Below, in pieces: positions 1-64,000 of a stretch of 64,000 nt of DNA (its first letter is position 1; every line of letters begins with the position of its first letter). The translations under genes and the position numbers were made by a program. The notes under the pieces were generated by a model that saw nothing but the letters and a program-made list of their open reading frames with translations, was not told the DNA's origin and made no database searches. Origin of the DNA: Nepenthes gracilis (lineage: Eukaryota; Streptophyta; Magnoliopsida; Caryophyllales; Nepenthaceae); contig BSYO01000030.1 of assembly GCA_033239525.1 (NCBI GenBank), forward strand, positions 13,661,030-13,725,029, read 5' to 3'.

Positions 1-869
1 ATCGCGAGACCCAACTCAGGTAGTAGTGACCTAGACAACCAGCACGGCCCAAAATTCAAAACAGCTTACGTGGCAGCCCAATGCCCGTAATCAATCAGTG
101 CCTCCTACAACTCATTAATGTGGCTGTAGGAGGTAGGCGCAAGGCAGAAAATGTGAGCAACAAAAGGAAGGTCAACTCTGTCAACGGCGGCTCACGTCGT
201 TCCCTACAACTGGTCAGTCAATCCTCATGCGAGAAGCAAATCAAGCGTGGCTAGCAATGCACAACGGTCTCCCCACTACCACAAGGCGAAAATTGACACC
301 ACCGGCTATCGCTAGCGATCAACGGCCTACGAATCCTGATAGGAAGGATTCTCGTGCCCAAAGTTTCACGCCATGGAGCCTATAAATTTTCTCTCCTTGT
401 ACAGGGAGGTGGATCTTATTTCTGATCACTAATTAAATTTTGGACATTGAGACGCACTCCTTGCCCTCTTGCTCTCATATTCGTGCCCTAACCAATCTTC
501 CATAGCCCTTCTCAAGCTACAAAAGTGAGCCACCCTTTGCGGTGCATTGAGGAAGCCAGGCCTCCTATAAAATGCTCATCCAGTCCTATACTCTTATATC
601 CACATACTCCCACTGCACACTCAGTATATTTCCTTCCACCTTTAAGTGTGTGCCCCTTTTTGTTCATTGCGATAAGTCATTGACTTAAACGTCGGAGTAT
701 TTTCGGTGGAAAAAATCTTATCGACCTCTGACATCTTATTTGTAGTTTGTATTATGTAGGCTTTAGGTTAACAGCGATGGATACCGGACCTGCTTGTGAT
801 CATATCCAGATGACGAGGAATTTGAAGGTTCCCTAATTCGTACGACAACTAGGGACTTGAGATGCAACA
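1..869 (+). repeat. 5' LTR of the Tat-type element (left edge not resolved)
   Basis: Positions 343-869 match 6853-7379 nearly end to end, with shared landmarks such as tctcgtgcccaaagtttcac and the terminal gatgcaaca. Weaker similarity continues leftward; about 8-50 resembles about 6685-6728. A TATA-like cctataaaatgctc lies at about 565. The LTR ends in CA at 869, directly before the primer-binding site. Its start is at or before the window edge. Confidence 0.75.
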
Positions 870-891
870 TTGGTGCTATATGTGGAAACGC
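870..891 (+). other. Primer-binding site, degenerate
   Basis: Directly after the LTR end the sequence reads ttggtgctatatgtggaaac. This resembles the TTGGCGCCGTCTGTGGGAA-type primer site of Athila/Tat elements, with changes mostly at CpG positions. The position and spacing fit minus-strand priming. Confidence 0.6.
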
Positions 892-939
892 GATAAAAAG
901 TCTAGCGTCTTCCCTCAATACTCACTCCTTTACACCAAG

Positions 940-2640
940 ATGGTCAACACTAGGGCGCAAGCCAGCAAGCTAACAAGAGACGTAGCCGCTCACGGCGACA
1001 ACCCCTCGGTAGGTAGCCATATCGACGAGCGGCTGTAACTTGACGTCTACCAGCTGGCTGCCGAAATAGGTGACATGATGCTGATGCTTTAGGCCCTCTG
1101 TAACTGAACAGGCACCCAATGGATGGGGGCTGCTCCTCCGGTGTCTCAGAAGTCATCCTCCAAGCGAGGAAGGTGTCGTACCAGAGCCCCTAGGGACAGA
1201 TCAGATTGGTCTGATGACGCTGAGACCCAGGCGGCCTGCGGCAGTAGAACCCAGACGGCGGCTGGAAGCCATCCTAGTCCAGACGAGTGGGAGGAAAGTT
1301 CAGAACGGTGCAACCCCCGCAACTCCAGCAGTGAAAGGAGGCAGATAACCGCTGGCTCGTGTAGCGCGCGGCCGCCCCATGCAGGAAGCCATTGCGACCA
1401 GCACTCCGAGTAGAACTCGCAGGGACATACGGAGCTTCGTGATATCATCAACGCGTAGAGGAGCGAGTCCAACCCTCCGATGGAGGAAAAGGTGAAGGTG
1501 ATTTGGAACCACCTGTTCAATGAGAAGTCTGGATGGTCTTCTGTTGACTTGACGAGGTCACCCTTCTCCATGGACATCCGGAACTAGCCGATTTCCCGTA
1601 AGTTCAAAATACTAACACTGGACGGATACGACTAGAGTAAGGATCCAATGGACTACCTCAACTACTTCCGCACTCACCTGTCCCTCCATGGAGCGAGCGA
1701 GGCCGTGATGTGCCAGTATTTTACCATCACCCTCAAAGGGGACACGCAACTTTCGTTCCATGGCCTCCCGCCAAACTCCATCCTCTCCTTCGATGAGCTC
1801 GCAAACTATTTTTTGAGCCAATTTGCCTCCAGTCGGAGGGAAGAGAAGTAGCCATGGCACCTGGTTCGCCTCCACCAGAGGCCGAACGAAAGCCTGAAGC
1901 GGTTCCTCAACCACTTTATCACTGAAGCATGCCAGATCCCCCAGCTCTCTGAAGAGTTGAAGCTCAACGCCTTTGTTGCCATGCTGGCGACAGTGGATTT
2001 CTTCAAGTATGTATCGCACCAGTGCCCTCAATTCTTCCGGAAAGTTGAGCCATCGCTCGAGCTTATATCTCCACAGAAGAGGCCAACGAGGCAAAGCATC
2101 CCGAATGCGCAGATCGCCTCTCGAAGGACCTAAGCAAGCCATTGGGAAGAAGAGGAACGGCGATAACAACTGCTTCTAGGAACGCCACAAGCAGCCACGA
2201 CCTTTGTTGGGATCCAGGAAGGAGTACGCGCCAACGTTTCTGACTCCCCTGAATGATACCCCTGCAAACATCCTAATGCAGATCCAGGATGAGAAGTTCT
2301 TTAAGTAACCAAAGGCACTAAAGGGCCTGAGCGATGGAGACCAAACGAAATACTACCAGTACCACTGCTACCTGGGACATTCTACGGAGAACTGTTGGAC
2401 CTTGCAGTAGGAGATAGACGACTTAATCCGTCGCGGACACCTTGAACGATTCGTAAAGGGTTCAAAAAAAGCCCCCGCGACCTCAGAAGGCGAGGCGAGT
2501 GAGCCTCTGAGGAACCGTATGGCCGCCGACGTGATTAGCATGATCTCAATTGGGTCAGCCAAGAGTAGCAGACAGGTGCAGCCCGAGTAAGCTTCCAGCA
2601 ACAAGAGAGCGAGAGTATGGGATAGGAGGGATATCATTAG
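940..2640 (+). pseudogene. gag pseudogene of the Tat-type element
   Basis: An ATG at 940 opens MVNTRAQASKLTRDV, a typical Tat gag start, and the frame breaks by 1038. The capsid-like core is readable at 1648-2100 (MDYLNYFRTHLSLHGASEAV, then FDELANYFLSQFASS, then SLKRFLNHFITEACQI), the conserved retrotransposon gag domain that forms the particle. At about 2350-2460 a C/H-rich stretch (YHCYLGHSTENCWTLQ followed by EIDDLIRRGHLERFV) matches the region after the gag core in this lineage. Several stops, for example TAG at 1849, interrupt it. No product is expected. Confidence 0.75.
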
Positions 2641-2689
2641 TTTTAGCAGCGACGATATGTCACATGTAGCCTTCCCCTATTCTGATCCC

Positions 2690-3010
2690 CTTGTTGTATT
2701 TGCTTTCGTTTTAGACGGTACGGTCGATTACTAGTTAAAACGAGTCTTTATTGATAATAGAAGCTCTCAAAATTTGTTATATCTTGACACTTTCTTTAAG
2801 CTTGGATTGAGGTGAAACTAGATAAAAGCGGCCAATGGCCCTCTGTACGACCTGGATAACGAACCTGTACCTGTATAGGGAGAAATCTACTTAGAAATCA
2901 CGATAAAAACTTACTCGCGTACCGCAATGCGAGAGCTAATATTCCTTATCATTGATCTGTCATCCATCTATAACACCATCCTGGGCAGATTATTCTTCAC
3001 GTCCTTTGAG
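2690..3010 (+). pseudogene. Aspartic protease remnant (Tat element)
   Basis: The translation contains VFIDNRSSQNLLYLDTF, matching the plant Ty3/gypsy protease active-site region (usually D-N/S-G-S-S) with Gly changed to Arg. Further on it has LSSIYNTILGRLFF, the usual flap and C-terminal motif. Internal stops interrupt it. The protease would process the polyprotein, but with the altered active site and stops it cannot work. Confidence 0.65.
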
Positions 3011-3369
3011 GCTGTTACTTCGATCCTTCTTCTGAATGTGAAGTTTTCGATCCCGTACGACGTAGGAGAGGTTCTCGGTGATCAGGTGATGGGATAGACG
3101 TGCTACCTATCCCAAGTCGCCCTAGAGGTACCGGACCGTATGGACAGAGACTTGGAATTTCAGGACAAAGCCACGCTGCAGCAAGTCCAATCTGGTGAAG
3201 CAACCGAAGTGGTCCCTTTAGACCCTGCCAAGCCGGAGAAGTGCGTGCACATTGGTGGCTCTCTCATTGCTGCCAACTGCGACCGGCTCATTAGCTTCCT
3301 CTAGAATAACTCCGATGTGTTCGTGTGGGTTCCTGCCGACATGCCCGCTCTACCGGCCGAAGTAATGAT

Positions 3370-3950
3370 TCACAAATTGGGCCTCAATCTTGGTCACAAG
3401 CTTGTCAGGTAAAAGCGTAGAAACCACTCAATCGAGAAGCTAGTAGCTATAAGAGAGGAAGTGAAGAGACTATTGGACGCTGGATTTATAATGAAAGTCC
3501 AGTATTCGGGTTGGATATCCAACGTCGTGCTCGTGAAGAAAAGTAACGGCAAGCGGCGAATGTGCGTAGATTTCACTGACGTGAATAAAAGCCTGTCCTA
3601 AAGACAGCTTTCTGCTCCCTCGAATCGATCAATTGGTGGATTCCACGTCCAGGCACAGCTCCCTGAATTTCATAGATGCCTACTAAGGCTATGACCAAAT
3701 CAGGATGGACCCGAATGATAAAGAACACATCTCTTTCATGACTGGCCAGGGAATATATCACTACAAGGTCATGCCTTTTGGCGTCAAGAATGTCGGGGCA
3801 ACCTACCAGTATCTTGTGAACAAGATGTTTGAGGCCCAGATCGGAAGGAATGCGAAGGTGTATGTTGACGACATGCTTGCCAAGATCAGAATAACCAACG
3901 ATCACGTTCATTTTCTGGTGAAGACCTTTTAGGTACTTCGAGTTCACAAG
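3370..3950 (+). pseudogene. Reverse transcriptase remnant (Tat element)
   Basis: Plus-strand frames show the fingers region (WISNVVLVKKSNGKRRMCVD at about 3510-3570) and then, at 3705-3930, the palm with HYKVMPFGVKNVGATYQYLV and the catalytic YVDD in KVYVDDMLAKI (about 3858-3890). A frameshift near 3590 and stops separate the parts. Length and motif order fit a normal RT domain. It copies element RNA into DNA in the intact family; here it is broken. Confidence 0.85.
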
Positions 3951-4019
3951 ATGAAACTTGGCGTAGCCAAATGTGCTTTCAGGATAACTTTCGGAAAGTT
4001 CTTACGCTTTATAGTGTTC

Positions 4020-4970
4020 TAGTGCGGTATAAAAGCGAACCTAAAGAAAATCTGAGCCATCCTTAATATGAGCCCTCCCCGGACCGTGAAGGAAGTTCAA
4101 AAACTCACAGGGTGGCTGGCAGCCCTATCACGGTTCCTAACCAAGTTCGAGGAGAAGTACCTACCCTTCTTCAAGGCACTCAAAGAAATGAAAGCATCCG
4201 GATTCCAGTGGACGGACAAGTGTGATGAAGTATTCCAAGAGCTAAAGGCATACCTTGTTAGTCCACCTCTCTTGAGCTTACCATTTGCGGGTGAGTACTT
4301 GTACCTCTACCTAGTCACGTCGGACATGATGCTTAACTCAATGCTCGTCAAAGAGCACGAGGGCACACAGCGACCAGTGTACTATATGAATAGGGTATTG
4401 ACGGACGTGGAGACTCGATACTCACATGCGGAGATGATTGCGCTAAGCCTCATCTATTCCGCGCAAAAATTAAGGCCATACTTTCAGGTGCACTGGATCA
4501 TCGTTCTGATGGATCAACCCCTGAAGTCAATCCTCCAGAAGCTAGAGAACTCTGGGTGGCTGGTTAAGTCGGCCATAATGTTAGGTGAGTTCAACGTAGA
4601 GTTTCAGTCACGACGGACCCTCAAAGGCCAAGCATTGGCGGACTTCATAGTCGAGGTGGTGACCCCAGCTTTGGAGGCCCCGAGCAACCCGAAGAGCTTG
4701 GACGTATCAGACGTTTCCGTATGGATCTTGAATGTCGATAGATCATCTACCTAGGCAGGCAATAGAGCCAGAGTCATGCTTAGAACTCCGGTCGGAATAG
4801 AAATCAAGTACTCCATCGCGCTGACTTTCCCTGCAACCAATAATATGGTAGAGTACAAAACCCTTCTTGTGGGACTTCGTTTGGCAAAGGAGTGCTCCGC
4901 AAAGTCGCTGATCGTGCGCAGCAACGCGAAGATAGTGGTCAATTAGATCCAATGAGCCTTCGAGGCATCA
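4020..4970 (+). pseudogene. RNase H plus second (archaeal-type) RNase H, Tat element
   Basis: The frame 4068-4754 is open for 228 residues. It holds the connection region (VKEVQKLTGWLAALSRFL) and the Ty3/gypsy RNase H part (VYYMNRVLTDVETRYSHAEM), ending in QALADFIVE. After a short linker it runs into a second RNase H of the archaeal type (WILNVDRSST, then ALTFPATNNMVEYKTLLVGL), broken by a TAG just after 4750. This duplicated RNase H defines the Tat lineage. In the second domain the usual VDGSS reads VDRSS. Confidence 0.85.
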
Positions 4971-5329
4971 AACCGTTAGCTCCCAAAGTATCTGGCGAAG
5001 GCAGAAGCCTATTTTAGGGGTTTGAAAGTTTTGAGATCAAACATATCCCAAAAATTGAAAACTGGAAAGCCGATTAGTTGATGAGGGATGCAGCTGCAGG
5101 ATCTCCGGAGCAGTACGTCAGGAGCATGCGTAAAATCCTGGCCGCACCAAGTGTGTACGATCCGGACCAGGAAGTGCTACAGGTCAACGAGGGTGACAAT
5201 TAGATGACCACATACCACGGGTATCTGACGGACGAAACGTTGCCTATGGATATCGACAAGGCCAAGCGAATCAAGAAGACAATAGACTGGTACGCAATCA
5301 TCGATGGTAGGCTATACAAGTAGGGGTAT

Positions 5330-6160
5330 TCCACTCCCTACCTAAAGTACCTAACTTCTAAGGAAGCGGAGTACGCGTTGAGTGAAATCCATCTTGGCAT
5401 AAGCGGCTTGCACACCGGAGGAAAAAAAATCTCGCATTCAAGATCATACGATAATGTCTTTTTTGGCCCACGATGAAGCGGGACACCCAAGAATTCTTGA
5501 AGAAGTGTGAAAGCTGCCAGGTTCATGGGTCTATGGCTCATCTGCCTCACATAAAGTTGCACAGCCTTTGGTCCCCATTGCCGTTCGCGCAATGGGGGTT
5601 CAATATCCATGGACCTATGCCCTTTGCCTCCGGACAGAGGAAGTTCCTTATCATCGGTATTGACTACTTCACTAAGTGGGTAGAAATATTTCTCTGGCGC
5701 GAATCACCGAGTAGAAGCAATGAAGTTCTTCCACCAGAACATCGTTTGCCATTTTGGAATTTCCGAGGTCATAGTAACTGACAATGAAACCCAATTCACC
5801 AGCAAACAATGCATCAAGTACTGTGCAAGCTTGTGTATCAAGCTGATCCATATATCTGTGGCATACCCTCAGACAAACGAGCAAGTCAAAGTTATCAACC
5901 TCACACTACTGCACGGGCTGAAGACCAAACTGGAGGACGCAGGGGGCTCTTGGGTCGACGAGTTTCCTTTCATGATTTGGTCATACCGTACGACTCTGCG
6001 AGAACAGATGAGGGAGACGCCCTTCAATCTATACTACGGAATCGAAGCGGTTGTCCCCATCAAAGTGGGCCTTCCCTGCCTGTGGGTTGAATGCTTCGAT
6101 CAAGCCACCAACTCCTGCAGACTCAGGGGAATGCCTAAACCTGCTCCCAGAAGTCCATGA
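5330..6160 (+). pseudogene. Integrase remnant (Tat element), catalytic Glu lost
   Basis: The zinc-binding H-H-C-C part is seen at about 5385-5525 (EIHLGISGLHTGG, later EFLKKCESCQVHG). The core follows at 5560-5700 (PLPFAQWGFNIHGPMPFASG, then FLIIGIDYFTKWVE), where the second residue of the usual WG(M/I)D has become N. The frame 5720-6160 carries VTDNETQFTSKQC (second Asp) and then AYPQTNEQVKVINLTLLHGL. The position normally held by the third catalytic residue, Glu (NGQVE), is Lys. The change is GTC GAA to GTC AAA, which fits deamination of a methylated CpG. The element cannot integrate by its own enzyme. Confidence 0.82.
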
Positions 6161-6192
6161 CGCCGCTCGCCTGAGGACAGCAACTCGTAAAA

Positions 6193-6485
6193 CCTTGGCT
6201 CCGTGCCAAGCAGCCCGAAAGCGGCCATATCAAAATCTCGACTTCGCATCAAAAGGTCCTAAGCAGCCCTTAAAACCTTGGCTCCGTGCCAAGTGGCCCG
6301 AAAGTGGCCATATTGAAATCTCAACTCCGCGTCAAAAGGCCCTAAGTGGCCCTTTAAACCTTAGCTTTGTGCCAAGCGGCTCAAAAGCGGCCATATCTGA
6401 ATCTTGACTCCACGTCAAAAGGCCCTAAGCGGCCGTCAAAACCATGGTTTCGTACCAGGAAACCCATGCGGTCGAAATATCAAGC
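6193..6485 (+). repeat. 83-bp tandem repeat in the 3' untranslated region of the Tat element
   Basis: Three full units begin at 6193, 6276 and 6359, exactly 83 bp apart, and a fourth partial unit begins at 6442. Each starts with ccttggctccgtgccaag or a close variant and includes cggccatat and tcaaaaggycctaagyggcc. The array lies between integrase and the 3' LTR, a place where Tat/Ogre-type elements are known to carry short tandem arrays. Confidence 0.9.
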
Positions 6486-6539
6486 ATGGGAGCTTTTGAA
6501 ATCCCCAACACACGGCCACCAAAACCTTAAGGGGTAAGA

Positions 6540-7379
6540 ATGGCAGGCATGCGGCGACCATCTCTTGGAGAAGAGAGCACCCTCGGTCTACGATGGTCAT
6601 GGGCTAAGACTATGCACACGATAGCAACGACGCCCTGAGCAGGGCTGAGCACAAAAGACAGGTATCGTGTGTGAAAAGGCGTAAGACCCGAAGTCCGAGT
6701 GTTGTGACCTGAAAACCCAACTGGCCCTTGATGTGGCTCCACTTGGCTTGCGACGACTTCCATTTTACTGGACCGAGCTTCCCATTAAATGCGCAAGATG
6801 TGACAATATCCTCTAACGAAGAACGAGTACAGTACAAAAAGGCGCCTGCAAGAAGGATTCTCGTGCCCAAAGTTTCACGCCATGAAGTCTATGAATTCCC
6901 TTTCCTTCTATAGGGAGGGGGATCTGATTTCTCATCACTAATTAGATTCTGGACATTGAGACATGCGCTCCTTGTGCTCCTACTCTCATACTCGTATCCT
7001 AACCAATCTTCCACGGCCCTCCTCAGGCTACAAAAGTGGGCCATCATTTGTGGTGCATTGAGGGAGTCAGGCCTCCCATAAAACACTCATCGAGTCCCAT
7101 ACTCTTACATCCACACACTCCCACCGCATACTCGGCATATTTTCGCGCACCTTTAAGCACACGCCTTTTTCCGTTCATTGTCGGAAGTCACTGATTTGAG
7201 CGTCAGAGTGTTTTCGATGGGAGAAATCCCGTCGATTTCTAACACTTATTTGTAGTTTGTGTTGTACAAGTTCCAAATTAATAGCGATGGAGATCGGACT
7301 CGATTGTGATCCTATTCGGACGACGAGGAATTCGAAAGCTCTCTAATCCGTACGACAACTAGGGACCCAGGATGCAACA
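6540..7379 (+). repeat. 3' LTR of the Tat-type element
   Basis: It ends in gatgcaaca at 7379, exactly as the 5' LTR ends at 869, and shares the TATA region and pyrimidine-rich segments. The start is uncertain. A purine-rich stretch (aaccttaaggggtaagaa) followed by TGGC at about 6540 is a reasonable polypurine tract and LTR start. Confidence 0.7.
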
Positions 7380-10190
7380 GCACTATATTAATTTAAAATA
7401 TTTTCAAAATATCTAAGGAAATATGTAAATATTTTTCATTTTTAATGGTCATTCTTAAGTCCAAAATTTAATTGTAACTTTTCTGTAACGACCACGTATA
7501 TTACTTGTGTCCTACAGGATTTTTATAAGATAATGTTTGATTACGTCTAATAAATTATTTTATTTTATTTTTATAAAATTCTGATAAATTTTATTTTTAC
7601 TTTAGTCTTTCCTTAAATCGAGTTTATATGAGAATCATCAATTTGTTCCAATGTTATCTTTCTCATATGGTGGGATTTTTTTTATTTTTTATTTTGTGTC
7701 TAAATTGCCATCAGTTGTCTTATAAAATGGGTGCTCTTATTTTTACGATGTTATTTCTGAAAAAGTAAATTAAATTTTTTTATTTGATATTGATTTATCC
7801 ACACTTTCATTCTTTGTAAAAGAAGGCTATAAGATAATGCCGCTGTGAAATTCAATTTTATAAATATAAGATGCAGAAGCAAAATTTCATTGAATTTTGA
7901 CATTCTATCCCCCTTTTAAATAATATTGCTGTTTTATATAAATATACATGCATAAATTCTTGCTCGGGATCTCATTACCTAGCTGTCCTCTCTACCTGAA
8001 TTTTATAGTTATTTTTTATTTCTAAAATATAAATAATTTTTCTCTCAATTAACAATATATATTACAAGTTTTAAGATATTTTCAAAATGAATAATTATTA
8101 ATGTAGTAACCCAAACACATGTAATAATATATTATTCACTTTGGGACGTCGGTATGGGCCTACACACATACGGTTTTGTTATGTTTAAACTTCCCTAATA
8201 AAAAGTCTATTATAATAAAAATGTCCAGATCTTATTATAATATACATCTACTCTAATTTTTCAAGCAATATAAAATCTTAAATATCAATTTTCATACTTT
8301 ACCCCACTTAAGAAACAATTTTCTTATCATGTGTAACATGGCTCATGTCTGGCCTAAATTATATCCGCACACTTTCGAATATGATTGACTTTGGTACCAT
8401 TATGTGATGGCTCAATCTCATATGATAACACATTGTTTGCTTTGGATTGCAAATATGGGCTTACTTTTACATGATTTTGTTCTTTTTGGAATTTTCTAGG
8501 CAAGACATGTTATCATAAAGATACTTAATTTTTATTATAAGATATATCTATTCTTTTTTTTAGACAATGTGAAATTTCAAATACAAACTCCCATACTTTA
8601 TCCTATTTAAAGAGTAACGTTCTCCTTGCGTGTAATATATCTTACAATTGACCCGACTCAAGTTTAAATACTTTCGATTGGAATTGGTTTTAATACCATT
8701 ACATAACAACTTGAATTTATATGATAACATATTACTCACTTTGAATTGTAGGTAATGTAGGAATTGGTATTTGGAATCACATATCACCTAAGAAAAAGAA
8801 AATAGCTGTATCTTATAGTAAGATTTTCCTAATTGTGTTAGTGCTGATCCATACTTGTCACTCAAAGTGAATTGAATGAACTCGGGTCATTACAATTAAA
8901 GCATTTAAAACTCATGATGTGGTGTATGTAAGTTTAACATTTTATTTTATTGGCATTATCATCGCTATTTTATATTTAATAACAAAATTTTGGCTGTCAT
9001 TCCACCAATTTTTGACCTGTTAAAGGTAAAATATATTTATATGTGATAACGAAATTATAGAACCCATTTTACATTTCTGCTAAAATCATAATCAAAGTTA
9101 AAATTTAACACTTCCATGCTAATTCTTCCACTATCCACTCTAATATAAGGTCATTCTACAAAAGTTTCCCTCATTTATACATGACAAAGGCCCAAATCTT
9201 TGTTCAACCTTTAAACGATGCTAAAACTTCCAGTCGTCGTCTAATGATTTCTAACACTTCTTTTATGAAGCAAGTTTGAATATTTGAGTTTACTATCAAT
9301 GATATAAAAACCATATTTTACTCGAATTCGACGGATAAATGAATTTATAAAAAGAGAATCTATGATATTGGTGAAATCAAATAGATTAATTTATTCGACT
9401 AAGCTAGTTGCTCTGTTGAAGATAGCAATCCCGACGCTAGCAAAAGCAGATAGATTGAATGGAAATTTTATCTCCCTGAAATAATTTCCTATATGAGACA
9501 AATTGTTAATGTTCTTTTACATTAAGGAAGAATGTAACTGAGAAGAGTACGAAGGGAAAAGAAATGGAGTAAATGCATATAAGAGAAAACGTAAGAGAGA
9601 TAAAACTCTAAATAAGGTTCATAAATTATTGTATCTTTTGACAGAATTAAAGACGGCATCTCTTATAGAGAAGAAATACCCACTTTTCTTAATTTCAACG
9701 GATTTAAACTTTACACAATTACGATTTAATTATTTAAAAAATAAAAATTAAATAAAATTAGCTATTTTAAAAATGGTTAAATTACAACTGCTTATGTTTA
9801 AAACTACCACTAAGATTGAAAAAAAGTATGTATTACCTGTTCAAAAATTGACAATATTATGTTAATAATGGATAAATAACGTTAAATAAATACCGTAGTA
9901 TTTTAAAGGAAGATATGCCATTAGTCCACACTCCTATTATTTAGTGGATACCCTTGGGTCCCATGGATGTACTTTTTATTTCATAGATATTCATGGATTA
10001 CATTTGGCACGTAATTTACTAGTCATTTTTGTTGCTCTTATTAGACGTTGGCTATATCATTCAGATGAAGTAGCCCAGCCCTAGCCTAACCACCGGGTGT
10101 GGCCGTCACGTCTTTAAGAGAATTCATCCCGTGACAAGTGTATTAAAACCGTGCTGAGTCATTACTACCTAATAAAGCATGTACTGAGGC
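7380..10190. other. AT-rich intergenic DNA without a supported gene
   Basis: Composition drops sharply in GC at the edge of the retrotransposon. All six frames are closed by frequent stops. The only structure I can support is the ~300-bp tandem array listed separately. Confidence 0.7.
8120..8770. repeat. ~300-bp tandem repeat, a little over two copies
   Basis: Three spaced anchors share a core: atattattcactttgggac at about 8128, acacattgtttgctttggat at about 8427 and acatattactcactttgaat at about 8726, roughly 299 bp apart. Between anchors the order of sub-motifs repeats: gggcctac or gggcttac, then ggttttgtt or gattttgttc, then atatctacttc-like, then catactttaycc, then ttggtaccat or ttaataccat. 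The copies are strongly diverged. It resembles a dispersed plant repeat known for a TTGTCCGCTTTGG core, but that link is from memory. Confidence 0.55.
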
Positions 10191-10996
10191 AATGTCTAAG
10201 AAAAGTGCTTTATATCTAGAAAGGTGTCCGTGCCGTGTGCTCAGAAAGTACCGCAGTGTGCTGCAGCTGCGGCGTCAAGATTTAAGCCCTTTGTTTGTCA
10301 TTGGACAAGGAGGAAGCATTGCTATTATGGGTAACCTAGAGAAAGTGAGTGAGCCGGGTAACACAGATAAGCAACTTAGACACTAGATGACGGCATCAAA
10401 GGATAAGGTAGGAAAGATTATCCAGAATGGACACTCTTTGCACTATCCTCTCAGTGCCAAGTTAACAACCTTATGCCACACAAAGGCATCCCTCGTTACC
10501 AAGTTTAATATTCAAGAGTCATATTTTGGTATGTACTGTGAGCCACCATGGTTGCTTTCTGTGAGATTTTCATCACTTGTTACATACATGAAGTGGGCTG
10601 ACCCTACTCCAGCCCGGGGGATGTGGGTACCACATGGAACGGAGCGTTGATCCAGTGACATAGCCTCAATCAAAAGAACATCACCTCTATTTTCATTTTC
10701 AATTTTTTCCATTTTGCAGGGACAACAACTGTTTTGATGAACATAAAATACTGGTTTACAACTGTAAGTGCCTCAAATCTAAGGACACAAGTCAAAAAAT
10801 TTTAGAGCACCATTTTTGAAAGATCGACAAAAATTTTTGGTTTCTTACAAATATTATATCAGTGGTTGTGGATTAGGAACCAGGAGAAAATCAATTCCCA
10901 TGTAAAATACACTATATATGAGATATAGTGTCATTATCTGAGGAAAAAGAAACTAGGTAACAAATCAACAAGCTGAAAGAAGAACCAGAGGAACTT
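10190..10996. other. Mixed sequence downstream of the HSF gene, probable 3' UTR plus unknown
   Basis: The block 10190-10650 is less AT-rich than its left flank and holds two short plus-strand open frames (10192-10386, 10387-10650) plus a minus-strand frame (10512-10712). None has a domain I recognise, and their overlap on both strands argues against a gene. The part from about 10700 to 10996 lies directly after the HSF stop codon on the minus strand and probably contains its 3' UTR; no poly(A) site was fixed. Confidence 0.4.
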
Positions 10997-13900
10997 CTAC
11001 ATCATCTCACCTTTGTTGCTATTTCTTCCCGGAGACAAATGTCCTAATTGCTCAGTCAAAACTTCCAAATTCTGGGACTGATTGCTTCCATCCATACACA
11101 AAGACTCGTATGTTTGTGTTGGCTGAGAATTATCCAACTCTATTCCAGAAAGTATTGACTCTATCTCCACCGCCGAGATAAAAGGTTTTTCCTCGTGCAG
11201 CTCAGCATTTTCAGAGTCATCACCGCTAGGGCTGCTTAAGAGAAACTGTTCCAGCATACCAAGATCTAATTCTGGAAGAATAAAGGACCCACAATTATCA
11301 GAAGAAAGAGGATTTTCTTCCATTGGGAGCGGTGGGAAATCAATGTTCATGGAAAGATCTTTGACCCCATCAAATAATAGATCATGAACTCCATTTTTCT
11401 CTGGATCAGGAAATGATGCAGGTTTTAAACCTTCTTCAGAAGGCAGCTGGTACCTTATTATCACACCATCAGCAGAAGCAGTTTTTCCATCCTCTGTACC
11501 CTGCTGCAGGGTAATCTTCCCCGCTTCAGCCATGCGCCAGTTTCCCTCCTGAGGCTGATAAAGCTGAACTAGAAGCCCGGGACTCTGCATAACCATGACT
11601 AAGAAGGAAAGCATTTGTTGCTGATTTTTTTCCATTCCGTGAAGGCGTTCTCGCAAAACAAGCAGCTTATTCTGTGAGGTTGCCTGGCGCTCGCGGAGTT
11701 TAACTAACTCTTGCATGAGAACATTCTTGTCAGTCTTGAGAGTCTCCACTTCTTTCTGCAAGTTTGTGTAATCAACTTCTTCCGATGCTTCAAGAGGCGG
11801 TTCCTTCTCCTGGGAGTACTTCTGCTGAGCTAAACCATGAGGCTGTCTTCTTCTTATGATGTTACTTAATAGATGCTTTTGGTCTTTGATGAATCCCTGG
11901 TTAGCAAATTCCCAGCGATCTGTGTCTACTTTTCTGAAACCCTGAAAATAAAATTACAAGATCTTGATGACTTAGCTATATTGGATAATCTCTTTCTTTT
12001 CTCAACTGGTCATTTTGATAGGATCCGGGATAGTTGCAGGAGTTCACAGGTAATAAACGAGCATAAAATTACATAGCATTTAAAAACTCTAAGAGAAAAT
12101 GGAAATGCATTCCAGATACCTCAGATCTTGTTCTGAATCAAAACAGCATCACCATAATGATGGTAAACAACAATACCAATAAAGCATTATTTGAACAATC
12201 CCACATACTATGCGATCCCCAAACTTCCTTTTTTGGAATAAGTTGTGATTCCCAAATTTCAATTGAGTGATCTAAATAAGAAGCTAATTCTTAATATAAC
12301 GTTGAGTTACCAAAAAGCAAAGGACATTTTGTCAAAGAAGGCATCATGTATAATGGGGCAAATAAATGATTATGCCATCAAGATTGTTTGGACACATGAT
12401 TCTGATTTACCTTCCAATAATAACAAAACAAAATGATGGAACAGAAACAAAACTCCTCAAGCTTAACAAGAACAAGAAATGTTCATTGGGTACAACCAAT
12501 GATGGTGAAGTCGTTATGCACAGGAACATAAAAGTGGTTGAATGAATTTTCTGGAATATTAGGAGATCAAGCAAATGCCTGAAGGAATTTAAATGTACAA
12601 ACTTCAGCGAGAAAAGAATAGCATGTGAGTGCCATTCATACTATATGCAAGATAATGGTTTCTGCTCAGTGTTAAAGGCCCTTCAGCCAGTATGAAACCG
12701 AGAAGAGCTACACTGAGACCTCAGCTAGTCCAAATTGCAAACCCAAACTTCATTTCTCAATTGCAAATATCAGAGCCAAAAGTCTGGGTCCATTTCCAGA
12801 CCAGCAAAATAAAACTGGCTCAGTTTAAATAGGTTCCAACCATTTAGTCTGAGCAGATCCATTTGGCCTAGGACCTTAGACCAGCTATCGAGGTACCAAC
12901 CAAGGACAGATACTAAGATGTTTAAATCTAGTAGCAATGTTTCAGGATTCATAAACGAATACCTATCAGAGGCTGTAGATGAGTTTCCTCAGGAAAATTT
13001 CTACTGGCTCTCATATATAAGATATGGTATTTTGTTGATTCCTGAAGAACATTAGAACCAAATGCAGTGAAACTACATCAATGCCTCTCCTATTGGTCTG
13101 GTTTTGAGAGCACCACTTTCATTACAGTCCAGTCTCACCTTCTGAAAATCACTTTACCCTTGATCCAGTTTATTGAAATTAAACAATTTCCAGTAATGAG
13201 CATTACAGCTGCATCAAAATTCAACTGAAACTAGCTTGACATGGATTGAATCAAAATCAAAATGGACAAATAAGAGAACACTAAGGTCAATCAGACCAGC
13301 AGGTGGTCAGTCTTCACACCCTCCTCCAATTCAAACGAGGCCTGCATGATATACGTAGAGGTAAATACCGGTTGATATGTATCAGTATAATGGCTTGATA
13401 GCAATATATATTCCTACCATGATAATCTCAGGATTTGTTTGTCAATAATTGATAATATATTGTGAGATATCAATTGATATTTAAAAAAATCGGCTGATGG
13501 ACCCAATATTTGGCCAACATATCGGTCAATATAACCCTATCAGCTTACGATTTTTAGAAATTTATTTTCTTTCCATATATCCGATACCAATACATATTAT
13601 CTTATATATCTGATACTAATTCGCCCGAGACTAACATTGATATTTTCATCCATAGGCATGCATAAACTCTTCACGTACTTGGGCTAACACTACAAAATCT
13701 GCATCACATTGAGTAACACATGTTCGGCAGACAATCACTGCAATAATTCCCCACCTGCAAGTTGTGTTCGAGCTTATATTCCATTAAGGTGAGGCATCTT
13801 TTACGTATTGATTATCATTATAGCGTTGGCACCTAAGAGCTGTTGTTCCTGAATGTCAGACATAAATTGGAGAAATGATCAATCTGGGCAACTCCCGTAC

Positions 13901-14646
13901 CTTTTTCCATATTTATACTGCTCTAAATTCCGTTATCATACAACCAAAAACCATGTTTTTTTTTTCTCCACCAACGGGTGCTCTCAGACATAATAACAAC
14001 CAACTTTTGCATTACTACCCGAGTTACAGACAGAGAACGCTGATACATTTATAGCCAATAATTACCACCAGGCCATGGAATTTAGTAGAGAGAAATTGCT
14101 ATATTCCTGAACTAGGCTTCTGAGATGTCCTTTCACACCACGCATAGTAACATGTAGCAAATTACAAACCCTAACACAAGCAGCATAAGGAAATCAGCAA
14201 CAAAACCAACAGAAATCGGGATTAAATAACCACGTTAACAAATTAGCCGCACAATTATGGGCATGCATTGTGTGGAGCGAAGTAATTTCAATTCAAGAGC
14301 ATACAAACTCTCCACTGAATAAAACAATCCCAGGTCAACATTACATATTTTCATTTAAGAGCACACGTAATCATAGTAGATGAACAATCCAAAACCACAA
14401 AAATCTGACTGCCTAGTTATAGAAACTCACATATATATTAAGCTGCCTCATAAAACTGGAAAAATTGCTATGCTTGAAGTATTTGGGTAGCAAATCGCGC
14501 GAAAACTCAGTCATATCCCAAATTACAAAGCTGTCGCTGGACTGGTTCCAAGAAATAATGTGATTTGTGGATTGGTCATCAACCATCTCATACAATTTCG
14601 CCAAAAAAGGCGGTACATTATCGCCATTGACATTTGTTTTCACCAT
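10997..14646 (-). CDS. HSFA8: Class A heat stress transcription factor, HSFA8 type
   Basis: Two exons: 14431-14646 and 10997-11941, joined phase 0 with donor gtgagt and acceptor ttttcag, giving 386 residues. The intron sits after LNIY and before GFRKVD, the conserved intron site in plant HSF DNA-binding domains. The start ATG (14646) gives MVKTNVNG, like known HSFA8 proteins. Domains: winged-helix DNA-binding domain at about 9-103 ([40 protein letters not shown]); HR-A/B coiled coil at about 126-188, ending [20 protein letters not shown] as in HSFA8; acidic aromatic/hydrophobic activation motif at about 296-310 ([12 protein letters not shown]); nuclear export motif at about 364-374 ([11 protein letters not shown]). 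Arabidopsis HSFA8 has 374 residues. The protein should trimerise and bind heat-shock elements in the nucleus. The exons are intact. Confidence 0.92.
11942..14430 (-). other. HSFA8 intron, 2.5 kb
   Basis: It is the single intron of the HSF gene, bounded by gtgagt (donor, 14430 downwards) and cag (acceptor, 11944-11942). HSF introns at this place are often short; this one is long and holds repeat-like DNA, for example 13340-13650. I see no gene inside it. Confidence 0.8.
13340..13650. repeat. AT-rich block with self-complementary TATCGG/CCGATA motifs in the HSF intron
   Basis: The block repeats short motifs such as ccggttgatatgtatcag, atatcggtcaat, atatccgataccaatac and atatctgatactaattcg in both orientations. 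This suggests a degraded miniature transposon or foldback element. I could not fix terminal inverted repeats or a target duplication. Confidence 0.35.
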
Positions 14647-17600
14647 AATCAATTGATATTATTTTGGTAATCAAATTTCAAAGATTAGAATAAAAGTGCT
14701 AAAAAAAGAGGAACGAGGAAAAAAAAAAACTGATTTCTCATGGATTTTTGAGGGAAACGATTCGAATTCGGGTAGGAAATTGAAGAAAATATTGACCGCG
14801 CGGGCGAAATAGAATCGGACCGCAGCGAAGTTCAGGGAAGGGAAAGAGGGATTTGGAAATATCTGCGATTCTCTGCGATCGGGAGTATACTACTTTTCTA
14901 CATCTGTTTCGTTTCCGCGAATCGGATATTTCCACGTCTGCCAGAGAAAACGTGTGATTGTAGTCTATGTAACATCGTAGAATTTTCTGATCTTTTTGAC
15001 CAGAGAAATCTAGAGAATAATAATTTAATTATAAAAATATATTCTTTAAATAGTTATATTTTTTAATTTTTTTATATTTAAATTTTATATTTAATAAATA
15101 TTAATATTATGAAAATAAATAACTTTTAATTATTTAAAACATTCACCGTCATATTTAAAATCTGACCGTGGGATGGAGCCCAGAGACCATTGAGTCCTGT
15201 TTGGGAGGGCCGGGATAAAAAAAATTTTTGTTAAAAAAAAATATATATTTTTTTTATTTTATATTTTCCCTAATTTAGTTCTCAATTTCTCTTGATAACA
15301 ACTTAGGATACTTAAAGATGTATGCAGCTAATGCTCTTATATTACTAAAATATTATTTCTATATAGTCTAAAATATTGCAATTGTTCAGTGCAATATCTA
15401 TTGGATAGCCCAATATATCAACTCATTGAGCCCATAGTTAATAGGTATCTGACAGTTAGAAAAGAGTGAGTAAGATTTCATCAATTAAATCTAAGTTTAG
15501 AGAATACGGAATCCGGTCTTAATCTAATTCTATCTAGAATAAGTCAATAGCAAACAAACATAAAGATATTAAATGAAATATAACCCAATTAGAAATATAT
15601 TCTCGAATGGAGCTATATTTATTGACTCTACGATTAGTTTAAACGAAGGTTTTCGAATTAGTAAATATTAACTGTTTATAATTAGTTTAACCATTAAATG
15701 TCAGCCACATCGAATCAATCATACGATTAAAATGTGTATAATAACAGTTATACTAAATTGTTTTTAACTTACCTGATCGCTAAAATCGTGAGCGTTCTTT
15801 AAATAAAATTGTTAATAATTAATACTGTAACTATAAATATGCATACTTTTTTTAGAAAAAAGGACAAAATTTGAAAAATAAGAAAACAAATGATAGCCCT
15901 CTAACTTTTTTTTCTTTTTTTTTTTTTGAGATTGAATGGAACCAACCTTTTATCTCCACTATCATACTCGTCAATCTCTCCCATATTCTATTTTTTTTTT
16001 AAAATATGTTGATTTAAATATTAAAAGATATTATGGTAAGTAAATTTTAATTCATTTAAAATTTTTATTTTTTATTGTGGCATGTCAAATTTGAATTGAA
16101 TAGTTTGGAAAGTAGGTTAAATTTTTTTCAAATCAAATCTAGGTCCTAGATGCCTATTATTTAGCGACAAAATTAATATTGTATGATTTGAATAGCCACG
16201 GGTTTAGACTAGTAATATATATAATATAAAATAAAATCGTATATAATAAATTTAAAATGATTTAACTTTTTTTTTACTCAATATATGACAAAAGTTTAGT
16301 GTATTAAGTTATCTTTTTACATTTAAATAATAATAAAATAATTTCATTGTTATATCAATATACACCCTTAGAATTTCTATGTAAAAATGAAGCACAAAAA
16401 AAATGAAATAAAAAAAGGGAGCTAAGCAAGATTGAGAGGGAAGCTAAGACACAAGTCAACTAGAAGATTAAATTTATCATTGTCTCTTAAAATTGAGTTA
16501 AAAATATATATTTTTTATGCATTAAATTTTTTTTTTTAAAATACTCTTTTAAGTATATTACATTAAATAAATATAAATCTCCTTGGATAAATAAAATTAA
16601 ACAATTGAATTAGACAATTTAATATAAAACCTCCACTATCTAATTTAACTTTTGAAATTATTATTTTTTTGAACCGTTATTTATTAATATTCCTTAATTT
16701 CAAATCATATTCCCCCCATGCAAATCGATCTAAAACCCTTTTATTTAATTTTCCATTATGAATGAATCCTTATCTTCGCTAATCAAAAATTAGACCGTAC
16801 TCCCATTATCGATTCATAGTATACTACTTACTGGCGTGACATACTCTGCCAAGGATGAAGTCTACAAGTATAAGCAAACTATATAATAATCACTCCAATT
16901 AAAAAATCGTATTTGAGAACTTCTGAATGTGTATTTATCAAATATAAAAATTTCTTGAATTTTGAAATGATAGAATTTTTGAGAAATTAATGAGCAAATT
17001 AGTCGTGCTTTGGCTATAAAATTAATATATTAAAAAAATATTATTTATCTATTTATTAACAATTATTGTACATTCCAATCTCTATATATTAAGTCATTTC
17101 AATTTTTTTTATTTTTTTTTTATTTTTAAATTTGAGTGGACCTGTGTTAGTTGTAAAAATGCAGAATAAATAGGTATACTCTTACGTGCAACTCTTGGGC
17201 AGGAAAAGCATGCAAGAGTTTGCTCTCCTGCGCATGCAATTCTTAAAAGGATTATAAATAGTTTTTTTTAGTTTAGTACTATTAAAAAATATTATTATTT
17301 TTTAGTTTCTTAAAAGGAACCGATGTATAGATGAGTACTATTAAAATAGTTTTTTTTAGTTTAGTTTTAGCTCTAAATCTTCTTGCGTATGACTTTGTTT
17401 TTTAGAAGATTTATATGATAGAGAATCCTGAAACTTAGATATGAAGTTTTAAGATAATGCCTGAATTATTATTATTTCAACTGCACCGATATTTTGTCAA
17501 AAAACTGAAGGAGTTTTTGTCCATTGAGGAAGCCACGAGGGTGGTACCATCGGAAACAAATTGGACTGAGAATATCTTATTGCTTTTATGAAGAAGGAAG

Positions 17601-17913
17601 AAGAAAGAAGAAAAAAAAGCATTTACATCCTTTAAAATCTTATTTATTAAAATGAATTAGAAAATCACTCATTGTGTTTTCAAAGGTTGCTTTACAAATT
17701 AACACTTTCAAATACGTAAATGTCAATCAAGATAGAGATATTTGTAGCATATCCATGTAACATTCCCATGCAATATGACACGATCTACCTACTTATTTTT
17801 GTACGAGCACATTAGTGTGGATGGAGAATCACATCATCTAAGAGTCATGCCATCTATGAATTTCTTAAAAATGTCCAAAAGGCAACCCTGATGTGTTTGT
17901 AGATCCAAATTAC
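14647..17913. other. HSFA8 5' region and AT-rich intergenic DNA
   Basis: 14647-14990 is the leader and proximal promoter of the HSF gene; 14780-14940 is more GC-rich than its surroundings. Beyond about 15000 the sequence is strongly AT-rich with many poly(A)/poly(T) runs. No frame above background and no clear transposon domain was found. Confidence 0.6.
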
Positions 17914-18187
17914 TGAACAAATTAGAAAGTCGATCGATATTACTTGATAGATCGAATTGAAGCGGGTCCGATCTTCATCATTGGGAACCTAAATTCTACA
18001 CACTTTAAAGAGATTAGATGATGATGGGACTCGCGCCTTATTATATCATTTAACGTTCAAATTAAAAATTTTTTTAACTGAATAGAAAGATGAGAAGATA
18101 ATACGTATATATATGTAAAGGGGGATTGAGTGTTTGCCGGAAGGCAATATTCTGATAATGCGCTCGGTGGGTGAGCAGTTTAGAAAA

Positions 18188-18425
18188 AGTGCACTCGAGT
18201 GAGAGTGACTTAGAGAGATGTGTATTCGACGGGGAGCGACTTATGGAAGGGTGCGCTCGATTGAGGAGTGACTTAGTAAGAGAGGTGCACTTGATGGGGA
18301 GCGATTTAGAGAAAAAGGCGCACTTGATGGGAAGCGATTTAGAGAAAGATGTGCACTTGATGGGGAGCGTCTTAGAAAATAAAGTACGCTCGATTGAAGG
18401 CGACTTAGAGAGGGAGATATGCTTA
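18188..18425 (+). repeat. 33-bp minisatellite inside the LTR
   Basis: About seven units of 33 bp follow the pattern gtgcacttgatggggagcga then a tttagagaaa-like end; three consecutive units at about 18281-18379 are nearly identical. Because 33 is a multiple of three, the array leaves open frames on both strands; on the minus strand it reads as an 11-residue repeat (SLPIKCTSFSK-like). A diverged version lies in the other LTR. Confidence 0.85.
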
Positions 18426-18429
18426 ATGG

Positions 18430-18620
18430 GAAGCAACTTTGGAAATGGAGGGCAGTACTCCATGGGGTGTGCTCATGGGGAGCGGCTTTGGACATGGAGG
18501 TCAATACTCCATTAGGGTGCTCACGGGTAGTGATTTTGGAGATAGAGGGTAATGCTTCGTTGGATGCGCTTACGGAGAGCAACTTTGGAGATGGAGATGT
18601 GCTCAATTGGGAACGGTTTA
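18430..18620 (+). repeat. ~48-bp tandem repeat inside the LTR
   Basis: About four units begin with actttggaaatggagggcag, ctttggacatggaggtcaat, attttggagatagagggtaa and actttggagatggagatgtg. The same array recurs at about 22160-22380 in the 3' LTR, where more units are visible. Confidence 0.75.
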
Positions 18621-19184
18621 GAGAGAGGATAGCCACTTTGGATATTTGGTTCTCTGGAGTTGTGATCGGGGACTTGATCGAAGGCTGGATTGCTAATTGC
18701 TCTAAAGGGGTTCCAGAGAGAGTGTTGAAAAATGGATTGGACAAGAGAGAGAAAAATCCTCCTCCTTTCCTTTGGAGGAAAGGATACATGTATAGAGTAA
18801 GGGCATGGGTCTTTCGGCCTTGGGCTCCACGGCTTTATAATTGTGAATGGCCAACATCGTGTATCTGCCATCAGTGTTCTGAACTATTGAGGTTCTCGTG
18901 ATGATAGGTTGGCTGTTGTCGCCTACAAATTATGCTCTTGCAGGCGTGAGGAGCCATTTGGTGGCAATAGTCTTTGGGATTTGTCTGCTGAGTTGGAGTT
19001 GACCGTGCTACATCTATAGGCCTATCTTGTGGTCATTGTTAGCGGCCCATATATTGCTGGGCTATCATGGAACGTGTCGGCTTTGGCGTATTCTGCGGAC
19101 TTAGGGCCCTGTGTTTCGTAGAGCTTTGTTGGGTGGTTGCTTCTCAGGCACTTCTCCTGACAAGTTGGATTTTGGGTCGGTGCA

Positions 19185-21694
19185 GACTTGTACACACTTT
19201 CCTTCCCCAGGCATGTTCCTTTCCCAGGTGCTTTGCAGCTTTTACTATGTTCGGCAAGATTATATTCCGATTCGATCCCTTGTTGCTGGTAATTCTCTAT
19301 AGTAGGTAATATTCTACTGTTAGTGCAATCTTCTCAGTTTTATATTGATTGATCTCCTTCCCCTTCTATAAATGAAGGAGTGCTCTATGCCTCATATCAC
19401 ATAGTATAGCCCATCCACTAAGGAGTGGGTCTGCTTAGAGTTGGCATGGAGCCTACACAGCCACAAGTTGGGATCGAGGGAGACTATTGTCTGGTGTTTG
19501 AAGTTGAGGTTAGAGAATGCATCTAAAGTCTGTCGTGGTTACCATCTTTTGGGGCTCGGTCTGAACAGGCCTTGTGTCTTACTAAGTGAGGTCCAGATTT
19601 TGAGGGGCCAGTCTCCTCTTCTCCCAACTGGTGTTCAATAGTCCTTTCCGATGTAGTTTTGAAGAAGTGGTGTCTCAATTTCCTGATGGGAGATGGTTGT
19701 ATTTCTTTCCATCCATCTAAGTGCCTCCGTCCTTTCGCTGCCCATGGGAAGATTGTTCTAAAGTCTGCTGGGGGAGGAGCTTCCCTACGTCCACATTGAA
19801 CATAGGCAGTCGTCGTCGTGGTAGGTCTTGAAAAAACTCATGGACTGCACGACTATAGTTGGTTTTGATGGATGGTTTTTGGTGGTCACCTCTTGAGTGA
19901 GAATAGGTACTTTGTACCTTATTCTTATAGGGGAGGGCTGTTTCATGCTCTTGGTACTGTACCAAAAGCTCGGGATGGATGTTGTGGCGGTCAGCAGGAG
20001 AGCCTTCCTCTTGTTATTGTTCATCCTAAAGGTAAGTTGGACAACTATTGTCGAGTCGCTAGTCCATCTATTTTTATTTTCTTTTGAGTTGTATGTTTGC
20101 TATTATAAGCTCGTACCTTATAAAAGGAATTAATAGACGAAACTACTGAATATTATTTGCCTTCATATTGTATGATTTCAATATTATTACATGATGTGAA
20201 TAGTTAAAACGCTTGAATGTTGCTTACTGTTATGTGATTTTTGACAATCTGACAACTAGGATCATTGACAATTCAACCTTCTGAATATCTAACTGGCAAT
20301 AATGAGTCCCAAATGCTTGGTTGGAATGTAAACCAATTGAACTTGTCTCGAGCCCACTAGGATTGCACATCGCCAGTCTACCGTCGCCTTAGAAAAGGGG
20401 CATGTTAGGGCATCGTTATTTGCACTGCGCTGTTGACTCACCGACCGAGGCATCAGGGCCGTCAACTATTAGCAAGCCATACAGGAAGGCGGAGCGTCAA
20501 TCGACATGACTGACCCAACGAATTGACGTGCCACAACACTCTGCATTGTGGGCACTTGTCGTGGTCATCCTGGAGGATGTCCTCAAACGACGACGTTGCT
20601 AGGTTAAGGCCTTGGCTATTTGACTGCTGGCCCACAGCTATTTTTATAACTCTTCATTCTTAGAATATCTCTACCCTAGTTTGCAATTGTCTTTGGCTTT
20701 TGCTACTTTTCAAATGGTTCCTTGGGATATCAGTGATATCCGTCTATTCTTACTGGCAGAGCAATTGAGAGTCTATACAGCAAGTATCATATTCCAAGCA
20801 TCATTGAGTACATCGTTCTTAGCATTGATAATGCGGCTTGCTCTCCTCGTCCAGGGTTTACTATTGTCTATGAAGAATATCTGAAATCTAGTCTTTGCAT
20901 TTGATTAATGAAGGAGTTGTGTGAAATCTTAAGGGTATTGGAAATCCCTATGGCTTGCCTCCTTCCGAGTGTTCTTTGATATTTGGTGACTCTATACATC
21001 TTCCTTCACACTAAGTGGATTTTTCTAGATGCCTGAGCATTGAAAGTGATATTTCAATTTAACAAGGATGCCGAATGGATCTCATTCACTCATCACGTGA
21101 AGTTTAAAATAAACAAGGAAAATTCAGACTCAATAAAGGATTGGAAGGATAGTTTCCTTTATTTGGCAGTCAACTCCCGGGGGAATATCTTGAATAAGTG
21201 GGGCAAGGTCAACAACACTTACATCGGTGACATCCTGAAGAGTGAGGAACAGATGACGCAGTTGTAGATGAGGCTCGTCGTCTAGGGGTACGCCGACATC
21301 TTGTGCCACGTTGATTACTGGGTGTCACAAAGTGCACCTGACGAAGTGCAGTGGGAGGTTTGAAAGAAGGGGAATGACGCCTCTGTCGCACTGTCTCGTC
21401 GACCTAAGAGAAAATGGAAAATTTTTCTTTCCTGAGACTTTTTTGAGCAAGTGTCTAGGGAGGCGATCCCTTCGTTGTCCACCCTTTTGAGGAATGCAGG
21501 AGGATCAACGAGGCCTATGCAAAGGCATCTACACTGGTTGCTAGCAAGTCGTCGTGGAGGTCAGGCTTCGATCAATCTTCGTCGGATGACTTGGACTTTA
21601 GCGAGTCGCCTGGAGGGGCTGAAGGCGGTGATCCCCTAGTGGACTTCGCTGTTGGCATGGGAGATCCATCGACCGGCGGGCTGGGCATGGTGAT
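19185..21694 (+). other. Internal region of the LARD-like element
   Basis: 2.5 kb between the two LTRs. No primer-binding site complementary to initiator tRNA-Met is visible right after the 5' LTR. A GC-richer block (20380-20640) followed by tttttataactcttc resembles another LTR promoter fragment and may be nested. The one suggestive frame is 21040-21267; otherwise frames are short. Confidence 0.55.
21040..21267 (+). pseudogene. Possible gag-like fragment in the LARD-like element
   Basis: A 75-residue frame contains FQFNKDAEWISFTHHVKFK, DSIKDWKDSFLYLAVNSRG and ILNKWGKVNN. The W-K-D-x-F/Y-F/L-x pattern resembles the putative gypsy-type transposon domain common in plant LARD or Ogre-like gag proteins. 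That assignment is from memory and weak. It ends at a TAG. Downstream frames at about 21450-21640 may continue the same ancient protein in another phase. Confidence 0.35.
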
Positions 21695-22961
21695 TGAACA
21701 AATTGGGGAGCCACTTATCTCACTCGGTAGGTTGAATTGAAGTTGGTCTAGTCTTTGTCCTTGAGAACCTCGATCTTGCACACCATAAAGAGGTTAGACG
21801 ATGACGAGACTTGTACCTTGGTATATCTTCCAACGTTCAAGTTATAAATATTTCTTAGCTGAATAAAAATATATGAGGATGAGAAGATAATGCGTAGATG
21901 TATAAAAAAGAGGATTGAGTGTTCATTAGAGGGTAATGCTCCGATGATGTGCTCAATGGGTGAGTGGTTTCGAGGAAGTGCGCTCGATTAGGAGCAGCTT
22001 AGAGAGAGAGGTACGATCGATGAAGAGTGGCTTATAAAAGGGTGCGCTCGATTGAGGACTGGCATAGTGAGAGAGATACGCTCGACGTTTGATGGGGAGT
22101 GGCTTCAAAAGTGATGTACGCTCAATTGGTGGCGGCTCAGAGATAGAGGTGTGCTTCATGGGGAGTGGCTTGTGAGATAGAGGGTAGTGTTTCGTAGGGT
22201 GCGCGTGTGGGGAGCGGTTTTGGAGATAGAGGTTAATGCCCCATTAGGGCGCTCGCAGAGACAACTTTAGAGATGGAGGGCAATGTTTTGTTGGGTGCTC
22301 TTGCAGGAAGTAGCTTTGGAGATGGAGGGCAGTGCTCCGTTGGGTGCACTCGTAGGGAGCGGCTTTGTAGATGGAGGTGCACTCGACTGGGAGTGACTTA
22401 GAGAGAGGGCAATCGCTCAAATATCTAGTTCTCCGAAGTTGTAAACTGGGACTTGATTGGAGGCTGGATCACCACTTGCTCCAGAGAGGTTCCAAAGGGA
22501 ATGTTTAAAAATGGATCGAAAAAGAGAGAGAAAATCCCCCCCTTTTCCTGTGGAGGAAAGGATGCATATACAGAGTAAGGGCGGGTCTAACAACCTTGGG
22601 TTTCATGGCTCTACAATCGTGAGTAGCCAATATCGTGTACCTTCTATCGGTACTCTGAACTGTCGAGATTCTCGTGGCGATAGGTTAGCTGTTGTCGCCC
22701 GTAAATTGTGCTCTTACAGGCATAAATGACTACCTGCTGATAGTGGTCATTAAGATTTACTTGCTGAGTTGGAACTAATTGTACTACATCTATGGGCCTG
22801 CCCAATGATTGTCATTAGCAGCCTATATACCGTTGGATGGTCATGGGATGTGCCAGCTTGGGCGTAGTATTATAGACTCAAGGTCTTGGGCTTTGCAAAG
22901 CTTTGTTGGGTGGCTGCTTCTTGGACACTTCTCCTCGCGGGTCAAATTCTGGGCCAACCCA
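21695..22961 (+). repeat. 3' LTR of the LARD-like element
   Basis: It is the direct-repeat partner of 17914-19184, with the same start (TGAACAAATT), TATA region and end (CA). The 33-bp array at 21955-22160 is more diverged and has indels. Confidence 0.75.
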
Positions 22962-23419
22962 TGAGCTACCTAACCCTTCAAGCCCTAATACCACTCTAAG
23001 GAGAGTGATGTCATAGTCCTCTTAGCAAGTATACTCATATATTCACTAAATAGTTTTGATTAAAAGTTAAAAAATAAATGATAGCTATTAAATAGTCATT
23101 TAAATCATTTAATATAGTATTTACTATTTATCTTTTAACTTTTAATCCTAATTGTTAGATGAATATAAGAGTCTAACTATAGAAAGACCAAAATAGCTTT
23201 GCTCTAAGAAGACAAATACTAGTTATATGGGGATAATCTCCCAAGCAGGGACCTCGTAATGAAAGCAAATAATGTAAACTATTCTAAGTCACTCACTGTC
23301 ACTCTCAATCATAGAAGAATTTCCAATAAATAGCAAACAAATTTTACGAGAAGAAAGCATTTTTACTTTGCCGACACATCAACTTGCAATAGAAAATTAT
23401 TAGATTTGTGGTCACTTTT
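22962..23419. other. Short AT-rich spacer between two retroelements
   Basis: No gene or repeat family recognised. It could include the true start of the next element's LTR, whose edge is unclear. Confidence 0.4.
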
Positions 23420-24205
23420 TTATTGGTACTATAATAAATGAATGACTCATCAAAATGACTCATAATGTTCGGGTGTAGAATGCTCAAGCGGAGAAGTTTA
23501 ACAAGGGTTGTGCAATATTCATACGAGGGTTGGTTGAAAGTTAGTCGATAGTCATTTGAATAACAAAAGACTTTAAAAGGTTACGTGATATTCATGCGAA
23601 AGTCGGCCAAAAGTTAGTTGAGACTCAACTGAGTGGTGCATGATCAGTGACTGAAGAGAGTACATGTGTTGCTTATGCTAGGGGGGTAATGACTAATACG
23701 TGTTTGAGGGATTCACATGAGCTATTGAAATAAAGTTACATCTGATACGATTTTAGGGGATCATAAAATCATTTTGTAATATAAGGAGTGCCACACAGTG
23801 AGAGAAAAGAGATAGAAGATGAAAAGATTTGGTATTTGGTTGAAATTTGATTTCAGTTCTGTTCTTTGTCAATATTGGATACATTACTATAGTATTATTT
23901 TCTAAAATGTATTAACATTTAATTACTTATTTTTTTAAAGTATTTTTTTCTTGTGGACTACTAGGTGTGTTGAAAAGTAGGCTCAACCGATCTTTATTCG
24001 AATTGTAGTGAAGAGATTTTGAAGGATATTGTTTTTATAATCGGTCATTTTTATAGTGAATTTAGTTAAAATTTATCTCATAATTTTTTTCTTAGTTAAA
24101 AAATATTTTTTATATTAAAAATTATTATGCAACATCGCATTTATTGGACTCAAGTGTTTGGTGGTTGAGTTTTGGAAAGGGTTCGGATTTATTATATTGC
24201 ACTGG
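23420..24205 (+). repeat. 5' LTR of the decayed Copia element (approximate)
   Basis: Aligned by eye with 25715-26533 through several hundred bases. The start is uncertain by tens of bases. A degenerate primer-site-like ttgatatcaaagagctt at about 24286 may mean the LTR reaches about 24285. Confidence 0.55.
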
Positions 24206-24484
24206 TTGTGCATGTCTTGGCTGAATCTCAACAAGTAATATTAAAGAATAGTTTTTTTAAAATTATAAAAACAATAATTTGATTGTATTGATATCAAAGA
24301 GCTTACTATTTTATATTTAGTAATTTAATAGATAAAATAGTTTCATCCATTGGTAAAAAAGAGTAAGGAATATTTTGATATAAAAGTGAATTGTAAAAAT
24401 ACTACAAATAAAGATAACAAGTTGGAGAAGATGAAAAATGAGAAGTAGCAAGTTACGAGGGATTTTATTAATTATACAATCAAA

Positions 24485-25180
24485 TTATATCTCATGAACA
24501 ATACCCTTTAAAATATTATTAGTTTGTTAGATCTAATGGATATTTGGATGAAACTTAAGGGCCGACATAAGTCCATACCCTTAATAATGAGGTTACATGT
24601 GAAGAAAAAGTACCATGGACTTCGATTATTGAAATGGAGAAGTTTTGATAAATACTTGAATGAGTTTAACCAGATTTTAACGTAAATATCTGCATTTGAT
24701 GAGAATATCAATGAAAAAGATAAGGCATTGGTATTGCTTACTTTTTTACCGATCTCGTACGATCATATTATCGTGATACTACTATTTTTGAAGTCATCGT
24801 TTCTCTATTTATAAATGAGTTTAAGTAGAAAGGAAGTTATAAGTTTTAGAGAAATTGAGTGTCTTAGTATTCATTAGCGGTTGGGGACACCAGAGATCGA
24901 GGGATCAAGGCCGTTAGTAGAGGGGAATAATGGCCAGTCCAAATTTTAGGATATCGAGTACTTTTATTGTGACAATAATGGTCATATGAAGTAAGATTCT
25001 TTCAAAAGAAAGTAGAAAAAAGAGGGCAGTAAGGAGTAACAATAGATGAGGGATAGTGATAGAAATAATTAAACCTCTATTGCTATTTGTAAAGACCTTC
25101 TAGTTATCTACATGAAGAAGACATGGATCTTATGAGTCACGAGACAAGTTGAGTAATGATGGCAGTTCCTTACACTATGA
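24485..25180 (+). pseudogene. Copia gag and protease-start remnant
   Basis: Translations include MRLHVKKKYHGLRLLKWRSF, then DKYLNEFNQILT and KALVLLTFLPISYDHI. These match the UBN2-type gag region of the element at 37900-38130. A zinc-knuckle relic reads EYFYCDNNGHMK at about 24953-24990, with later Cys positions lost. The start of a protease-like region (TWIL) lies near 25124, followed at once by a stop. Multiple stops and shifts make it non-coding. Confidence 0.72.
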
Positions 25181-25714
25181 TTTTTGTACATTTGGGGACT
25201 ATATGATATTGAAGATGGGACGTTAGCTTACAGACAAATAACAAAACAAAACTTGTGTTGAAGGGCGTCTGACACGCCCCACATATATGGTTAAATGGGA
25301 TTTCAATCGAAAACTTTGATGAGGAGGATTTTTGGATAGCATTAGAAAAAAGTCAATAGAAACTCACTAAAAGTGTCTTAATTGTAACAATGGGAAGTAA
25401 GTATTCAAATCGATATTTAACTGAGGTTTCGGTTGTCAAGAAGGACACTAAATTGACCAATACGGGCATTCGTTAAGATGGGAGAAGGGAAGGTCGAGGA
25501 GGATTGCAAAGGGGAGCAACTCTATCATAGAGAAAAGGCCGAAGGGAAATGGAAATACTTTATGTTTGATGGAGCAAAAGAAGGTGTTGTTTAAACTTAC
25601 GTAGACCGACGCTGGGATCCCCATGGAGGGAAAATTGCCAAATAAAAAAAGATGACAGTCACGGGTAAAGACGAGGAGTCCCTCGTAAAGTCATAAAGAA
25701 AAATGAATTGCTTT

Positions 25715-26533
25715 TTAAGTCACTCCCTTATATCTATCACAACAAATGGATGGTTCATCGGAAATACGCGCAATGCTCGCATGTGGAATGCTTGGATAGA
25801 GTAATCAAGCAAGGATCACGCGACATTTGTGTAAGAGTCGACTGAGGGTTGGTTGTGGCTCAATTGAGTGGCACATGATAGGTGTTTGAAGAGAGTATAT
25901 GTGCATTTGCAAGGAGTAGTGCCTGATACGTATATGAGGGGTATACATATATGGTTTTTCCAAAAAGGTTGCATTTGATGCATACATGAAAAACACTTGT
26001 ACACCGTTTGTCTAGTGAGGTTAAGCTTGATACATGTCTAAGGGCTCTCATGTATTGATGCTGATATAAAGTCATACTTGATATGATTTTAAGGAATCTA
26101 AAATTATTTTACAATACAAGAAGAGCCACATAGAAAGTGAAGAGAGAAAAAGATAAGATAAAGATATTCGACATCCGGTTGAGATTCGATTTAAATTTCG
26201 TTTTTTATTAATGTCGGGCACGTTACTTTAATGTTGTTTTCTAGAACGTATTACCATTTGATTACTTATTTTACTCGGTATATTTTTCTCTTGTGAGTAG
26301 TTAGGTGCATTAGGAGATTGTGTTTAACCGGTTCACTCGGGTTTTAGTAAAAGAATTTCAGATAGAGTTATTTTTATAACCGATCTTTTATAATGTATTT
26401 ATTTGGAGTCTATCCTATAATTTTTCCTTAATTGAAAAATATTTTTTATGTTAAAAAGTGTTGTATAACATTGTATTCTCTTTACTCAAGTATTTGGTCG
26501 TTGACATTTGATAGGATATTCGAGTTTGTTATG
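25715..26533 (+). repeat. 3' LTR of the decayed Copia element (approximate)
   Basis: Direct-repeat partner of 23420-24205; edges estimated where similarity fades. A purine-rich gatggagcaaaagaaggtg lies about 140 bp before it and may be the polypurine tract, in which case the LTR begins nearer 25590. Confidence 0.5.
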
Positions 26534-28392
26534 CTATCCCAATTATCAAGCCCTCTGCCGAACATCTAAACCCAGCCAGCTGCAGGTGATAGGATCAGCA
26601 GGATTACAAGAAGAATGATCAAGCCACCAAGAAAGAAATCTCTGCACTGTGTTTGTCGAGAAAGGCGAGAATCCAAAAGAAATCATCATAAGATCTGTTG
26701 AATCGCGAGAAAAAGATTCAGAAGCATGGAATTGGAAGCAAATTAATAAACTCAGCATAAATGATTTTAAATAATCTGGAATTTTTGCCTTCCATTTCGA
26801 TTGATTTTCTTTGTTATGCGAGCAAATCAAAAGGGTCTGGTGATGAAGATAAAATTTTATCTGCTAGATATGTTTCTATAAATTTATTGTATCTAGGAGA
26901 TTAAGAAACCAATATAACTTTTAGTAATTTCCAGAATATTTATAAAAAATCACAATTTCATTTCATTATTTTTATTTTTCGGTCAACTTAAATTAAAAAA
27001 TTATATTTAATTTTTCATTATTTTCATTATTGAGTCATCATTCTAGAATGTCATATTTATTTCTTAGTCAATTTTAGAGTTGAGTATTAAGGCGTATTTG
27101 GATATTGATTTTATTCTAATCTTATAAATGGGCCAAGAATTCAACTCAAGTCATTAATTTGATACCTTGTACACTACCAAACAAAGAACGCACGGTTAAG
27201 GGGCTAAGGAATGCTTTCAAGGGGACCTTTCCGACACTCAACTTAATATACTCCAAATTTACCGACGAATAGTAAGAAGGGTAGCGAACTTAGGTGATCA
27301 GCTAGAATGGGGGTCGATTAATATGAGTGTTCCTGGGTGGGGAACCCTGCTCTTAGGTAGAGACGATGGCGCCACTTAACTATCGGAAGGGTGTTTTGTG
27401 AATTGAAGGAAAACCGCAAGGTGAGAAAATCTTACCCCCCTTTCAGCAGATGGGGGTTTTCTAGTTTGCCTTTCCCTAGGTGTTCTCGCTTTCTTTAATA
27501 GGCTAATATACATAGCTAGGGGACTTTCCACTAGTGGGTAATGCCTGTCTAGGTTGAACGCCTGGCTGGCTTTAATTGAAAGAGTGATTTGGCGGCGGAT
27601 GTTGGGCTGCATCTGATGGCAAGCGTGGTTTCTCAAAGCTGGCACCACTCTGGACTCATAGTTTTTCCTGGTTGGTGCCACACCTGGGGGTAGTTTTTGT
27701 AGATCAATGCCAAACTAGTTGCCTAGCCTTGGTCATTTTCCTGGTCTGGTGTCCACCTTCACTGGATCTGTGCTACTCATCGCACTAGGCTGTTTGTTGC
27801 AGGTCAGGTGTTGGCCTTATCCAAGGTAGGCACTGCGCTGGAGGGTAAGGTGATGTGTCTAGACGTTGTTAGTCATACTACATAAAACACATCAATTTAT
27901 AACCATAACGTTGAGATACGTTTTAGGCATGTGACTGTATAGTTAATTCTCTCAAGAATTATCCTAATTTGTAGCTTGGGCCAAAATGTTTGAGTTGGGT
28001 CGACTTAGTGGGTTTGTCAGGCTTCAGTACACTATTTTGTATCCAGCTACCAAATTTAAGCTTTCCCTTAAGTTTTTAGGATTCAAACATGGGTCATTTT
28101 ATCCAATTTTGACGTGTGCCTATACAAAAACCATAGTTTTATGCTTACGTAATTTTGATGAATGATAGTATGCGCATGCTGTTGTCCAATTATCTATCTC
28201 TTTCTCCTTGCTTCATCTTCCTCTCCCCTCTTTTGTCTCCTCGCTCCCTTGATATCTCCCATGTCGTCACTTTTTTTTGTTCCCCATCTTCCCTATTCCC
28301 TCTTCCTCCCTCTCTGTTTGCACATCATCTAGTGAGCTCAACGTCCTCATGTAATTCGCTAAATATGCTTCCTAATCAAATATGCTGAAAGT
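26534..28392. other. Intergenic DNA with an unidentified GC-richer block at 27180-27880
   Basis: 26534-27130 is AT-rich with no supported gene. 27180-27880 is less AT-rich and has the feel of LTR sequence (ttccgacactcaacttaata, agtgttcctgggtggggaac), but I found no partner copy in the window. 28150-28390 is pyrimidine-rich; its open frames reflect TCT/CTC runs rather than coding. Confidence 0.45.
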
Positions 28393-28800
28393 TGTTACGA
28401 GCCTTACTATTTTCTATTTTTCTTGTTTTTATTTTCAGACTTTTTGTTTCCCACTTCCCTTTCTGTTTTCCATTCCAACTACTTTCGATTTACTTTTCTA
28501 CTTTCTGTTTAGATTACATGTGCCGTTGCTACACTAGGCCACGGGTGTTTGTCTATTACTATCTATGTAGCCCATTACTGTTGCGGTAAAGGAGGAGATA
28601 ATTTGCCCTATTTCTCGGGTCTTCTTTTCCTTCCCTGCTTTCCTCTCTCTGTCCTGTCCTTTTGCAACTCTGCCTCCTTGTCTCTCTCTCTTTCTCAATT
28701 TTTTCCCTTTTCTTCTGTTGAACTCCCCCTCCCATGTTGTTTTCTATGTTTTCGTCTTCTTCCTACACTACTAGTGCCGTCACCGACTGTATATGTATCA
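28393..28800 (+). repeat. 5' LTR of the gene-capturing element
   Basis: It starts tgttacgagccttac and ends atgtatca, directly before ttggtgctctcattgaga, a usual plant Ty3/gypsy primer-site sequence. The region is very pyrimidine-rich. The partner is 32056-32464. Confidence 0.85.
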
Positions 28801-28832
28801 TTGGTGCTCTCATTGAGATAAAAATAAAGAAA

Positions 28833-30040
28833 ATGCCAACTGAAGACCAAGCGCTTGAAGCTTCCATTGCAAGGATGTCGAAGGAGATGAAATAAGTCAT
28901 GACAACCATTCGGCGAAATATAGAAAGAATCGCGGCACTTACTTCTACATCCAAGCATATCCAGCACTGCATTGTTGATGTCCTTCCATCACTCAACAGA
29001 ATCAAGCGAAACCCTAGCTGGTCAGAGAATCCTTCATCTCCTGTGGCTTCTCCCTTTGTTACTTTCCGTCCTCCAACCCAAATTGCTCTCCATCCTCATT
29101 TACCCCAACCTCAAATTCCTTCCTTCGCTGCAACCGTACAACCTAATGTGGACTGAATCACCACCACTGCTTCCACCAATGCAAAAATGCAACAATCCCT
29201 CCCCGAAAACCTTCAATCCCTATACTGAATCGAATGACAAACCGTGCAATCCGTAAATTCCCCAGTTCTTCCACCTCCTTTGCCATTCACGGCCCCTTCC
29301 TCTAATATTTCACCCCAATCAGTGCAGACCTTACTGGTTATGCCTCAATCACCACCCGAACCTCAAATCGCTTTCTCTTACTTGAGTCACAAAACAACGT
29401 TGTACAAGCTCGGCCAAAGCACCTCTGTTGCGGCATACATGGATGAGTTTGAGACACTTTCTATTCTAACACCAAGTTTGACAATTACTTCTCTTGAATT
29501 GTTTCATCTCAAGGCTTTGGGATGAAATACGGCGAGAACATTACTATTGGCCCATGGGTCATTGCCGGAAGCCATTGGCATGGCCTAATTAGTGGGGAAG
29601 AAAATTGAGGCTAGTTGATCTATTATCCAACGTCCACCACTCACCAAGCCATCACCTCACCCTACAACAATTCAGCCAAAAATTCCTCTCAAGCATGCCC
29701 TTCCACCCAAATTACCCTTACAAAAATTATCATCTACTGTAATGGCCTACAAGACAGTTTTTACATAAAATTTTATGGCATTCTTATGCATGATGGTTGA
29801 GAGAGAAGGTTCAGCCTTGGCTGTATCCCCAATTCCAAAGGCCAATTCCTTACCTCCAATATTAAAAAATATTTTCACTATTTTTCTCAATGCATTAACA
29901 GGCTAGTTTGTTCCTTCAACCTTGAGGCTACAAGGGCTTCTTCCGGGTCAATTGGTGATTGTCTTGAGGGATAGTAGCTCAATTCATAATTTTCAGCAGA
30001 CTTGATTTGCCAAACAATTGGGCCTCTCCAAGTTATTGGG
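28833..30040 (+). pseudogene. gag-protease pseudogene of the gene-capturing element
   Basis: The ATG at 28833 opens MPTEDQALEASIARMSKEMK, broken by a TAA. Later phases include LYKLGQSTSVAAYMDEFETL and ELFHLKALG (gag core), then KLPLQKLSSTVMAYK, which sits where the linker before the zinc knuckle is expected. The protease region reads STLRLQGLLPGQLVIVLRDS then SSIHNF, matching the Ty3/gypsy V-D-G/S-G-S-T-H-N-F active site with substitutions. It continues to AKQLGLSKLLG, and the gypsy homology stops at about 30040. Confidence 0.75.
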
Positions 30041-30199
30041 GATTGATTTTGGGATTGTTTACTGGTCAGGATGTGGGAATAGGCCAGTTGATGCCCAGCC
30101 CTGCTTGTCTAAAAGGTCCTATCAAATTCTCCGAGTTGTGTTCAAACTTATGATAGCACAGTCGACTGACTTAGCTATTGCAATCGAGGAGCTTCTAGG

Positions 30200-31470
30200 T
30201 GCTGAAGCTACCCTCAAATTGGCTGATGCTTGGAGCATTTACTTGTTGAATTGCCTCATGCCATTTGAAGATTCACTAAATTGGGTTTGTGATTACCCAG
30301 AAGGGGACATCCATCTCTCAACTGATGAATGGATTAATAGGAACTATGATTATTTTGAGTTCCTTACTCCAGATATGAGGAACACACCACTACAGCTTAA
30401 AGGTCCTTGTTACCTTATAATATTCCCCAATGTAAATGTTTTCTGGAGTTGCCAATTCATAGCTCATACATCATACATGTCATTGAGACACTGGCAGCGG
30501 ATGCGTGGGGTTAACATCAATGAGGGTCATGTAATCAATAAATCAATCCAAAGGTTCGTCAACTCTCGGTCTACTGTCTTAAAGAGATACATGGCTGGCA
30601 TTAGGAAGTCATAGGTAGTACTCATTGTCTGTGGCGGAATCTTGTCACTGTTTTTGTTAGTGATTTGGTTGCTTATGATTCGACATTTTATCATCGGGAT
30701 GCCCTGGATAACTGTCATACTTTTTAAAATTCTAACAATATCGGTGACAATATTTTTCTACTCGAACGTGGAATGAATTGGGAATGATACTGTATCTCCT
30801 ATCATTGGTAAGCATGATCCATACATTCATGTATCTGGAAAGGAATTAAATCCCCTTTGTGCTACTACTATCTTAATGATTGTAGTTATAGTAATATCCA
30901 TCCTTGCATCTATTGCAATTGTGAGGCGCATCGTCATGGCAACATCAGTTCTTAGGGCTGCTGCAAAGGTTATAGGAGAAGTTCAAACTCTTATGCTTGT
31001 TCCAATCATACCATACACCAGTCATACAATTTTTTACATGTTTTGGTTCTCCGCTACTATCTAATTATTCAGTTACTGGATAAGCTATGAAAACTGTTGT
31101 GTTTACAGTAGTCGTTATACTGCTCATATCGAGGTCACCATTTTCTTCCACATCTTTGGGTGGTTACTGGGCGACACATTTCTTCATCACATGTCCTTCT
31201 ACTATTATAGCAGGCTCGGTTGCCTCTTATTGTTTGGCTTCTGGTGGAACACTGTCAAAGATTCCATCTCTTCCAATTTTTGTCTCAACGAAGCAACTTG
31301 TGAGATACAGCTTGGGCTTCGTTGCTCTCGGTTTTCTTGTTCGGTCCTTCGTTAAGTCCATCTGCTTTATATTTGAGTCAATTCGTTGCACACTTGAAGT
31401 TTCCTATACAGTCCCTGATGGCTGGATAGGGAAGGCAGCTTATCATTCTTCTCACTTTTCTCTAAAATGT
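30200..31470 (+). pseudogene. Captured choline transporter-like (CTL1/SLC44-type) gene fragment
   Basis: The translation matches the plant CTL1 family (SLC44, multi-pass membrane transporters; Arabidopsis CTL1 acts in vesicle trafficking and sieve-plate formation). Landmarks in order: LNWVCDYPEGDIHLSTDEWI, RNYDYFEFLTPDMRN, FPNVNVFWSCQFIA, TVLKRYMAGI, IGKHDPYIHVSGKEL, SIAIVRRIVMATSVL, AAKVIGEVQTL, GYWATHFFITCPSTIIAGSV. It covers the middle of the protein; the N-terminal part and the last ~200 residues are missing. It runs about 420 codons without any intron, suggesting capture from spliced RNA. Two in-frame stops replace conserved Trp codons (TAG at 30612, TGA at about 30774); another stop, a deletion of roughly 20 codons near 31090 and a frameshift near 31160 follow. 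It is not functional. 30050-30200 stays open in the same frame but I cannot assign it. Confidence 0.85.
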
Positions 31471-31502
31471 AATTAGAGATTCCTTGAACCAGCCCATATT
31501 TA

Positions 31503-31902
31503 GACAACAGTGAGTTGGGCCCTGATGATCTGCATTCTCCGCATGCTGCTGCTTAGTTTGAGTACTTTGAATCCAAGGCTTTTGAACAGCAAGAAGCTAC
31601 CACTGATGGATCTCGGAAGCCTGATGCATCAATAGCCAACAACAGCTATCTAAGTGTTTCAGACTTACTCAATTATATAAACCTAAGTTCTGCTGATCAC
31701 GAGAGAAATTCAGCAGCTGCAAGTGAAGAAAAAGAAATAGATGAATATGTACAAGCCACTGATGAAGCAAGTTTGCTGCTCTCGGTCCTTAGTCTCATAC
31801 TTCGAAAAAGCACCGGCTTTGCTAGTTTGCTGAGAACCCCTCAAGATTTGCAATTCATTAATTGTTCCATACTGAGAAATTTGATCGATTCTGCTCTAGT
31901 TT
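31503..31902 (+). pseudogene. Second host-like coding segment, unidentified
   Basis: One frame is open, apart from one TAG at about 31554, for about 130 codons: [20 protein letters not shown], then [20 protein letters not shown], then [20 protein letters not shown] and [19 protein letters not shown]. The composition is that of a helical, soluble plant protein and unlike gag or pol. I do not recognise the family. It lies between the transporter fragment and the gypsy C-terminal tail, so it may be another captured host piece. Confidence 0.5.
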
Positions 31903-31929
31903 GAACCAATTTCCGAAGGAGATGACGGA

Positions 31930-32055
31930 TGGCAACTAGATCAACGGCCTAGATCCACTTGTTCCTATGGTCATCATTCGAAGCAGTGGCAACACTTTTC
32001 AAAGATTATCCCTCATTCAATTTTGAGGATAATGTTCTTTTGATAGAGAGAGTAA
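31930..32055 (+). pseudogene. C-terminal tail of gypsy polyprotein plus polypurine tract
   Basis: The frame reads FEAVATLFKDYPSFNFEDNV, matching the known end of Ty3/gypsy polyproteins (E-A-T-W-E ... F-P-x-F-x-L-E-D-K-V). It is followed by gatagagagagtaa just before the 3' LTR. This shows that the captured DNA replaced the middle of a normal element. Confidence 0.7.
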
Positions 32056-32464
32056 TGTTACAGGCCTTACTATTTTCTATTTTTTTTTTGTTTTTATTTT
32101 TAGGTTTTCTATTTCCCATTTTCCTTTTTATTTTCCATTCAAACTGCTTTCTGTTTACTTTTCTACTTTCTATTTAGGTTACACGTACTTTTACTACACT
32201 GGGCTACGGGCGTGTGCCTATTTCTATATATGTAGCCCATTACTATTGTGGTAAAGGAGGAGATAATTTGCCCTCTTTCTTGCATTTTCTTTTCCTTCCC
32301 TACTTACCTCTCTTTGTCCTGTCCTTCAGCAACTCTGCCCCCCTGTCTGACTCTCTCTCGATTTTTTCTCTTTGCATATGCTAAGCTCTCCCTCCTCTAT
32401 TGTCTTCTCTGTTTTCGTCTTCTTCCTATACTTACCGGTGCCGTCGCCAACTAAGCACATATCA
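32056..32464 (+). repeat. 3' LTR of the gene-capturing element
   Basis: It starts tgttacaggccttac and ends catatca. The right flank aaagc pairs with the left flank aaagt at 28388-28392. Confidence 0.85.
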
Positions 32465-33963
32465 AAAGCCTTTCGGGTGGAATGAGAATAGTATATGTGG
32501 TTACTCGGACTACATAACCTCAATTCGTGAGATTTGCCTGTTCTTTGTACATAAACCCTTGTGAGGGTTTCGTGCAATCTCAATTGTTTTATGAATCACA
32601 ACATTATATTTTTTAGACCACAATAATATATATAACTCACATGATTCAATAATAATACTTTTTAATTTTACAATACGCATATCTAATAAGTATAATATTT
32701 AAAACAATTCATAAAACTCAAATATAGTCTTATAGACTATAACTACTAACACTCGACTCAAAATAATGAAAATAATATCATAATAATATTTAGGTCCCTT
32801 CAGCCATCTAGTTTTACTATCCCTTATATAGTAACCTGTCCTATTCCAAAAAAATTAGAGATAACAACAAATGAATCCAATATCTAATAAGTAATTTTAT
32901 AATTAAAAAATGTAATAAAATTTAGGTATATAGCAATAATAGAGATCAGATCAAAGAGATTTAGATAGAATCAATAATATTAAAATTAATATGTCCAATT
33001 TCGGTATAATATTCGCCTTTCTCTCAAATTTAACCACATGAGGAAAATTTGATTCAAACGAATAATTATTCAAGATACTAGACAAATAATTGATCATAGA
33101 ATAACAACTATATTAAAAATTTATTTACCGATTAGCACATACGAATCCGTGTTCTTCTTTTTCTTCTCAGTTTCGAGCTCTTCTTTCTTGAGTGGGTTTT
33201 GTTTTCAGAAGTTTGTGCATCACACTATATTTCTGGCCTTCAAAATTTATAGAAAAGTAGCTTAATCTGCCATTGACACGTTCGGAACCTTTTAATTGGT
33301 CGAATTACATGTGTGATTGTCTAATTTTGGCTGTGATGGCTGCTCCCCTGTTTTGCGACGTTCATGGCTGCCTTCACCAATTTACCCAATTTCCACGAAA
33401 TTTTCTACTCTAAGTTGGTTATTTGGTAAACCTAAGATGTAATATTTCCCACGATTAGGTCAATTGCTCAATTAATTCCAAATTAGGCTCCAATTCGGAA
33501 GATTTATACTCTAGGATTTGTTCTTCCCCGAAATTCAATTTAACTTAATTAATTCTAAATATGGGATAATTAGGCCTTAATTTAGACTTATAATTATTCC
33601 ACAATCATACCCAATTATTATATATTAAAAGCTCTAATTGATTTGATCAATTGATATTATATTTTAACCCTAATAATTCAGTCATTTTTAAAATTTCGGA
33701 TACTATTTTAGAACACCAAATAATCCCCAATATATACCAACTAGTTACCCAAATTCACACCCAGATGTATGTTTATCGCGATATATAATGTAATTTTCTC
33801 AAAAAAAATCCGGGACATTATAATACATGCATACTACCTTGCTACAAATTGCCACCAAAGGCAATACCAACAATGATCGACATGTTTACTATGATGGATG
33901 AGCAATGCCTCCGAAACTAACGTGTTTTCTGGAATATCAACCATTTTGAGCTATTTAGAATAG
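32465..33963. other. AT-rich intergenic DNA
   Basis: No frame above background and no repeat family recognised. Stretches such as 33400-33740 look like ordinary plant intergenic DNA. Confidence 0.6.
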
Positions 33964-34795
33964 TGTTGGCCGGAGATGGGGGTGGCCTACCAATCACAGG
34001 CACAAAGAGATTGAAGAAAAAGGAATGGAAGAATAATGACAACCGATATTTACGTAGAAAACCCTTATGAATCAAGGGAAAAACTCACGGAACGTTGGGT
34101 CCGTAAAATTGCACTATGTATGAGATAGAGATTACAAAACAGTAAGGCGGAAATTCTCACACACACAGTTGGGCTTTCTTCCTCTCCTCTGTTTTCTTTC
34201 TTACTCTCACACACACTCACACTCTGCTCTCTTTTCTTTGCTTTACAACAACTTCTCCAGACCACATACACCAGTCTACTCACACACACACATATATATA
34301 TAAATATACAAAGATTTGGCAGCAGCAGGACCACCACATCATCCTTTATGGTTGGTGTACGGTTCCCAAAAAGCATGTATAAGCTTAGCAGCAAGTGACG
34401 CATGCCTGCAGCAGTAGCAGCAACAACAGATCTGCATTCTTTGAGTTTCCAAGGTTACCTGACATGCGCAGGCCAACCTCGATCCCTTTCGTGCACACAA
34501 AGAGCTGTTCCGTGTTTGCCTTTAATGAGACGGTCCAAAGTCCTTCCAAATAGACTTCTGGCCAACATCCTGTTGATCGTCATCCCATCTCAACGGCCAA
34601 CATCACGTTGACCGCCTTCACATTGTTCGAGTCTTCACTAAAATGGTCAACTTAATCCTTTCAGACGGTCAATTATATTGACCGTCCGTTGACCAATTAT
34701 TGACCGTCCGTTGACCAATCGTTGACCGTCCGTTGACCAATCATTGACTATCAACGATATTAATCGGAACTTCTTCACGTGAGAGATTTCCAACA
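33964..34795 (-). mobile_element. Solo LTR of a Tork-type Copia element, with perfect target duplication
   Basis: Read on the minus strand it starts TGTTGGAAATCTCTCACGTG and ends CTCCGGCCAACA, an 832-bp LTR with TGTTGG...CCAACA ends. Both flanks are aatag (33959-33963 and 34796-34800), a perfect 5-bp duplication. It is related to the LTR at 36884-37601: compare gtgaagaagttc near the start and ccttgatt..aagggttttctacg near the end. It holds a W-box array and a TATA-like tatatttatata. No internal region is present, as expected after recombination between two LTRs. Confidence 0.9.
34678..34750. promoter_or_regulatory. 22-bp tandem array of W-box (TTGACC) motifs
   Basis: Three exact-period units start at 34678, 34700 and 34722 (ttgaccgtccgttgaccaat plus two variable bases), followed by ttgact at 34744. 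Each unit has two TTGACC cores. With nearby single copies (for example ggtcaac at 34646, gttgacc at about 34606) about ten TTGAC cores fall within 150 bp. TTGAC[C/T] is the WRKY transcription-factor site. The array lies upstream of the LTR's own TATA box on the minus strand. Confidence 0.7.
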
Positions 34796-34800
34796 AATAG

Positions 34801-35815
34801 GAGGACAATTATCAAACAACTTATATGATCCAATCAAAGCATTTTATTAATGAAAGTAGTGCTGCAGGAAGACAGTGTTGGATGCTGATGATTTCTGACA
34901 ATCTAGCATCGGATGGCCAGACAAAAGTAAGAAGTTTATCTGAAATAGTAGCAAGAGGAATTCTTGAAGCAGGCTGATCATCAGATAGATAATGTTAGTA
35001 TTCGTCCCATAAGAGCATTAAAGTGTCACCAAGTCCCAACCGAGAAGAACAAACAAGAAATGTGAACAAGATACAAAGCCACACAGTAGCACGATCTCTT
35101 AGAATGATAAGAGATGATAAATACTAGACTTACTCGGCAGCCACACTGGAGAAAGATATAAAACATGCACCCCTCGTCCTTCCATACACGTGATACACAG
35201 CCAAGGAACTTCAACAAAAGAATGGTCATGTACACGAGACTTTCTACAATGAAGGATCAACGGAGGAAAATATATATGCAGTCTTATCTGTGCATCGCAT
35301 AGTTGTATCCAAGTTTTGAATTTGTGCCCTCCATATCACAATAAAACAGTCGTACTGTTGTATTATGGTTCACCTTTAGCCTAGAAACTTAAATATTGGA
35401 GTTAAATTCCAAAAAGGTTGAATATCAAAGTCATCTAACCTTCCATTGAGAAATTTATGAAGCAATTTAATGTAAAAGCAAGGAAGATTTCTTCAAGTTA
35501 TGCATACGATTTTACCTCAATGCTAGAATGAAGAAGAAAGCATTCCCAACTTCAAAAATCGAAATGTTCAACACTTGTATAATACAAACATGTTAATGCA
35601 TAAGTTTAACATCAGTATAATATAAACAATTTAAGCCATAGTATACAAACTGGAATCACCTATTATGGAAGCATATGCGTGAGATCATTTGAAGTACATC
35701 GCTGTAAAACTGGGATGCACACTCTGGCACTCTCCATATATTTGAAATCCTGCTACTGCTTCACTGTGCTAATGCTTCTATCATTGTCTAAATCACCTGG
35801 GGTTAAATCCACCGG
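34801..35815 (-). other. Downstream flank of the response regulator gene (probable 3' UTR)
   Basis: It lies between the stop of the response regulator and the solo LTR. I see no frame with recognisable protein similarity, so no further coding exon can be supported. It probably holds the 3' UTR and terminator; the poly(A) site is not fixed. Confidence 0.5.
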
Positions 35816-38800
35816 CTAGGGAAAAAAAGACCCTTTACCAGCAAACCCAATGTTTGCCAATGATCCATGATCAAGCAATTGAGATGACTTCGTAGTACAT
35901 GATGACAGTACATTGGAAACGTCAGGAGCAAGCCTGAGTAGTTGTGTTGTTGCAGCAGAAGCCATGGTTGTACTCTGATCTTGTTGACTGGTGCCACCAC
36001 CAGTATTGATTGAGCAAGGTGACATCGATTGAGATGCAGAACCATGAGGTGAGCAAGCACTAAGGTCATAATTCTGCCTAACAGCTACTGAGGAATTATT
36101 TGATCGGGCAGCCATGCTATAATCAATAAATGAGCTTTGGCTAAAGCTGCTGTCATGATTAACAAAACCTACTCCCCCATCTCCCTGAAAATTGCGTGAT
36201 GGTTGAGAGCAGGCCAAGAGGCAGGATGGTTGAACAATACTTGATTGACTAGTCTCTGGTAGTAAGGGCTGTTGTTGGAGCTGCTGCTGCCTTGATACAT
36301 CAACAAACAAGTCGGTATTCTGAGTGCCAACTCCTTCAAGACTCCCACTGGATACCGCAGTACCAAGACTGTTTGTTGGCCATACTCCAAATGAAAGTGC
36401 ATCCCCAGAATACATAGAAGATTGAGAGAAAGGTTTGGAAGTATAAAATTGACATTTGACTAAAGGCTCTACAAATGGTGCTCCTTGCTCAATAGGAAAA
36501 CATGTGAATCTCTGCAAGGATGATGGAACAAGAGCTGGCTGATCCATCAGGGACGAAGATAAGTTCCCAGTTGATTGTTTGAAAAGTTCAGCATGAAGTG
36601 CTGCCAAAGCTTGTGAAGGAATTTGACCTGATGTAGGACTTTGGACATCAAATGTTCCAAGAGAAGCAAATTTCATATTCTGTTCTAGAGGACCACAGAA
36701 TAAATGAGGAACCCCTACTTGTTGCTGAGCTACACAGCTCAATCGTTTCAGATATAGTCTGAATTTCTGCACATCAAAAGCACATTACAAAAAGTTACAT
36801 CTAACTAGGAGATTGTTTCGATTGGAGATTATACATCAAAATACAAAAGAAAAGGAAAAGAAAAAATCTAACCTGGTGATTGTTGTTGGGGATCACTCCC
36901 GTGAAGAAGTTCTAGTAAACTGAGAACTAGACAGGTCTGGCGGGCAAGGCTCAGACGGTCAACGGAAAGTTGACCGGATTGGTGAGCAAGGCTTCAGACG
37001 GTCAATGGGGAGTTGACCGGATTGGCGGTTTATATGGCCGGTTTGATGTTAACCGTCTTGGAGGTTAAGTTAACCGGTTCTTTGGAGAATACTGGAGAAC
37101 AACTACTCAGAAGGTCAACAGAAGTGTTGACCGGGTCGAAAGAACATGACGACGGCCTACACCGCCGCACGTTTTGGAAATTCTCATTCGATGCCAACTC
37201 GCCATCTCTTGGAGATATGTGATCTCGGTGATTCTTCTCAAGACGGGTTTTCAGCGGGAATATTCATATTGTAGGAAAGGATTAATTCTATCCTTTTTTT
37301 TTTGTGTGGGGTGTGTGAGAGAAAAACCTAGTTTCTGTGCGTGAAATAGTTTTTGATTGATGTATGTGAGAAGTAGAGAAAAACGGTGAAGGAGTGCTCT
37401 TCGATTTCTCTTTGTTCTCTACTGTTGTTTCCAAAATCTCATATAGTGAAATACGTTTTCAGTGGACGGATTGTCCCGTGGTTTTTTCCTTGATTGAGAA
37501 AGGTTTTCCACGTAAAATCTTGTGTTCATTGTTCATTCTTTATTTTCTCTTCTTTGTTGCTTCATTGAACAGGGAAATAATTCCGCCCCTCTTTCCCAAC
37601 AAGTGGTATCAGAGCCAGGTTCTATACTTTGTTTCAATGGCATCTTCGCTGTCGAAAAAATCAGCCGCTCAACATCGGGAAATTGCTTTAACGGGCGGGG
37701 CAACTTCATCCTCCGCAAGAGAGGGTGAAGAATATTCGACGAGGAAGGGACAAAGAAGGCAATCAAGAAGAAGGATGAGAAACCCGAAAATCATCGACGA
37801 TGAATGGCAAGATAAGAGAGATTTTGCAAACTGCACCATCAAACTGTGTCTGGCAGACAACACTCTCCAAGAAGTCCTTGGCTTAACTGATCCGGCAGAG
37901 GTCTGGGAGAAGTTGGAAAGTCGTTACAAGTCCAAATCTCTGACAACCAGACTACACGTGAAGAAGCAGTTTTATGGCTTACGGCTATCTGAAGGAGGGA
38001 GTTTCGAGAAACACTTGGATGAGTTTAATCGGATATTGACGCAGATGTCTGCGCTTGATGAAGAGATAAAGGAGGAGGACAAGGCGCTGGTCCTGTTGGC
38101 TTCACTGCCGGCCTCCTATGACCATATTGTTACAACTCTGCTGTTTGGCAAGGACACTTTGAGGTTGGATGAGGTCATTGCCTCGCTGCTCATGAATGAG
38201 TCCAGAAGGTCGCAAAGAACCTCATCATTTTCTCATTCTGAGGTCCCGTGACGAGAATCCAGGGAAGAAGCAAAGGTCGCCACGGGAGAGAAAAGTCGCA
38301 GCAAGTCACGACCCAGATACCAAAATTTGGAGTGCCATCATTGTGGCAAAAAGGGCCACATTAAGAAGCATTGCTTCAAATGGAAGCGAGAAAATGCAGA
38401 GAAGGAGAAAAGTGACAAAGGACACGGCGAGGATACGTCCTCTGTCTCAATAGTCACAAGTGGTGATCTCCTGTTGACGTGTCAAGGAGAGGTGGCAAAC
38501 TTGATGATCCGGGAATTTGGACGGGTGATTGATTCGGTGCTACTCTATATGTCACGTCTCGGAAGGAATTATATACATCCTATACTTCAGAGATTTTGGA
38601 ATAATTAGGATGGGCAACAAAGGAATTTCCCCATGTCAGAAGGAGGAGATATCATTTTGGTCACAAATAATGGCACGGTCATTGTTGAAGGATGTGCATC
38701 ACGCTCTGACATTCGTCAATGTCATCTCTCAAAGGGTCTCATTGGATGACGAGGGTTACTGCAACACCTTCCGAAGGTGAATGGAAGTTGACTGAGAGGG

Positions 38801-41800
38801 TCTTTTGTTGCGGCGAGAGGAAAAAAGTGCTCCTGGCCTCAGATGTGATGGAGGTCCGTGCCATGGCCAGGAGATGTAAACGCGAAATCAGAAGAAGACA
38901 GGAGGATTTGTGGCACGGGGAGGTTGGGCCACATGAGCGAAAAGGGTTTGTCCTACTTGACTAGGAAGGGCCTAATCAAATGAACGAAAGAGGACGGATA
39001 AAAACGCAGTCCTCATTGCTTGGCCGCCGGTGCAAAGGAGAGTCTCATTTCATGGAGACTCGTCCGCCCAAAGGCGGAGCTCTTAGAGCTTGTTCACACA
39101 GACGTGTGTGGTCCGCTCAAAGAAAAGTCAATCGGTGGTGCTCAATATTTCGCTTCCCTTTATCGACGACTGCTCAAGAAAGCTCAGGTTTACCACTAAA
39201 GACCAAGGATCGTGTCCTTAGTATTTTTGAAAGGTTTCATGCTCTTGTGGAGCGTCGACAGGAAGAAGTCAAGGCCGTCCGTAGTGATAACGGCGGCGAA
39301 TACTTGGGGCCTTTTGATGCCTACTGCCGGTTGCATGGTATTAGGCATCAGAAAACGCCACCAAAGACTCCATAGTTGAATGGAGTGGCAGAACGGATGA
39401 ATCGTACGCTCTTAGAGAGAGTACGTTGTACTCTCTGAAGCAAAACTTAAGGCATCATTTTGGGCAGAAGCACTCCGGACGGTGACCTACATCATCAACA
39501 GGTCGCCCAACAAGCCTCTGATGGGCGAAGTGGCAGAGAAGATATGGACGAGTAAGGAGCCGTCCTATGATCATTTGCGAGTGTTCGGATGTAAAGCATT
39601 CGTACATGTTCCAAGAGATGAAAGGACGAAACTGGAGCCAAAACGATGCAACGCGCTTTTCTCAAGCTATGGAGATGACGAACTAGGTTACGATTTTATG
39701 ACCTCGCACTAGGAAATCGTCCGGCCAAGAGATGTCACATTTCTTGAAAATGAGACGATCAAGACACCGCAGAAGGCAAATTGTAATGATAAAATGACGG
39801 ACAAAGTGAGTATCAAGATGTCCGTCTTGTATCGTAAATCGAAAGTTTGCACGGCCAACAGACAATTGGACGGACCAAGGTTATGAGACAGTTGAAAATA
39901 CTCAAGAGGACATGGTGCCTGATTTACGACTCGATCAAGTCATGCCTCACCTTACCAAGAAGTTGCTCTTAGACGATCCTCCCGAAACAGACGACCGTCC
40001 ATTCGTCTGTCTTCTAGTGAGTATGTGCTACTGACTGATGCCGATGAACCCGAAGATTTTGAAGATGAAGGATGAGATGAGTTCTCTTCACGAAAACCAT
40101 ACTTTTGATCTCGTTACACTTCCCAAGGGGAAGAAGGCGCTTAAGAACAAATGGGTCTTCCGAGTAAAAACGGACGAGAACACCAAGGAGCCAAGGTACA
40201 AGGCACGATTGGTGGTAAAAGGTTTCGGACAACGGAAAGGCATTGATTTTGATGAGATATTTGCTCTGGTAGTAAAGATGTCTTCCATACGGGTCGTATT
40301 GGGTCTAGCTGCCACCCAAGACCTTGAGGTGGAGCAGATGGATGTCCGAACCGCATTCCTCCATGGAGAACTTGAGGAGGAGATTTACATGGAACAGTTC
40401 AAGGTTTTTGAGGCTAAAAGAACGGAATGAATTTGTCTGTCGCCAAGAAAAGTCTATATGGCTTAAAGCAAGCTCCTCTATGTTATAAAGAAGTTCGAGT
40501 CCATTATGTCCGGCTAAGGATACCCAGGCGGACCACCGTGACCACCGTGTATTTGTGCAGAGCTTTCATTGATGATGATTTTGTCATCCTTCTCTTATAT
40601 GTGGATGACATGTTAATAGTTGGGCCGAAATATCGACCGGATAAAGAAGTCAAGGAGCAAACGACTCATTTTTTTCAATGAAGGATCTTGGATCGGCGAA
40701 ACAAATTCTCGGGAGTTAAAATCAGACGCGATCGGAAGGCAAAAGATTGTGGTTGTCTCAAGAAAACTACCTCGAGAAAGTGCTTCAAATGATTCAACAT
40801 GGACAAGTCGAAGCCTCGTGAATACACCCTCGCGAATCATTACAAATTGAGCACTCACAACGTCCGTCTTCGGATGACGAAAAGATACACGAAAGACGCT
40901 CCCTACTCTTCTCTGTCGGGAAGTCTAATGTATGCCCCGTATGCACTGCACTGACATAGCCCATGCCGTTGGGATCATAGTCGCTTTCTATCAAATCGCA
41001 ACGGAGCATTGGTCCGCATTAAATGGATCATGCGATACATTCGAGGAACCACCAAGAGGTGCTTATGTCTTGAAAATGACAAACCGCATTGGTGGGATAT
41101 TCGAGATGCGGACATGGCCGAGACATCGACTCACACAAATCTACATCGGTTATTTGGTAACATTTGCGGGCGGAGCGCTTTCTTGGCAATCCAAGCTACA
41201 AAAGTGTGTAACTCTATCCACAATCAAGCCGAATATATTGCAATTACAAAGGCGTGCAAGGAGATGCTGTGGATGAAGAAATTTGTTCAAGAGTTGGGTC
41301 TTCAACAGGAGAAGTATACTGTATTCTGTGATAGTCAGAGTGCAATACATCTCTGTAAAAATTCTTCATTTCACTCAAGATCCATGCACATTGATGTGCG
41401 GTATCACTGGATAGGGGACGTGCTAGAAGCTGGTCTGCTATCACTGGAGAAGATCGATCATCAAGACAACGGGCGTATATGATGACTAAAACTTTGCTAA
41501 GAGGGAAGCATGAAGTATGCTGCAAGAAAGCCGGGCTCATGGATCCAACTTCCTCCCGGTCGTGAGGGGAAGTTTGTTGGGATCACTCCCGTGAAGAAGT
41601 TCTAGTAAATCGAGAACTAGACAGTTTGGCGGCGAAGCTCGACGGTCAAACTAAAGTCGACTGGATTGGTGAGAAGCTTGGGCGGTCAACGGGAGTTGAC
41701 CGATTGGGGTTTATATGGCCGGTTTGATGTTAACCGTCTTGGAGGTTAAGCTAACTGGGTTCTTTGGAGAATACCGAGAACAACTACGGGAGGTCAATGA

Positions 41801-43948
41801 AGTGTTGGCCGTCATAAAGAACATAGACGACCTACACCGGCCGCACGTTTTGAAATTGCATTCGATGCCAACTCACAGAATCTCTCGAGATATGTGATCT
41901 CGAGCAGCTTCTGCCCAAGACGGTTTTTCCGGGCAGGATATTCATATTGTAGGAAAGGATTAATTCTATCCTTTTTTTTTTTTTGTGTGGGGTGTGTGAG
42001 AGAAAAACCTAGTTTCTGTGCGTGAAATAGTTTTTGATTGATGTATGTGAGAAGTAGAGAAAAACGGTGAAGGAGTGCTCTTCGATTTCTCTTTGTTCTC
42101 TACTGTTGTCTCCAAAATCTCATATAGTGAAATACGTTTCAGTGGACGGATTGTCCCGTGGTTTTTCCCTTGATTGAGAAGGGTTTTCCACGTAAAATCT
42201 TGTGTTCATTGTTCATTCTTTATTTTCTCTTCTTTGTTGCTTCATTGAACAGGGAAAGAATTCCGCCCCTCTTTCCCAACAATTGTTTGAATTGAAACTA
42301 GTCAATATTACAAACAAATAAAAGAATGTTACTTCTGTTTGTATGGATTAACTATAAGTGAAGAAAACAGTCTTCCCAAGAACTAGGCATGCTTATGTCT
42401 TCCTCCATCCCTCCCTCTCTCTCTCTCTCTTCCCAATTAGGATGAGCGAAGAGAAGTCAGAGTTTCATTATCCTACCCAACCATTTCCAGATTCATAGCC
42501 TGAATGACATTAACATTAAGCCCCCCCACCCCCACACACACACACAAAAAAAAAGGTAAAAAACAATTAAAAAAAATAAAGTCTAGTTGAAGGCTAGAAT
42601 CAGCAAAAGAGCATGCAACAAACCGGCTCCAACAATGAGCTTTCAATATTTAAAGGAAGTTTATAATCAAGATGGATTCAGACCTGCAAATGGCTTGCAA
42701 CATTTTCTCTCGTTAATCCTGGGACATTCATCACTTCAAGGATTCGTTTTGGTACAGCTTCTGATATAGGAGACAAAGAAGATATGAAAGCAGTTACAAC
42801 AAGAAGCTATTCACCTTCACAAGAGCAACAAAAGCAATTCTTAATCCCTAGCCACCTTAGAACTACGACATTCAATTGAAGTAATCAATATAGCAGTTGG
42901 ATAAAGATTGGAGTTCATACTATCAAGGCCCAGTTGATTTACTGCACTAACAAACTGCTGATGGAGCTCCACAGACCACACTAAACGTGGTTTCTTAGAT
43001 GTAGATGAGTCATCATTCTCCAACTCACCATTATCGTCTTCCATAGGACCTATCTTCTTTTTGTGAGCTTTTAATGTTCCTTCAGCTCCATCATTAACAG
43101 AAGAAGCATAATCACAATCATCATATCCCTGTCTATGCCGATCGGTATCTTTCAAGCTATCAGAATGCTCACGTTCCTTACATTCATTCCATCTTTTTCT
43201 AACAACATGCTGCCATATATTCTTCAGTTCTTCTAACCGTATAGGCTTAATTAGATAATCACAGGCCCCCTGTTTAATTCCTCTCATCACAGTGCTGGTC
43301 CTTCCATCCCCAGATATCACTAGATAATGAACCATTATTTTAGTACGCAAATGAAACTCACAAAACGAATTTCATTTACTAACCAGAAGTTGATAAACGA
43401 AAAATCATTGATGCACAAAGAAGATTAGCCACAATAATATGATACATTGGTAATATTAGTAATATTTCACCATTTGTGATAGGTTATATTATACAATGGC
43501 ATGATGAATCCATTTCACATTTGTACCATTTGTTCTCAGTACATCTAAAATTACTGGGTTGATGACAGAGTTGAAGCTAAGGATGAAAGATGCAACTCAC
43601 TAATTACAGGAAGGTCCATTTCCAGCCCAACATGTTCAAGGAGCTTATAGCCATCCATGTCAGGCATATGAACATCACTCAGTACCACATCGAAACAGCC
43701 TCTCCTTTCGCGAAGAAGATTCAAGGCAACAGTAGCCTTGGAGCAAAGCGTAACTGCGGGCAATTTAGGAGGAAATAGTGAAGTGGTGTAGAAGAGCTTA
43801 GATTAATTTTAAAATTGAAGAATAACTCGGAAAACTCACCAGAATACAGGCATCGACGGAGCATTTGCTCCAAAATTTTTAAGCAGGTGGTATCATCGTC
43901 AACAACAAGAACTCTCAATCCGACCGGAAACTGATCGGACAGCGCCAT
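35816..43948 (-). CDS. Type-B two-component response regulator (ARR1/ARR2-like)
   Basis: Five exons: 43840-43948, 43601-43753, 42921-43319, 42684-42760, 35816-36766, all with GT/AG borders in matching phase, giving 562 residues. Start [19 protein letters not shown]. Receiver domain at about 7-125: acidic pair DD, phospho-acceptor Asp in [12 protein letters not shown], conserved Lys in [13 protein letters not shown] nuclear-signal-like KKPR is followed by the GARP/Myb-like B-motif at about 206-262 ([20 protein letters not shown], then [18 protein letters not shown]). The rest is Gln/Ser-rich (RQQQLQQQP), as in activation domains. It would receive phosphate from histidine phosphotransfer proteins and activate cytokinin-response genes in the nucleus. 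ARR1/ARR2-like proteins are usually longer (about 660 residues); this one stops at GKGSFFP, so the C-terminus looks truncated. Intron 4 carries a Copia element. Confidence 0.9.
36884..37601 (+). repeat. 5' LTR of the intronic Copia element
   Basis: 718 bp, TGTTGGGG to CCCAACA, followed by agtggtatcagagcc. Its upstream half contains W-box inverted pairs (ggtcaacggaaagttgacc at about 36957, ggtcaatggggagttgacc at about 37000, ggtcaacagaagtgttgacc at about 37115) and a TATA-like tttatatgg at about 37028. Confidence 0.93.
37604..37619 (+). other. Primer-binding site for initiator tRNA-Met
   Basis: tggtatcagagccagg matches the classic plant Copia primer site complementary to the 3' end of initiator tRNA-Met, two bases after the LTR end. 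Confidence 0.9.
37637..38450 (+). pseudogene. gag of the intronic Copia element, frameshifted
   Basis: ATG at 37637 gives [20 protein letters not shown]. The frame runs to 38251 with the UBN2-type gag core ([56 protein letters not shown]). The zinc knuckle [14 protein letters not shown] (complete CX2CX4HX4C) follows in another phase at about 38331. An apparent internal deletion after about residue 20 joins [20 protein letters not shown] to the [20 protein letters not shown] region. It is nearly intact but not one frame. Confidence 0.85.
38500..38960 (+). pseudogene. Copia protease region remnant (intronic element)
   Basis: Pieces in different frames match the Tnt1-type region: [11 protein letters not shown] at the place of the D-S/T-G-A active site, then a [17 protein letters not shown] stretch, [20 protein letters not shown] and YCNTF. 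Active-site residues are disturbed and the frame shifts several times. Confidence 0.6.
39070..39720 (+). pseudogene. Copia integrase remnant (intronic element)
   Basis: The core motifs are present in shifted frames: [15 protein letters not shown] (first Asp, about 39086), [18 protein letters not shown] (second Asp, about 39275) and [10 protein letters not shown] (Glu, about 39380) after a TAG. The downstream part reads [12 protein letters not shown] and [20 protein letters not shown] (39490-39620), typical of the Copia integrase C-terminal region. Confidence 0.8.
40030..40690 (+). pseudogene. Copia reverse transcriptase remnant (intronic element)
   Basis: The frame 40038-40430 holds [53 protein letters not shown] and [20 protein letters not shown]. 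After shifts, the catalytic site [12 protein letters not shown] is intact at about 40590-40625. The domain order is normal; frameshifts at about 40430 and 40500 break it. Confidence 0.87.
40900..41482 (+). pseudogene. Copia RNase H remnant (intronic element)
   Basis: From 41009 the frame reads [20 protein letters not shown], then [40 protein letters not shown] and [13 protein letters not shown], the standard C-terminal RNase H of Tork elements. The usual first catalytic region (Y-S-D-A-D) reads RDADMA. It ends shortly before the polypurine tract. Confidence 0.85.
41575..42281 (+). repeat. 3' LTR of the intronic Copia element
   Basis: 707 bp, TGTTGGG to CCCAACA. From about 41945 to the end it is nearly identical to the 5' LTR, but from 41600 to 41900 it differs by many one- and two-base deletions. 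Confidence 0.93.
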
Positions 43949-45299
43949 GTTAGCTTTGCAAGAATTGTAACTAGACGCAGTTGAGATCACACACCTCACT
44001 GCAGCAGCTTCTGAGAAATCGACATGATCTCTACTCACTCTCTCACAGCCCCAATTTTCTGTTCTCAATCCAAACTCGAGAGATCAAGATCGTCGGCCAT
44101 GGGGAATTTTTTTCCCTATTAAAAGCGCAATACATTGATTTTGAGGTAGATATATACCCAGAAATCCTATAATTAAGCGATTGAAATTGTGAAAAAATGT
44201 TTGATCGTCAAAATTGAGATTTGCTCTGAATTTCAAGGTGAAAAGAGCAGAAATTAAGAGTTTGCTTGATGGATTTTGTTGTTTCGATCGATTTTGAGCG
44301 TGCAGGTGCGTCTAAGAGCATGTGCCACTGAGAGACCGTATGGAGGGAGAGACAGCGCGCGAGAAGCGAGAGAGGGCACCCAGGAAGAGACAAACGAGGA
44401 AGAAGATCGATGGGACACGGATTTAAGTGGAACGATAACGGCAGGTTTAGTACACCATTTTCGCACTTAAATTTCAATCGTAGGTGTTTAATCCTGTTTA
44501 TTAACAAATTATTATGTCGCGAGTTTGAATTTCTAGTAATTTTTTTAAAAAAATAAAATTATTAATAGTTTTTATGTTTTATTAATTATAATATTATGCA
44601 AAATATAAAATTAATAAATTTATTATATATATATATATATTGATGCATATTTAAAATTTATATTTGATTTAAATAAATTTGGGGCGGATAATGAAACCTT
44701 TAATCCAAATTCTATATACCACAACAATAAATAAAAGTCTTAAAAAAATTAAGATTTATTCTCCAATATATCATTCGATATTCAAATCAATATATCTTTT
44801 AAAAATTTAAAACGTGGGACAGATTAATGGGATGAGATATAGATGGAGGATTTGATTTTGTATTTTGTAGAAGAAGTGAGTTAGAGGTCATATTCTATTC
44901 CCTATTTTTTAAAAAAAATTTGTCTTTTTTTTAAAGAAGAAATATGGTATATTTATAATCATATTATCAACTGATAATAATTTCCTAAATAGGAATAACC
45001 GGCCGCGGTCTAAGTTCTTAGATTAATTAAAAATTAATTAATTTAACCGTTATTGTATACATCTTGATTATGAGATTGATCAGAAGTAATTGACGCCTAT
45101 AGATTAAATTGATAATAATAAGTAGTCTGAAAAAGCACGTTTTTATGCTAACGTGTTTTGACCCCGAAAAATATAGCGAAAGCAATAATAAATAAATATC
45201 CAATACACGTAAAGGATATTTAAATCTGTATGATAACGATACAACAAGATGCACAATATATATAATAATGAACAACAATAATAAAGACCCGATTTTTGA
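43949..45299. other. 5' region of the response regulator gene and AT-rich intergenic DNA
   Basis: 43949-44480 probably contains the leader and proximal promoter on the minus strand. An in-frame extension to 44068 lacks family similarity, so the start at 43948 is preferred. From 44500 to 45300 the DNA is AT-rich, with a (TA)n tract at about 44624; no gene seen. Confidence 0.55.
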
Positions 45300-46320
45300 T
45301 AACGAAGTGGCTTCGATACCCACAAGATCGAAAACACTCCGGCTTCAACGCCAGTAAAGAATGCACTATGAAAATCAATTTACAAACCGGGGTGGAACGA
45401 CGCGCTAACCTGCTGCCGACTTACTCCCGTCACGTAATCCCTACCAGAACTCCTTGAATTTGCCACAGAAACGGAACCTGACTCCTTCCTATCTTCACGT
45501 CAATCTTCCTCGAATCACTTGAATTTCCAATCACGAACGAGTCTCCTTCTTCACGAACCAAAGTCTCCAACGATGGTAGAAGGATAAAAGTTTCAATGGT
45601 GAAAAAAAATGAGTGAGAAAACTAGTTAGAACATGTAGAGCACTCTAGTAGTAATTAGTTTTCTCAAGAGAAGTAGAAATAATGGAGCTTTTGAGGCTTT
45701 CTTCTCCAAAGAGGCACGTAAATCTTCAGTCCAGAATTCTTAGGGTTTTAAAAAAATAAGGCTAGTATTTATAGTGGAGCCAAAAACGCGTTTGAAAAAT
45801 CTACCCGTTGGGCCGCTCGAGCGCGCGGCGAGCGGCCGTAGGGTTTCGTGAGATTCCCTGCGGGCGCTCGAGCGGGGCTCGAGCGCGCAGCAAGCGGCCC
45901 CCTATTGGAATTTCAGCTCGAGCGGATCTCGAGCGCCTGGCGAGCCTGGGACCTTCTGGATTTTAGGCTCGAGCAGGAATCGAGCGAGAGGCGAGCGGGA
46001 AGGCTTAGGACGGGCTCGAGCGAATGGAGGGCGGACCGAACGGACATTAACCCCACAACCCACAACCCAACATCAATACAATAATACATATGGTCACGGA
46101 ATATGCCAATTAGACAAAATGTCTCTAACATAGTCAATATTAGTAAATTTAAAAATCCTTAATTGGGCTAATTATAAAATATACAAACCATGGGCTTATC
46201 GAACTAATGCGTTGGGCTAGTCCAATTGATAATGTATCTAATACTAGTTTTCATACTCAGAGGTTAAATTTAAGCTTTGATAATACCTAAAAGATTCCCA
46301 GCCTTTGAACTATTCTAACA
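45300..46320 (-). mobile_element. Probable solo LTR, minus strand, with CpG-rich minisatellite
   Basis: Read on the minus strand it starts TGTTAGAATAGTTCAAAGGC at 46320, passes a CpG-rich repeat block, then a TATA box (actataaatac, plus-strand 45766-45776), then a leader-like region. This is the usual U3-R-U5 layout. The far end is uncertain; a gcttcgatacccaca near 45309 resembles a reverse-complement primer site, which would place the end there. No partner copy or target duplication was found in the window. Confidence 0.45.
45812..46030. repeat. CpG-rich ~52-bp tandem repeat with GCTCGAGCG cores
   Basis: About four units carry gccgctcgagcgcgcggcga, gcgctcgagcggggctcgag, gctcgagcggatctcgagcg and gctcgagcaggaatcgagcg. 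The palindrome CTCGAG recurs at least six times. The block is far more GC-rich than anything within several kilobases and directly precedes the TATA box of the putative minus-strand LTR. Confidence 0.8.
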
Positions 46321-46922
46321 TTCCTTCCTAAGGGACTCGAAGCTAGTAAGTAGTTATTACTAATTGGTTGTGTCAATCACATTCTGCTACCCTGTGGTTT
46401 CAACAAGATTTTTCGACTGTTAACTACATGTCTTTCGTTTAAAATGCTTCATTTCTTGAATCCTTTTTTGCTATAAAATGAGTCGATATTTCATGCTGTC
46501 TTTTTCATCTGATTTCTATGCCTTAGCAACTAATGGGATGTCAGATTTTTCAAACCTACCTTTTCCTATAGATCTTTTATTCGGAATAGAAGAGCGATGA
46601 TTTTGATGCCATGGTATTCTACTAGGTATCAGTAATGGAGTTCATCTTAGTTTTTTCCTTTTAGAGGTGAAATTGTCTTGGTTATTTTCTTTTACACAAC
46701 ATTTCCAACCAAATTGGTTATTTGCTTAAATAAGCACTAGAGGAACCTTATGCCTCTAGGTTCATTTTGACACTAGCATCTGTCTTTTACAGGACTAATA
46801 TATAGGCCAAGATATACTCAACACGTTCATCTAGTTGTCTACCATTAGTTTGCAGGAATCACCTGTCTAGGTGTTACTCTTGTTATCTCTCCATTTAGAT
46901 GAGTTATTGTTGAAACGAGGCA
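46321..46922. other. AT-rich spacer without a supported feature
   Basis: No reading frame, repeat or domain recognised. Confidence 0.5.
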
Positions 46923-46927
46923 AGATG

Positions 46928-48965
46928 TGTGAGGTTTCGATTCTCATAACATAGTAATTAGGAGGTAATTAATGTAATATAATCAAAATTAGGCATAATA
47001 CATGTGAAAAAATTAAGTTTCGGAAGCATAGGAAGAGTAAGTGGGTAACGCCCGCCAAGAGCCTCAGGCGGTGCCGCGGGCACCCAAACTAGAGTAGTAG
47101 CACCTACCGGGCACTCAAGCACCCGGGGCAGGCGTTGAAATCAGTGAGGGGCACACTTGCTGTGCGCCGGTTCACAATATAAGAACCCCATGAGGGTTCT
47201 CCTGCGTCATTTTTTGCCACTTACAAGACAGGAGAGAGAGAGAGAATGTAAAGAAGAGAGAGAAAGAAGAGATCGAGGTTTCTGAGTTCGATTCCGAGGT
47301 AAAGATAGTTAGAGAAATGATAGATCAGCTCGAGATAAGTACACTTATACTCTTTTTTCTCATTTTCTTGCGCTTTCATTCCTTTTTTTGGATATCCTCG
47401 TTTCGATACCCGATTAAATTTATATTTTACAAAGCCTATGACTTGAGTACGTATATATCTCAATTTCATATCCGATTTGTAAGATTTGTGTGGTCTTTCA
47501 CTTTACGAAACCCTAACCCACGCCCCCCTTTGGTTTTACCAAATTTTTTTTTAAAATTTATGCATGAGTTGGACTTATAAACTTGAAACCTTAACTTTAT
47601 GGACGTGGGTATTTTGATGATTTAGTAATTGTTCACATACAAATTGTATATATTATTTTACGTGTTTTGAAAATATTATTGGACATGAATCGTGATATTT
47701 ACTCACATGAATGATAAATATGTTATCTTGTATATACTCCGAAAATTACGTTGTACGCATTTGTGAAGGAATTTATTATTCAAAAGTTCTAAAGTTATGT
47801 TTGGCCCATGGCAGTAAGACTTTTTGATTTTTACCATACTTTATTTTGATTTTATATGTAATTTAAGTCACGTGAAACTTAAATGCATAAGAATTGTGCA
47901 AATTAAGAAAATTATATGAAACAAATTCTATGATATATTATGTTTGATGAATCGTTCTCCCGGAGTAATAACAAAGTATTGAAAATGAGTATGAAATTTT
48001 TCTAAGAATAAGTAATAAGAAAATTGGACCCAAGATTTTTATTTTAGATAGTAGTATTCTTTGACATGCCGTAGGATATTTCTATAAAAGTACGAGGATT
48101 GCCTTTAGGCCACGAGGGACATGGTGACATATGTTTTATGAGCCCGTATATCGAGTAAAAGGTATACCACTCACCACGGGGTATTGAATTGTATGAATTT
48201 ATACTTAAGATGTGTAGAAGCAAATACATTCATTTTTTCGTTTGATCGTACCGCTAGCTAGTAAGGTCTACTGACCCTGATCCGCAAAAATAATAAAATT
48301 TTTGTATATTTTATAACCTAAAAGGATCAAAAATAAAATAGAAAAGATAAATGTGTTTCGATAAGATATTTATTCATACTTCATGTTTATGCATTCATAA
48401 ACTGTTGTTATTTCCTTCTCTTGTTTTACGTTACATACATTGCATATTATCCTTGATTATATTATATCTTATTGAGCATTTGGCTCACCCTTACAGTTTT
48501 TTTTTTCTTTCAGATGAGCACGCGCTTATACTTAATGAGGTGGAGTGAGGGTTAGAAGTTGGCTAAGTATGAAGGTTCAGATGATGATCTTATGGACTTA
48601 GATTTTATGATTTTGTTAATCGTTGAATACTTTTGTATATTATTTGATGGTTTTGTATATTGATGTATGTGTATGATGGTGAGGTATATATAGTTTAATT
48701 TTCACTCTATTTGATGAATATATATACTTCCGTAGGTTTGTATGGTTTTTTTTGGGTACCTAGTGACATCTTATCTAAGTCGACGTTGTAATTGAAATTA
48801 TTACGTCGGTGTCACATGTTTATTTGTAACTTTTTGGATCCCATGTTGGAATGTTGTAGATATTTGTTTATGTTGTACAGAAATTTGTACAGATTTGTAT
48901 TAATTTAACCTTCGCTTTTCAATCGGAACTCAATTGGATTCCGGTTAGGAATGCGGTCCGTTACA
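46928..48965 (+). repeat. 5' LTR of the Tekay element
   Basis: 2,038 bp. It has a GC-rich block at 47047-47165, then a TATA-like aatataagaacccc at about 47176, then a GA-rich leader (gagagagagagaatg at about 47232). The same features recur in the 3' LTR. Confidence 0.92.
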
Positions 48966-48966
48966 A

Positions 48967-48980
48967 TTGGTACTAGAGAC
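48967..48980 (+). other. Primer-binding site, degenerate
   Basis: ttggtactagagacga follows the LTR end and resembles the initiator tRNA-Met site tggtatcagagc with several changes. Confidence 0.6.
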
Positions 48981-49221
48981 GAAATGTCTTAGACTTGATC
49001 TGAATCTTATGCGGAAGCCTAGGATAGTATAGGCTAGATGGAATAAGTAGCGATAGTCATAGAATGGTTAAATTAGATTTGGTAGTTTTAGTTGTCCAAA
49101 TTAACCTATTTAGACTGTTAGTTGTATTTAAATCGTGTAGAATTATAATTTCTTAGCTAGTGTCCGGCCCATAATCTAACTCATATCATTCTTGTTTTAG
49201 AATAGACATCCGTAGCCGATA

Positions 49222-50200
49222 ATGCCGCCTAGAACAAGGACCACACGGGGAGGTGGTTAGCCACATGATAGAGAAGCCGAGTATTTGAACCTGTTGGGTC
49301 GTATGGCAGATATCATTGAGAATATGGGGCAGAGGAATCTTGCTCCAGTGCCTTTCCTGCTAATCTTGGGCCATCTTCATATGACCGATTCATCTAAGAG
49401 AGAGTTCCTGAGTTTCTGGGAGAGACAGATCTGATTAAAGCAGACACGTAGTTACAGTGATTGAAGAAGGTGTTCGTTGTAATTCGTTGTTCGGAGGAGG
49501 ATCAAGTATTGTTTGCCTTGTACCGATTGGAGAGTAAAACCCATCATTGGTGAGAGATGAAAAAGAGAGCCTTGGGTGTGCCGAAACATGAGATCACCTG
49601 GCCTATATTTGAGAATACATTTATGGAGAAGTACTTCCCGTCCGCCTTTCATGAACAGAAGGAGGAGGACTTTATCCGCTTGAAACAAGGTACCTGGTCA
49701 GTTGCCCAATACGATGCGAAGTTTACGGAGTTATTACGATACGCTTCGTACATGGTAGAAGATGAGGAGAGGAAGGCAAGAAAGTTTCTTTAAGGTTTAC
49801 AAGATAATATCTGCAAACAATTAGCGACCGGTAACATATGTGGATGTGTTGGATCATGCTTTGATCCACGAGAAAGAGTTTGCAAATGAGAAATTCTTCA
49901 AGAAGAGGACACCGAGTAAGAGTGGTGTTGGTGCCAACTCTAGTGCGACCTCTAGGAGACCACAGAAGAGGATAAGACAATCAGATTCAGAGAAGAAGAG
50001 CAACGAGACTGCACCGTCCTCATAAGTTTTAGTCAGTTCATGCCAACATTGTGGAAAGATGCATGGAGGTAAACCTTGTTACAAGTTGATGGGCATGTGT
50101 TTTAATTGTGGCCAAGTGGAGTACAAGATCAAGGAGTGGCCTCATCAGATGAAGGCCCACACCCCTAAGCCCGTTATGCAAGGAAAGGCTTTTGCGGTGT
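49222..50200 (+). pseudogene. gag of the Tekay element, broken
   Basis: ATG at 49222 gives MPPRTRTTRGGG, then a TAG, then HDREAEYLNLLGRMADIIEN. The core continues at 49557 onward with RALGVPKHEITWPIFENTFM, EKYFPSAFHEQKEEDFIRLK and YDAKFTELLRYASYMVEDEE. The zinc knuckle reads CFNCGQVEYKIKEW: the conserved His has become Tyr and the last Cys has become Trp, so it cannot bind zinc normally. Confidence 0.85.
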
Positions 50201-50299
50201 TCGCTAACGGAGCAAAAGCTTCCGATGATGTGATAGAAGGTATTCTTTCTATCTGTAGCATCTCTAGTATGATACTTTTTGGTTCCTAATCCACCCAGT

Positions 50300-50870
50300 C
50301 TTTTGTTTCACCTCAGTTTACTTGTCATCTTGTATCATCTCCCATGACGCTTGATTATTCTTTGGTTTTATCGGCTCCCACAGGATCTTCTATTGTTATT
50401 GATGTCTCGTACCCTACGTGTTTGGTTGAGATGAATGGGTTGTCCTTAATTGTTGATTTGATCTCATTGGAGATGCATAATTTTGATATTATTTTGGGTA
50501 TGGATTGATTGTCAAGAAATCATACAACTATTGATTGCTTCCATAAAAGGGTAGACTTTGTAATTTCGGAATGTGAGCCCTTCCACATTTAAGGAATTCG
50601 GTGAGTGATGTCATCTAGCTTTATTTCGGCTCTACAAGCCCGTTATCTATTGCGGAGTGGAAATGAAGCCTATTTGGCATATGCTAGTGTGGTAGAGAGC
50701 TGTGAGCTATCGGCAAAAGAGATTCTAGTGATATGTGAGTTTGTGGATGTATTTTTGGATAAATTATTTGCTCTACCATCGTACAGGGAAATCGAGTTTG
50801 GGATCTCGTGCCAGGATCAACATCTATTTCGAGGACCCCTTATCGTATGGCTCCTACTGATTTGAAAGAG
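50300..50870 (+). pseudogene. Aspartic protease remnant (Tekay element)
   Basis: The frame contains MNGLSLIVDLISLEMHNFDI then ILGMD, the conserved second half of the Tekay protease, followed by CFHKRVDFVISECEPFHI. It then passes into the linker before RT ([31 protein letters not shown]). Confidence 0.75.
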
Positions 50871-51350
50871 TTGAAGCAGCAATTGCATGACCTTCTAGAT
50901 TTAGATTTTATTAGACCCGGTGTTTCACCATAAAGTGCTCCAATCCAATTCGTAAAGAAGAAGGATGTGATTTTGAGGTTATGTGTAGACTACCGTGAGT
51001 TGAATAAGATCATGATAAAAAATAAATACCCGTTGTCGCGGATTGATGATCTTCTTAACCAGTTTCAAGGAACTCATGTATTCTCAAAGATTGATCTTCA
51101 GTTGGGATATTATCAGCTTAGGATTAAGTAAGAGGATGTGGCGAAAATGGCTTTCCAGATGAGATATAGCCATTACGAGTTTCTTGTGATACCGTTTAGT
51201 TTGAAGAATGCTCCTATGGTGTTTATGGACTTGATGAATTTGGTTTTTTAGCCGTATTTGGATAGATCTATTGTGATTTTTATCGATAACATCCTAATTT
51301 ATTCGAAGAGTTGTGTTGAGCATGAGAAGCATTTAAGGATCGTGCTCTAA
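50870..51350 (+). pseudogene. Reverse transcriptase remnant (Tekay element), FIDD changed to FIDN
   Basis: Readable motifs are [51 protein letters not shown] and [20 protein letters not shown]. The catalytic motif reads [11 protein letters not shown] at about 51275-51306, with the second Asp of the FIDD motif replaced by Asn. TAA and TAG stops interrupt it (for example at about 50932, 51129 and 51249). Confidence 0.87.
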
Positions 51351-51368
51351 ACCCTTCGGGAGCACAAA

Positions 51369-52090
51369 TTGTTCATGAAACTGAAGAAATGTGAGTTTTG
51401 GCTCGATGATATTGTTTTCTTGGACCACGTCATTTCTAATGGTGGTGTTTCGGTAGACTCGAAGAAAGTTGAAGCCGTGATCAGTTGGAGTCGACCGACG
51501 ACTATAACAGAGGTCCGTAGCTTTATGGGTATCACTGGTTATTATTGCCGCTTTGTTGAGAATTTCTATTGGATTTCCTTGCCGCTTACCCAATTGATGA
51601 AGGAGGAGGTGAAATTTGAATGGACGGAAGAGTGTGACCAAAGTTTTCAAGAGTTGAAAGATCATTTGACTTCAACACCGATTTTGACTATCCCGATGGT
51701 TCTTGACGGTTTTGAGGGCTATTGTGATGCTTCTAAGGTTGTCCTCGAATGTGTTTTGATACAAAATGGGAAGGTGGTAGCTTATGGATTTTGGCAAGTG
51801 AAGATTCATGAAAATAATTATCCGACCCATGACTTGGAGTTAATAGCCATTATTTTCGTATTGAATATATGGAAGCATTATTTGTACGGTGAGGAGTTTC
51901 TTGTGTATTTTGATCACAATAGTCTCAAATATTTATTTTCACAGAAGGAGCTGAATATGAGGCAGCGAATGTGGATTGAGTTTCTTAAGGATTATGATTG
52001 TGAGATCCATTATTAGTTAGAGAAAGCAAATATAGTTGTAGATGCTTTGAGTCGTCAGACCAACTTTGTGGCGAGGATGCAAATCAAGTA
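51369..52090 (+). pseudogene. RNase H region (Tekay element)
   Basis: An open frame of 215 residues (51369-52014) carries FMKLKKCEFWLDDIVFLDHV, the connection region ITEVRSFMGITGYYCRFVEN, and the RNase H with GYCDASKVVLECVLIQNGKV, HDLELIAIIFVLNIWKHYLY and FLVYFDHNSLKYLFSQKELN. It ends at a stop just before the usual E-K-A-N-V-V-A-D-A-L-S-R motif, which is readable after it. Confidence 0.88.
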
Positions 52091-52299
52091 GATGAAGATA
52101 TTAGATTGCTTAAAATTTTGTAATATCCAACGTTATGTTAAAGGCAATAGGATGATATTGTCTTTCTTATAGGTGTAGCCCTAGATCATTTAGAGGATTA
52201 AGAAAGGGCAAGCTAGTGATCCATTTTTAATGGATATCGTTGGAGACCTTAGTTGAGATTCTTGGATGGATTTCAGTGTCCATGAGGATGGAGTTCTGA

Positions 52300-53620
52300 G
52301 ATTCTGTGAACATTTGTGTGTACTTGATGATAAGGATTTGAAAGAATAAATCATGAATGAGGCTCATCATACCAGGTACACTATCCATCCTAAGATCAAT
52401 AAGATGTACCAAAATTTAAAGAAAATATTATGGTGGAGAAATATACGAAAAAAATAGTTACGTTTGTTAGGAGATGCCTCATTTGTCAGCAGTTGAAGGC
52501 TGAGAGGAGGAAGCCCCTGGGATTATTGCAGTCTTTATCCATTCTGAGCTGAAAATGGGATGACATTTCTATGAATTTTGTTTTAGGTTTGTCGAGGATC
52601 CCAAGGAATCACGATACAATTTGGGTCATTGTGGATCGGTTAACGAAATCGACTCATTTCTTAGCCATTTGAACGATGTATTCTCATGATTGCCAGACAT
52701 AGCTGTACATCAATGAGATTGTTAGACTGTACAGTGTGCTAGCATCTATTGTGTCCGATCGTATTCACATCTCATCTCTAAATTCTTGAAGAGTTTGCAC
52801 CAGAAATTAGGGATGAATTTAAAATTTAGCATAGCGTATTACCCTAAGATAGATGGCCAGTTTGAGCGGACAATTCAGATATTAGAGGACATACATAAAG
52901 CCTCGGTGATAGAGTTGAAAGGAAATTGGGATGATCACCTGACGTTGGCTGAATTTACATATAATAATAGTTTTTAGCCTAGTATCAGTATAGCTCCTTT
53001 TGAAGCGTTGTATGGTAGGAAGTGTCGACCTCCTATCCATTGGGAAGAGACATGAGATAGGCATCTTTTGGATATGGTTGTGATTAGGGAGACATCGGAA
53101 AAGATTGCGATGATTTTTGAGAAGCTAAAGAAAACGCAAGGTCGGCAGAAGAGTTATGCTGACCGGAGGAAATCCAAGCTCAGATTCGAGGTTGGAAATT
53201 TTGTTTTCCTCAAGGTGTCGCCGTGGAAGGGAGTCTCCAAATTTAGTGTCAAAGGAAAGCTGAAACCGCGATTTATTAAACCCTTTGAGATCTTGGAGAG
53301 AGTTGGGGAAGTAGCATATCGTTTAACATTACTACCGAGTTTGGCTGATGTGCATAATGTCTTCTATGTCTCGATGTTGAGGAAGTATGTTCATGATCCG
53401 ATACATGTTATTGATTACAGCCCCTTGGTTATCCAAGAATATTTATCGTATTCAGAGGGACCTGTTCAGATTTTGGAACGGAAGGATTAGATCTTGCGCT
53501 CGAAGACAATCCCTCTCGTGAAGGTCTTGTGGAGAAACCACTCTCGCGAGGAGGCGACGTGGGAGAGAGAAGATGAGATTCGGGACAAGTATCTCCATCT
53601 ATTAGGTATGTCTATTCGTT
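52300..53620 (+). pseudogene. Integrase and chromodomain-like end (Tekay element)
   Basis: The zinc-binding part is seen at about 52350-52500 (EAHHTRYTIHPKINKMYQNL, CLICQQLKAE). The core is broken by stops near 52550-52790. Its third catalytic part is readable at about 52840 (YYPKIDGQFERTIQILED), where the Glu is kept. The frame 53068-53488 holds the C-terminal domain (RKSKLRFEVGNFVFLKVSPW, then LADVHNVFYVSMLRKYVHDP). After a TAG the chromodomain-like tail reads KTIPLVKVLWRNHSREEATW. In intact relatives this tail can direct insertion into particular chromatin. Confidence 0.88.
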
Positions 53621-53675
53621 TAATTGTTAGGATTCATTAATTTTGAGGACGAAACTTTCTAAGTGGAAAGAGAGT

Positions 53676-55680
53676 TGTGAGATTCCAATTCTCATAACAT
53701 AGTAATTAGGAAGTAATTAAGATAATATAATTAAAATTAGGCTTAATATATGTGAAAAAAATTAAATTTCGAGAGTGTAGAAAGAGTTGGTGAGGGATGC
53801 CCGCCGGGCGCCTGAACCAAAGCAACAACGCCTGTTGGGTGCTCAAGCACCCAAGGCAGGCGCTGAAATCAGTGAGAGGCGCGCCTGCTGCTCGCAGGCC
53901 TGCGATATAAGAACCCCGTGAGGGTTCTCTTGTGTCTTTTTGGCCGTTTTACAAGAGATGAGAGAGAGAGAACCCGAAGGAGAAGAGAGAGAAGGAAGAG
54001 ATCGAGATTCTCAAGTCTGATTCCAAGCTAAAGCCAGTTAGAGAAGTGATAGATTAGGTCAAGGCAAGTGCACTCATACCCTTTCCTCTTATTTTTTTAC
54101 ACTTTCGTTCCATTTTCTTTGAGTATCATCATTCTGATACTTGATTAGATATATATTTTACAAATTCCATGACTTGAGCATGTATATATCTCGATTTTAT
54201 GTCCGATTTGTAAGATTTGTGTGGTTTTTCACTTCACGAAACCCTAACCCTCTCCCCCTTCGATTTTTCCCGATTTGTTTCAAATTTATGCATGATTTAG
54301 ACTTAAAAACTTGAAACCTTAGTTTTATAAATGTGGGTACTTTGATGATTTGATAATTGTTCACATATAAATTGTATATATTATTTTATATATTCCGAAA
54401 ATATTATCGGATATTAATCGTGATATTTACTTACATGAACGTTAAATATGTTATTTTGTATATACTCCGAAAATTATGTTGTACACATTTGTGAAGGGAT
54501 TTCTTGTCTGAAAGCTTTAAAGTTATATTTAGCCCATGGTCGTAAGACTTTTCAATTTCTCTCATACTTTATATTGATTTTGCATGTAATTTAAGTCATA
54601 TGGAACTTAAATTCATAAGATTTGTGCAAATTAAGAAAAGTATATGAAAGAAATTCCATAATATGTTTTGTTTGATGAATTGTTCTCCTGGAGTGAGAAT
54701 AAAGTGTTAAGAATGATCATAAAATTTTTCTAAGAATAAGTAATAAGAAAATTGGACCAAAGATTTATATTTTAGAGGGTAACATTCCCTAACATACCTT
54801 AAAATATTACTATGGAAGCACGAAGATTGTCTCGGGGTCACGGGGGATATGATAGCATATATTTTATGAGCCCATATATCGGGCGAAAGGTATACTACTC
54901 ATTTCAGAGTGTTGAATTGCGTGGGTTTGTACTTTAGAATGTATAGAAATAAATACAATCCTTTTCTTGTTCGACCGCATCGTTAGTTGATGAGGAATGC
55001 TGGTCCTGATTCACAAAGATAATAAAATTTCTGCATATTTTATAACCTAAAAGGATCAGAAATAAAATAGAAAAGATGAATATGTTTCGAAAAGGTATTT
55101 ATTCATATTTCATGTTTATGTATTTATATATTGTTCTTATTCCCTTCTCTTGCTTTATTTTACGTACATTACACATTATTATTGATTATATTGTGTTTTG
55201 CTAATTATTTAGCTTACCCTTACTGTTTTATTTTCTTTAAATGAGGATGGGCTTATGCCTGATGAGGCGAAGTAAGGGTTGAAGTCGGCTAGGCATAAAG
55301 ACTTGGAGGATGATCATACGGACTTAGATTTTATGATTTTGTTACTCGTGGAGGACTTTTGTATATTATTTGACGGTTTTGGATATTGATATATATGTAT
55401 GATGGTGATATATATGTAGTTTAGTTTTCGATGTATTTGATGAATATATATACTTTTGCAGGTTTGTATAATTTCTTTTGGGTACCTAGTGACATCTTAT
55501 TTAAATCCGATGTTATAACCAAAATTATGATGTCGGTACCACGTGTCTATTTGTTGCCTTTTGGATTCTATGTTAGAATATTGTTGATATTTGTTTGTGT
55601 TGTATAGGTTTGTACTAATTTGATTGCCGTTTTTTAGTTAGAACTCTACCGAATTCCGATTAAGAATGCAGTCCGTCACA
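53676..55680 (+). repeat. 3' LTR of the Tekay element
   Basis: 2,005 bp; preceded by the polypurine tract aagtggaaagagagt. It differs from the 5' LTR at many positions through its whole length, so the insertion is older than the intronic Copia element. Confidence 0.92.
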
Positions 55681-55685
55681 AGATG

Positions 55686-57140
55686 CTTTTTCTATTTGCC
55701 GCTAATGATCATCAGCTTGATATCTTTTTCTTTTTCACAAGTTGATTGGCTTAGTATTTTTATTTTAAAGTGTATCATGTACATGTCTATTACTAAGAAT
55801 AAATAAGAAGCTAATGCTTCTAATGTTTATGTTCAAATTGTATTATTTAATTTGTTTCTTTTATATTTAGACTAAAGTACACTTACGTGGGAATGTAAAG
55901 TCATCAAAAATTTTGATTAATTGACAAATTCGGACAAAACTTTCTTAATTTTTGGTTTTGAGGTTTGAAAGTATATCAAGTAATAACCCAACAACTAATT
56001 TTTGATTTTGATAAAATCTAACAATTTGGCTTTTTGACAAATCGGAACCCTTAAACAAAACCAAACATGAATTTTAGGAGCTTAATCAGTTCATCTTGTG
56101 GGATAAGTTAGATTTTCATTTCATTGCATTTCAACAGAAATTTCAAGAGCTTAATCGGTTCGTCTTTTGGGACAAGTTGGATTTTCATTTCATTGCATTT
56201 CAACAGTTGGTTAAAGGGCAATTAGGATAATGTTAGCACAATAATGACTCTTGTGACTGAGATGATCAGTTGAAGGCGCATTTAATAATATACCAGATGA
56301 CACTCTTCTCTTTGATACACGTGGCGCATCAATTGGTATTTTTTTGCCAGTTTTCAATACGCAGCATTTTAACTATTATAAATGGAGTGGAAAATATTGC
56401 CTTGACATATACGGTTTTAGAAAAAGACGCATCGTTCGGATCAATGTTTCTCCATAAACACATCGTTTCTAAATATTCAACGGTTTTTTTTTATAAAAAT
56501 TTTTTTTGGTGTTTCCCTTCCTTCCATTTAAATTCAAGTTGAACTTCCTTCTTGCATTTGAGCTTTCTTAAAACATAATTTTTAAAACCTTAAATCTTCA
56601 GAGTTCTACAATTTTATTTTATTTTATCGTTATAATCAATTTCTTTGTGTAGAATTGGAGGCTCATCCTCTAGGAATGTTGTTAATATTGTTCCATCCTT
56701 ATCACTTTCTGACATATTAGATATTTATGATAAGTATGGCATTCTAACTGTCATTTCATATGTTATTTCCTCATAGTATGAGAGGGCATCGTCTCCTCTT
56801 GATATCTTCTTTACCAACTAAGAAGCTCCCTTAAATAATGGAGTCCACATCCCAATATCCAAGGAATTTATGGAGAATATGGAGCTCTTGGTGATTCTTA
56901 TCGCACGATTTCATCAAAATGCTACATGATATTTGGTGGTTTTGTTTGTTTTTTTTCGGGCATTATGAGCTTTTTAATGGAAGTCAAGATGGTAAAAAAA
57001 ATATTTTTTATTTTAATCAGAAAAATAATTAGATTTCTATAATTTCTTGAAATGAGTATAAAATAAGTAGAGGAAACCATAACTCTGCAAAAAACTTGAA
57101 CAATTGATTCTTTTATAGCAAAGTCTCAGACGATTAGGTA
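55686..57140. other. AT-rich spacer with a 69-bp tandem duplication
   Basis: No supported gene. The short open frame at 56270-56542 has no recognisable domain and unusual composition. The duplication at 56078-56206 is listed separately. Confidence 0.5.
56078..56206 (+). repeat. 69-bp tandem duplication
   Basis: Two neighbouring copies start gagcttaatcagttcatctt (56078) and gagcttaatcggttcgtctt (56147), and each ends with gattttcatttcattgcatt tcaacag. They differ by only a few bases, so the duplication is fairly recent. Confidence 0.9.
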
Positions 57141-57752
57141 TTGTTGGACAATTGGACTAATGTGAATTTGAACTACTCTGGTTCAAGCAGCAAAAACGAG
57201 AATTTTTGTACCAAACCTTGTGTAGACCTTGTGAAACAACGTATTGTTGAGTTGTGCGTGACTAGTATCTTTCTCACCCCCACTACCTTGGATGCAATGA
57301 AATGGTATACTATTGATGGGGGTGATGCAATTGCCAATCTTTGCCCTTTGAAAAGGAGGGGAATCATATTAGGGACTCCCTCTAGGGTTCATTCTAATGT
57401 TGGCTGCTCATGCAACTGTTTGGTAACCTTTCTAGATATTTTTGTTGCTAATGAAGTATAAAGGGAGGTCGATGCTATTTCTATTGAGTGTATGACTGAA
57501 ATGAGAGCGGAGGTGAGAGCTAAAGAGGCCATCCAGTCTTGGATTCAAGCCCTCTCTTCTTATCCTGTGAAGCCCTCTAAGGGGATGCTTGTTTTGCATG
57601 ACAATAACAGGATCTCATTTGTTATGTTAGATGAGAAGTGTAACCCTTTGCAATGCTTTATAGCCAAGAGCACGTTGGTTGTTGCTATGCCCATTATTAC
57701 TGAATATTGGATTTCTATTATTCCTGGCACTTTTAGTTGGTCTAAAGGTTAA
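57141..57752 (+). pseudogene. Unidentified coding-like frame with one internal stop
   Basis: One frame is open for about 203 codons except a TAA at 57459. It contains LTPTTLDAMKWYTIDGGDAI, MTEMRAEVRAKEAIQSWIQA and VLHDNNRISFVMLDEKCNPL. The composition is protein-like, but I do not recognise a family and see no start codon in good context (the frame opens after a TAG at 57135). It may be an exon of a decayed gene or part of a retroelement gag. The LTR-like block starting at 57810 cuts off its right side. Confidence 0.35.
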
Positions 57753-57809
57753 GACTTCAATTGCTTGCATCATCTCCTTAGAATCGGAATGTACTATGGG
57801 TAACCCTAC

Positions 57810-59923
57810 TGTAAGGCTCAAGTTTTTAATTTATACTAATCATGATTAATTAAACTAATATAAATAAAATCAAAGTCAAAAGATGTGAAGAATTAGATTC
57901 AGAGTTAAAATTAGTTTGGATGGCTTGGCGCTTGAAAGAGACTCGACCGGCACACGAGCGTTATTTCCAATGGATTCAGCGCCCGAAGTACATCCAAGTT
58001 AGTGCTCGAGTATGAAAAACAGTGGCATCATCATTTGAGGCACATTCAAATTGCGCTTGAGCACACCAGATTGCCTAACATGTACCCGAATTGTCACTCG
58101 AGTACCGTGCTATATCAATAAGGACCAGCCAACTAATTGTGTCATTTTTTATCAAATTTTTCAGAGAAAAGAGAGAAGCAGATGATGAGAAGAGAGAGAA
58201 AGAGAGAGAGGAGGTCATAGAAGTTTAAATTCAGTTCATCTATGTTAGTTTTTTGGTAAATTAGAGTTAAGGTAAGTGCACTTTAAACTTCTTCTTTTAT
58301 TATTACTATTTTTTACTAAATTTTTTTTAGTATTTCTTATTTTAATACTCATCAATGATACAATTTTAAAATTATAATATTTATATTAAGTATGCATATT
58401 AATCTTCCATCATTTTATGAAAAAATTTTATAAAAACTTATATCTAAATTTATATATAATATATATATATTCTGAATTTTGTATTTCAGTTCCATGCACA
58501 TTCTAAAATCCTAATTTAGTGTTCCTACATGTTTAATTTCATGATAAGTCATCTTACATGTTAGAAATTATAAAATATATGTTCTGAAATTCAGTAAAAT
58601 ATTATGTATGTAAATTGATTTTTGCAGTAGCTGCTGATTTCTTTTGCTTCATGCATTGTTGTGAATTTTCTGCACATCTACGCTGCATTTTTGTTACACT
58701 AAATTTTTAGAAATAGTTCTACATAATTTAAGAAAATCAAATTTAGTATTTCATGCTAAGAAATTATAAAATTATGTGAAAAATGCTATAATTATGTCAA
58801 GAAATTATTTTTCAAAAGGTGAAAAGTAAGAATTATGAAAAAAAGTGTAGAGTTTTATTAAGAATTTGTATTGGACCATAATTATGATTTAGTAAATAGT
58901 ATATTATGACATGTCTTAGTATATCATAGCAGCATATTGATGTCTAAACCTATCATCCGAGTGTGATAAGTAGTGTTTGGCCCTATCTATAGAGTGATAT
59001 GTAGACAGCTTATTTATAAATTTTGAATAATAACGTATAGCCTTTAATTGTATAAAAATGTATACAACTCGGGTTTCGATTGTCTACTCTTTTAGCGGGA
59101 AAAGCTTACTAGCCTTAATCCCTAAGAAAAATCAGAATTGTGCATAATTTGATTATTTAAATTGAGAAAGAATATGATAAAAAATCTAAAAATACATAAA
59201 CCAAATTTATTACATAAGTCTTATGAAAAGTCCATATCATTGTATTCGAACATGATTTATAGCCCTTCTGACATATTTTAAATACAAAGCATATATGATC
59301 ATTGATATATTATAGTACATTAATGAGCTTTTAACTCACTCATTACTATTTTACTAACCCCCTTAGATGAAATGCACGGGTTTTTACTGGATGATCAGGA
59401 GTGAAGATCGGTGATGATTCGAAGAGTTTAGATCCGAGTTTATGCTATGTTTATTGTTAGTTTATGGCTTCCAGATAGATTTATATAGTTTAAAATATGT
59501 TATCTGAACAGTAGTTAATATGTTTAACTATTGTATTATGGCATTCAAATATTATTTATCTATCGTTTCAAGTTTGGACAGTTTAATCTATTATTTTAGT
59601 GTTCCAGTCGTTGTAAAGTCATGAATGTCAGTTTTCAATATGATATGTTATGATTTATTTTATTTTCATAGTTGTATACTTTGATTATCTATTAGACAGG
59701 TATCATTCCTTACATAAGGTACAACATCGCGGTTAGACTAATATTTGAGCCACATAAGACTAGACACATATTTTGGGTCCTGTGTAAAATGTTGCATTTT
59801 TTATTGTGGTTAATCAAAATATCAATGTGAAATTTACGTCTGGATATTAAATATAAAAAAAATAGTTAATTAATAATTATTTGATTGAGAGTTAATTACG
59901 GGATCAAAATTTGGAATGTGACA
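57810..59923 (+). mobile_element. LTR-like block of about 2.1 kb, plus orientation (probable solo LTR)
   Basis: It starts TGTAAGGCTC and ends GAATGTGACA, complementary-type ends common in long gypsy LTRs. The layout copies the Tekay LTR at 46928: an AT-rich start, a block with repeated gcgcttgagca/gtgctcgagta motifs (57925-58110), a TATA-like gctatatcaataagg (about 58110), a GA-rich leader (agagaaagagagagaggagg at about 58194), then a long AT-rich U5. No matching 5-bp flanks were found (cctac versus tttgc) and no coding region adjoins it. Confidence 0.55.
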
Positions 59924-60784
59924 TTTGCACTACAAGAGATACTAAGATCTATTCAATATCCCCTTTTTGGAAGAGCAAGGAGGTTGAGACTTCATGGGGA
60001 GCTCCAAGTTTTGATACCCCCATGTTTCAACTACTGATATTGCAACTTATTTGTTGGAGGCCCTAATCCTTTCCGGGTCCTTGAATTGCTGAACCTTTTT
60101 TTGACCACATCATAAGAGAGGACTTACCCACTTGAGACGTATATTTTTGTTCTTGGCTATGACTTGGTCACTGCTTTCATAATTATAGCTATGTTCTTTT
60201 ACAATCCTTGGCATTGGCAAACCGGGTTAAGTGAATGCTCTTTTTTCTTGATCAAGTCGTTGCATGTCTATGGAGATTATACATTAACGCAACGATAGTT
60301 AGGGCTTTGGAGTGTAGAGTTATGACCGTTGAGATTAGTGTATCGACTTTCAAGGATAAATTGATCCTCCTAAATAAACGAATTGGCCGAGTGGGAAATC
60401 AAAACTCAAGAGTTAGAAAATCAAAATAGCTTCTTTGAATATTGAGATGCTGCTACAAAATAAAAGAGTCAATTCTTTTGAGGACTAGGTTGTTGAGATA
60501 AACTAGCGTGCTTCAGAGAGTGAACACATTGCTAAGGAATAGCTACCCATCTACTCATAGCATTAGTGTATTGCTAAGTGATGATAGGTAAATTACTTAC
60601 AACTTCAGGAGAAATTGAGGAAGAGTATCTACCTAGAGGAGCTTCATTTTTTAATGGATGTTCGGTTTAATAAGGGTATCAATTTTTATAAAAAGATAGT
60701 TCTTTAATGGCTTATGATTTTCCCATTGGCTGCTTCAATTTGAGGAACATTGGAGTTGCTTTTGGCCTCAAAAGCTTAATATAT
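59924..60784 (+). other. Spacer between two opposed LTR-like blocks, with coding-like fragments
   Basis: A short open frame at 60235-60429 reads FLDQVVACLWRLYINATIVR and later VEISVSTFKDKLILLNKRIG. It is not recognised and has many stops around it. It could be more of the decayed sequence seen at 57141-57752. Confidence 0.35.
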
Positions 60785-62909
60785 TGTTAAATCTTTAGTA
60801 CGAGTAATTATTAATTATTAATAAATAAACTTAAATAATAATAATAATAATTTATAACCAATTAAAATCTAGATGACCTAAAGTCAGATTGGGCAAATAA
60901 TACTCAAAGACCAAATAGTACAAAACTTGTAAATTATAGCAGACATAAAATTTGATCGAACTAAATTTGAACTTATCTCCAATTACAATAATAAATAGCC
61001 TGCTCAAACTCAAAAATTATTTATAAGAGAAAGTATCTAGTAAATATTTAAATAACTATTATATAAACTATAACAAAATCCATCCACAAACAAGTTTTCT
61101 AAATTATACAAATTACAATAAGTCAAAATATACAATAATTTCAAACATGAATTCGAAACAAATCTAATACGGAATGCGAATATAAATAAAACTAAACCAA
61201 ATCCTTAAGCCTACTTCATCCAAATTCTACAAGTATCCATAGCTTATTAATCTGAAATATTAGAAAATATTTATAAAATGTGAGTTTAAAGTCTTACAAA
61301 GATATATATAATAATAATAATAATAATAACAAATATATATCCATAAAATAAATTGATGAATGAAAAATAATAAAATATATGCGAAATCTAATATTTATAT
61401 CCAATATTTTAATATATCAAATATCCAAATTTGCAATCCAAATCGTGATGTACGTCAAAAATCTTAATATATATAAATATCAAATAATCTAAATTGTATA
61501 AAATTGTTTAAAGCCCAATTTATATACTTTTTGAATGCTCAAATGTCCAAAGTCTAATTGGTTTAAATATTATATTAAAACCTGCGAACCCAAAGTCAAA
61601 CATTTCATAAGTCTCAATTATAATGTAGGTCAAAATTTTAAAATTTGAATCATATTAAAATCTAAGAATTAAAGATCACAAGATTAATTTTGAGTAATGA
61701 TTATATATACTCACAATAATTTTAGACTAAAATTTTACTATTTAGACTTGTAGACAAGTTATATACAAATTACTCTCAATAAACGGGCTCAAACATTGCA
61801 TTTTTTGTCATCCGTTGATAATATGTACAGTGCTGAAGTGTATCTGATAATTTAGAATATCTGAATATATTATTTTTATTTAATTCTTTATAATGATTTT
61901 AAGAAACACAAATATGTAGTATATAACAAACATTTAAAGTTTTTTTGCTCTGTGAAAAAAAAACAGATATTCAAAATTTTTTTATTTTAAGAAAAGTGTA
62001 AATATTCAAAGAATATCACTCCTTGATGAAGTATAAATTATATCAAATATCAAAATAGAATTTGGTATGAAATACTTACCTAAAATATCAACACACAAGA
62101 CCAAATATACGACTTTCATAGATTTTCTTTACAATTATTTTTCATACAGAAACATAATATTTTAAAACATTTCTTATTTAGTAAAAAAATAAACAAACCT
62201 TCAAACCTTTAGAAAAAATCAAACAAAATCTCAAAATATTATATGAAAAATACATATATATAATAATATTAAAAAAATATATAAAATGTGGTATACATAT
62301 ATAATAAAATAAGTAATTTTTAGAAAAATCAAATAATTTTAAAATAAACTAAAAAATGAGTTTAGAAATATTTTTCTCAAACTTCTATTCTAACAGATCT
62401 GACTCAAAAAGTTCTAAAAGCTCAGTTATTTTCTTCTCATTTTTCTTCATCTTATTCTTCTCTTTCTCTTTCTTCTCTCTCATTTTCTCGTGAAATGATC
62501 AAAACATGGTACAAGAGTCCTTAAATACCTAAATCGACATATAAGTTCTAAATAGACACGCATCAAGCACTACTTTGGAACCTTAGGTGTATACAAGTGT
62601 CATATTAGGTATAGTTCAAGCGTTAATATTTTGCCAATTTTGCACATAAGTACTATAATAGATGACCTCAAGCATCACTTACTTTGCCTCAGAAATACAT
62701 TAGCGTCCCATAGGCATGTATCAGGTGCATTACTATTGCCTCAAATATATACAAGCATAGGACAAACGTCAGTATGACGCTAAGTCTGAATCCAAGTAAA
62801 CTGATTTTTTTCCAAATGTTTTATTAAACAATTATTCCTCATATATATATATATATATATATATATTAATTATGTCATAAATAATAAATAAAAAAAAATA
62901 GACATTACA
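60785..62909 (-). mobile_element. LTR-like block of about 2.1 kb, minus orientation
   Basis: Read on the minus strand it starts TGTAATGTCT (62909). It has a block of dispersed cgcttgaac/gtgcttgatgcg-type motifs (about 62560-62790) and a GA-rich leader (gagagagaagaaagagaaag at about 62478), then a long AT-rich part ending at about 60785. Its length (2,125 bp) is close to the block at 57810-59923 (2,114 bp) and the layout is the same, so the two are probably family members in opposite orientation. No target duplication was found. The edges are inferred. Confidence 0.4.
62839..62867. repeat. (TA)n microsatellite
   Basis: About 13 TA units, inside the minus-strand LTR-like block. Confidence 0.9.
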
Positions 62910-64000
62910 GATTTTGAGGCTTAATTGGATCCTCAAGTTCCACTCTCGAATGTTGAGCATTAGCTGCAATTGAGTCTCTCATCGATTGATTTGTAACACT
63001 GCTTCACAACTTTGAGAATTAATGATGTAATTTGTATACTTTAATGAATATTTCTTGATTTATTCAAATTATTATCTAACTGGAAAATGATTCTCGTGCA
63101 TGAATGTACATTATGGGGTCTCACCCCTGAGCATATGAATTTTGGATCATTGATCATGTGATTGCTAAACTCATTCTTAACTAAGTCATTGGACTATCAT
63201 TGTTGGTGAGAGAGCATCCTTGATCGTATGACTGATCGAGCGTATTTCACGAAGTTTCTATTTTTGTGATGATCAGCCTTCATGATTGCCAAATGGATCT
63301 TGAGTTAAATTGTTAAGTCCATATGTTTAAGGTATAAAAAGATAATATCTATGAAAAAAATATTCAAGTAGATGAAAGAGTAGGGTATATTGCCATTTAG
63401 CTGTGGCTTTGTAGGAATATTTCAAAGTGTCATATGAGAGTAGACTTATAAAATTTGTGAAAATATTTTTTACCGTGACTTAAATGTTCTAATTAGGAAG
63501 TTAGCATGTTTTGAATTCTTATTTTATGATATGTCCTAAGTCTACGTGCTTACCAAAGTCTAAAGTATGAGATGCGAATAGATTTATTAAGTAGTGATAA
63601 TATTCTCCATAGCCATGGGCCTAGCATAACAATTGGTGTGTTAGATTGTCATTTGGCATACTCGCAATATGGTATGCAGAATATCTATGTGTTCTCTAAT
63701 ATTTTGAGTAGATTATTTAGGTATAATCTAGAGAATTGAAACAATTACTTTATGACCAAAACCTTAATGACATATAGGGGCAAAATGGTAATCTGGTTGT
63801 GTATGTACATAGATAACGTTGGACAATGTTTAATTGAAATGGCTATGTGCCTCTAGAATATAAAATGAAGACTAATTGTATATTTTATAAATCTTTTTGG
63901 TTGGATCTTTAAAGAATATGCTAAATAATTAAGTGGTAAAAGGTTTAAGTATGACCTCTCTATACACTTCATTGGTAAAGTTATAATCCGCCTACTAATT
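62910..64000. other. AT-rich DNA without a supported gene
   Basis: No open frame above background and no recognisable domain up to the window edge. Confidence 0.5.

Follow-up and report, generated by a model that had tools for sequence, protein, structure and literature searches.

Layout of the unit

A unit of 4.07 kb, measured between the outer ends of two long terminal repeats (LTRs; 28393-32464), lies in the window, which is the whole 64-kb stretch of DNA that was analysed. Both LTRs have TG..CA ends and the same orientation, and they aligned over 406 columns with 82.5% identity (53 transitions, 18 transversions, K2P 0.205). The 5-bp flanks, AAAGT on the left and AAAGC on the right, are alike in four of five bases. 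These results agree with the sequence-only reading, which had placed two LTRs with near-matching flanks at these outer ends, and the unit has the direct LTR pair, terminal dinucleotides and target duplication of an LTR retrotransposon, the duplication being identical at four of its five positions. Further LTR similarity in the window was confined to two short matches of 38 and 24 bases. As part of the full explanation preferred below, it is likely that the two LTRs bound one old, now decayed, non-autonomous LTR retrotransposon insertion. The features of the unit, with its flanks, are as follows.

28388-28392, no strand: left flank AAAGT (target duplication), by reading
28393-28800, + strand: 5' LTR, beginning TGTTAC and ending TATCA
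28801-30059, + strand: interior labelled gag and protease by the sequence-only reading, by eye only; long in one frame (the frame of 28833), with stops
30060-30215, + strand: stretch ahead of the CTL1 homology, without assignment; CTL1 residues 40-135 align only from 30216
30216-31079, + strand: CTL1 piece 1 (P0001 residues 107-394); tblastn identity 72% over the whole of 107-441, end taken from the frameshift-aware alignment
31080-31160, + strand: CTL1 piece 2 (P0001 residues 415-441), with 20 residues (60 nt) missing ahead of it; tblastn and frameshift-aware alignment
31165-31470, + strand: CTL1 piece 3 (P0001 residues 443-544), frameshifted; tblastn identity 72%, start taken from the frameshift-aware alignment
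31459-31506, + strand: REC1/TSS piece 1 (P0121 residues 1045-1060), 10 of 16 identities; shares Leu-Lys-Cys (31462-31470) with the end of the CTL1 fragment
31509-31712, + strand: REC1/TSS piece 2 (P0121 residues 1093-1160), 45 of 68 identities; within the stretch giving E 7e-21
31713-31772, + strand: REC1/TSS piece 3 (P0121 residues 1195-1214), 17 of 20 identities; after a 34-residue (102-nt) gap
31773-31902, + strand: stretch between REC pieces 3 and 4, with only scattered weak alignment and with short repeats, some of CTL1 sequence and some internal
31903-31986, + strand: REC1/TSS piece 4 (P0121 residues 1245-1272), 18 of 28 identities; tblastn E 2.9e-6
31987-32055, + strand: 3' interior with a purine-rich stretch preceding the 3' LTR, by reading; gypsy-tail label without tool support
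32056-32464, + strand: 3' LTR, direct-repeat partner of the 5' LTR
32465-32469, no strand: right flank AAAGC, by reading

By reading, a TGG that starts one base past the 5' LTR marks a candidate primer-binding region (no tRNA gene for comparison with the primer site was found in the 64-kb window), and the purine-rich GATAGAGAGAG just upstream of the 3' LTR is a candidate polypurine tract. At substitution rates of 7e-9 to 1.3e-8 changes per site per year, the LTR divergence would correspond to an insertion age of about 15 to 8 million years.

The sequence-only reading had also named gag and protease relics on the left of the unit and the extreme gypsy C-terminus on its right. No Pfam match to gag, protease or a gypsy tail was obtained up to E 10 from three read-through translations and nine stop-free pieces, PF04515 being the only domain found in the pieces. 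Of the 7999 candidates scored in the protein search with the element interior, none reached E ≤ 0.001, comparison of the interior with the remainder of the window gave chance-level similarity only (best E 1.2), and the supposed protease part gave only chance matches to PDB sequences (E 1.3 and 4.5). Because no search gave support, the Ty3/gypsy assignment was dropped, and all three labels are retained here as by-eye readings of a relic that could be decayed enough to escape profile and protein searches.

Two host gene fragments between the LTRs

A fragment of a CTL1/SLC44 choline-transporter gene occupies 30216-31470 and is 72% identical to residues 107-544 of Nepenthes gracilis CTL1 (P0001). 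With tblastn, residues 107-441 aligned to 30216-31160 and residues 441-544 to 31159-31470, at 72% identity each. The match was colinear and in the element's direction, with no inserted sequence, one 20-residue gap after 31079 and one frameshift. The mid-unit read-through, in which stops were written as X, matched 438 proteins at E ≤ 0.001 among 7998 scored candidates. The best of these was the Nepenthes gracilis CTL1 (E 1.2e-195, 71% identity); the other CTL1 matches among the 120 listed had 53-64% identity, and all 120 carry PF04515. This domain was also recovered from two of the nine stop-free pieces (6.9e-7 and 7e-10, the latter on 31084-31473), the other seven being without a match, and a PDB search with CTL1 piece 1 produced a single match at chance level (E 0.91). 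In a 17-row tree the CTL1 piece was sister to Nepenthes CTL1 with support 99/95, the element row being flagged as a long branch (0.32 versus 0.007 for Nepenthes CTL1) and its placement unsure. On these results Nepenthes or a near relative is the probable origin of the window.

The CTL1/SLC44-type fragment of the sequence-only reading, lying in the element's direction and lacking introns, was thereby confirmed, with some revision of its bounds. The left junction had been put at 30040-30200, and homology begins at 30216. On the right, where 31470-31500 had been taken as the boundary between CTL1 and the element, the CTL1 end at 31470 held, and the sequence beyond it proved to belong to another host gene instead of the element.

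This second gene, overlooked in the sequence-only reading, is REC1/TSS/CLU-like, covers 31459-31986 and is joined directly to CTL1; the earlier claim of a transduced host gene is thus retained as to capture and corrected as to number. With the first 135 residues of the read-through from 31503, 744 of the 1906 candidates matched at E ≤ 0.001. The 120 matches listed include proteins named REDUCED CHLOROPLAST COVERAGE, TSS and clustered mitochondria protein, and the best match was Nepenthes gracilis Nepgr_002258 (P0121, E 7e-21). In the frameshift-aware alignment the four REC pieces were colinear with P0121, which scored 347, and a second Nepenthes paralogue (P0131) scored lower, at 296. The part of piece 1 beyond Leu-Lys-Cys had a score of 27, a value attained by 1 of 300 shuffles. 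In the REC tree for the short piece only 35% of the kept columns were filled and the branch was flagged at 2.31, and the REC row is given without placement. The stretch 31773-31902 may consist of decayed REC sequence with a short insertion. The block was in part shaped by later rearrangement, since the step 31506/31509 within REC is out of frame and both 30060-30215 and 31773-31902 are without assignment.

Source, junction and timing of the capture

A total of 119 other CTL1 gene models were compared with P0001 for indels of at least 6 residues between residues 60 and 640. Insertions of 7-14 residues fell exactly after residue 353 in eight models, and a ninth had a 21-residue insertion after residue 351. 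These nine represent five genera: Turnera, Gossypium (five models), Tetracentron, Corchorus and Craigia. We infer that such recurrent model slips at one position reveal a splice junction. In one Musa model, 86 residues are repeated from residue 229 onward. In Arabidopsis CTL1, the first intron is placed at most 281 bp from the ATG, and the codon for Gly247 falls in exon 4 (PMC5746207, PMC5746208), so that two more introns precede codon 247; these most likely lie after codon 107. Maize CTL1 is described as having a fourth intron. By tblastn, the CTL1 stretch of the element runs uninterrupted through residue 353 and through residues 107-247. A spliced RNA as the source of the CTL1 piece, which the sequence-only reading had proposed, would be supported by this continuity across introns placed by the models of five genera and the Arabidopsis exon data, that is, by other species' genes and not the parent locus. 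The 60-nt CTL1 gap is not favoured as a product of exon skipping, because an indel of at least 6 residues occurs there in none of the 119 models. The intron test on REC was weak: two models have a gap that ends at 1040, one model each has an insertion at 1058 and at 1171, and REC residues 1171-1246 form a length-variable linker; a spliced source for the REC piece is tentatively suggested.

At the junction of the two genes, the CTL1 and REC alignments overlap on Leu-Lys-Cys, a word common to both Nepenthes parent proteins. The parents read FSLKC/IEW (CTL1) and KALKC/NQRLLGPDH (REC), where the slash marks the end of the shared word, and the element reads FSLKCN*RFLEPAH. Identical residue triplets between the two parent proteins amount to 294 pairs, or 2.2e-4 of all triplet pairs. 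Because CTL1 of other plants mostly has LRC or FRC at this position (74 rows, versus 10 with LKC, in the top eight classes listed) while REC keeps LKC in the classes listed, the word common to the two parents is in part a Nepenthes-like feature of CTL1. Jumps of reverse transcriptase leave such short overlaps at junctions, and the word, compared as protein and not as parental DNA, would be as expected from template switching between mRNAs. In plant LTR elements, reverse transcriptase has been described as switching between packaged RNAs that are unrelated (PMC13317346) and between two element RNAs (PMC1950507).

Decay was simulated under the same transition bias as the LTRs show. The 72% protein identity of the CTL1 block needed about 0.16 changes per site, and the roughly 0.10 changes per site of each LTR branch since insertion would leave about 81% protein identity. 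Since the block divergence exceeds that of an LTR branch, the captured block is not younger than the insertion, unless the excess reflects stronger CpG loss, reverse-transcriptase errors or a different parent copy. The CpG observed/expected ratio was 0.48 in the block versus 0.62 in the 5' LTR. The block holds three stops versus a simulated average of 5.0 at 0.16, a difference that gives no strong indication in either direction.

We consider it likely that this is a non-autonomous LTR element that acquired its CTL1 and REC1/TSS fragments by template switching. The interior of the element would have been rebuilt during reverse transcription, with spliced CTL1 and REC1/TSS mRNAs presumably packaged together with element RNA. 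Reverse transcriptase, moving from the 3' end, would have switched from element RNA to REC mRNA, skipping within REC, then jumped to CTL1 mRNA at the shared Leu-Lys-Cys codons, and finally gone back to element RNA upstream, if the jumps came in that order. The chimeric cDNA would have kept both LTRs. Enzymes supplied in trans by an autonomous relative may have inserted it, with the 5-bp duplication as the trace, and the copy has decayed since.

Spliced-looking fragments are also produced by LINE enzymes, through an L1-like route that is reported to work in dicots as well (PMC4838847), and a chimeric processed pseudogene of this kind could have been inserted into a resident LTR element. However, each fragment comes from within its coding sequence, the block runs in the same direction as the element, and it is more diverged than the LTRs, not less. 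No word of at least 7 bases was found in common between 30040-30225 and 31980-32056, and no poly(A) was seen by reading at the captured block, so that neither the own target duplication nor the tail of a LINE-type processed pseudogene is present there and such an origin is unlikely. Separate insertion of the CTL1-REC block into the element was likewise set aside on the missing flanking repeat. With a block that is not younger than the insertion and has neither a flanking word nor poly(A), capture in the element's own cycle is favoured over a nested retrocopy, and capture probably preceded or accompanied insertion. The earlier proposal that the hybrid moved as a single unit agrees with the flanking repeat as well as with how far block and LTRs have diverged relative to each other.

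Genomic CTL1 and REC pieces copied in as filler at break repair would account for the several small gaps and the stretches without assignment, and end joining, too, would be compatible with a short shared word. We rate such a DNA-level patchwork as improbable, however, given that the CTL1 piece crosses at least one position with a splice junction in other species and also crosses residues 107-247, where Arabidopsis has further introns; the same continuity would argue against other DNA sources such as Helitron capture. Pack-MULE capture was rejected, as terminal inverted repeats around the block were not found: no inverted repeat of at least 30 was detected in 27000-34000, and none of the four short inverted pairs (12-17 nt) in 29950-32060 brackets the block. 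The 17.5% difference between the LTRs and the one-base difference between the flanks would suit two unrelated LTR insertions, or solo LTRs, around an ordinary pseudogene. Against this stand the common orientation and ends of the LTRs, the four of five bases alike in the flanks and the lack of any other LTR copy in 64 kb beyond the 38- and 24-base matches, and we find it very hard to credit.

Under the preferred template-switching origin, the reading frame of the chimera was also considered. CTL1 piece 1, the main REC piece and the interior, whose own frame is without homology support, lie in one common frame. Frame is kept across the join of CTL1 and REC, and the two clean gaps within the fragments measure 60 and 102 nt. 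Frame conservation was rejected as proof of selection: four of six joins are in frame, for which the probability is about 0.10 when any join has a one-in-three chance, and one of these in-frame joins depends on the by-eye interior frame. It is doubtful that the element once held a single open element-CTL1-REC fusion frame, made by mRNA-to-mRNA switching in a virus-like particle. If that frame was kept open, a pitcher-plant element would have evolved a Bs1-like hybrid protein.

Comparison with known captures

Nepenthes is a decaploid carnivorous genus. The genomic setting of the element is ordinary, as 35.5% of the Nepenthes mirabilis genome is classed as Gypsy-type LTRs (PMC12244726). Among the open-licence papers listed, no earlier report was found of choline transporter or REC genes inside LTR elements, which is no proof of absence, or of Nepenthes in this LTR/retrocopy literature. 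Worked-out host-gene captures by plant LTR elements are few; among those named in one review are Bs1, a TRIM carrying part of a P450 gene, and Rider/sun (PMC13317346).

Host genes inside full-length LTR elements have been counted in rice (672), sorghum (1343) and maize (424) (PMC3726574). That survey counts annotated genes, whereas the Nepenthes element holds two fragments recognised by homology, one of them spliced-looking by intron positions. Transduced sequences are usually in sense to gag and pol (PMC7264820), and the Nepenthes element fits if its interior is taken to run the same way as the captured pieces. Reverse transcriptase jumping between packaged RNAs is shared with Veju and BARE-2 (PMC13317346) and with the complex elements of Triticeae (PMC1950507). 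Those cases join element RNAs or an unknown sequence, whereas the Nepenthes element would join two host mRNAs and an element.

The closest likeness is to Bs1 of maize, an LTR element that contains parts of several host genes not linked to one another, three according to PMC13317346. The Nepenthes element likewise has at least two cellular gene fragments between its LTRs, and it differs in the genes captured (CTL1 and REC1/TSS), in the plant group and in a host-host junction on a shared word. With no claim to a present function, it is a further case of mobile elements shuffling host genes, and its two-gene capture with a shared-word junction offers real breakpoints for testing the template-switching model. 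Multi-gene transduction is known in principle from Bs1; what sets this case apart is a two-gene CTL1-REC fusion with an unusually legible junction.

Other elements in the window

The interval 46928-55681 is bounded by a direct repeat pair of ~2 kb (79% identical), and is read as another LTR element because these repeats enclose reverse-transcriptase RNase H domains at 51351-52013 (PF17917, 1.9e-25; PF17919, 4.6e-21). Remnants of a further element lie at 4056-6157 on the plus strand, with a match to RNase H (PF17919, 9.9e-18) as well as one to integrase that stayed sub-threshold (PF00665, 9.8e-5).

The copia element and its surroundings

36883-42285: copia element, recognized by gag and RT domain matches and a repeat pair

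The Pfam matches were to gag (PF14223, 5e-33) and RT (PF07727, 1e-34), and the repeats (36883-37605 versus 41574-42285) share 89.6% identity. Reverse-strand open frames lie on either side, and that at 42844-43371 had response-regulator and Myb-like matches, both sub-threshold. The element was perhaps inserted within a type-B ARR-like gene.

Side observations

A long reverse-strand open frame (10997-11953) looks like the latter portion of a heat-shock factor; its Pfam matches were to coiled coils only, all sub-threshold.

In the REC1/TSS/CLU-like block of the decayed main element, the repeat comparison found 31772-31793 similar to 31318-31352 of the choline-transporter (CTL1) fragment, with a short deletion, judged by eye, between two CGGT words. 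The former may be an additional tiny CTL1 patch within that block.
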